A DNA stretch of 37,444 nucleotides from a virus. The position numbers and the translations under genes are program-made. Position 1 is the first letter of the stretch. The number at the start of each line of letters is the position of its first letter. Location: positions 1-37,444 of the IMG/VR virus record IMGVR_UViG_3300010885_061466; one strand, written 5' to 3'. Positions 1 through 37,444 of the stretch are shown piece by piece. The notes under the pieces were generated by a model. That model had not been told where the DNA came from. It ran no database searches and saw nothing but the letters and a program-made list of their open reading frames with translations.

Positions 1-1
1 A

Positions 2-3000
2 GGTAACGGTAATTTTACTTCTTCTATTAATTATACTATATCTTTTGTCATAGATGGACTAAACGGATCTTCAGGAACTAGTGGAACTTCAGGTACTTCA
101 GGATCAGCAGGAACTAGCGGAACTTCTGGATCGAGTGGTACAAGTGGATCTTCTGGATCTAGTGGATCTTCAGGAACTTCCGGTAGTTCAGGATCTAGTG
201 GTACAAGTGGTTCATCAGGATCTAGTGGATCTGCTGGATCAAGTGGTTCGTCCGGATCAAGTGGATCATCCGGATCAAGTGGTACTTCAGGATCAAGTGG
301 ATCTAGTGGAACATCCGGAACATCCGGATCTTCAGGATCAAGTGGTTCGTCCGGATCAAGTGGATCATCCGGATCAAGTGGATCATCTGGTAATAATGGT
401 TCATCAGGAACATCTGGATCTTCTGGTTCAAGTGGATCTTCTGGTACTAGTGGATCATCCGGTACATCTGCAACATCTGGATCAAGTGGATCATCAGGTA
501 CGTCTGGATCTTCGGGTTCAGCTGGATCATCTGGCTCTAGTGGATCTTCTGGTACTTCTGGAACATCCGGTAATAATGGTTCATCTGGGACATCCGGATC
601 TAGTGGTTCATCTGGATCTAGTGGAACATCTGGATCATCTGGTTCAAGTGGGTCGTCTGGTTCAAGTGGATCTTCCGGTTCAAGTGGAACATCTGGTAAT
701 AATGGTTCATCTGGAACATCTGGATCTAGTGGATCATCTGGGTCGAGTGGATCTTCCGGTTCATCTGGAACATCTGGTAATAATGGTTCATCTGGAACAT
801 CTGGATCTAGTGGATCATCTGGGTCAAGTGGATCTGCTGGATCTAGTGGAACATCAGGATCATCCGGATCTAGTGGATCATCTGGTTCTAGTGGAAGTTC
901 AGGAACATCAGGTTCTAGTGGATCGTCTGGTTCTAGTGGAAGTTCAGGAACATCTGGTTCAAGTGGATCTTCAGGATCATCAGGGTCTTCAGGATCAAGT
1001 GGTACATCGGGTGCTAATGGTTCATCAGGAACATCAGGAACATCAGGATCTAGTGGATCGTCTGGATCAAGTGGTTCATCAGGATCATCTGGATCTAGTG
1101 GATCTTCCGGTTCTGCTGGTTCAAGTGGCACATCAGGATCTAGTGGAACATCTGGTTCTAGTGGATCTTCTGGATCAAGTGGATCATCCGGAACATCTGG
1201 TTCGTCTGGATCTAGTGGATCTTCTGGTACTTCTGGGACATCCGGTTCTGCTGGAACATCGGGATCAAGTGGAACATCCGGTAGCTCAGGATCAAGTGGA
1301 TCTGCTGGATCTTCCGGTTCAAGTGGAACATCTGGTAATAATGGTTCATCTGGAACATCCGGATCAAGTGGATCATCAGGATCTTCAGGATCAAGTGGAT
1401 CATCAGGATCTAGTGGATCATCTGGTACATCTGGTTCTAGTGGATCATCAGGATCTTCCGGTTCTAGTGGCACTTCTGGTGCTAATGGTTCAAGTGGATC
1501 TTCAGGATCATCAGGATCTTCCGGCTCAAGTGGAACATCTGGTAATAATGGTTCATCTGGATCTAGTGGATCATCAGGATCTAGTGGATCATCTGGTACA
1601 TCCGGCTCAAGTGGATCTTCAGGAACATCTGGATCTAGTGGATCTTCCGGTTCTGCTGGTTCAAGTGGTACGTCAGGATCATCAGGTTCTAGTGGATCTT
1701 CTGGTTCATCAGGATCTAGTGGATCATCTGGTACATCCGGCTCAAGTGGATCTTCAGGAACATCTGGATCTAGTGGATCTTCAGGTTCATCAGGAACATC
1801 TGGATCTTCTGGTTCATCAGGTTCATCAGGTTCTTCCGGTACATCTGGATCTAGTGGATCTTCTGGATCTTCTGGATCTTCCGGATCAAGTGGAACATCA
1901 GGATCATCTGGATCTTCCGGTTCTGCTGGTTCAAGTGGTACATCAGGATCATCAGGGTCTAGTGGATCTGCTGGATCTTCCGGTTCAAGTGGTACATCCG
2001 GTGCTAATGGTTCAAGTGGAACATCTGGATCAAGTGGAAGTTCAGGATCATCAGGATCATCAGGATCTGCTGGAACAAGTGGTGCTAATGGTTCATCTGG
2101 AACATCAGGATCTAGTGGATCTAGTGGATCGTCTGGATCAAGTGGATCATCTGGTACTTCTGGATCAAGTGGTTCATCTGGTACATCTGGATCTTCTGGA
2201 ACAAGTGGATCTTCTGGTTCGTCTGGATCTAGTGGATCTTCCGGTTCTGCTGGAACAAGTGGTGCTAATGGTTCATCCGGTTCATCCGGTACATCTGGAT
2301 CTTCTGGATCAAGTGGGTCATCCGGTTCATCTGGAACATCAGGATCTAGTGGATCTTCTGGAACATCAGGATCTAGTGGATCTTCTGGGTCATCTGGTTC
2401 AAGTGGATCATCAGGATCTTCCGGATCTAGTGGAACATCAGGTAATAATGGTTCATCAGGCACAAGTGGTTCATCCGGTAGCTCAGGATCAAGTGGATCT
2501 TCTGGAACAAGTGGATCTTCTGGATCTTCTGGATCAAGTGGATCAAGTGGATCTTCTGGATCAAGTGGATCTTCTGGAACAAGTGGATCTTCTGGATCTT
2601 CTGGATCAAGTGGAACAAGTGGTAATAATGGTTCATCCGGAACAAGTGGATCTTCTGGATCAAGTGGATCTTCTGGTTCATCAGGATCTTCCGGCTCAAG
2701 TGGAACATCTGGGTCTAGTGGTACTTCTGGATCATCTGGTTCTAGTGGTTCGTCTGGGTCTAGTGGAACAAGTGGGTCATCAGGATCTTCCGGATCTAGT
2801 GGAACATCTGGTTCATCAGGATCTTCCGGATCAAGTGGAACATCCGGTGCTAATGGTTCAAGTGGAACATCTGGATCAAGTGGAAGTTCAGGATCATCTG
2901 GATCTTCCGGTTCTGCTGGTTCAAGTGGTACATCAGGATCATCAGGGTCTAGTGGATCTGCTGGATCTTCCGGTTCAAGTGGAACATCTGGATCATCAGG

Positions 3001-6000
3001 ATCTTCTGGATCAAGTGGTACATCCGGTGCTAATGGTTCAAGTGGAACGTCTGGATCAAGTGGTTCATCAGGATCATCAGGATCTGCTGGAACAAGTGGT
3101 GCTAATGGTTCATCTGGAACATCAGGATCTAGTGGATCTTCTGGAACATCAGGATCTAGTGGATCTTCTGGATCTTCTGGGTCATCTGGTTCATCTGGTT
3201 CTAGTGGAACATCTGGTACATCCGGATCTTCCGGTTCTAGTGGTTCATCAGGATCTAGTGGTACAAGTGGATCTTCTGGATCTAGTGGATCTTCAGGAAC
3301 TTCCGGTAGTTCAGGATCTAGTGGTACAAGTGGATCATCGGGAACAAGTGGATCTTCAGGAACAAGTGGGTCTTCAGGATCTAGTGGGTCTTCAGGATCA
3401 AGTGGTACATCAGGGTCTTCAGGGTCAAGTGGTTCATCAGGATCTAGTGGATCTTCTGGATCGAGTGGTACATCAGGGTCTTCAGGGTCAAGTGGTTCAT
3501 CAGGATCTAGTGGGTCTTCTGGATCTAGTGGTACAAGTGGTTCATCAGGATCTAGTGGGTCTTCTGGATCTAGTGGTACAAGTGGTACAAGTGGTTCATC
3601 AGGATCTAGTGGGTCTTCTGGATCTAGTGGTACATCAGGGTCTTCAGGATCTAGTGGGTCTTCTGGATCTAGTGGTACAAGTGGTAGTTCAGGTACATCA
3701 GGATCTTCAGGATCTAGTGGTACAAGTGGTAGTTCAGGATCTTCAGGATCGAGTGGATCTTCCGGATCTTCAGGAACAAGTGGATCATCAGGTAGTTCAG
3801 GATCTAGTGGGTCTTCAGGAACTTCTGGTTCTTCAGGAACTTCTGGTTCTTCTGGTTCTTCAGGATCTAGTGGATCTTCTGGATCTAGTGGTACATCAGG
3901 TAGTTCAGGATCTAGTGGATCTTCTGGATCTAGTGGTACATCAGGATCTTCTGGATCTAGTGGTACATCAGGATCTTCTGGATCTAGTGGTTCTTCAGGA
4001 ACAAGTGGATCTTCAGGAACTTCCGGTTCATCAGGATCTAGTGGATCTTCTGGATCTAGTGGTACATCAGGATCTTCAGGATCTAGTGGTACGTCGGGAT
4101 CTTCAGGATCTAGTGGATCTTCTGGATCTAGTGGTACATCAGGGTCATCTGGATCTAGTGGTACATCAGGATCTAGTGGTACATCAGGATCTAGTGGATC
4201 TTCTGGATCTAGTGGTACATCAGGGTCATCAGGATCTAGTGGATCATCAGGATCTTCCGGTTCTGCTGGAACATCTGGTTCTAGTGGAACATCTGGATCA
4301 AGTGGATCTTCTGGTTCTAGTGGAAGTTCAGGAACATCAGGATCTAGTGGAAGTTCAGGAACATCAGGGTCTAGTGGAACATCAGGATCTTCCGGTTCTG
4401 CTGGAACATCAGGAACATCCGGTACTAGAGGAACAAGTGGATCTTCCGGTACATCTGGATCTTCCGGTTCAAGTGGAACATCTGGTAATAATGGCTCATC
4501 TGGAACATCAGGTTCAAGTGGTTCATCAGGTTCAAGTGGAACATCAGGAACATCCGGTTCAAGTGGATCCTCTGGTTCATCAGGTTTAAGTGGAGTTAAT
4601 GGTATTGATGGATCTTCCGGTACATCAGGTGCTAATGGTTCATCAGGAACATCTGGCTCTAGTGGTTCATCTGGTACTTCAGGGTCAAGTGGTTCTGCTG
4701 GAACATCGGGTACATCTGGATCTTCCGGATCAAGTGGATCATCAGGATCTTCCGGATCAAGTGGTTCTGCTGGATCTTCGGGAACAAGTGGATCATCAGG
4801 ATCTTCCGGCTCTGCTGGATCTAGTGGTACATCTGGATCTTCTGGTTCTAGTGGTTCGTCCGGATCTAGTGGATCATCTGGTACATCTGGTGCTAATGGT
4901 TCATCAGGAACATCTGGATCTTCCGGTTCAAGTGGTTCAAGTGGTTCCTCTGGATCAAGTGGTTCCTCAGGAACATCCGGATCTAGTGGATCTTCTGGTT
5001 CTGCTGGTTCAAGTGGGTCTTCCGGTACTTCTGGAACATCCGGTACTTCTGGCACTAGAGGAACATCTGGATCGAGTGGAACATCTGGTTCTTCCGGATC
5101 ATCTGGATCAAGTGGAAGTTCAGGTTCAAGTGGTACATCTGGTAATAATGGTTCATCCGGTACATCTGGATCTTCGGGTTCAGCTGGGTCTTCTGGTTCA
5201 TCAGGATCTAGTGGATCTTCAGGAACATCTGGATCGAGTGGATCATCTGGATCAAGTGGAACATCCGGATCTTCGGGTTCATCTGGAACATCTGGGTCAT
5301 CCGGTTCAAGTGGTACTTCTGGATCAAGTGGAACATCTGGATCTTCAGGTTCATCTGGATCTTCTGGGTCATCAGGATCTGCTGGAACAAGTGGTAATAA
5401 TGGTTCATCCGGTACTTCTGGGTCAAGTGGATCTTCGGGTTCAGCTGGATCAAGTGGAACATCCGGTTCAAGTGGATCATCTGGTTCATCTGGATCTTCT
5501 GGAACAAGTGGTTCATCCGGTAGCTCAGGATCGAGTGGATCTTCTGGAACAAGTGGGTCTTCAGGATCTGCTGGAACAAGTGGTAATAATGGTTCATCTG
5601 GTACTTCTGGATCAAGTGGATCTTCTGGATCAAGTGGATCATCTGGTTCGTCTGGAACATCTGGATCTTCTGGAACAAGTGGTAATAATGGTTCATCTGG
5701 AACATCCGGATCTTCTGGTTCAAGTGGATCTTCTGGATCATCAGGAACAAGTGGATCTTCTGGAACAAGTGGTTCATCCGGTAGCTCAGGATCAAGTGGA
5801 TCTTCTGGAACAAGTGGTTCATCCGGTAGCTCAGGATCAAGTGGATCTTCTGGGTCATCAGGATCTGCTGGAACAAGTGGTAATAATGGTTCATCTGGTA
5901 CTTCTGGATCAAGTGGATCTAGTGGAACATCAGGTAATAATGGTTCAAGTGGAACATCTGGATCAAGTGGATCAAGTGGAACATCTGGATCAAGTGGAAC

Positions 6001-8032
6001 AAGTGGTTCCTCCGGTAGCTCAGGATCAAGTGGAACATCAGGTAATAATGGTTCATCTGGAACATCTGGGTCTTCAGGTTCATCTGGTTCAAGTGGATCA
6101 TCAGGATCTAGTGGAACATCAGGTAATAATGGTTCATCTGGTACATCCGGATCTTCTGGATCAAGTGGATCATCTGGGTCTAGTGGGTCATCTGGTACAT
6201 CAGGATCTAGTGGTTCATCAGGATCTAGTGGAACAAGTGGTAATAATGGTTCAAGTGGTACATCTGGTTCTAGTGGATCTTCTGGGTCTAGTGGGTCATC
6301 TGGTACATCAGGATCTAGTGGTTCATCAGGATCTAGTGGAACAAGTGGTAATAATGGTTCAAGTGGATCATCCGGTTCTAGTGGATCTTCTGGTTCTAGT
6401 GGATCTTCTGGTTCAAGTGGATCTTCAGGTTCTAGTGGCACTTCTGGCACTTCTGGAACATCCGGTACTAGAGGAACAAGTGGATCATCCGGTTCTAGTG
6501 GATCAAGTGGATCTTCTGGAACAAGTGGTACAACACCAGCTAATCAAGTATCAGGAACAGGATCTTTACCATATTTAGCTTATTGGAGTTCACAGACTAA
6601 TTTATTATCTACTAAACAACCAGCTACATTAGGATTCTATTTTGATAGTAGTTCTGGTAACAAATATGCGATAAACGGTAATACTGTTAGTACATCAACA
6701 CTTTCTATATTTAATAGCAATCTTGGAGTTTATATAACACCTCCTACGACAGTTACCTTAGGAACGACATTATTTACACAAGTTGATGGTGTTTTACACA
6801 ATCAATATGATATATCAGAGGGTTATATTCATTACTATTCTGGTGACTCATCTGATCCAAATACGAATTTATTCACATCACGAGTAGGTTCTGATCAGTG
6901 GTATGAGTTTGCTCCTGCTAACTATGGGGATATTACTAGTCTTAATAGTATGAAATTAAATATTAGTAAGTTTGGAGTTAGATTTGGAGCTTTTTCAGTT
7001 GGTGTTATAGCTAGTTCGGATATTCACGTTGGTTATAACAGCGAAAAAACAGGAACATTGGGATTTGATGGTCTGACCTCAGGTAAAGTTACGGTCACGG
7101 TTAATGACGTATCCGGTACTTGGACTATGACATTACCAGACACAGCTGGATCTTCTGGTCAATTCTTACAAACAGATGGTACCGGTATTACAACTTGGGC
7201 AACTGCTGGTGGCGGAGGTGGATTAACTGGTTCTGGTACGACAAACTACTTCCCAAGATGGACTGGAGTTTCTTCTTTATCATCTACTTCATCAATTTAT
7301 CAAGGAACTGAAAAAGTTGGTTTAATCGCAATGACATCACCAGCGGCTGAGTTACATATTGATAGAGGTACTGGTAATTCATCTTTCATTAAGTTCACTA
7401 CCGGAACTACTACTGGTCAAACTTCAACAGATGGTTTTGATATTGGTATTCAAGGAACAGGTATAGCAGAGATTAATCAAAGAGAAAACAATGACCTTGT
7501 AATCTACACAAATAACACAGAAAGAGTTAGAATATCTGGTTCTACTGGTTCATTTGAGTTTGGTGGTTCTGGTGTTGCTTCAAGAATAAATGAATTCTCA
7601 TTTGCTCCTTGGCAGTTCCAAGCAGGTACTCAAGGTACTGCTGAATACTCAAGAGTTATTTCTGGTACACAAACAAGTAACGGAACTTTAACAGAAATAT
7701 ACACAACAGGTAACTTAAATACAAACGCTAGAATTAGTATTCCAACTGGTAAGATTATTGGATTTAACTGTGATATTGTTGCTTATAATATCACATCTGG
7801 TTCTTCTTCCTATGTTAGACGAAGAGGTTTAATTAGAAACTTAGCTGGTACTACAGCTTTGATAGGTAGTATAACTACTGAAACAATACATTCTAATTTT
7901 GCGGCTGGATCTTCTGCATCGGTAAGTGCAGATAACACTAATGATGCCTTAGCTATTTTCGTTACCGGTGTTACTGGTCAAACTGTTAGATGGATGGTAA
8001 CCACAGAACTATATGAATTAGGATTCACATAA
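2..8032 (+). CDS. Giant collagen-like (Gly-X-Y) tail fibre protein, 5'-truncated by window edge
   Basis: The frame starting at base 2 stays open to the TAA at 8030-8032, giving at least 2676 residues; it has no ATG before 6950. That ATG is internal: codons upstream of it encode a continuous fold. Residues 1-21 are a non-repetitive end of an upstream domain. Residues 22-2178 are 719 Gly-X-Y triplets. Residues about 2179-2676 are globular and beta-rich, with a segment (GSGTTNYFPRWTG, then SPAAELHIDRGTG) of the type common in Bacteroidota phage fibres just before a C-terminal domain. The likely role is a long adhesive tail fibre or whisker that reaches the host surface, with the C-terminus as receptor-binding tip. 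The small fibre-like genes directly downstream support this. A virion surface decoration is an alternative. The true start lies outside the window. Confidence 0.85.
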   Translation, partial: GNGNFTSSINYTISFVIDGLNGSSGTSGTSGTSGSAGTSGTSGSSGTSGSSGSSGSSGTSGSSGSSGTSGSSGSSGSAGSSGSSGSSGSSGSSGTSGSSGSSGTSGTSGSSGSSGSSGSSGSSGSSGSSGNNGSSGTSGSSGSSGSSGTSGSSGTSATSGSSGSSGTSGSSGSAGSSGSSGSSGTSGTSGNNGSSGTSGSSGSSGSSGTSGSSGSSGSSGSSGSSGSSGTSGNNGSSGTSGSSGSSGSSGSSGSSGTSGNNGSSGTSGSSGSSGSSGSAGSSGTSGSSGSSGSSGSSGSSGTSGSSGSSGSSGSSGTSGSSGSSGSSGSSGSSGTSGANGSSGTSGTSGSSGSSGSSGSSGSSGSSGSSGSAGSSGTSGSSGTSGSSGSSGSSGSSGTSGSSGSSGSSGTSGTSGSAGTSGSSGTSGSSGSSGSAGSSGSSGTSGNNGSSGTSGSSGSSGSSGSSGSSGSSGSSGTSGSSGSSGSSGSSGTSGANGSSGSSGSSGSSGSSGTSGNNGSSGSSGSSGSSGSSGTSGSSGSSGTSGSSGSSGSAGSSGTSGSSGSSGSSGSSGSSGSSGTSGSSGSSGTSGSSGSSGSSGTSGSSGSSGSSGSSGTSGSSGSSGSSGSSGSSGTSGSSGSSGSAGSSGTSGSSGSSGSAGSSGSSGTSGANGSSGTSGSSGSSGSSGSSGSAGTSGANGSSGTSGSSGSSGSSGSSGSSGTSGSSGSSGTSGSSGTSGSSGSSGSSGSSGSAGTSGANGSSGSSGTSGSSGSSGSSGSSGTSGSSGSSGTSGSSGSSGSSGSSGSSGSSGSSGTSGNNGSSGTSGSSGSSGSSGSSGTSGSSGSSGSSGSSGSSGSSGSSGTSGSSGSSGSSGTSGNNGSSGTSGSSGSSGSSGSSGSSGSSGTSGSSGTSGSSGSSGSSGSSGTSGSSGSSGSSGTSGSSGSSGSSGTSGANGSSGTSGSSGSSGSSGSSGSAGSSGTSGSSGSSGSAGSSGSSGTSGSSGSSGSSGTSGANGSSGTSGSSGSSGSSGSAGTSGANGSSGTSGSSGSSGTSGSSGSSGSSGSSGSSGSSGTSGTSGSSGSSGSSGSSGTSGSSGSSGSSGTSGSSGSSGTSGSSGTSGSSGTSGSSGSSGSSGSSGTSGSSGSSGSSGSSGSSGSSGTSGSSGSSGSSGSSGSSGSSGTSGSSGSSGSSGSSGTSGTSGSSGSSGSSGSSGTSGSSGSSGSSGSSGTSGSSGTSGSSGSSGTSGSSGSSGSSGSSGSSGTSGSSGSSGSSGSSGTSGSSGTSGSSGSSGSSGSSGSSGTSGSSGSSGSSGSSGTSGSSGSSGTSGSSGSSGSSGTSGSSGTSGSSGSSGSSGSSGTSGSSGSSGTSGSSGSSGSSGSSGTSGSSGSSGTSGSSGTSGSSGSSGSSGTSGSSGSSGSSGSSGSAGTSGSSGTSGSSGSSGSSGSSGTSGSSGSSGTSGSSGTSGSSGSAGTSGTSGTRGTSGSSGTSGSSGSSGTSGNNGSSGTSGSSGSSGSSGTSGTSGSSGSSGSSGLSGVNGIDGSSGTSGANGSSGTSGSSGSSGTSGSSGSAGTSGTSGSSGSSGSSGSSGSSGSAGSSGTSGSSGSSGSAGSSGTSGSSGSSGSSGSSGSSGTSGANGSSGTSGSSGSSGSSGSSGSSGSSGTSGSSGSSGSAGSSGSSGTSGTSGTSGTRGTSGSSGTSGSSGSSGSSGSSGSSGTSGNNGSSGTSGSSGSAGSSGSSGSSGSSGTSGSSGSSGSSGTSGSSGSSGTSGSSGSSGTSGSSGTSGSSGSSGSSGSSGSAGTSGNNGSSGTSGSSGSSGSAGSSGTSGSSGSSGSSGSSGTSGSSGSSGSSGSSGTSGSSGSAGTSGNNGSSGTSGSSGSSGSSGSSGSSGTSGSSGTSGNNGSSGTSGSSGSSGSSGSSGTSGSSGTSGSSGSSGSSGSSGTSGSSGSSGSSGSSGSSGSAGTSGNNGSSGTSGSSGSSGTSGNNGSSGTSGSSGSSGTSGSSGTSGSSGSSGSSGTSGNNGSSGTSGSSGSSGSSGSSGSSGTSGNNGSSGTSGSSGSSGSSGSSGSSGTSGSSGSSGSSGTSGNNGSSGTSGSSGSSGSSGSSGTSGSSGSSGSSGTSGNNGSSGSSGSSGSSGSSGSSGSSGSSGSSGTSGTSGTSGTRGTSGSSGSSGSSGSSGTSGTTPANQVSGTGSLPYLAYWSSQTNLLSTKQPATLGFYFDSSSGNKYAINGNTVSTSTLSIFNSNLGVYITPPTTVTLGTTLFTQVDGVLHNQYDISEGYIHYYSGDSSDPNTNLFTSRVGSDQWYEFAPANYGDITSLNSMKLNISKFGVRFGAFSVGVIASSDIHVGYNSEKTGTLGFDGLTSGKVTVTVNDVSGTWTMTLPDTAGSSGQFLQTDGTGITTWATAGGGGGLTGSGTTNYFPRWTGVSSLSSTSSIYQGTEKVGLIAMTSPAAELHIDRGTGNSSFIKFTTGTTTGQTSTDGFDIGIQGTGIAEINQRENNDLVIYTNNTERVRISGSTGSFEFGGSGVASRINEFSFAPWQFQAGTQGTAEYSRVISGTQTSNGTLTEIYTTGNLNTNARISIPTGKIIGFNCDIVAYNITSGSSSYVRRRGLIRNLAGTTALIGSITTETIHSNFAAGSSASVSADNTNDALAIFVTGVTGQTVRWMVTTELYELGFT
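65..6535 (+). repeat. 719 tandem Gly-(Ser/Thr)-Ser triplet codon repeats
   Basis: A 9-bp periodic coding repeat in which Gly codons stay in one phase (positions 2 mod 3) throughout. Nearly all triplets are GSS or GTS. Minor types are GSA, GNN and GAN (both usually followed by GSS), and GTR at 4421, 5051 and 6464. A single conventional-looking stretch, GLS-GVN-GID, lies at 4583-4609. No proline occurs in the triplets I read. Serine codons vary freely (TCT, TCA, TCC, TCG, AGT), so the DNA is less repetitive than the protein. The triplet vocabulary leaves other frames open by chance on both strands. Confidence 0.9.
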
Positions 8033-8047
8033 AATTAATTATTTAAT

Positions 8048-8584
8048 ATGCCTTATATTGTAGAAAATTCAGACGGTATTTTTTTTGAGAGTGATATTTA
8101 CATTACTCCTACTACTTTTAATTTTGGAACATCAAGTGATGTTGCTACTTCTTTAACATGTAGTGTTTATATCGAAAGAGGTGGATTCTCTGTTGCTTCG
8201 AGTGTAAATAATAGTGGTTATTTATATGTGAATTCTAATTTTCATATTAATAGTGCTGTTGACTTTCCAATTCAATTGCTAACAACTGTAAGTGGTGGAG
8301 TTTCTCTTGTTACTAAACCATCCGATCATATAATAATTGCTAGCTTCTCAAATACTAATAATAATGATATTTGGTTGGGTACATCTTCTAGAATTGAAGG
8401 TAAAGAATTAATTATAAGAAGAGTGGATGGATCTACCGCAACCGTTAACATTAAATCATCACAAACTGATATAGATGATGGTAATGTTTTAACTGGTATG
8501 GTATCTCAATTAACACTAAGTAATGTTGGTTATTATAGATTTGTTAGAATAGGTGGTTACTGGACTGTAATGACATGGGCTTAA
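8048..8584 (+). CDS. Small fibre-tip-like protein A (paralogue set)
   Basis: A 178-residue protein rich in Ser, Thr, Gly and beta-prone segments, starting 15 bases after the giant fibre gene. It has no signal peptide or membrane segment. Its C-terminal half follows a pattern shared with the next two genes: a strand-like block (ELIIRRVDGSTATVNI), a polar loop, then an aromatic terminal motif (GGYWTVMTWA). This layout is typical of small tail-fibre head or receptor-binding modules in Bacteroidota phages. I infer a fibre tip or accessory adhesin; no enzymatic motif is visible. Confidence 0.6.
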   Translation: MPYIVENSDGIFFESDIYITPTTFNFGTSSDVATSLTCSVYIERGGFSVASSVNNSGYLYVNSNFHINSAVDFPIQLLTTVSGGVSLVTKPSDHIIIASFSNTNNNDIWLGTSSRIEGKELIIRRVDGSTATVNIKSSQTDIDDGNVLTGMVSQLTLSNVGYYRFVRIGGYWTVMTWA

Positions 8585-8602
8585 AATTTTTATAAATAGA
8601 CT

Positions 8603-9115
8603 ATGAAGTATTTATTAAGAGAATTAAATTCTGGTACCTTTTCTACATTAAATTTGAATACTGGGGTTTGGTCTGCAACTGCTAGTGGAGATATGTCTGG
8701 TGATGGATTGAATATACCTTTATTCTCATTTAAAGGAACCAATTATAGAATACCAGGTTTATATATTGGTGGTACTGTTAGTTGTGGAAATTTATATGCT
8801 AATGGTCCTTGGGCAGTATCTGGATCTATTATGTATAACTCTAATAGAAATAATACAACTACTATAACACGAGGAACTAATTATCAGATAACTGATATTT
8901 TCACAAATCAGACAGTTCTTCTACCAGCAAGTCCTAAAATTGGTGATTATGTTTGGTATGAGAATCATAATTCATCAGGTGGTCGATTTGTTGTTACCCT
9001 TAGTGGTAATGGAATAAATATTAGATCTTCTACTAATAGTATAGCCGCAACTATTTTACAATTTGGACTTTTTCATTATGATGGTACTTACTGGAATCAT
9101 TTATATGAACCTTAA
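8603..9115 (+). CDS. Small fibre-tip-like protein B (paralogue set)
   Basis: A 170-residue beta-rich protein 18 bases downstream of its neighbour and read in the same direction. It ends in FHYDGTYWNHLYEP, matching the aromatic YW-containing terminus of the preceding protein. The block before it (RFVVTLSGNGINI) matches the position of the TVNI-type strand there. The N-terminal half (LNLNTGVWSA) differs from its neighbours, suggesting a variable attachment or receptor part on a shared scaffold. It is probably a virion adhesin; the exact role is unknown. Confidence 0.55.
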   Translation: MKYLLRELNSGTFSTLNLNTGVWSATASGDMSGDGLNIPLFSFKGTNYRIPGLYIGGTVSCGNLYANGPWAVSGSIMYNSNRNNTTTITRGTNYQITDIFTNQTVLLPASPKIGDYVWYENHNSSGGRFVVTLSGNGINIRSSTNSIAATILQFGLFHYDGTYWNHLYEP

Positions 9116-9129
9116 AAATATAATTAAAT

Positions 9130-9618
9130 ATGGACTTTTATAACGAAGATTATCTAAAATTTAATAGCCTTTATATATCATCTGATGGTACGAGTGCTGG
9201 TATAGGAACATATTCTAACTCTTTGGGTTTTATTTGTGGTTCTGTATCTGTTGGTCTGACAACATCTACTGGTGGAGGTGCTTCTGCTTCTTTTGTGTAC
9301 GCTCCAAGAACAATCTCTATGTCTGGTAACACTACCTATAATCCTGGTACTAATTCTATTTGTTATATTAATAAAACAAACACATCTAACTTACTTCTAA
9401 CAATAGCAACTCCATCAAATGATGGAATTTACTTAATTTTAAGAGTTATTTCTACTGCTTCTGGTACAGTTACTATTCAACCTTCTTCTACACAAACAAA
9501 TATACTAGAAAGGGGATTCTCATCTAGTAATGCTACCGCTTCCGTTAGATTAAACGGTACATCTGCTCCTACTTCAATAAAAATGGTTTATTATTCTAAA
9601 ACATGGTATGCGATATGA
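9130..9618 (+). CDS. Small fibre-tip-like protein C (paralogue set)
   Basis: A 162-residue Gly/Ser/Thr-rich protein. The block LILRVISTASGTVTIQPSS aligns well with the ELIIRRVDGSTATVNIKSS block of the gene at 8048, and the terminus (KMVYYSKTWYAI) has the same aromatic pattern. Its stop overlaps the next gene's preferred start in an ATGA arrangement at 9615-9618, so the two are probably translationally coupled. I read it as a third member of the fibre-tip cassette. Confidence 0.55.
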   Translation: MDFYNEDYLKFNSLYISSDGTSAGIGTYSNSLGFICGSVSVGLTTSTGGGASASFVYAPRTISMSGNTTYNPGTNSICYINKTNTSNLLLTIATPSNDGIYLILRVISTASGTVTIQPSSTQTNILERGFSSSNATASVRLNGTSAPTSIKMVYYSKTWYAI

Positions 9619-10217
9619 TATCTAAAGATGATAATTTAACAATTTATGATGATAAAATACTAACAGATATTGGATTTGAGGTTATGATGGATTGGGAAAT
9701 TCCTATAATGAAATTAATGTCTAAAGAAGTTTGTAAATTTGGAGGTGATATATTAGAAGTTGGTTTTGGTATGGGTATTTCAGCAAATGAGATACAAAAA
9801 CATCAAATAAAATCACATACTATAATAGAAATAAATTCAGGTATTTATGATAAAGCTAGAGAGTGGGGTTTAGACAAAGAAAATATTAATATAATAAATG
9901 ATGATTTCTTAAACTATCTAAGGTATACTACTGATAAGTTTGATGGTATATTTTTCGATCCTTATCCATCTGAAATACTTGGAGTCGGAGAAGATAATTT
10001 TATTTATGGTAAATTATTTTTTGACGGAATAAAAAAATTATGTAAAGATAATTGTAGAATTATTCCTTTTCTACCAGCTTGTAGTAAAAATTTAGACTAC
10101 TTAGTTGATTATGTTCCTTTAAAAAGTATAGAAAGTTATTTAGTTGAATTAGATAATTCCGTAAAAACTCAATATTTTTCAGGAGATAAGGCAAACGTTT
10201 TTGTTTTTAATATATAA
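9615..10217 (+). CDS. Guanidinoacetate/arginine N-methyltransferase-like SAM methyltransferase
   Basis: About 200 residues with a class I SAM-methyltransferase core. Motif I is ILEVGFGMGISANEIQ, the acidic ribose-binding strand is HTIIEIN, and the catalytic-side motif is FDGIFFDPYP. These closely resemble guanidinoacetate methyltransferase and yeast Rmt2-type arginine methyltransferases (LEVGFGM, IIEC/EAN, FDGILYDTYP, from memory). I chose the ATG at 9615, which overlaps the preceding TGA as ATGA, over the in-frame ATG at 9603. It sits directly after fibre genes, so it could modify a fibre protein, a host protein or a small guanidino compound. The substrate cannot be read from sequence. Confidence 0.7.
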   Translation: MISKDDNLTIYDDKILTDIGFEVMMDWEIPIMKLMSKEVCKFGGDILEVGFGMGISANEIQKHQIKSHTIIEINSGIYDKAREWGLDKENINIINDDFLNYLRYTTDKFDGIFFDPYPSEILGVGEDNFIYGKLFFDGIKKLCKDNCRIIPFLPACSKNLDYLVDYVPLKSIESYLVELDNSVKTQYFSGDKANVFVFNI

Positions 10218-10220
10218 TTT

Positions 10221-10562
10221 ATGGACTACTCAAAAGATTTAGAAATAAATGGTGAAATCTATAATTATAGATTTGTAATAGAAGGTAACAGCGAATATGA
10301 AACTGTTATAATAACTAAAGATGGTTTGCCTTGTGGTAGTTGGCCTGAAATAAATTATGATGATTTAGGATTAGTTTGTCAAGATATAATGGATTATATT
10401 AAGTTAGAAAGACTATCTAAATTTTGTGTAATTTCTGAAAATATTGATCTTTTTAACATATACAAAGATTATGGTGTGCAACTTTTAGAATTTTATACTA
10501 CTCGAGAAAGAGAGGTATTAGCACCTATTCGTCATTATGCATGTTTCTATGATATAATTTAG
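10221..10562 (+). CDS. Hypothetical protein, 113 aa
   Basis: A short acidic protein starting three bases after the methyltransferase stop. It has alternating strand-like segments (YNYRFVIEG, YETVIITKDG) and an aromatic-rich C-terminus (RHYACFYDII). No membrane segment, metal-binding motif or known family is apparent to me. The tight spacing suggests co-transcription with the methyltransferase. Confidence 0.5.
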   Translation: MDYSKDLEINGEIYNYRFVIEGNSEYETVIITKDGLPCGSWPEINYDDLGLVCQDIMDYIKLERLSKFCVISENIDLFNIYKDYGVQLLEFYTTREREVLAPIRHYACFYDII

Positions 10563-10586
10563 GTTTGATTAATTAATATATACTCT

Positions 10587-11348
10587 ATGGAAATCAGAAA
10601 ATATTTTGAATTTGTTAAAAGTGATTTTGATGCTATAAAATCATTCTACATAAAAGATGAGTTATCTCAAAAAGTTTGGGATGATTTTAAATTAAAAGAT
10701 GAAATAAAAGAACAATTAATTACAATTGGTCAAGACTTTTTTGAGAAGATAGAAATTGAAGTTGATGTTAAAGATATAGTATTTTGTGGATCTCTTTGTA
10801 ATTATAATTGGTCTGAAAATTATTCAGACTTTGACTTACATATTATCATAGACTTTAATGATGTTAATGAAGACTATGAATTAGTTGAAAAGTTATGTGA
10901 TTATGCTAAAAAAATGTGGAACTCACAACATGATATTAAAATAAAAGGATATGATGTTGAAATCGCTATACAAGATGAGAATGATTTAAGTGAAACTTTA
11001 AAAACAACAAGAATGGGTGGTGTTTATTCTTTATTAAATAATAAATGGATAAAAAAACCTACTAAAGTTGAATTTGAACCAGATGAGAATCTAATTAAAG
11101 AAAAGTCTAAAACTTTAATGATGAAAATAGATGATATTGAGGAATCCGATAATATAGATTATGATGATTTAAAAGAAAAAACTGATTCTGTTTGGAAAAA
11201 AATAAAAGATTTTAGAAAATCTGGTTTAGAAAGTGAGAGTGGTGAATTCTCTATCGGTAATTTAGTATTTAAATTACTTAGAAGAAATGGATACATCTCT
11301 AAAATTATGGAAATTAAAAAAGATTCATACGATAAACAATTTAAATAA
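10587..11348 (+). CDS. Nucleotidyltransferase-fold protein
   Basis: A 253-residue protein with the signature of the pol-beta/MNT nucleotidyltransferase superfamily. VFCGSLCNYNWSENYSDFDLH supplies the GS dipeptide and the spaced D-x-D metal ligands, followed by a third strand with KGYDVEIAIQ. Residues around SLLNNKWIKKP form a block that I associate with similar predicted nucleotidyltransferases of large phages. The target (tRNA, protein or small molecule) is not evident. An AT-rich box (10573-10583) lies four bases before the ATG. Confidence 0.6.
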   Translation: MEIRKYFEFVKSDFDAIKSFYIKDELSQKVWDDFKLKDEIKEQLITIGQDFFEKIEIEVDVKDIVFCGSLCNYNWSENYSDFDLHIIIDFNDVNEDYELVEKLCDYAKKMWNSQHDIKIKGYDVEIAIQDENDLSETLKTTRMGGVYSLLNNKWIKKPTKVEFEPDENLIKEKSKTLMMKIDDIEESDNIDYDDLKEKTDSVWKKIKDFRKSGLESESGEFSIGNLVFKLLRRNGYISKIMEIKKDSYDKQFK

Positions 11349-11349
11349 A

Positions 11350-12051
11350 ATGATAAAGATATCTGAAATAGAAGAAATATTTAATGAAGTATTTGATGAG
11401 GAAAAAGGGATGGTAAACTCAGTTGAGACAGTTTATGAGAAGCCTGATGAAGAATCAGATTTTCTAAAATTGATAATATCTATACACGGATTAGCAACAG
11501 AAGATGTTTCTATTATACATACAAAGTTTATATTTAAATGTGATTTAGGAAAAAGAAATATTATAGACAAATCATTTATTTATCTTTTTGATATCAACTG
11601 TGTTTATCACAAAATGGAATTTAGAAATATTTTAGATTTAAAGACTAAAATAGAAGACATTATTGACTCTAATAATTTTGGATCTGATTTGCAAATCCTT
11701 TCAGATTTTATTGAAGCTCCAGCAATGTTCTTAAATTATTATATGCGTAGAGCAAAAATCACAGATTATTCAATTTTTGATGTTGAATATACGCCTAAGT
11801 TTAAAACAACACCTTGTGATAAAACCACTTTTGATTTTAAATTTAACATCAATAATAACTATGATATGGAATTATCTATTTCTAAGGTAGATAGAGCGAG
11901 TGATGCTGAGGATAATATAGATACATATAAATTTCAATTCCGTTTTATGGATGAAATACAAACTGTTGAAACAGATACTCTTAAAAACTTTCACTATTTT
12001 ATAGGTAGTAATATCGCAAAAATATTAGATAGAAAATTAAAGAATAAATAA
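11350..12051 (+). CDS. Hypothetical protein, 233 aa
   Basis: I chose the ATG at 11350, two bases after the upstream stop, over the in-frame ATG at 11287 that would overlap the previous gene by 62 bases. The product is acidic and mixed alpha/beta (ISEIEEIFNEVFDEEKG near the start) with no motif I recognise. Its stop overlaps the next start (TAATG at 12049-12053), indicating an operon running from about 9615 to 12710. Confidence 0.5.
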   Translation: MIKISEIEEIFNEVFDEEKGMVNSVETVYEKPDEESDFLKLIISIHGLATEDVSIIHTKFIFKCDLGKRNIIDKSFIYLFDINCVYHKMEFRNILDLKTKIEDIIDSNNFGSDLQILSDFIEAPAMFLNYYMRRAKITDYSIFDVEYTPKFKTTPCDKTTFDFKFNINNNYDMELSISKVDRASDAEDNIDTYKFQFRFMDEIQTVETDTLKNFHYFIGSNIAKILDRKLKNK

Positions 12052-12710
12052 TGAAACATCTAACTAAGTTCATTAATTACTTAAATGAGTCTGTCGAAGA
12101 TATAACTGATTTAACTAAAGAAGAGTTAGATGAGTTACTCATTCCTATTACAGATTTAGGTATTGAGTATTCCTTAACTGATTCCAGAACTATAACATCT
12201 GGTGATTTTTCTGGTTTTAAAACAATGAATATAAATTTTAGGCATTATTTCCAATTAGGAGAAGCCGGTGGTTATACTGAGCAAATAATAGATACAAAAT
12301 TTTGGGATTTTTTAGAAGAACTCATATCTCTAAAAAATCGTTTAGAAAGTGTAAGAGTTTCGATTAATACTAACTGGAGACATAATATAGTTGTTACTTT
12401 TATACAAAAGACCAAGGTTGAAGGTGACCTATTTTTAGTTCAACAACTTTATAATGAGATGAATAAAAGAACAAATGTTTCTAAAAGTGATTTTACAAAT
12501 AACATGACTAAGAAGTTAGACAAAGAAAATTTAATAATCACTGTTAACTGTAATGGTAGTTTGGAATCAGCTTCATACACAGATAGAAAATGGAATGGTC
12601 TTTTCAGAGGTATAGACTTTTCTAAATTCAATGTTGAAAAGGAAATTACTGAAGATAGATTTGGTAGTAAATCAGCCGTTGTTACAATTAATTTAAAAAG
12701 TAATCTGTAA
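12051..12710 (+). CDS. Hypothetical protein with short MKHLTKF..LNES leader
   Basis: A 219-residue protein starting inside the previous stop codon. Its first residues (MKHLTKFINYLNESVED) form a short amphipathic leader ending in NES. Similar leaders occur on the NFACT-R protein (MIKRYNSFNESKK) and the isochorismatase-fold protein (MKFLKTFESHSNG). They recall the N-terminal capsid-targeting sequences of T4 internal proteins (MKTYQEFIAEA). The remaining sequence is mixed alpha/beta without a known domain. It could be an injected internal protein, but this is inference. Confidence 0.5.
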   Translation: MKHLTKFINYLNESVEDITDLTKEELDELLIPITDLGIEYSLTDSRTITSGDFSGFKTMNINFRHYFQLGEAGGYTEQIIDTKFWDFLEELISLKNRLESVRVSINTNWRHNIVVTFIQKTKVEGDLFLVQQLYNEMNKRTNVSKSDFTNNMTKKLDKENLIITVNCNGSLESASYTDRKWNGLFRGIDFSKFNVEKEITEDRFGSKSAVVTINLKSNL

Positions 12711-12728
12711 AAAATCCACACAACTTTT

Positions 12729-12759
12729 TTTGTTTTATTGTATATTATATATACATTTG
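12729..12759 (+). promoter_or_regulatory. Bacteroidota-type vegetative promoter for the tmRNA
   Basis: TTTG at 12729-12732 and TACATTTG at 12752-12759 are separated by exactly 19 bases. This fits the known Bacteroidota consensus TTTG-N19-TAnnTTTG. It ends 18 bases before the predicted mature 5' end of the tmRNA, which leaves room for a short leader removed by RNase P. Confidence 0.7.
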
Positions 12760-12777
12760 TAAAAATAATTAACACTT

Positions 12778-13160
12778 GGGGATGTCTTAGAATTGATTTG
12801 CGGACTGGTGGTAATTATGCAGGTACCGGGTGGTTAAATGACCGGTTAATAAATTAGGTAACAAATTTGTAAACGGCAACGTTAATGAAGTAGGAACTCG
12901 TGAAGATTTAGTAGCGACTCTACAAAACAACATGCTCTTGGTAGAAGAGCCTTCTATGGTCTAACCGACTATTAGATGTATCAAAAATTCTCCAGCCTGA
13001 ATCACACAGGACTATCAAATGTGAGACAGTTTTTTGTTACTAATTAGAGTCTTTCAAAAAAAGTAAATACTTTGTAAGTTTAGAGAAACTTTCTAAGCCT
13101 GTGAATGAGTAGTTATTAACAACTGAAAAAGACACCGGGGGCAGTACCCGGTCATCTCCA
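12778..13160 (+). ncRNA. ssrA: tmRNA-like gene (ssrA)
   Basis: The first seven bases (GGGGATG, 12778-12784) pair with CATCTCC (13153-13159, one G-U), followed by a discriminator A: a tRNA-like acceptor stem. CCA is not encoded. Next to it is a T-arm-like hairpin, ACCGGG/CCCGGT, around a seven-base loop. Inside are a hairpin ACCGG/CCGGT (12825-12846) and a clear H-type pseudoknot: CCTG/CAGG (12996-13010) with loop TCACA pairing TGTGA (13020-13024). GTAAAC at 12869 precedes a GGC codon at 12875, as recalled for Bacteroidota tmRNAs whose tag begins with Gly. The frame from GGC runs 29 codons to TAA at 12962 and does not end in ALAA. The T-loop lacks the usual TTC, which is odd. tmRNA with SmpB frees ribosomes stalled on broken mRNA. 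Confidence 0.72.
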
Positions 13161-13165
13161 CAAAC

Positions 13166-13197
13166 AAAACCCACTCTAAGAGTGGGTTTTCTATTTT
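13166..13197 (+). terminator. Intrinsic terminator of the tmRNA
   Basis: Stem ACCCACTC (13169-13176), loop TAA, stem GAGTGGGT (13180-13187), followed by a T-rich run. It lies just past the tmRNA 3' end. Confidence 0.85.
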
Positions 13198-13229
13198 TAA
13201 ACAATTCATAATATTTAGATATAAGAACT

Positions 13230-13730
13230 ATGATAACCAAATTTCAAGGAAGATGGCATTTCCTATCTAACTTTTATCCATGTGAGATTGAACATAAAGG
13301 AATTAAATATCCTTCTGTTGAACACTACTATGTTGCTATGAAAGTAACCGAGATTCAACTATTTGACGGTGTTCATTATACAGCTGGTGATTTTAGAGAG
13401 TTAATATCTAAAGTTAAGTTACCAGGTGATGTAAAAAAAATTGGACAAAGAGTTAAAATAAGAAAAGATTGGGATGATAAGAAACTTCAATTTATGGAAT
13501 GGGGTGTTAGAGAGAAATTTAAGGATCCTAAAATCGCTGATTTGATGTTACTTACTGGAGTTCAGGATATGATTGAGACTAATTGGTGGCATGATAATTT
13601 CTGGGGTTCTTGCTCTTGTCCTAAATGTGGTGATAGTGGTCAGAATAATTTAGGTAAGATTTTAATGACTATAAGGTCCGAGATAAGACAAAATGTAAAA
13701 CCACTGGAAGAACAAATTAAAAGTAAATAA
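13230..13730 (+). CDS. NADAR-domain (YbiA-like) protein
   Basis: A 166-residue single-domain protein. Family hallmarks are visible in order: FQGRWHFLSNFYPCEI near the N-terminus, KYPSVEHYYVAMK, GQRVKIRKDW, an ETNWWHDNFWGSC block near residue 115-125, and NNLGKILMTIRSEI at the end. NADAR proteins act on ADP-ribose-containing or N-glycosidic substrates. Some members are reported to remove ADP-ribose from guanine and to act as antitoxins of DarT-like toxins. In a phage this suggests counter-defence or NAD-derivative metabolism. A CPKC pair is inserted in the C-terminal part. It is the first gene after the tmRNA terminator. Confidence 0.85.
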   Translation: MITKFQGRWHFLSNFYPCEIEHKGIKYPSVEHYYVAMKVTEIQLFDGVHYTAGDFRELISKVKLPGDVKKIGQRVKIRKDWDDKKLQFMEWGVREKFKDPKIADLMLLTGVQDMIETNWWHDNFWGSCSCPKCGDSGQNNLGKILMTIRSEIRQNVKPLEEQIKSK

Positions 13731-13763
13731 TTTCGATAGTAAATTCAATTACTTCGGAGGGAA

Positions 13764-13785
13764 ACTATATATTTTTATATATAGT
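13764..13785 (+). promoter_or_regulatory. AT-rich inverted repeat before homing endonuclease
   Basis: ACTATATAT (13764-13772), a TTTT loop, then ATATATAGT (13777-13785) form a perfect nine-base stem ending two bases before the ATG of the LAGLIDADG gene. It also contains the TTTATATATA-type box seen before other genes. It could be a promoter, or a hairpin that limits translation of the endonuclease. Confidence 0.45.
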
Positions 13786-13787
13786 AT

Positions 13788-14609
13788 ATGAGAAAATTAA
13801 AAGACCTTTCTGATTCTGAAAAATTAGAAATTATAAATCAAAGAAAAATAGGAATAACAGAAAAAGAAATATCAAAAAAATTTGATATTTCTCTGAGACA
13901 ATATTATAACTTATTAAAGTTAAATAATATTGAACAAAAATCTAAAGTTGTTAGATATAAATTCAATGAAGATTATTTTGAAACTATCGACACTGAAGAT
14001 AAAGCTTACTTTTTAGGATTTATTGTTGCTGATGGTAATATTAGTGATAAGACAAATACTATTAAGATAATACAAAAAGAAACGGATATACTATATGAAT
14101 TTAAGAGGCATATTAATTCGGATGGTATTGTATTCACATCTAAGAATAGAGATATCTCAAGTTTTGGTATATCATCTGCTAAGACCAAAAATGATCTTGA
14201 AAAGTTAGGAATACATTCAAATAAAACAATGGTTGTTAAATATCCAATTATTCCTGATGATTTACAAAATCATTTCATGAGAGGTGTCTTTGATGGTGAT
14301 GGATGTATTACATTGAGAACTGATAAAAGAGACAATCAACAAAGAGGTCAAGTAAACATATGTTCTGGTAGTCATGACTTTATAAAAGAATATTATGATA
14401 AATTGGTATTATTTGCTAACTTATCAGGTAAAAATAAAATTAGATGTCCTAAAGGAACATATCATGTAGTTGATTGGGGCGGTCTATCTGATGTTGAGAA
14501 TATTTATAACTATTTATATAAAGATTCAAATATTTATCTTAAAAGAAAAAAAGAAACATTTGATAAAGTAATTAGTATAACCAGAAATAAAAATAAATAT
14601 AGAAAATAA
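13788..14609 (+). CDS. LAGLIDADG homing endonuclease, free-standing
   Basis: A 273-residue protein. Residues 1-50 form a helix-turn-helix-like region (ITEKEISKKFDISLRQYYNLL). Two LAGLIDADG helices follow: YFLGFIVADGNI near residue 80 and FMRGVFDGDGCI near residue 165, each contributing a metal-binding acidic residue (ADG and GDG). Two motifs indicate a monomeric, pseudo-symmetric enzyme that cuts a long DNA site and spreads its own gene. It is not inside an intron as far as I can see; it sits between the NADAR and methylase genes. Its target is probably a related phage lacking the insert. Confidence 0.85.
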   Translation: MRKLKDLSDSEKLEIINQRKIGITEKEISKKFDISLRQYYNLLKLNNIEQKSKVVRYKFNEDYFETIDTEDKAYFLGFIVADGNISDKTNTIKIIQKETDILYEFKRHINSDGIVFTSKNRDISSFGISSAKTKNDLEKLGIHSNKTMVVKYPIIPDDLQNHFMRGVFDGDGCITLRTDKRDNQQRGQVNICSGSHDFIKEYYDKLVLFANLSGKNKIRCPKGTYHVVDWGGLSDVENIYNYLYKDSNIYLKRKKETFDKVISITRNKNKYRK

Positions 14610-14610
14610 T

Positions 14611-15594
14611 ATGGCGTGTATTTCATATTTTGGTGGCAAGAGTTCATCAGTATTCCAAGAGTTTATTAACTCAAAGATTCCTAAGACAGGAATCAAAACA
14701 TATTTAGAACCTTTCTCTGGTTCTATGGGAACGTATATGGATGATGATTCTCTTAAATTCGATACAGTCATCTACAATGATAAAAATCGTCACCAGGTGA
14801 ACTTATATAAGTGTTGTTCAGAACCTGAAACATTTGTTAAATACTTAGAAAGACTAAAGGAAACTTTGTTGAAAACAGATGAAACTGATCCTCTAAAAAA
14901 GTGGGACTTCTATAAAGAGATTTACAAGAAATATCAAAAGAATGAATTTCTTGATAATATGGACTTTGAGATTGGTAACTTTGGAAAAGCTGCAATTTAT
15001 GCTTTCTTAATCACATCTGCTCATAACTCAGTTTATCCTCGTGGTGCTGGTTTCAATGGTTATAAGAAAGATAAAGACCGTTTGAAGTTAGAAGTTCTTA
15101 TTGATAAGTTGAAAAAGAACAAATATACAGCCAAGTTATCTACTATTACAGAGTTCAATAATATTGATTTTGAAGAACTAATTAATAAATATGACTCAGA
15201 AGATACTTACATCTATTTAGATCCACCATATGCTCGTTTTAACGAAGCTAAAGGTGAAGATGATGCTAAGAGATTATTCTGGTATGGTTCAGACACCGAT
15301 GGTGTATTTGGACCAGCTTCTCATAGAAGATTATTAGAATTAATTAAGAAATCTAAATCTCGTTGGTCATTATCTTACTACTATTTTCCTTTATTAGAAG
15401 AATTATTACCTAGAGACCAATATATTTGGACCGAGAAAGAAGTATTTAGAAGTTCTGCTCAAGGCGGTAATAACTCTGATGTTAAGAAAGAACAAACTAA
15501 GGGAGTTGAATTATTGATTTTGAATTATGATCCAATTACTGGAAAAAAATTAAACATACAAGATGGACTATCCGCTACCGAGACAGAGATATAA
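14611..15594 (+). CDS. dam: D12-class (Dam-type) adenine-N6 DNA methyltransferase
   Basis: A 327-residue protein with the N-terminal SAM-binding motif SYFGGKSS (residues 5-12), PFSGSMG, and the catalytic DPPY (IYLDPPYARF, around residue 205). It transfers a methyl group from SAM to adenine N6 in a short DNA site, either protecting phage DNA from restriction or altering regulation. No cognate nuclease is adjacent, so it appears to be an orphan methylase. It follows the homing endonuclease by one base and its end overlaps the DUF1653 gene. The recognition site cannot be deduced here. Confidence 0.85.
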   Translation: MACISYFGGKSSSVFQEFINSKIPKTGIKTYLEPFSGSMGTYMDDDSLKFDTVIYNDKNRHQVNLYKCCSEPETFVKYLERLKETLLKTDETDPLKKWDFYKEIYKKYQKNEFLDNMDFEIGNFGKAAIYAFLITSAHNSVYPRGAGFNGYKKDKDRLKLEVLIDKLKKNKYTAKLSTITEFNNIDFEELINKYDSEDTYIYLDPPYARFNEAKGEDDAKRLFWYGSDTDGVFGPASHRRLLELIKKSKSRWSLSYYYFPLLEELLPRDQYIWTEKEVFRSSAQGGNNSDVKKEQTKGVELLILNYDPITGKKLNIQDGLSATETEI

Positions 15595-15763
15595 ACATTA
15601 TAAAGGTGGTACTTATGAAGTAATCACTTTAGCTACTCATACAGAAAATGGTGAAAAGTTAGTAGTTTATAAATCTGTTAATTTCGGTTCTATTTATGTT
15701 AGACCATTAGATATTTGGAATTCAACTTCTGAAGATGGTCATAAAAGATTTCAATTAATATAA
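15563..15763 (+). CDS. DUF1653-family small protein
   Basis: A 66-residue protein that overlaps the methylase 3' end by 32 bases in another frame. The core (YKHYKGGTYEVITLATH, then KLVVYKSVNFGSIYVRPLDIW) matches the DUF1653 pattern: HYKG, YEVL, VVYR and VRPLEMF-like positions. The family is a small beta-barrel-like domain of unknown function found in bacteria and phages. The overlap suggests translational coupling with the methylase. Confidence 0.7.
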   Translation: MDYPLPRQRYKHYKGGTYEVITLATHTENGEKLVVYKSVNFGSIYVRPLDIWNSTSEDGHKRFQLI

Positions 15764-15988
15764 ATGGCAATATCTTCTAATACCAGTGTATTTAATATAA
15801 ATAACACATCAAGCTCAACCGCAATAAATGTTGATTCAGATGGTGTTACAGTTATCAGTAAGTTAGTCTTATTAGATGAAAAGACTGGTAGTAAGTGGCA
15901 AATTAAAATATCAGATGGTGAGTTGATAGCTGAGCCACTTGAATTAGAAGATAAAAGGGATTGGAAAATTAAAAAGATATTAAAATAA
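15764..15988 (+). CDS. Hypothetical small protein, 74 aa, possibly structural
   Basis: It starts immediately after the preceding stop codon. The N-terminus is rich in Ser, Asn and Thr, followed by strand-like segments (VISKLVLLDEKTGSKWQIKI, SDGELIAEPLE) of a kind I associate with small phage virion proteins. It ends in a basic stretch. It is the last gene of this plus-strand block, followed at once by a terminator. The function is unknown. Confidence 0.5.
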   Translation: MAISSNTSVFNINNTSSSTAINVDSDGVTVISKLVLLDEKTGSKWQIKISDGELIAEPLELEDKRDWKIKKILK

Positions 15989-15990
15989 AA

Positions 15991-16020
15991 AATCTCAGAG
16001 AAATCTGAGATTTTTTTTTA
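15991..16020 (+). terminator. Intrinsic terminator with GAAA tetraloop
   Basis: AATCTCAGA (15991-15999), loop GAAA, TCTGAGATT (16004-16012), then a long T-run. It ends the plus-strand block. The upstream A-run could let it also work for the converging minus-strand operon. Confidence 0.85.
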
Positions 16021-16527
16021 GAATGGTGCTTCGTCATCATATAAACCTTCGTCATATAAGAAAGAAAAAACTATAGTAGGTTTTGACATCTTGTCTAATT
16101 TATCCCAAGTATCATACATTTCTACTTCTGAGTCATATTGAGCAAGTATATCTTTTTTAAGTTTATTTGCTACCTCAAAAACTTTGATAACTTCTTTAAG
16201 TTCCTCTCTTCTATTTAAAGTAACTGTTATTGTTATGTCCATTTTTATTGTTTCAACAATAACATTGTCAATTCCTGAGTTTCTGAACATTTTTCTAAGC
16301 ATAGAGTTTAGATTTTCTACTTCATCGTCTTCGTTATATGATGAATCATCATCGTCATATGAAGTTGAGTCATCATCATAATCATAACCCCAATCATCAA
16401 AGTCGTCTTTTTTATTTTTGTCTAATTTATCATTCATCCAAGCGTCTTCATCTTCTCTATGTTTAGAATCATCATCATCATTATCCTCAAAGAATCTCCA
16501 ATGTTCTAAGTATTTTTTAATTTTCAT
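16018..16527 (-). CDS. Acidic hypothetical protein ending in DDEAPF
   Basis: A 169-residue protein. The start (MKIKKYLEHWRFFEDN) resembles the short leader seen on other proteins here. Residues about 14-70 are extremely Asp/Glu-rich and probably disordered. Residues 75-160 look like a folded alpha/beta domain (NVIVETIKMDITITVTLNRR, then a long helix). The terminus DDEAPF resembles the acidic peptide with Pro-Phe that ends bacterial SSB proteins. It starts one base after the peptidase stop, so it belongs to that operon. The function is unknown; an acidic DNA mimic is one idea. Confidence 0.55.
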   Translation of the reverse strand: MKIKKYLEHWRFFEDNDDDDSKHREDEDAWMNDKLDKNKKDDFDDWGYDYDDDSTSYDDDDSSYNEDDEVENLNSMLRKMFRNSGIDNVIVETIKMDITITVTLNRREELKEVIKVFEVANKLKKDILAQYDSEVEMYDTWDKLDKMSKPTIVFSFLYDEGLYDDEAPF

Positions 16528-16528
16528 A

Positions 16529-17887
16529 TTATTTTAATTCTATTTTAATAAATGTATCTACTAAAAGAGCATCAGACTCAATTTTATGTTTATTACATAT
16601 TGTTTGTAGTATTGTTAAATTGTCATAGATAGTTTCTATGTCTGAGTCTTCTACATCAACTCTAACAAAAACTTTACCTAAATCTCCAACAATTTTTAAT
16701 GGAAGACCATATATACCACTCTTGAAATCATCTATGGCTTTTTTGTTTTTTCTAAATACTTCTTGGTCAATTCCTACTTTTCTAGTTATAGGTAAACTGT
16801 TCCAATTAACTTTAATAGATGCTTCACATAATCTTTTTAGAAAAGATATGTTTTGTAACTCTCTACCTGTGTGTTCGTTTTCATAACCAACTGATATATT
16901 TGTACATTCTGCTATATCATCCATAAATGATGCTGAATCTGTGTAAATACCAGTTGTGTCTAGTGATAAGTTTAATCCACTTTTATTATATTCTTTACAT
17001 AAAGCAGTTCCAAATTCATTAGAACAACATTGTCTTCCTAACTGATGTGTGATAACAGAAGTAGTTCTTCTTCTATCAAATGATACACATTTCTTTATAT
17101 CTTTTAGATAATCAAATTTACCATAAGAACCGGCTAATGCATTTGATCCGATTCCACCCCTTTCTTCTCCTATGAAGAAGTAGTATAATCCTGGTATATT
17201 ATGAGCCATCATATATAACATTACTGTTACTCCTGATTTATCATCAGCACCAAGTATTGTTGATCCGTCTGTATAAATTATCTCATCAGATCCTTGTTGC
17301 TTAGAGTATAAATTTGTTACTTTTTGTTCTCTATCAGCCGTGTCTAAGTGAGATGTAAACATCACTTTAGGTTGTTCTCCTATTATTTTGTAATAGTTTC
17401 CGAATTCGTCTTCTGTTAAAGGTGGTAAAAATTTAAGAACCTCTTTTTCGTGTCTACAATCTGAGAAGTGTGGGTATGTTTTCTGAACTAACGATAAGAA
17501 TGTTGATCTTACATCTTTTGGATCATAAACAAATTCTTTTTTCTCAATTTTATTTACAGAAGCTGATGTTGGTGATTGTCCTTTACTTAAAGACGTATAA
17601 TCATTCGCAAATTCTGAAATATCTGATTGTGTAAATAAATTCTTAAAATAGTATCTTATAAAGTTGCCTATTTTCATAGGTGTTACTTTACCATTAACTG
17701 TTATATTAAAGTGATAATCATTTTTAGAAACATCTACATCCGTTACTCTTAAACCATTAAAGTATTTACTTCCTGGTTCAGTCATATACATTAACTCAAA
17801 TGCTAAATATGAATCATTATCTTCTAATTCCTTAAAAATTTTTAATATCTTTTCTGAGAATTTTATTTTTGGTAATTGATCACTCAT
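16529..17887 (-). CDS. Zinc metallopeptidase, M20/M28/M42-like
   Basis: A 452-residue protein. From about residue 170 it carries the ordered metal ligands of di-zinc exopeptidases: HLDTAD (H180, with D182), GADDKSG (D215/D216), GEERGGIGS (E241/E242), a possible Asp in SFDRRR (D271) and NEHTGRE (H339). The N-terminal 105 residues form an additional domain, and residues about 370-452 look like an alpha/beta accessory domain. Such enzymes cleave amino acids from peptides in the cytoplasm. Full-length peptidases of this type are unusual in phages. It sits between the NFACT-R protein and an acidic protein in one operon, so its substrate may be linked to them. Aminopeptidase or carboxypeptidase activity cannot be separated by eye. 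Confidence 0.75.
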   Translation of the reverse strand: MSDQLPKIKFSEKILKIFKELEDNDSYLAFELMYMTEPGSKYFNGLRVTDVDVSKNDYHFNITVNGKVTPMKIGNFIRYYFKNLFTQSDISEFANDYTSLSKGQSPTSASVNKIEKKEFVYDPKDVRSTFLSLVQKTYPHFSDCRHEKEVLKFLPPLTEDEFGNYYKIIGEQPKVMFTSHLDTADREQKVTNLYSKQQGSDEIIYTDGSTILGADDKSGVTVMLYMMAHNIPGLYYFFIGEERGGIGSNALAGSYGKFDYLKDIKKCVSFDRRRTTSVITHQLGRQCCSNEFGTALCKEYNKSGLNLSLDTTGIYTDSASFMDDIAECTNISVGYENEHTGRELQNISFLKRLCEASIKVNWNSLPITRKVGIDQEVFRKNKKAIDDFKSGIYGLPLKIVGDLGKVFVRVDVEDSDIETIYDNLTILQTICNKHKIESDALLVDTFIKIELK

Positions 17888-17910
17888 TTTCTTATAATTT
17901 ATTTATAGTT

Positions 17911-17922
17911 TTATATATTAAA
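17911..17922 (-). promoter_or_regulatory. AT-rich box before peptidase gene
   Basis: On the minus strand this reads TTTAATATATAA, 23 bases upstream of the peptidase ATG. The same twelve-base word precedes several other genes, so it is a candidate phage late promoter. Confidence 0.45.
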
Positions 17923-17923
17923 T

Positions 17924-18313
17924 TTAAATAATAACTTCTTCGGAATTGTTATAATCTACTTTTACTTGACCATCATTCATCCCAGGTTCTTTTTTCACAA
18001 ATCTAGACTGACAATAAACAACAGTTACATCATTTTCTTTATTTGCTTTACTGTTTTTCTTTGCTAATTCAGCTGCGTATTTGATTACTTCTGGTGTTGG
18101 TAGATTCTCTCTTACTCTAATTACAACGTGACTTCCTGGAAATCCTTTTGCGTGCATCCAAATATCTTCTTTATCAGCTACATTAAATGTTAGGTAATCA
18201 TTTGATTTAGCATCTCTACCAATAAATATTGTATATCCAAAGTATTCCTTTTTCTGAATACTTGGAAATTTATCCTTTTTTGATTCGTTAAAACTATTAT
18301 ATCTTTTAATCAT
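17924..18313 (-). CDS. Stand-alone NFACT-R (RqcH C-terminal-type) domain protein
   Basis: A 129-residue protein. After a leader (MIKRYNSFNESKK) comes one NFACT-R domain: FGYTIFIGRDAKSNDYLTF, the hallmark DIWMHAKGFPGSHVVIR, a helix with AAELAKKNSKA, and VVYCQSRFVKKEPGMNDGQVK. In RqcH, Rqc2 and NEMF this domain is the C-terminal part of a large protein that binds obstructed 50S subunits and recruits tRNA-Ala to add C-terminal Ala tails. The NFACT-N and helical parts are absent here, so it cannot be a complete RqcH. It might block host RqcH, bind tRNA or rRNA, or act with the phage tmRNA. Stand-alone NFACT-R proteins exist in some microbes but I know of no characterised phage example. It heads an operon with the peptidase. 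Confidence 0.88.
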   Translation of the reverse strand: MIKRYNSFNESKKDKFPSIQKKEYFGYTIFIGRDAKSNDYLTFNVADKEDIWMHAKGFPGSHVVIRVRENLPTPEVIKYAAELAKKNSKANKENDVTVVYCQSRFVKKEPGMNDGQVKVDYNNSEEVII

Positions 18314-18316
18314 ATC

Positions 18317-18328
18317 TTATATATTAAA
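18317..18328 (-). promoter_or_regulatory. AT-rich box three bases before the NFACT-R start
   Basis: On the minus strand it reads TTTAATATATAA, ending three bases before the ATG. If it is a -10-type element, transcription would start at or next to the start codon. Confidence 0.45.
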
Positions 18329-18336
18329 TTATTTAA

Positions 18337-18370
18337 AACAATAAAACCCTCATATGAGGGTTTTATTGTT
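18337..18370 (-). terminator. Perfect 34-bp palindrome, bidirectional-type terminator
   Basis: The segment is its own reverse complement: AACAATAAAACCCTC on the left, ATAT at the centre, and the mirror on the right. It is GC-rich in the middle with flanking A and T runs. It lies downstream of the minus-strand gene at 18386-19048 and separates it from the NFACT-R operon. Confidence 0.75.
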
Positions 18371-18385
18371 ATTATTATTTTATAA

Positions 18386-19048
18386 TTAAATACTAATAGG
18401 TTCTGTAGCAAATTCTCCGAATCCACAACTAAATGTTAAAGATAATGTTGTAACACCTCCATTCCAAGTTCCACTATATTCACTAGCAGAGAATGTAAAC
18501 CCTAATGTTCCAAGTGTTGATGCTCCAGGTGCAGAAACTTTAGCATCATTGCCATTATAATACTTTCCTGTTTCAGATGGTGCTGTAAATATTAATGTAT
18601 TTCCTGATACTGAAGATGTAACCCCAACCGGTACTGCACTTACGTTAGCATTTAATGTAGCTAATGCTGTTGATATACTTTGTGTAGAAGAGAATGTATA
18701 TCCACCTGCCCCGAATACGTTTACTGGACCAGGCCATAAAGATATCTTAAGATTTGTTTTAGTTGTTCCACCAGATGCGGTTCCAGAGAACTCAAATTGA
18801 GCAGTTGCTGGTGTAAAGGTAGCTGTTGATGGTAATCCACTTGCAGTTGCTGCTTCAATGTTTGCAGAAAAAGTAAATGAACTATTATTATAATATCCAT
18901 CAGACAAAGATATTGTTTGTGATGTTGTTAATCCACCGATGCTTAATGTAGATGCTCCTCTTAATCTAAGAGCTGTGATGTCTAATGTTAAAACATCATT
19001 TGTGCTGTTATAACTTACCGAGTTAATATTTACGTAGGGTCTTGACAT
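18386..19048 (-). CDS. Predicted virion protein next to major capsid gene
   Basis: A 220-residue protein, beta-rich and dominated by Ser, Thr, Gly and Ala, with no charged catalytic clusters and no signal peptide. It lies directly downstream of the major capsid gene, with a terminator on each side. The two are therefore separately transcribed units despite being adjacent. Position and composition suggest a head decoration or other virion surface protein, perhaps Ig- or jelly-roll-like, but no family is recognised. Confidence 0.5.
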   Translation of the reverse strand: MSRPYVNINSVSYNSTNDVLTLDITALRLRGASTLSIGGLTTSQTISLSDGYYNNSSFTFSANIEAATASGLPSTATFTPATAQFEFSGTASGGTTKTNLKISLWPGPVNVFGAGGYTFSSTQSISTALATLNANVSAVPVGVTSSVSGNTLIFTAPSETGKYYNGNDAKVSAPGASTLGTLGFTFSASEYSGTWNGGVTTLSLTFSCGFGEFATEPISI

Positions 19049-19134
19049 ATTTTTATTTCTTATTTTTAGTTATATATTTCTTTTTAAAACTCATTTTTTT
19101 CTTTTTTCTTTATTTACTAACCTTTATAGCAAAA

Positions 19135-19160
19135 AAAAAGACTCGTTTCCGAGTCTTTTT
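19135..19160 (-). terminator. Terminator of the major capsid gene
   Basis: AAAAAGACTCG (19135-19145), loop TTTC, CGAGTCTTTTT (19150-19160). On the transcribed minus strand the loop is GAAA. It lies 19 bases beyond the capsid gene's stop. Confidence 0.85.
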
Positions 19161-19179
19161 TCTTTTAAGATTATATATC

Positions 19180-20928
19180 TTAGTTAAGGAAGCCAGCAGC
19201 ATCTTTAACTTTGATAGTCATAAACTGCTTTTGTGGGAACCAACCAACTTCAGCAACTGCGTATCTTGAACGTAACAACATTCTTGGTGCGAATGTAGCT
19301 TCAGAGATAACAGAGATTGACTGAGCCATTAAGTAAGGTACGAAAATGATACCTGGTTGGTCAGGATTGTTCTTTCTACCAAGAACGATTCTGTTGTCAT
19401 TATATTTCATATATGGATCAACGTAGATAGAGATATCTCCGATTGAACCTACAGGGTATAATTGTCCAGATGCGTTCAATTTAGATCTAACTGGATTGAT
19501 AGTGTAACCAGCGATGTCTTGAAGAGATGCAGCAAGACCTCCGTTAGTAATTACATACTGAGCTGGACCTACACGACCTTCAGTTGCGATGTAGTTAGAA
19601 GCGTGAGCAATCTTAGTGATAAGCTTACGTTGTACAGCGTGAGTAGTTTCACCACCGATACCACCACTTAAAGTAACGTAGTTAGTATCTAAGTCAAAGA
19701 TAGTTTGACCAGTGATACCTGGAGAAGCAGCACCTGTGTAAAGAGGAGCAGCTGTTCTGTTAAGATCACCCATCTCGAAAATCTTAGCAACGATTTGTCT
19801 AGAGATTGTTTGAGAAAGTTCGTTAACAAGAATACTTTCCATTTTTTGTACGATATCCATACCAGTGTTAGCTTTGATATCTTCGATTTCAGTTCTTCTA
19901 AGAGCTGAAGATACTTCAACAGTACCAACTGCGATTGATTTAGAAGAGATTTTTGGTCCGATTACACCAGCATAACTGTTGTCATCAGCCTCACGACTCA
20001 TTGGGTATTGACCATTGAATCCAGAACCAGCTTGAGTCCAGTTTGCAGAGAAACCTGGGATGTGGTCTTCAAGAGCTGATATTAATTCGATAGATGCGAA
20101 TCCTGATCCAATTGCAACACCAGCGATAGAAGTGATTTGTGAAATCATTGACGTGTTAGCAGCGAATGTGTTTCTGTTTTGATCAAATCCCCACGTAGCT
20201 GGAGTTGGAGTAGTAGTATAAGGATTAGTTCCTGTGTGAGATGTGTTAGCTTGTCTGTAAGTCTTAAACATTGGGAAACCATCGATACGAGAGAATCCTA
20301 AGAATTCAACAACTTCTTGTTTAGATGCAGTTGCATTTAATGTAGTAGATACAGTGAATCCTAAGTTCAATACACCTGTAGTACCTATAGAGTAATAGTA
20401 AGGTCCGTTTTGTAAACCACCAGAAGACTGAAGAACAGTAGCACCGTTTCCAGTTAACATTGCCGTAGCAAGTGCAGATGCAGTAGCACCAGCGTTTAAC
20501 TTGAATACTTGTGGTCTTTCGTCAGCGTTTCCTAAGTTAGAATCATCATAACGGAAATCTACGTAAAGTAAATCGATTTTTGGACCTGGAGTAGGTTTAA
20601 CAGCTACTAAATCTAAACCGATTGTTTGAGCTGCTATTTTCATAGCTACTGGTAAAAGGTTTTGACCAACATCTCCTGAACCTAAAGTTCCTGAGTTTGA
20701 TGACCAATTTGTTCCTAATGTGCTACCTGCTAATGAAGAAGGATTTGGTGCTGTAACAGCTCCCATACCTGAAACGTTAGAAGCGTTAACATATGCGTTT
20801 TCGTTGATTGAGTGAAATTCGGCATATTCAGCCATCCATTCAACTCTTTCACCTGTAACACCCATGTTTTCCAAAACTGGAGACCACTTCTTGATAGCTT
20901 TTGATTTGTCTATTCTAATGTGTGACAT
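19180..20928 (-). CDS. 23: Major capsid protein, T4 gp23-like
   Basis: A 582-residue protein. The N-terminus (KAIKKWSPVLENMGV) matches the T4 gp23 prodomain pattern (KAELLNKWKPLLEGEG). The centre has SALRRTEIEDIKANTGMD and a helix with SILVNELSQTISRQIV, the gp23 HK97-fold spine. The C-terminal part has ISIYVDPYMKYNDNRIVLGRK and the P-domain-like PYLMAQSISV and SRYAVAEVGWFP. T4 gp23 is about 520 residues, so this version has insertions, for example around residues 130-290. It forms the icosahedral head lattice. The prohead protease probably removes an N-terminal propeptide; WMAE and SINE near residues 30-43 are possible cut sites. The gene is flanked by its own terminator and an AT-rich promoter-like box, consistent with high late expression. 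Confidence 0.92.
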   Translation of the reverse strand: MSHIRIDKSKAIKKWSPVLENMGVTGERVEWMAEYAEFHSINENAYVNASNVSGMGAVTAPNPSSLAGSTLGTNWSSNSGTLGSGDVGQNLLPVAMKIAAQTIGLDLVAVKPTPGPKIDLLYVDFRYDDSNLGNADERPQVFKLNAGATASALATAMLTGNGATVLQSSGGLQNGPYYYSIGTTGVLNLGFTVSTTLNATASKQEVVEFLGFSRIDGFPMFKTYRQANTSHTGTNPYTTTPTPATWGFDQNRNTFAANTSMISQITSIAGVAIGSGFASIELISALEDHIPGFSANWTQAGSGFNGQYPMSREADDNSYAGVIGPKISSKSIAVGTVEVSSALRRTEIEDIKANTGMDIVQKMESILVNELSQTISRQIVAKIFEMGDLNRTAAPLYTGAASPGITGQTIFDLDTNYVTLSGGIGGETTHAVQRKLITKIAHASNYIATEGRVGPAQYVITNGGLAASLQDIAGYTINPVRSKLNASGQLYPVGSIGDISIYVDPYMKYNDNRIVLGRKNNPDQPGIIFVPYLMAQSISVISEATFAPRMLLRSRYAVAEVGWFPQKQFMTIKVKDAAGFLN

Positions 20929-20954
20929 ATTAAATTTTTATTTTTTTTTGTTAT

Positions 20955-20966
20955 CTATATATAACC
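20955..20966 (-). promoter_or_regulatory. AT-rich box before the major capsid gene
   Basis: On the minus strand it reads GGTTATATATAG, 26 bases before the capsid ATG. It is related to the TTTAATATATAA boxes elsewhere and is a candidate late promoter. Confidence 0.4.
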
Positions 20967-21007
20967 CTTGCCCTATCTGTATTTCGATATAGTGGATTTT
21001 TTATAGA

Positions 21008-23131
21008 TTAAATGTTTCTGAATCTTTCTAAGATAGATTGAGCTTCTTTATCTGAAAGTTTATCCTCTTGGATTAAAGCTTCATGAGAAACCAATTTCTT
21101 AGTAACTGATTCATTTTTCTTCAGATTTCTTGTTGACCAAAAATGTTCAACTTGAGATTCTGTCATTAAAACTTCTTCAGGGTAAAGTCTAGCTTGTGAT
21201 AAGATAGATTTTTTACCAGATTCAGTTAAATTTTCCCAGACTGGCTTAACGTTTTCGGGCATCAATCTGATTACTCTTTCTTCAAGAGTTTCGTTTTTAG
21301 TTGATAGTGCTTCAGAGATTAGACTTAATACATCCTTAGATGTGAAATAACTTCTTTCGTTTATGTGAAGTTTAACAGTTTCCTGTTCGTCGTCTGATAG
21401 TGCATAAAAACTATCTACTTGTGACTTGTTTAAGAACTTTAAGAAGTTCAAGTCGGTTGTTTCAGAAACTTTACGTTTTTTAGCTTCTTCAATAAGTTTA
21501 TTAATTGATTCGGATAATTCAGAATCTTCGTGTCCACCAACTTCATAGTTATGTGAATGAACTTCTTCTTCATTTTCTTCATTTTCATCTTTGTGTGAAT
21601 GAACGTGTGATGGATTTACTTCAGTAACTCCATTGTATTCATTTTCTTCTTCATTTTCTTCGTGAGACTCTTGGTTATAAGCTTCTTCATCATTCTCTTC
21701 GTTTTCATCTTCAACATTTTCAAATCCTGCTGCTGATAAAGAAGGGAATGCATCTTCTGTTGATTCGTTTAATTTACCACCATTTAATTTTTCAACAATC
21801 ATTCCTTGGTAGTTAATTGATTTGTCAAGATTTTCAGCGATATACTCAGAGTAAGCAATATTATCATCTAAGTGTTCAGCGATGTATTCAGCGTAAGCGA
21901 TGTTTCCTTCAACGTGCTCAGCTAAGTATTCAGAATAAGCAATTGAGTTATCAACGTGCTCAGCTAAGTATTCAGAATAACCAATGTTCTTATCTAAGTT
22001 TTCAGCGATGTATTCAGAATAAGCGATATTCTTATCTAAATTCTCAGCTAAATACTCAGAGTATTCAATGTTTTTATCTAAATTTTCAGCTAAGTATTCA
22101 GAGTAAGAAATGTTTTTATCTAAATTTTCAGCGATATACTCAGAATAGTTAATGTTCTTATCTAAGTTTTCAGCTAAATACTCAGAGTATTCAATGTTCT
22201 TATCTAAGTTTTCAGCTACATACTCAGAATAGTTAATAGCTTTCTCAAGATTTTCAGCTAAATAATCATTGTGTTTAACTAATTTCTCAGTAGTTGTTCT
22301 AAGAGTTTTATTTTCATTTACTATTATCTGAACTTTTTCAGCTAAATAGTCAAGATATTTAACAACTTGAGAATTAGAGCTATTTAGCTCTTCATAATAC
22401 TCTAAAAGTTGTTCTAGTTTCTTAGGAGTTAAGTTACCCTTAGAAATTGCCGATTTGACTTCTTTCTTAGTAGTAGCAAGTTCATTTACTAAATACTTAG
22501 AATAATCAGTCAACTGTTTTTTTGTAACAAAGTCGTTTGTGTTCATGTTGAATAATTCATTTATTTTTGACTCATCGGACATTTCATATATCCTAAAGTT
22601 AGATTTTGGGTCGTTGTAACCTAATGACTCGTTTAATACTTTAACACTCATTTTTGCAGATGCAAATCCTGGGTCAGCAACGATGTCATATGTGAATAAT
22701 TTTTTAAGTGAAACAGAACCATCAGACTCTGTGATACCCGCTGCTCTTGAAGATACAAACACAGGACATCCGTCATCAACTAATGCCTTTGCTTCTTTTC
22801 CCCAATAAGTACTAAGTAATTGGATTTCACCAGAAACAATATTCTGTTCTTTGATGTATTCGGCTTTTTTGATTATGTGAGAAGCTCTCGCCAAAGAGGT
22901 GTCAAAAACATCTGGGTGGTCGAACTCACCATAAACAGCACCTAAGCTGCTCATTCTTTCATTTAACTCATTCAAAGCTGGTAAGAATTTATCTGCAGTG
23001 TAAATACGTTCATTACGATTTTTTACGCCAAATTCTGTGAACGTACCACCTAATACATATTTTCCATTTGTAGAGGAATTTTCTCTTATCAGTGAATTAG
23101 TTGAGTTTTCTACTATTAAAACTGGTTTCAT
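21008..23131 (-). CDS. 21: Prohead protease (gp21-like) fused to a repeat-containing scaffold-like region
   Basis: A 707-residue protein. Residues 1-170 match the T4 gp21 serine protease family: GGTFTEFGVKNRNERIY, then GEFDHPDV with the catalytic His (about H72), then VFVSSRAAGI with the catalytic Ser (about S127/128), then YDIVADPGF. T4 gp21 is about 212 residues. Here about 500 more follow: helices (200-290), eleven 14-residue repeats (291-444), a very acidic His-containing linker (470-540) and a helical C-terminus (545-707). The extension resembles a scaffold core protein. T4 uses separate gp21 and gp22; here one chain may serve both roles and be destroyed by self-cleavage. The gene precedes the capsid gene, as gp21-22-23 do in T4. 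Confidence 0.88.
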   Translation of the reverse strand: MKPVLIVENSTNSLIRENSSTNGKYVLGGTFTEFGVKNRNERIYTADKFLPALNELNERMSSLGAVYGEFDHPDVFDTSLARASHIIKKAEYIKEQNIVSGEIQLLSTYWGKEAKALVDDGCPVFVSSRAAGITESDGSVSLKKLFTYDIVADPGFASAKMSVKVLNESLGYNDPKSNFRIYEMSDESKINELFNMNTNDFVTKKQLTDYSKYLVNELATTKKEVKSAISKGNLTPKKLEQLLEYYEELNSSNSQVVKYLDYLAEKVQIIVNENKTLRTTTEKLVKHNDYLAENLEKAINYSEYVAENLDKNIEYSEYLAENLDKNINYSEYIAENLDKNISYSEYLAENLDKNIEYSEYLAENLDKNIAYSEYIAENLDKNIGYSEYLAEHVDNSIAYSEYLAEHVEGNIAYAEYIAEHLDDNIAYSEYIAENLDKSINYQGMIVEKLNGGKLNESTEDAFPSLSAAGFENVEDENEENDEEAYNQESHEENEEENEYNGVTEVNPSHVHSHKDENEENEEEVHSHNYEVGGHEDSELSESINKLIEEAKKRKVSETTDLNFLKFLNKSQVDSFYALSDDEQETVKLHINERSYFTSKDVLSLISEALSTKNETLEERVIRLMPENVKPVWENLTESGKKSILSQARLYPEEVLMTESQVEHFWSTRNLKKNESVTKKLVSHEALIQEDKLSDKEAQSILERFRNI
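21800..22261 (-). repeat. Eleven 42-bp repeats encoding 14-residue helical units
   Basis: Unit consensus is (L/I)AENLDKNIxYSEY, residues 291-444 of the protease-scaffold protein. All units are exactly 14 residues with no indels. Units eight to ten switch to AEHVD/AEHLD, and the last unit decays to IAENLDKSINYQGM. The 14-residue period (two heptads) and regular Leu/Ile/Tyr spacing suggest a continuous helix or coiled coil of defined length. Confidence 0.9.
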
Positions 23132-23302
23132 TTAAAATAATTATTTTTTAAAGTTCAGAGTATATATAAATCACTATTTATTCAAAAAAAACATAGGTGG
23201 ATTTTTTATGGACACTCTAATATCTTTTTAATAAAAGGGTAATTTAATTACCAGAGGAAGACAAACAGTTTTAATAAATACCTTAAAATTTTCTGGTTTT
23301 TT

Positions 23303-23701
23303 ATGATCCTTACAAGAGAAATAAATATTAAGATTACTGAGTCTAATTATCAGTATTATGAGGATATGGGATATGATGTATCTATTGGTGAATTTATAAC
23401 AATACCAATAGAATTAATTTCTAAAGGGTCTCATCACAAAATAACTTGCAAATGCGATAAGTGTGATGTTGAAAAAGAAGTTATTTATAAAAATTATATT
23501 AAATACGATAATAATTGGGGAGAATATTTTTGTAGAAAGTGTTCAGAGTATAAAAGAAAGAAAACTTTACAGGAAAACTTTGGTGTAGATTATCCTATTC
23601 AGAATAAAAAGGTGATGACAAAGATGAAAAAAACACTACTTAACAAATACGGTGTTGATAATATATCAAAGAAAACTAAACAAATTGATAATTCTCAATA
23701 A
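23303..23701 (+). CDS. Truncated homing-endonuclease-like zinc-binding protein
   Basis: A 132-residue protein with a four-cysteine treble-clef-like site (ITCKCDKCD ... FCRKCSEY). It then has two copies of a basic module: TLQENFGVDYPIQNKKV and TLLNKYGVDNISKKTK. These NF/KYGVDNP-type modules occur in phage-borne endonucleases, where a nuclease domain usually follows. None follows here, so it is probably a decayed or minimal remnant. A gap of 171 bases upstream contains only AT-rich sequence and a short inverted repeat (23238-23252). Confidence 0.5.
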   Translation: MILTREINIKITESNYQYYEDMGYDVSIGEFITIPIELISKGSHHKITCKCDKCDVEKEVIYKNYIKYDNNWGEYFCRKCSEYKRKKTLQENFGVDYPIQNKKVMTKMKKTLLNKYGVDNISKKTKQIDNSQ

Positions 23702-23710
23702 GAGTCATGT

Positions 23711-25588
23711 ATGATTCAATTTATAGAAGGAGAATTCTATACTGGACAGATAGAATTCTCAAAAAATGGAAATGCTTCCATTAATATCGACAACAAACAA
23801 GTTTTTATATACAAAAAAAATACACTTAACTCATTACATTTAGATACTGTTAGAGTTCAACTATTCAATGGTGAAAGAAAGATCGAGGCAAAAGTTGTAG
23901 AAGTTATATCAAGATTTAAAACTCAATTTGTTGGTCGAGTCCAAATAGGAAAAAAAACAACATTTGTTGTTCCTGATAATCCCAAAATTTATACTGACTT
24001 TTATATAAAAGGTGGCTTAGTTGCAAAAGATGGTCAGAAAGTGGTCGTTGAACTAACTAAGTGGGAAGAAACTAAATCCCCTCGTGGAAAAATTGTTAAA
24101 ATATTAGGAGATTCTGGTGATAATAACACCGAGATGAATTCTATTATGATAGAATATGGTTTACCTGTTGAATTTCCACAAGAAGTTATCAATGAGTCTG
24201 AATTAATATCTGAGGTTATATTTCCAAAAGAAATAGAATCTAGAAAAGATATGAGAGATGTGGTAACATTTACTATTGATCCAGTTGATGCTCGAGACTT
24301 CGATGATGCTCTTTCCGTTAAAATAATATCTAATAATAAATTTGAGATAGGAGTTCATATTGCTGACGTTGGTCACTATGTTAAACCAGGTACTAAATTA
24401 GATGATGAGGCTTTTAAGAGAGCCACTTCTGTTTATCTTGTTGATAGATGTGTTCCGATGTTACCAGAAAGATTAAGTAATGGAATATGTTCATTGAAAC
24501 CTAATGAAGATAGATTAGCTTTTTCTGTTGTATTGACTATTGATTCTGATGGTAAGATATTAGATAAGTGGTTTGGTAAAACAGTAATACATTCTGATAG
24601 AAGATTTGCTTATGAAGATGCTCAAGAAATAATAGAAGGAGCTGATGGTGATTATTCTAAAGAAGTTAGATTATTAAATACATTAGCTCAGAAAATTAGA
24701 AAAAAGAGAATTATGGATGGTTCGATTGAGATGGGTGGTATTGAAGTTAGATTTAAATTAGCAGATGATAATAAAAAACCAATAGGTGTTTATTTTAAAC
24801 ATCAAAAAGAGTCTAATAAACTTATTGAAGAGTTTATGCTATTGGCTAATAAATATGTTGCTAAATTATTAAATGATTCTCAATGGCATAATGTTTATAG
24901 AATTCATGATACTCCTAATATGGATAAACTACAACAACTAGTTAGTGTTTGTAATAACTTCGGGCATGATGTAAAAATAGAAGGAGAAGGAGATGAGTTG
25001 AAGAAATCAATTAATCAACTTTTATTGGATATTAAAGATACTCCTGAAGAAAATATGATAGAAACATTGGTGACAAGATGTATGTCTAAAGCCAAATATA
25101 CTACAAAAAATATTGGACACTATGGGTTAGGGTTTACTCACTATTCACATTTTACTTCTCCTATTAGAAGATATCCTGATTTAATTACTCATAGAATATT
25201 ATTTGATTATCTAAGTAAAAAGAATCAAGGAAATCCACAAAAAGTTGAAGAACAGGCTCAATGGTGTTCTGCTAGAGAACTTATTGCTGCGAAAGCTCAA
25301 AGAGATTCAATTAAATATAAACAAGCTGAGTATTTAATTGATAAATTGGGTAATGTATTTGATGGTATCATTTCTGGTGTTACTGATTGGGGAATCTATG
25401 TAGAACTAGTTGAAAGTAAGTGTGAGGGTATGATTAGATTTCAGTCTATTGGTAAAGTTAAAGTTGATTTAGAACATTATACTGTTACTGATGAGATTGG
25501 TAATAAAATTCGATTAGGTGATCCAATTAAAATTGTTGTTAAGTCGGTAGATTTGGAGAAAAAACAAGTTGACTTTACTATTTTCTAA
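23711..25588 (+). CDS. rnr: RNase R/RNase II-family 3'-5' exoribonuclease
   Basis: A 625-residue protein. Residues 1-135 contain OB-type cold-shock-like domains. The RNB catalytic domain (about 170-540) has IDPVDARDFDDALS with Asp at 190, 196, 198 and 199, the same spacing as the four catalytic Asp of E. coli RNase R. It also carries GVHIADVGHYV, LPERLSNGICSL and HFTSPIRRYPDL. A C-terminal S1 domain (GIISGVTDWGIYVEL) ends the protein. The Lys-rich tail of E. coli RNase R, which contacts SmpB-tmRNA, is absent. The enzyme degrades RNA processively, including structured RNA, and in bacteria removes non-stop mRNA during trans-translation. It is rare in phages. The next gene overlaps its stop (TAATG). 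Confidence 0.93.
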   Translation: MIQFIEGEFYTGQIEFSKNGNASINIDNKQVFIYKKNTLNSLHLDTVRVQLFNGERKIEAKVVEVISRFKTQFVGRVQIGKKTTFVVPDNPKIYTDFYIKGGLVAKDGQKVVVELTKWEETKSPRGKIVKILGDSGDNNTEMNSIMIEYGLPVEFPQEVINESELISEVIFPKEIESRKDMRDVVTFTIDPVDARDFDDALSVKIISNNKFEIGVHIADVGHYVKPGTKLDDEAFKRATSVYLVDRCVPMLPERLSNGICSLKPNEDRLAFSVVLTIDSDGKILDKWFGKTVIHSDRRFAYEDAQEIIEGADGDYSKEVRLLNTLAQKIRKKRIMDGSIEMGGIEVRFKLADDNKKPIGVYFKHQKESNKLIEEFMLLANKYVAKLLNDSQWHNVYRIHDTPNMDKLQQLVSVCNNFGHDVKIEGEGDELKKSINQLLLDIKDTPEENMIETLVTRCMSKAKYTTKNIGHYGLGFTHYSHFTSPIRRYPDLITHRILFDYLSKKNQGNPQKVEEQAQWCSARELIAAKAQRDSIKYKQAEYLIDKLGNVFDGIISGVTDWGIYVELVESKCEGMIRFQSIGKVKVDLEHYTVTDEIGNKIRLGDPIKIVVKSVDLEKKQVDFTIF

Positions 25589-26025
25589 TGGAAAAGACAT
25601 TCGAGATAGAATTATTTAATAGTAAGATAGATGACTATGAGGATATTCTATCAAGATTTTCAAATTGGAAAGAAAATAAAAGAGAAATAAATCTTACTCA
25701 ATTACTAGAGGATGGTAAGAAAATTGAATTTCAAGTCGAGATTCCAAATAACCATAGTGTTTTATATGTTAGTGCTTCTGATGATTTTGATGTTGCTATT
25801 ACAAGTCTTGTGAATGTGTGTTCGGTGATACAAAAGATGACGTTTGTAATCCAAAACAACAAAGTTCTTAAATTAAATGTTGAAATAAAGTTATTGACAA
25901 CTAAATGGGGAAAAATAATATCAAACCTATTAGAATCAGGTATAGATTTAAAACTTCATCAACATAAAAATATAGAAGAAAAAATAGATAATTTTTATTT
26001 TCAATTTCCTAAACAAGTAGCATGA
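25588..26025 (+). CDS. Hypothetical protein, 145 aa
   Basis: It starts within the RNase R stop codon, so is likely co-translated. Mixed alpha/beta, moderately charged (EKTFEIELFNSKIDDYEDIL at the start), with no motif or membrane segment that I recognise. It could be a partner of the nuclease, on context only. Confidence 0.5.
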   Translation: MEKTFEIELFNSKIDDYEDILSRFSNWKENKREINLTQLLEDGKKIEFQVEIPNNHSVLYVSASDDFDVAITSLVNVCSVIQKMTFVIQNNKVLKLNVEIKLLTTKWGKIISNLLESGIDLKLHQHKNIEEKIDNFYFQFPKQVA

Positions 26026-26459
26026 ATTTCATAAATGTAAAAACAAAATCTACTCAGAGTGAAATCAATGAGATTTTATTTACTATGTCTGTGTCTGATG
26101 TAAAAAGGATAGAAAATTTATACTCAAGTTTTGATTTTGTTGAATACACAGATGATAATGATTTAGAATGTATGTTTTGTGTTATTGATGATTATCATCT
26201 ATCTAAATTATCTGAATGTTATAAAGGATTTTCTATAAATTTTGAGTTTGTTGATTTAACTAAAGAAGTATTCTATGATATTCCTTTTAGAATTACTTAT
26301 AAGAATCAATTTAAAAAGCCTATTGTATCAAGAGTAATAAACTTAATTAGTGAATTTAAATTCAATTATACTGATATTGATATAGTTCTTGATAAGATAA
26401 ACGAAAGAGGTATAGATTCACTAACTGATTTTGATAAAAATGTCTTAGAGAGTTTTTAG
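26022..26459 (+). CDS. Hypothetical protein with DUF6576-like helical end
   Basis: A 145-residue acidic protein whose start overlaps the previous stop (ATGA). The C-terminal segment (VLDKINERGIDSLTDFDKNVLESF, residues 121-144) resembles the short helical motif 'ILDKI.E.G.DSLT..EK..L' found at the ends of several Bacteroidota proteins. The remainder is unknown. It converges with the portal gene and their stop codons overlap (26456-26459). Confidence 0.5.
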   Translation: MNFINVKTKSTQSEINEILFTMSVSDVKRIENLYSSFDFVEYTDDNDLECMFCVIDDYHLSKLSECYKGFSINFEFVDLTKEVFYDIPFRITYKNQFKKPIVSRVINLISEFKFNYTDIDIVLDKINERGIDSLTDFDKNVLESF

Positions 26460-28156
26460 AACTCAAATTCTCCTCCGCCTTCTGCTTCTCCACCGCCTTC
26501 TGCTGGTGGTGTTTCTGCTGGTGCTTCCCCACCCTCTGCTGGTGCTTCTCCACCTTCTGCTGGTACTTCTCCACCTTCTGCTGGTACTTCTCCACCTTCT
26601 GCTGGTGCTCCTCCTTCTGCGGTAGCTGCGGCAGCTATATTCGATGCGTCTTTTGTCCAGTATTTTTGATTTTCGGCTTTATCTTCAGGTGTCAATTTAA
26701 ATATCTTATCCATAATCCATTCAATATGGAAGTAAGGTTTCTCTCCGTTCATTACACCAAGTAAAGTTCCTACGATTTCAGATTTCTTTGTTAGATTGTT
26801 TAATTTCTTCCACTCCTCGAATACCTGATTTGTGTAGAATTCTACATCAATTTGATTCATAAGCATCTCATCATCCTTCAGTTCAGGAAATTCAATTAAC
26901 AGTTGAAGTCTAATTGGTTTAACAATTATTTCTTTAAAATTGGCTCTTAATCTACTAACAAAGTTGTGAAATTTAATCTCATCTCTTGTCATCTCAGCTG
27001 CGTCTGTTATAAGATTACCACCACCGTTATCACCTTCAAATCTACTTATTGGAATTTTAGATGCTCTTTTAAGAGCTTTATAAAACCAAGATAACATAGT
27101 TTCATCATTTAAGTCGTGTCCTTGTGGAGATACTAATTCCATATTAGGTGTACCACCGTCTCCTTCTGGAAACCAAATTTGTTTGTTATATGGTAAGTGT
27201 TTAGCTCCGTTAATTTGTAAAGTACCTAAAGACTCATCCCATTCTACTTCTTCTGAATAATCGTGTATTAGTTGACCAATTTGTTCTTCAGCTCTTTGTC
27301 TTGATAAACCTTTAATTGGAATAGTAAATTTCTGATAAACAGTTGCGTTTATGATGTTAAACATAATTCTTGTTTGTTCAAGAATTTTTAATTGGTTATA
27401 AGGTTTTATTAGTCCCTCTACATAAGATGTCTCAGAATAGTCATTCTGAGTTGAATATGAAATATAAACAATTTGTGAATCTAAAAATATTCTTCTTAAT
27501 TGAGGATCCTCAGGAAATTGAATCCAAAGATGTCCTATCGCTGGTTCATAAGCTGGAACTAAAGTCTCAGGTCTTAATCTGTTAAATCCGATTATATTTT
27601 TCTTTTTATCATCATAGATTATCTCTATTGCTAAATAACCATCAATTAAAAAGTCTCTCATCATTGACCAAGCGGTAATGTTATCTGAGAATCCGTATTT
27701 GTTGTATATTTTCTCGAAGTATTCTTGGTATTTATCCTTTATTTCTTGAGAATAGTCTGATGATAATGCTTTTGGTGAACAAAAGTCTCTATCATCGTTG
27801 TAAACAATTGATTCATCAGTTAGTGTTGATACGAAGTCTCTAATCTCATCTTTAATGGAATATTCTCTTAGGATTCTTCTTTTATCAGCATATGATTTAT
27901 CAAGGTAGGGAATTGATTTTCTGTTTAATACGGATGATACTGCTCTTTGTGAAAAGAAATCGTACATACTATTTCCTTTCGATGCGTAAGGATCTTCATT
28001 TATACCAATACCTACTTGATTTCTGATGATCATATCATCATAATTCATTCCATAATTAGAAAGAGTTCTTAGAATTCTACTAAAAAGACCTCTATTCTCT
28101 ATGGCTGAATTCATAGTAAGACTAGAATTCATTCCGGATTCGTTGTATGTTGCCAT
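26456..28156 (-). CDS. 20: Portal vertex protein, T4 gp20-like
   Basis: A 566-residue protein, close to T4 gp20 (about 524). Recognisable blocks are YADKRRILREYSIKDEIRDFVS, DFCSPKALS, AWSMMRDFLIDGYLAIEII, GFNRLRPETLVP and GGNLITDAAEMTRDEIKFHNFV, plus a clip/stem region with LLIEFPELKDD. The dodecameric ring forms the DNA entry and exit channel and the tail attachment site. Residues 514-566 are a disordered Pro-Ala-Glu-Gly tail absent from T4. An AT-rich box lies 25 bases upstream. It is adjacent to gp4 and an unknown virion-like gene, separate from the capsid operon. Confidence 0.9.
   Translation of the reverse strand: MATYNESGMNSSLTMNSAIENRGLFSRILRTLSNYGMNYDDMIIRNQVGIGINEDPYASKGNSMYDFFSQRAVSSVLNRKSIPYLDKSYADKRRILREYSIKDEIRDFVSTLTDESIVYNDDRDFCSPKALSSDYSQEIKDKYQEYFEKIYNKYGFSDNITAWSMMRDFLIDGYLAIEIIYDDKKKNIIGFNRLRPETLVPAYEPAIGHLWIQFPEDPQLRRIFLDSQIVYISYSTQNDYSETSYVEGLIKPYNQLKILEQTRIMFNIINATVYQKFTIPIKGLSRQRAEEQIGQLIHDYSEEVEWDESLGTLQINGAKHLPYNKQIWFPEGDGGTPNMELVSPQGHDLNDETMLSWFYKALKRASKIPISRFEGDNGGGNLITDAAEMTRDEIKFHNFVSRLRANFKEIIVKPIRLQLLIEFPELKDDEMLMNQIDVEFYTNQVFEEWKKLNNLTKKSEIVGTLLGVMNGEKPYFHIEWIMDKIFKLTPEDKAENQKYWTKDASNIAAAATAEGGAPAEGGEVPAEGGEVPAEGGEAPAEGGEAPAETPPAEGGGEAEGGGEFEF
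26513..26605 (-). repeat. 21-bp repeats encoding PAEGGE(V/A) in the portal tail
   Basis: Four consecutive seven-residue units of PAEGGEV or PAEGGEA in the portal C-terminus (residues about 518-548), followed by degenerate Gly/Glu-rich sequence ending in GGGEFEF. The tail is acidic and low-complexity, probably flexible and prone to copy-number change. Confidence 0.85.
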
Positions 28157-28181
28157 TTATTAACTAAGGTATAAATTTAGA

Positions 28182-28193
28182 TTATATATTAAA
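28182..28193 (-). promoter_or_regulatory. AT-rich box before portal gene
   Basis: It reads TTTAATATATAA on the minus strand, 25 bases before the portal ATG. Identical to the boxes at 17911, 18317, 35412 and 35844. Confidence 0.45.
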
Positions 28194-28212
28194 TTTTAAA
28201 TGTCTCTCCAAA

Positions 28213-28905
28213 CTATCTACCATATTTGATTTGACTGTTTCTTATTCTTTTAATGTGGTTTGATAAAACATTATATTTGTCTGTTAATTCTTTATTTACA
28301 TCATACCATTCACTTATATTACTTATCATAAGCTCTTTATGTCTCTCTTCTTTTGTAGAGATTTTAGCTTGCCATATAGTAATTAGTTTTTTCGGATCAT
28401 AAACATTTTTAGGATGTTGTGAATATAGAAATCTTGGTAATATCTCTAAGTTTATTTTATGAACTAAAGCTATTTGTATTGAATTGAACTCCATGAGAGC
28501 ATACTCAAATCCTAGTCCTTTTAATTCGTTATACATTCCCTCATAGGAAACTTTAAGAGGTGTGTCTTTTTCTATATCTTCATCTCTTATGTACTTATCA
28601 AAAATAGCAACTCTGATTTCAAGTGGTATAAAGTTGAAGTTTACGCAGTATAGTACTATTTTATTGGAGAATTTTTTACTCGACGCTACAAAAACTGGAG
28701 ACCATTTCATCCAATTTGAGTCATCTTTGTAGTGTAGAAAGTAAAAATTACCTTCTTTAATATTTTTTACTGGCATATTTTTTACCAAATCATCACTTTG
28801 TTGATATTTCTCATAAAGAAAAAGAGAGTTATTTCTAAAATTATCTTCTATCCCATTACCATGTACTAATAGACTTAGTTTTACTCTTTCGTATAAATCA
28901 CCCAT
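28213..28905 (-). CDS. Conserved-looking virion-associated hypothetical protein
   Basis: A 230-residue soluble protein. It contains an aromatic-rich core (GNFYFLHYKDDSNWMKWSP, then VLYCVNFNFIPLEIRVAIFDKYI) suggesting a compact beta domain, and a charged helical C-terminus (ELTDKYNVLSNHIKRIRNS). It lies between portal and gp4, divergent from gp4 and upstream of the portal on the same strand, so a structural or packaging role is likely. I cannot assign it to a T4 gene. Confidence 0.5.
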   Translation of the reverse strand: MGDLYERVKLSLLVHGNGIEDNFRNNSLFLYEKYQQSDDLVKNMPVKNIKEGNFYFLHYKDDSNWMKWSPVFVASSKKFSNKIVLYCVNFNFIPLEIRVAIFDKYIRDEDIEKDTPLKVSYEGMYNELKGLGFEYALMEFNSIQIALVHKINLEILPRFLYSQHPKNVYDPKKLITIWQAKISTKEERHKELMISNISEWYDVNKELTDKYNVLSNHIKRIRNSQIKYGR

Positions 28906-28944
28906 ATGTTGGAAGTATTTTATTTATATATAAAAATAAAAGCA
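28906..28944. promoter_or_regulatory. Compact divergent promoter region
   Basis: Thirty-nine bases separate two divergent starts (28905 minus, 28945 plus). The core TTTATATATATAAAAA is near-symmetric and resembles the AT-rich boxes of other genes, so it could fire in both directions. Confidence 0.4.
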
Positions 28945-29472
28945 ATGCTTAATTCTAAACCAAATAACTCTAATTATAATCAAGGAAACTACATACCAAA
29001 GTTTAAAGATAAAGTCATTAAACTAAACACACAAGGTGGTGTTTATTTTAGAAGTTCTTGGGAGAAAAAGATTATGACTTGGTTAGATAATAATTCAAAG
29101 ATTACCAAATGGGGAGCTGAGTGCATGAGAATACCTTATCAAATGACACATTTTGAGAATGGAGATTCAAAAGTTAAAGAACATTGTTACTATCCTGATT
29201 TTTACTATGAGATGAGATTAGAGGATGATAGACTTAAACAGGTTGTTATTGAGGTGAAACCTATGAAAGAGTATAAAATGGTACAAGACTTAAATGAAGG
29301 TAGATTGACAGTTCCTGATAAAGGATTAAAAAAACTTAAAAACTTTGAGTATGATTTAAAGATGGCCTATAAAAATAAAAATAAATGGGAGACAATGATA
29401 AATTGGTGTAATAAAAAGGGATATGAGTTTATCATTATTACTGAGCTTCACTTAAAGAAATTTAGTGTCTAA
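28945..29472 (+). CDS. 4: Head completion protein, T4 gp4-like
   Basis: About 175 residues. The T4 gp4 core is clear: VYFRSSWEKKIMTWLDNNSK, TKWGAECMRIPYQ, CYYPDFYYEMRL and VVIEVKPMKEY, matching T4 YRSNWEKFFFEWLDKNPE, AWGSE, YFMDIW and FFIEIKPKKE. The D and E-x-K positions (YPDF ... IEVKP) have the layout of a PD-(D/E)xK-like nuclease fold. In T4, gp4 completes filled heads before tail joining. I prefer the ATG at 28945, just after the AT-rich box, to the in-frame ATG at 28906, which would place that box inside the gene. It converges with the next gene, overlapping by 11 bases. Confidence 0.88.
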   Translation: MLNSKPNNSNYNQGNYIPKFKDKVIKLNTQGGVYFRSSWEKKIMTWLDNNSKITKWGAECMRIPYQMTHFENGDSKVKEHCYYPDFYYEMRLEDDRLKQVVIEVKPMKEYKMVQDLNEGRLTVPDKGLKKLKNFEYDLKMAYKNKNKWETMINWCNKKGYEFIIITELHLKKFSV

Positions 29473-29821
29473 ATATTTCTATAAAAATTTGAATCATTAA
29501 TATTATATAGAATGGTGGTGTTAATCTAAACCAAATAGAAGCTAACTTTTTATTTATATGGTATATTGGAATTCTTATCAAAACTATTCCTAACATAATT
29601 AGGAATGTATATTTCATTGGTGTGAATAAACCAACTACTAACCACATCCAGAAAAGAACTTTTGTGATATAATAAACTAAATCTACTTTTGAGTTTCTAT
29701 CTCTTTCTGTAAATCTTTTATCCAATCTTTCGTAATTCAGTAAATAATAAATATTACTCCATACGAATAATAGTGATAGTGTGTATATTATGATGTTAAT
29801 CATTTTCTGTAATAATTTCAT
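29462..29821 (-). CDS. Predicted small membrane protein
   Basis: A 119-residue protein with three or four hydrophobic helices: INIIIYTLSLLFVWSNIYYL near the N-terminus, VLFWMWLVVGLF near residue 60, FLIMLGIVLIRIPIYHI, and FYIILMIQIFIEIF at the end. Short charged loops (ERLDKRFTERDRNSK) separate them. It lacks a cleavable signal. It overlaps the upstream gene by 26 bases. It is possibly an inner-membrane host-interaction protein; the function is unknown. Confidence 0.6.
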   Translation of the reverse strand: MKLLQKMINIIIYTLSLLFVWSNIYYLLNYERLDKRFTERDRNSKVDLVYYITKVLFWMWLVVGLFTPMKYTFLIMLGIVLIRIPIYHINKKLASIWFRLTPPFYIILMIQIFIEIFRH

Positions 29822-30095
29822 TCATATTCACTAAGTTATTTAATTCATATTCTTCTAATATAATGGTTTTTTTATCCAAAAGTATATTAAAGATAGAATC
29901 ATTTATAAAAGCCTCTACTTCACTCCCCGATATTCTTTCGTATCTGTTAGGAATTTGATTTGAGTCTCTACCAGCATATATTCTATTAACATACTCATTT
30001 CTTTCTTTAGTATCTATGTGTAATGTTCCTCCAATCGGTAAAATATTATTATCAATACTTGACTCTTCCCAGATTTGTAAAATAGCTTTATTCAT
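29796..30095 (-). CDS. Hypothetical protein, 99 aa
   Basis: A small acidic protein (AILQIWEESSIDNNILPIGG at the start, helix with EEYELNNLVNMNEII at the end). No known motif. It lies upstream of and overlaps the membrane-protein gene, so the two probably form a unit. The 76 bases before the glutamine synthetase gene must hold divergent start signals. Confidence 0.45.
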   Translation of the reverse strand: MNKAILQIWEESSIDNNILPIGGTLHIDTKERNEYVNRIYAGRDSNQIPNRYERISGSEVEAFINDSIFNILLDKKTIILEEYELNNLVNMNEIITEND

Positions 30096-30171
30096 AGTGA
30101 AAAAATTTACTAAATATATGGTTGGTGATAAACAAAGTTTACTTTATTTAATAAAATAAAAAAAACGATAT

Positions 30172-31272
30172 ATGAAAATTAAATTAGAGTACATTTGGTT
30201 AGATGGGTCTGAGCCCCAACAACTCAGGAGTAAAACTAAAATTGTTGATAATGTGGATTCAATGACACCATCTGACTATTCTGTTTGGTCATTTGATGGA
30301 AGTTCAACATTACAAGCAAAAGCCGGAAAAGGTGAAAACACTGACTGTTTATTGAAACCTGTATTTGTGACATATGATCCATTTAGAAAAGGTCCAAACA
30401 AATTAGTTTTTTGTTCTGTATTGAATCCGGACGGAACACCACATTCATCAAATATGAGACACAAATTGGCTCAAAAAACATCTGAACTTGGTTTAAATAA
30501 ACTTGAAAAGTCAGAATCGCCATGGTTTGGTTGGGAACAAGAATATACTCTTACTCATAAACCTGAGGTTCCATTTGGAATAGGAGAAGGTATTCCATTA
30601 GGATTCACTTTAGATCCACACTCAGGATATTTATCAAACACACCAAGACCACAAGGTGATTACTATTGTGGTATCGGAGCAGACTCTGTGGTTGGTAGAG
30701 AAATCGTAGAAGAACATATGAGTATGTGTATGGAAATCGGATTGGAAATTTCTGGAATCAATGCTGAAGTTTTATTAGGACAATGGGAGTATCAAATTGG
30801 TCCAGTAACACCACTGAATGGATCTGACCAAATGTGGGTTTCGAGATATATTCTACAAAGAGTTGCTGAAAAATGGAATACAAATGTGTCTTTCCATCCT
30901 AAACCGTTAAAGGGTGATTGGAATGGAACTGGATGTCATGTTAATTTCTCTACTAAAGAAATGAGAGAAGAAGGTGGATTAGATATCATCAAAGAAACTA
31001 TGTCAAAATTAGAAGAAAATCATAACAAACACATTGAGGTTTATGGACTTTTCAATGATATGAGATTGACTGGAGAACATGAAACATCTTCAATTCATGA
31101 TTTTAGTTATGGATTTAGCACAAGAGACACTTCAATTCGTATTCCAGCTCAATCAATCGTTGAAGGAAAAGGATATTTTGAGGATAGAAGACCATCATCA
31201 AACTGTGATCCTTATTTAGTTGCTGAAAGAATGTTACAAACTGTTTATTCTGAAGTTGAAACTGAAGCTTAA
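30172..31272 (+). CDS. glnA: Glutamine synthetase type II (eukaryote-type)
   Basis: A 366-residue full-length GSII. Motifs in order are WSFDGSSTLQA (about 39-49), DPFRKGPNKLVFC, WFGWEQEYTL (E122/E124 metal ligands), YYCGIGADSVVGREIVEEH, INAEVLLGQWEYQIGP (E199/E206), GDWNGTGCHVNFSTKEMRE (ATP/Glu site, H256) and GYFEDRRPSSNCDP. All key residues known for the family appear present, so it is probably active, making glutamine from glutamate, ammonia and ATP. Flavobacteria carry GSII-like enzymes, so a host origin is plausible. It is transcribed alone between minus-strand genes with its own terminator. It may support nucleotide synthesis in infected cells. Confidence 0.95.
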   Translation: MKIKLEYIWLDGSEPQQLRSKTKIVDNVDSMTPSDYSVWSFDGSSTLQAKAGKGENTDCLLKPVFVTYDPFRKGPNKLVFCSVLNPDGTPHSSNMRHKLAQKTSELGLNKLEKSESPWFGWEQEYTLTHKPEVPFGIGEGIPLGFTLDPHSGYLSNTPRPQGDYYCGIGADSVVGREIVEEHMSMCMEIGLEISGINAEVLLGQWEYQIGPVTPLNGSDQMWVSRYILQRVAEKWNTNVSFHPKPLKGDWNGTGCHVNFSTKEMREEGGLDIIKETMSKLEENHNKHIEVYGLFNDMRLTGEHETSSIHDFSYGFSTRDTSIRIPAQSIVEGKGYFEDRRPSSNCDPYLVAERMLQTVYSEVETEA

Positions 31273-31286
31273 TATAAATAATAAAG

Positions 31287-31315
31287 AAAAAACCACTCAA
31301 ATGAGTGGTTTTTTT
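31287..31315 (+). terminator. Terminator of glutamine synthetase gene
   Basis: AAAACCACTCA, a two-base AA loop and TGAGTGGTTTTTTT form an A/T-flanked hairpin 15 bases after the stop. It is also positioned to act on the converging gp55 transcript. Confidence 0.85.
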
Positions 31316-31370
31316 ATTTTAAATATGTTTTGAATTTTTTACTTTTGTTTCTTCTGTTTTAAGATTGATA

Positions 31371-31736
31371 TTAGAGTGAGTGTAGTCCCATTCCGTCATT
31401 CGATCCTTCTATTGAGATTAATTTAATTAGGTGGTCGTTATCACCTTTTTTCTTATAAAGTTCGTTATAACCTTTTGCTATACCTCTCTTAAATACTTCT
31501 GTGAAATAAGCAAATGCGTTAACTGATTTATCTTCGTTAAAATTGTACCAGTTTTGGAACATATCTAATAAACCCGATTGGTAACAATCTAACTTATCAT
31601 CGTTAGACCAATATCTCATTTTTTTTATCGTCTTTTTAGCTAGTAGTTCTAACATTTTTTCTGCGTTTCTTGTTAGTTTTCCTTGTGCTTTAGATATTAT
31701 TACTTCAACATAAAGGTCTTTGTTATTTAAATACAT
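31371..31736 (-). CDS. 55: Late transcription sigma factor, T4 gp55-like (short)
   Basis: A 121-residue protein. The N-terminus MYLNNKDLYVEVIISKAQG aligns with T4 gp55 (YVNNKELLQAIIDWK). A sigma-region-2-like core follows: CYQSGLLDMFQNWYNFNEDKSVNAFAYFTEVFKRGIAKGYNELYKKK, which matches the gp55 pattern 'GI.....NFDE.K..NPHAYITQ..FNAFVQRIKKE' (broken here by spacing). T4 gp55 has about 185 residues, with a C-terminal sliding-clamp-binding motif. This one stops soon after the core (GMGLHSL), so clamp coupling may differ. It would direct host RNA polymerase to late promoters such as the AT-rich boxes listed here. Confidence 0.7.
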   Translation of the reverse strand: MYLNNKDLYVEVIISKAQGKLTRNAEKMLELLAKKTIKKMRYWSNDDKLDCYQSGLLDMFQNWYNFNEDKSVNAFAYFTEVFKRGIAKGYNELYKKKGDNDHLIKLISIEGSNDGMGLHSL

Positions 31737-31793
31737 TAATTTAGCATTTATTTTTTGTAAGAGACTGAACTCTTTTTTGGGAATGCTTTCATG

Positions 31794-31805
31794 TTATATA
31801 TTAAT
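31794..31805 (-). promoter_or_regulatory. AT-rich box upstream of gp55-like gene
   Basis: On the minus strand it reads ATTAATATATAA, 57 bases before the ATG, which would give this gene a longer leader than most others in the window. Confidence 0.35.
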
Positions 31806-31828
31806 TAACTAAAAAAGTTTTAAAAATA

Positions 31829-31858
31829 AAAAATCCTCAAATTTCTTTGAGGATTTTT
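31829..31858 (-). terminator. Intrinsic terminator with GAAA loop (minus sense)
   Basis: AAAAATCCTCAAA, loop TTTC, TTTGAGGATTTTT form a perfect 13-base stem. It lies just downstream of the minus-strand gene at 31875-33158 and isolates it from the gp55-like gene. Confidence 0.85.
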
Positions 31859-31874
31859 TAATATCTAATTAAAA

Positions 31875-33158
31875 TTAAAGTTTAATTCTTTCTTTATATT
31901 GTAATTCTTTAATACCTTCAAGTTCTGATGTTAAAACCTCTGATCTCTTGTTTAAGTTCTTAAGAGCAGTAGTTAAAACTTCTGATTCGCCAATCATTTG
32001 GATAGAACCTTTAACTTTTTCCATGTTAAATTGAACATCTTCTAATTTAAGACTGATTTCTCTTTCTTTATCTTCTAGTTTTCTTTTAACGATAACTTCT
32101 TTACTTAGTCTATTTTCATAGAAATAAGTTAAGTCATAATTTAATTCGTTTCTTACTTCATTTACTAATTCAATTGCTGATTCGTATTTGAAGAAAGAGT
32201 TACCATATCTCTCATCACATCTGTAAAGAAAGATAGCGTTCTTGTAGTTAAAAGCAAAACACTCTAAATAAGGATTTACTAAGTTACCAACTCTTTTAAC
32301 AACATCTAGTTCTACAAATTTATCTAAGTTTTCAGAAACTTCTTGTAAAACTGGGTAAAAGTTTTTGTTTACAATTGGAACGATAGGAGAAGAGAAAAGA
32401 CTTTCTAATGTAGTTTCTTCGTTCATCTCATCGTCATTGATGAAAAGTCCACCTTTTTTAGAAACTGAAAGACCAAGTGTTAAGTATTCAGAAATTCTGA
32501 AGTTAACTCTATCTTCTGTTATAGTAGCATATTTCATTGCCGTTTCAAGAGTTCTAAGTTTTGTTAAGTCTTCTTCATTTTTAACATGATTTTCTAAAAG
32601 AGTTTTTTCAATATTATTTTCTGTTAAAATAAACCAAGAATCTTTTATCAATGCAATATGACCATCTTCAACTTGTTCAACAATTGTGAAAATTGATTCA
32701 CCTTTTCCACCTGATAAAAGATTAGTTCTTTTTTCTGGAGATTTAGTAAGGTTATGAACAAATAATTTAATCTCAGGAACCCAGTCGTAAATTGCTAGTT
32801 CATTAAGTATTTTAGACATTCTATCTTGATCAGAATCTAAACTGATTGTTTGTAATAAAACGTTAATAGGTTGTCTGTACATCTCACCTTGATTTTGAGA
32901 GTTTAGAACATTATATAAACTTTTTAATTCATATAAAAGTTCATAGTTTTTCATATCATCATTAAGATTTTCAAGAAGTGATTTAACACTTCTATCATAA
33001 GTGAAAACTTTAAGTCTCTCATTAAGAGAGCTAATTATAGCTTTTTCTGAGTGTTCATTACAAGCATTCATGTGTCCTTCTATAATAACAGAAATATCTT
33101 CTTGGTCAAGTGAAAGATTTTTCTTGAAGTTAAACAGTTCGAGTTTAAGATTCTTCAT
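31875..33158 (-). CDS. Hypothetical protein, 427 aa, coiled-coil C-terminus
   Basis: A soluble 427-residue protein with a helical N-terminal third, a central mixed region (GGKGESIFTIVEQVEDGHIAL, around residues 150-170) and a heptad-like coiled coil over about the last 70 residues (KLEDKEREISLKLEDVQF, LKNLNKRSEVLTSELEG). It has its own AT-rich upstream box and a strong terminator, so is independently and perhaps highly expressed. It may be an internal head or other virion protein. I cannot name a family. Confidence 0.55.
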   Translation of the reverse strand: MKNLKLELFNFKKNLSLDQEDISVIIEGHMNACNEHSEKAIISSLNERLKVFTYDRSVKSLLENLNDDMKNYELLYELKSLYNVLNSQNQGEMYRQPINVLLQTISLDSDQDRMSKILNELAIYDWVPEIKLFVHNLTKSPEKRTNLLSGGKGESIFTIVEQVEDGHIALIKDSWFILTENNIEKTLLENHVKNEEDLTKLRTLETAMKYATITEDRVNFRISEYLTLGLSVSKKGGLFINDDEMNEETTLESLFSSPIVPIVNKNFYPVLQEVSENLDKFVELDVVKRVGNLVNPYLECFAFNYKNAIFLYRCDERYGNSFFKYESAIELVNEVRNELNYDLTYFYENRLSKEVIVKRKLEDKEREISLKLEDVQFNMEKVKGSIQMIGESEVLTTALKNLNKRSEVLTSELEGIKELQYKERIKL

Positions 33159-33228
33159 ATTTTAAAATATTTTTTTTTATTTAATCTATATATTACGTAT
33201 AAAAAGTGATTTTTTACCATTTTTATTT

Positions 33229-34347
33229 CTATACATTTGGTCCACTTGGGGGATTACTATTTCCTGAATTTGACGACGGTGTTTGTGTATTTACAGTTCT
33301 AGATCTTGCTGCATCTCGAGCTTTTAATATATTATTAAACCATCTTGTTCTTTTAGGTGCATACAAGAAATAATCTTGATTTGTTGTCGGTGGTCCACCA
33401 TTCAGACCAGGATTTGTTCCCGAGTTTGTAGTATCATTTGGAAAATCTGTAAAACTAGTTGTTCCTGATAGAGCAGTTGCTCCACCATCATTTGGTCTCG
33501 GGCCTCCAGGAAATGGATAATATGGTGGTCCTGGTACAGCACCAGGAAATCCTGGTGGTTGTGCCCAGTGATCTGGAAATCTGTAGAATGGTGGATTTGG
33601 ACCTCCTGTTGGCTGTGGTTCAAGCATATTCTCGGGATATCCATCTATTCCCCATTCATTTCCGTCATAAGTTGCCCCATCACCATAAGAAACTGGATAT
33701 CCTTCCATGCTTATTCTATCTTTTCTAAATGCTGGATAGTAAGTTTGTACCTCAAAAGAAGCCTTTAACTCTATATTATTATCAGATGTTAAATTCTTTT
33801 CTCTAGCGAGTGTGATTTGATTTGTATCTGGCATTAATATTACAGCATCAATATTCATAAAGTTATGCTCAAAATACATAAATTTATATAACCACATGGT
33901 GTCCATTATAGCTTGACTACACTTAAATGTATCAATCTCACTTGCTAGTTTTATAGTAAGTTCGTAATTGACTGTTATTGGGACAGCTCTTACTTTAGCT
34001 AAAACTTTTCTTATTTCCTTTTCATTCTCGACTACCATTCTTAACCAAACGTTTGGATTGGCAAATTCGTCTCCTCTGATGTTAAATCCAGTCATTGTTA
34101 AATGACCTCTTGGGATGATGTCAGTATTTAATTCGACAAATCTATTTTCCGAAACTATATCGTCTTGAAATGTGTCAAGTAGAAATCTCTCATCACCTGT
34201 AAGTGAGTAGTATATTGGTACTTGAACAAAAACATCTCCCTTGGAAAATCTATTTATCCATTTAATTTGACCTTCTAGTGTATCTAGAACACAAACAGTT
34301 AAGTCTCTAAAAAATACATCTTCAAAATTAAATCTTTCTCCTATCAT
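33229..34347 (-). CDS. 15: Tail sheath terminator/stabiliser, T4 gp15-like
   Basis: A 372-residue protein. The first about 240 residues follow T4 gp15: FFRDLTVCVLDTLEGQIKW, KGDVFVQVPIYYSLTGDERF (T4 SGDKFIRVPITYASKEHF), DIIPRGHLTMTGFNI (T4 ILPRINLHLVDFSYN), PITVNYELTIKLASEIDTF, and IELKASFEVQTYYPAF (T4 IEWSLTFEVNGWMYPP). gp15 forms the hexameric ring at the top of the contractile tail. T4 gp15 has 272 residues. The extra C-terminal about 100 are Pro/Gly-rich and disordered, then basic Ser/Asn-rich. The box TTATATATAA lies about 20 bases upstream. Confidence 0.75.
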   Translation of the reverse strand: MIGERFNFEDVFFRDLTVCVLDTLEGQIKWINRFSKGDVFVQVPIYYSLTGDERFLLDTFQDDIVSENRFVELNTDIIPRGHLTMTGFNIRGDEFANPNVWLRMVVENEKEIRKVLAKVRAVPITVNYELTIKLASEIDTFKCSQAIMDTMWLYKFMYFEHNFMNIDAVILMPDTNQITLAREKNLTSDNNIELKASFEVQTYYPAFRKDRISMEGYPVSYGDGATYDGNEWGIDGYPENMLEPQPTGGPNPPFYRFPDHWAQPPGFPGAVPGPPYYPFPGGPRPNDGGATALSGTTSFTDFPNDTTNSGTNPGLNGGPPTTNQDYFLYAPKRTRWFNNILKARDAARSRTVNTQTPSSNSGNSNPPSGPNV

Positions 34348-34430
34348 AAATTAATTCGATTGTAGGTTATATATAAAAACTTTTATTTCTCTTATCTTAA
34401 ACAAAAACAATGTTATTTTATAAAAATATT

Positions 34431-35402
34431 ATGTCAGTTACAAAATTATTACTTTGGGAGAAGTGGAGACCAAAAACACTTGATGATATTATTCTATTAC
34501 CAAGAATTAGAAATCATTTTAACGAGGGTGTTTCTCAGAATTACATTTTTTATGGTCATTATGGTACCGGTAAAACATCGTTAGCAAGAATACTTATTGG
34601 AAAGTATTCAAAAGATAAACCTTACTTAGAGTTAAATAGTTCACTTTTTACATCAATCGATATTTTGAGAAATCAGATAGAAGATTTTTGTAAGTTTAGT
34701 CCTATGATGGATTCCGTAGATGATATTAAATATATTTTCTTAGATGAGTTTGAGAGAGTTTCTGCTCAGTTTCAAGATGCGTTTAAGGCCTTTATTGAAA
34801 AGTATAATAGGAATGTTAGATTCATAATAACAACAAATCACATTAATAAAATTTCAGATGGTATCAAGTCTAGGATTCCTCAAATTAATTTTGATTGTCA
34901 AAGTATTGATGAGGAAAAATACCTAAAACAAGCTATCTACAAAAGAATATCGAGTACAATTCTACCAGATGAGAATTTTGATATCTCAAAAGAAAATTTG
35001 GTGTCTATTATTACAAAGAAGTTTCCCGATTTTAGAAGTGTTCTAGTTGAATTGCAGAATTTTATTGATACGGGTGGTCAACAAACTGAGTTTATCAATG
35101 TTTCAGCTAAAACAAAGTCTGATTTATATCAATTAATTCTTAATGATAGTTTAGAATATGATGAAACTTATCATTTTTTAATGAATTGTTTTGGTCCGGA
35201 TAAAATTGATGTTATGATTTCACTTTTAGGTAAACAATTTGTTGATTGGTATATCGAACAAAAACGTACAAATGTTAATAATTTATTTGAGTGTAATTAC
35301 GTTATTTCTGACTATGGTCCAAAATTACAAGAATCTACTGATCCTATAATACTTGGTATGACAATAATAGGTAAATTTAATAACATATTGAAAAATAAGT
35401 AG
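34431..35402 (+). CDS. 44: Clamp-loader AAA+ ATPase, T4 gp44-like
   Basis: About 323 residues. LLLWEKWRPKTLDDIIL at the start, Walker A GHYGTGKTS, Walker B IFLDEFERVS, a sensor-1 region RFIITTNHINKI with SRIPQINF, and FPDFRSVLVELQNF match T4 gp44 (EQKYRPSTIDECIL, PGTGKTT, VIDEFDR, FPDFRKTIGELDSY). With its partner it loads the sliding clamp on DNA, for replication and probably late transcription. The ATG at 34431 places the conserved LWEKWRP at the usual distance from the start; an in-frame ATG at 34410 is the alternative. No gp62 or gp45 gene is adjacent, unlike T4. Confidence 0.88.
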   Translation: MSVTKLLLWEKWRPKTLDDIILLPRIRNHFNEGVSQNYIFYGHYGTGKTSLARILIGKYSKDKPYLELNSSLFTSIDILRNQIEDFCKFSPMMDSVDDIKYIFLDEFERVSAQFQDAFKAFIEKYNRNVRFIITTNHINKISDGIKSRIPQINFDCQSIDEEKYLKQAIYKRISSTILPDENFDISKENLVSIITKKFPDFRSVLVELQNFIDTGGQQTEFINVSAKTKSDLYQLILNDSLEYDETYHFLMNCFGPDKIDVMISLLGKQFVDWYIEQKRTNVNNLFECNYVISDYGPKLQESTDPIILGMTIIGKFNNILKNK

Positions 35403-35411
35403 GAAAGTATA

Positions 35412-35423
35412 TTTAATATATAA
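35412..35423 (+). promoter_or_regulatory. AT-rich box before gp25-like gene
   Basis: TTTAATATATAA, ending seven bases before the ATG of the baseplate gene. It is an exact copy of the boxes at 17911, 18317 and 28182 on the other strand. Confidence 0.45.
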
Positions 35424-35430
35424 TTCACCT

Positions 35431-35808
35431 ATGGCTGCATTTAACTTTATTGATTTTTATATTGGATATCTTGGTCATCCTAATTTCAGAGACCCTGAGT
35501 TAATTGAGGATGATCTAATAAGAGTTATTGTTCAGAAATATGAGATGATTGTTTTTACTAATAAGGGTGAGGTACTTTGTGAGCCTAATTTTGGAGCAGA
35601 TCTTACTTTACTATTACATGAAACTAAATTATCAGCTACTGCAATACAAGCTGAGATACGAGCTCAAATATCGGATTACATTCCGGAAATTGAGGGTATA
35701 GATTATGAGTTATTAGTCGATTTTTTTGATCATCCTTCAAGGCATTTGGAATATATGGTGATTAATTTCCAAATAGCTGGATATCAAGTTTATGCTAGTG
35801 TAGTCTAA
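35431..35808 (+). CDS. 25: Baseplate wedge protein, T4 gp25-like (GPW/lysozyme-like fold)
   Basis: A 125-residue protein, typical of the family. Motifs include IRVIVQKYEMIVFTNKGEVLCE, PNFGADLTLLLHETKLSA and IRAQISDYIPEIEGI, with the conserved 'EPNFG' turn and the C-terminal beta strand MVINFQIAGYQVY. The protein joins the baseplate wedge to the first sheath ring in contractile tails. It follows clamp-loader DNA after 28 bases with its own upstream box, so is probably late-expressed. Confidence 0.92.
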   Translation: MAAFNFIDFYIGYLGHPNFRDPELIEDDLIRVIVQKYEMIVFTNKGEVLCEPNFGADLTLLLHETKLSATAIQAEIRAQISDYIPEIEGIDYELLVDFFDHPSRHLEYMVINFQIAGYQVYASVV

Positions 35809-35843
35809 TTAGATAGGACAACGGCAAAAGGAACCTTTCGTGT

Positions 35844-35855
35844 TTTAATATATAA
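35844..35855 (+). promoter_or_regulatory. AT-rich box before HNH gene
   Basis: TTTAATATATAA, ending three bases before the ATG. Just upstream a short inverted repeat (AAAGG/CCTTT, 35827-35838) marks the boundary between the gp25 gene and the inserted endonuclease. Confidence 0.4.
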
Positions 35856-35858
35856 AAT

Positions 35859-36557
35859 ATGAAAGTATGTAGTAAATGTAAAGAAGAAAAAGAGATATCT
35901 AAATTCTCAAAAAGATCGGATTCTAAAGATGGGTATAGATCTCAGTGTAAAAATTGTGTGAATACTCAGGTGTCAAAAGATAGAGTCAATAAGTATTATA
36001 AAGATAATCGTGATATTCTATTGAGTAAGAGTAAAGAAAGAAAATTAAAAAAATATGATCCGAATTCAAAAATCAGAACAATTAGGAGAATGTTTGATTC
36101 TTGTGATGTGAATCAAAGTGTTTGTACAAAATGTATGAATATAAAAGGTATAGAAAATTTTATAAAAGACAAGAGTAGAAAAAATGGATTATCCGCTCAA
36201 TGTAATGAGTGTAAAAATAAATACTACAAAAATAAGAAAAAGAATGATATTATATTCAAATTATCGACAACTATAAGAAGTATGATATCATCTTATATAA
36301 AATCAAACGGTATTAAAAAGTCAAAAAAATCTGAGGAAATAATTGGATGTGAATTCAAAGACTTGAAAATTCATTTAGAATTGAAATTTAAAGACGGTAT
36401 GACTTGGAAAAACTATGGAATGTGGCATATAGATCATATAATACCAATAAGTTATGCTAAATCAGACGAGGAAATATATAAATTAAATCATTATAGTAAT
36501 TTCCAGCCATTATGGGCAAAAGATAATTTATCTAAAGGAAATAGATTTATTGGATAG
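35859..36557 (+). CDS. HNH homing endonuclease, free-standing
   Basis: A 232-residue basic protein with two zinc-finger-like cysteine clusters, each built as CxxC...CxxC (VCSKCKEEKEISKF ... CKNC; VCTKCMNIKGIENF ... CNEC). These are DNA-binding modules typical of phage endonucleases. The C-terminal HNH nuclease has WHIDHIIP, the NHYSNFQPLWAKDN helix and KGNRF. It sits between the baseplate gene and an opposing gene, overlapping the latter's end by 11 bases. It is a mobile element by family behaviour. Confidence 0.85.
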   Translation: MKVCSKCKEEKEISKFSKRSDSKDGYRSQCKNCVNTQVSKDRVNKYYKDNRDILLSKSKERKLKKYDPNSKIRTIRRMFDSCDVNQSVCTKCMNIKGIENFIKDKSRKNGLSAQCNECKNKYYKNKKKNDIIFKLSTTIRSMISSYIKSNGIKKSKKSEEIIGCEFKDLKIHLELKFKDGMTWKNYGMWHIDHIIPISYAKSDEEIYKLNHYSNFQPLWAKDNLSKGNRFIG

Positions 36558-37161
36558 GGCAACTTGTGGCGGTATAGATATATTTCCAATCTCTCTTTAT
36601 CTCAACACCTAAAGATGTTGCAGCTGTATAAATATCCTCTAGACATTCACTATCAGCGCCCCCCACTATAGTAACCATTCTCCCTTTTAAGCTTGAAAGT
36701 AAATCATATAGTTTTTTACTAAGGTGGTGCCACTTATGATTATTACCAACATATACAATAAACGTTCCTTCCTTAGTTTGAAATATATCTCCTTTTCTAA
36801 GTGATTTCTCCTCTTCTCCTTTACTAATTTCATCATAGACCGACTTGTCTAAAATTCTTTTGTAGAAATCAGCGTCAACATCATAGTTATATCTTTTTTC
36901 AATTAAATCCTTTTGATTTGGAAAATGATAAAGGTCATCATGTATTGGAATTTCAGGAGTTTCATCATATAAATAGTCTTTATCTACATTTCTACCATCC
37001 ACATGATTGTCCCACAATTGATAAACACTTTGAAAGTTATTACAATACTTCTTTAATTCATTCAAATACATCTCTGAGAAGTATTTCTTGAATGACTTCT
37101 GAACATCAACTATAATTAATATTCCATTACTATGACTCTCAAATGTTTTAAGGAATTTCAT
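36547..37161 (-). CDS. Isochorismatase-fold cysteine hydrolase-like protein
   Basis: A 204-residue protein. After a short leader (MKFLKTFESHSNG) comes ILIIVDVQKSF, the first strand of the isochorismatase-like family with its catalytic Asp (D19). Near the end VTIVGGADSECLEDIYTAA carries the likely nucleophile Cys (C173) in the family pattern 'G...d.CV..TA'. The central part is more divergent and I cannot place the catalytic Lys with certainty. Relatives hydrolyse isochorismate, nicotinamide or carbamoyl compounds, so NAD metabolism is one possible role alongside the NADAR protein. The leader resembles those of other proteins here. Confidence 0.65.
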   Translation of the reverse strand: MKFLKTFESHSNGILIIVDVQKSFKKYFSEMYLNELKKYCNNFQSVYQLWDNHVDGRNVDKDYLYDETPEIPIHDDLYHFPNQKDLIEKRYNYDVDADFYKRILDKSVYDEISKGEEEKSLRKGDIFQTKEGTFIVYVGNNHKWHHLSKKLYDLLSSLKGRMVTIVGGADSECLEDIYTAATSLGVEIKRDWKYIYTATSCPIQ

Positions 37162-37167
37162 ATAAAC

Positions 37168-37178
37168 TATATATTAAA
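37168..37178 (-). promoter_or_regulatory. AT-rich box before isochorismatase-like gene
   Basis: On the minus strand it reads TTTAATATATA, six bases before the ATG. Confidence 0.4.
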
Positions 37179-37183
37179 TAAAA

Positions 37184-37207
37184 AAACCCATCATTTCTGA
37201 TGGGTTT
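37184..37207 (-). terminator. Terminator after the Gln/Gly-rich protein gene
   Basis: AAACCCATCA, loop TTTC, TGATGGGTTT. Read on the minus strand it has a GAAA loop and lies 23 bases after the stop of the gene entering from the right edge. Confidence 0.8.
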
Positions 37208-37230
37208 ATATTTTATTTAAGTTTATTTTA

Positions 37231-37444
37231 TTAAATTGGTAATTCCTCTTCATCTTCCTCATCTTGAGCCTGTCCTTGACCTTCTTCCTCATCTTGAGCC
37301 TGTCCTTGACCTTGAGCCTGTCCTTGAGCCTGTCCTTGACCTTGAGCCTGTCCTTGACCTTGAGCCTGTCCTTGACCTTGAGCCTGTCCTTGACCTTGAG
37401 CCTGTCCTTGACCTTGAGCCTGTGGTTCCTCAAACTGTCCTTGG
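37231..37444 (-). CDS. C-terminal end of a Gln/Gly-rich protein with SSB-like acidic tip (partial)
   Basis: The minus-strand frame entering at the right edge stays open to TAA (37231-37233). It reads QGQFEEPQ, then many QAQGQG units, then DEEEGQGQAQDEEDEEELPI. Start and N-terminal domain lie outside. A Gln/Gly-rich flexible linker followed by an acidic tip ending in hydrophobic-Pro-hydrophobic (EEELPI) is the layout of bacterial SSB C-termini (DDDIPF). I infer a phage single-stranded-DNA-binding protein, but the OB domain is not in view, so another disordered-tailed protein is possible. Other frames across the repeat, which give KVKDRL-type products, are shadows. Confidence 0.55.
   Translation of the reverse strand, partial: QGQFEEPQAQGQGQAQGQGQAQGQGQAQGQGQAQGQGQAQGQAQGQGQAQDEEEGQGQAQDEEDEEELPI
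37266..37422 (-). repeat. 18-bp repeats encoding QAQGQG
   Basis: Tandem units made of CAGGCTCAAGGTCAAGGA on the minus strand, nearly identical at DNA level, with some partial units and acidic interruptions (DEEEGQ). High identity suggests recent slippage expansion. Confidence 0.85.

Follow-up and report, generated by a model that had tools for sequence, protein, structure and literature searches.

A stand-alone NFACT-R domain with a T4-like leader in huge phages: a candidate internal head protein

Why would a phage keep, among its head genes, the last domain of the ribosome quality-control factor RqcH and nothing else of it? The window analysed here (the whole stretch of 37,444 nucleotides, virus record IMGVR_UViG_3300010885_061466 of IMG/VR) encodes such a protein on its minus strand. 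An earlier note, made from the sequence alone, had described it as a stand-alone NFACT-R domain with a leader peptide, without the parts needed for RqcH activity and followed by a metallopeptidase. The gene and its predicted products are as follows.

17924..18313, minus strand: NFACT-R gene, 129 aa (Pfam PF05670, 61.6 bits; AlphaFold2 model matched by Foldseek to RqcH)
17927..18283, minus strand: predicted mature protein, a short linker plus the NFACT-R domain, pI about 8.9
18284..18313, minus strand: leader MIKRYNSFNE, residues 1-10, a capsid-targeting-like propeptide with a predicted cut after Glu10

NFACT-R_1 (PF05670) spans residues 26-119 with E=1.3e-16 and 61.6 bits (cut-off 29.8), covering model positions 10-110 of 112, and NFACT-R_2 likewise scores above its Pfam cut-off. 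In NCBIfam, it is the C-terminal end of EfbA/RqcH that matches, with scores far under the full-length cut-offs (RqcH_arch, 25.3 bits vs a cut-off of 400). Profile search of PDB sequences gave RqcH of B. subtilis (E=5e-22), then FBPS and CCDC25. The AlphaFold2 model has a mean pLDDT of 87.9, with 104 residues at 90 or higher; residues 1-14 are disordered and the domain is modelled confidently, with pLDDT >90 over most of it. When the model was compared with the PDB by Foldseek, the best match was RqcH (8s1u, E=3.4e-11, TMq 0.78), followed by FBPS, CCDC25 (E=4e-9) and Rqc2/NEMF. Pfam found no NFACT-N, HhH, coiled coil or M domain in the 129-aa ORF, so the parts that RqcH uses for tRNA selection and 50S anchoring are missing, as the earlier note had said. 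No family competing with NFACT-R appeared in Pfam or NCBIfam, so the outcome that the earlier note had named as refuting, a higher score for a different family, did not occur. A stand-alone NFACT-R domain in a phage is thus borne out by Pfam, NCBIfam, the fold and the virus record.

The phage protein shares the NFACT-R sequence and fold with RqcH, Rqc2 and NEMF and keeps the signature NDxLT...DIWMHxKGxPGSHVVIR. It differs from them in being the last domain alone, with a phage leader added. The residues conserved throughout the phage family are G32, N38-D39, L41-T42, D50, W52, H54, K56-G57 and P59-G60. Since these are the NFACT-R signature itself, selection seems to be preserving the binding surface of the domain. 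In RqcH, NFACT-R is found by the A-site finger of the 50S subunit, with poor resolution; the tRNA is held by NFACT-N and HhH, and the stalk base by the M domain (PMC8012679, PMC8373112). CCDC25 and other stand-alone relatives resemble the phage protein in having NFACT-R without NFACT-N, but they are cellular and have no leader; by its PDB titles, the structure of CCDC25 was solved with DNA. Because the 50S and tRNA contacts of RqcH are mainly made outside NFACT-R, a free NFACT-R domain could compete weakly, or could bind tRNA, rRNA or DNA by itself.

The earlier note had suggested a competitor of RqcH or an anti-Ala-tailing factor. One possible role is that of a dominant-negative competitor, injected or made late, that would occupy the NFACT-R site on the obstructed 50S subunit and block Ala-tailing. 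The phage domain has the signature residues of RqcH and lacks the tRNA-selecting parts, and the NFACT-R domain of RqcH is located near the A-site finger (PMC8012679). A target would commonly be available: an NFACT-R protein occurs in 221 of 297 Bacteroidota-phylum genomes (74%), most often in a frame of 500-600 aa, the size of RqcH, and the relatives above 634 kb are predicted to infect Bacteroidetes (PMC7162821). However, as RqcH holds the 50S subunit and tRNA mainly through NFACT-N, HhH and the M domain, a lone NFACT-R may compete poorly, and we consider this role unlikely. Action against RqcH is possible as one among several downstream options for an injected NFACT-R protein.

The leader offers a different kind of evidence. 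T4 internal proteins II and III both start with MKTYQEFIAE, which is annotated as a signal peptide (our IPII query matched the database entry at 100% across its first 86 residues). Residues 4 and 7 of the T4 leader serve capsid targeting and residues 8 and 10 serve processing (PMC9026906). With a slash marking the cut, MIKRYNSFNE/S and MKTYQEFIAE/A both have a pair of aromatics spaced by three, followed by Glu and a small residue; the match is inexact, as the distance from second aromatic to Glu is one residue shorter in the phage protein. Read from its letters, then, this is a leader of about 10 residues with the targeting aromatics and the P1 Glu of a T4-type capsid targeting sequence (CTS), at a spacing shorter by one. 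The exact T4 spacing is found on other proteins of these phages, such as MIKKYLQFIKE and MKLKKYKQFIKE.

We aligned 54 distinct NFACT-R homologues. Glu10 is present in 53 of 54, the aromatic at position 8 in 53 and the aromatic at position 5 in 47, and the residues between these positions vary. The pattern [FY]xx[FY]..E/[SG] is near-universal among them, which bears out the leader peptide of the earlier note. Leader types within the family include MIKKFNSFNE, MKYLKYFE, MRNLKKFNNFLKE and MKHISNFKLYLE.

The neighbourhood of the gene is T4-like. The nearest named relatives of the window are the metagenomic phages LR745206 (634,780 bp) and LR756502 (642,428 bp), and complete genomes of 634 and 642 kb have been described as Mahaphages with Bacteroidetes hosts (PMC7162821). 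The relevant features of the window are listed below.

21008..23131, minus strand: prohead protease fused to scaffold, 707 aa (phrog_207 head maturation protease, E=1.6e-28)
19180..20928, minus strand: major capsid protein (MCP), gp23 family (Pfam Gp23, E=2.4e-28)
18340..18367, strand not assigned: perfect hairpin AATAAAACCCTCATATGAGGGTTTTATT, terminator-like, between the NFACT-R gene and the upstream gene, read from sequence
18318..18325, minus strand: AATATATA element, T4-late-promoter-like, 12 nt ahead of the NFACT-R start codon
16529..17887, minus strand: M20/M28-like metallopeptidase, 452 aa, without leader, the conserved next gene (phrog_4191, E=1.3e-65)
16018..16527, minus strand: 169-aa acidic protein with leader-like N-terminus MKIKKYLEHWRFFED (LR745206 orthologue, MKINKYKKFLEK)

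As in T4, the protease, scaffold and MCP are encoded together, here beside the NFACT-R gene; the Peptidase_S77 match in the 707-aa protein (E=0.0019) is below the Pfam cut-off. Besides the gp23 MCP and the protease/scaffold fusion, the window has a portal-type gene, named from its position and size, in common with LR745206. The order scaffold/protease, MCP, NFACT-R, peptidase, 169-aa protein is identical across 43 loci as far as each extends, and the peptidase adjoins the NFACT-R gene in all 43. The earlier note had placed a metallopeptidase downstream in the same operon. It is there, 36 nt past the NFACT-R gene and on the same strand, though with a promoter-like AATATATA of its own.

The AATATATA element looks like a T4-type late promoter. 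This element or TATATATA also precedes the MCP, scaffold, portal and gp25-like genes, and neither type is found ahead of the RNase R and glutamine synthetase genes. In LR745206, AATATATA occurs at 54 of 112 genes for leader-bearing proteins (defined below) vs 127 of 771 other ORFs.

The same Glu-containing motif recurs in the head proteins themselves.

20800..20802, minus strand: Glu43 of the MCP, predicted propeptide cleavage site [FY]HSINE/NAY
21830..22357, minus strand: eleven scaffold repeats with Y-x-x-Y-[ILV]-A-E, mostly of 14-aa period, carrying the leader motif

The six residues of INE/NAY (residues 41-46) are invariant in 63 of 63 MCPs, and this is predicted to be the sort of site expected for propeptide removal. 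Because the scaffold repeats contain the leader motif, they suggest that the leader works by imitating the prohead core. In the window (21008-23131) the repeats take the form YSEY[IL]AENLDKNI. In LR745206, an 84-aa ORF (460435-460686), away from the protease fusion, is likewise built of scaffold-type repeats. LR745206 also encodes short proteins (291407-291880, 554784-555284 and 93266-93520) that lack the capsid body but have, behind a leader, either the N-terminal region of the MCP (its residues 8-121 or 30-87) or its SGMGAV stretch; the MCP propeptide may serve them for targeting.

We then counted the leader across whole proteomes. In LR745206, 93 of 883 ORFs fit a strict leader pattern, vs 2.0 +/- 1.4 (maximum 8) when their N-termini were shuffled 300 times. 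The first of these figures is fitted, as the patterns were written after viewing the LR745206 list; the other records are a partly independent check. Only 6 of 3186 internal methionines of LR745206 fit. The 93 ORFs fall into 82 clusters without detectable body similarity. A second, T4-spaced pattern added 19 ORFs, giving 112. Other related records show a similar excess (9/95 vs 0.35, 9/66 vs 0.20, 3/21 vs 0.09 and 5/57 vs 0.23). A looser pattern was dropped as too permissive (142 ORFs vs 52 in shuffles) and replaced by these stricter ones. The window itself has 2 of 37 vs 0.17, and three further proteins are leader-like by eye. Its leader-bearing or leader-like proteins include the following.

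36547..37161, minus strand: MKFLKTFES, isochorismatase-like by eye, without Pfam match
12051..12710, plus strand: MKHLTKFINYLNES (LR745206 counterpart, MKHLTQFFDYIKES)
10587..11348, plus strand: nucleotidyltransferase-like protein with leader-like start MEIRKYFEFVKSD (MTPAP-like palm, E=0.0028, below cut-off)

Many LR745206 leader proteins have a weak body motif, DI..EL.D.GF.V.I, and otherwise little detectable similarity. Examples from the LR745206 loci L125-L156 are L154:16245-16655, L126:17041-17391 and L156:5486-5935. They may belong to a single large family of small injected proteins that evolves fast.

Such a shared N-terminus could have another meaning, for instance a signal to a different phage compartment or an effect on translation start, which would make the NFACT-R protein an ordinary late cytoplasmic protein. 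The function of the leader is, after all, read from sequence alone, and more than 100 packaged proteins far exceeds what has been described for T4-like phages. Gene fusions bear on this directly. In a 476-kb phage (L328/L346), a 2H/Acb1-like phosphoesterase and a DEDDh exonuclease are separate nearby genes, each with a leader. In LR745206 (448257-449573; L327/L345), both are in one ORF with a single N-terminal leader, and the junction still reads INE/NKMWYK, as in the separate leader-bearing gene. NFACT-R fusions behave in the same way, with junctions INE/SK in L036 and FNE/GK in LR756502 and no start codon at that point. The Glu site would be kept inside fusions because the cleavage site is under selection; a start-codon effect does not explain it. 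As a non-capsid leader also leaves the scaffold repeats, the MCP site and the T4 resemblance unexplained, we regard this reading as very unlikely.

Leaders also change type on a constant body. The TOPRIM protein starts with MIIKKYIKFINEE, MKYLRTYEG and MRYLKLYEE in three phages, with the same body soon afterwards, and RNA ligase orthologues keep a leader while its type is swapped. A leader on a DNA primase had looked like counter-evidence; this was rejected, as the protein is a 193-aa TOPRIM-only protein with a leader in all three phages.

Because the leader resembles the T4 CTS and stands on about 100 unrelated proteins of a related phage, which the earlier note had not recognised, the leading reading is a virion-packaged, injected protein. 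We propose that the NFACT-R gene encodes an internal head protein of the T4 kind, which the prohead protease would cut and which would enter the host with the DNA to bind RNA, tRNA or stalled 50S subunits there, and we give this a probability of about two in three. The gene is probably transcribed late, alongside the head genes, as its promoter-like element supports. The leader, a copy of the aromatic-xx-aromatic..Glu motif of the scaffold, would dock the protein into the prohead core. The scaffold-linked protease would then cut after Glu10, freeing the 119-residue NFACT-R domain in the head. By analogy with T4, the domain would be injected along with the DNA. In the host it may bind what the NFACT-R end of RqcH binds (RNA, tRNA or 50S complexes) and so protect or redirect translation when infection starts. 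Packaging in the head is well supported as a prediction; the action in the host we infer from the domain.

T4 provides the model for what leader proteins may do. Its Ip1-3 have the leader alone in common, are injected and inhibit type IV restriction enzymes (PMC12373910). Like T4 IPI-III and Alt, the proteins described here have unrelated bodies behind a short leader, in which the two aromatics are three apart and the cut site has Glu. There are several differences. The body of the phage protein is NFACT-R, unlike those of IPII and IPIII; about 100 proteins have the leader here compared with a handful in T4 (at least 10 are reported in T-evens, PMC12373910); leaders come in two or three types; and scaffold and protease form one protein, in which the scaffold consists of leader-like repeats.

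What else would be injected? The 112 leader proteins of LR745206 match 20 Pfam families and a size-restricted sample of 112 other ORFs matches 101, a comparison in which the direction alone is meaningful as the two samples differ in length range. By Pfam and PHROGs, the leader set includes an RNA ligase (T4 Rnl1 type), a poly(A)/CCA polymerase, a 2'-5' RNA ligase/2H protein with an Acb1-like match, NUDIX, DHH, a DnaQ-type exonuclease, peptidase M15, methyltransferases and NFACT-R. The match to Acb1 falls short of the cut-off in LR745206 and exceeds it in the two other huge phages. The other ORFs include tRNA synthetases, Clp protease, PhoH, IMPDH and DNA methylases. RNA repair also occurs outside the leader set, since the leaderless proteins include RNA ligases of another family, PF09414. 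A PADLOC scan of the leader proteins found little.

The NFACT-R protein would thus be one item of an injected set together with RNA-repair and 2H/Acb1-like proteins. In its widest form, the proposal is that huge Bacteroidota phages load about 100 different proteins through one scaffold-mimicking peptide and inject them as a set, including the RqcH-derived domain, an RNA ligase, a CCA-adding enzyme and a 2H/Acb1-like protein, which would meet host translation and RNA-based defences before phage gene expression. We judge the chances of this wider proposal to be about even. Against a counter-defence theme, most leader proteins have no known domain, and the theme is carried by about 10 of the 112. 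If it is true, the internal-protein principle of T4 grows from a handful to about 100 proteins and gains a new kind of cargo, a domain of a quality-control factor so far studied in cells. One short sequence rule would also list the injected proteins of the largest known phages straight from metagenomes, where few isolates exist and most genes of huge phages have no assigned function. The leader variants are short and portable.

A wider scan yielded 55 distinct homologues. NFACT-R is near the MCP in 62 of 80 MCP loci. Five of the remaining 18 end too early to judge. In the 13 records with enough downstream sequence, no recognisable NFACT-R was found in 12, and one has a copy elsewhere, with leader type MKYLKTYNE. 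The idea that NFACT-R is universal in the clade was therefore rejected. This distribution bears on whether the protein instead has a structural job inside the head, such as binding the packaged DNA or RNA or aiding assembly of the prohead core, with no task in the host. The head-operon position, the wide retention, the basic pI (8-9.5) and the DNA complex of CCDC25 would suit such a role. Retention in most close relatives also counts against our preferred reading, as this is more the pattern of a core component than of a counter-defence gene with rapid turnover. However, the twelve MCP-bearing records without a recognisable copy, three of which may have a diverged version without the signature, indicate that the canonical NFACT-R form is not indispensable, and a purely structural role seems to us rather improbable.

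Those three records have a leader-bearing protein of 158-165 aa in the slot between MCP and peptidase.

L300:9064-9561: slot protein, past an inserted 716-aa ORF
L301:6780-7256: slot protein, directly in the slot
L313:6759-7235: slot protein, directly in the slot

Pfam gave no match for the slot protein, and it was first thought unrelated to NFACT-R. Profile and model comparisons suggest otherwise: hhalign against the NFACT-R profile gives a probability of 79% (E=1.6e-5), and a low-confidence model (pLDDT 68) matches CCDC25 and RqcH. This suggests a strongly diverged NFACT-R fold that has lost the DIWxHxKGxPGSH signature. If so, the slot position would be old, with the binding surface kept in one branch and remodelled in another.

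In a tree, the phage NFACT-R sequences group in a single clade (100/91), placed on the side of Bacteroidota; the branch to any donor is long and we are unsure of it. The 80 bacterial loci returned are RqcH-type and nearly all of RqcH length. Two short leaderless ORFs with a stand-alone NFACT-R domain, L338 (128 aa) and L339 (127 aa), occur in Bacteroidota-phylum genomes, so the stand-alone form is not unique to phages. Phage-database matches named Listeria, Enterococcus and Helicobacter were set aside, as they seem to come from host RqcH genes on flanking or unannotated DNA. BFVD holds small viral models of 105-171 aa with the same stand-alone fold (M1HME1, M1ICD2, M1HE72, A0A0P0YM59, A0A0P0C2D5, V5LR89 and others), probably from algal giant viruses, suggesting that the NFACT-R domain has been captured repeatedly by viruses. 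A search of open-access full text for NFACT-R together with phage gave no earlier report, although a ribosome-rescue review matched; the search for capsid targeting sequences in jumbo phages gave SPN3US studies alone. No isolate of this clade and no mass spectrometry of its virions came to light.

Other genes of the window were noted in passing. A leaderless NADAR-type protein (13230-13730) scores 77.5 bits with the riboflavin intermediate N-glycosidase model (cut-off 73.7) and also resembles an NADAR anti-phage protein. A GlnII-type glutamine synthetase (30172-31272) matches with E=2.4e-119, below the equivalog cut-off; glutamine synthetases have been reported in aquatic Bacteroidota moraphages (PMC12619734). 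Positions 2-8032 hold a fibre-like ORF with about 2000 residues of GSSGTSG repeats, and the long antisense ORFs in that region are probably artefacts of the repeats.
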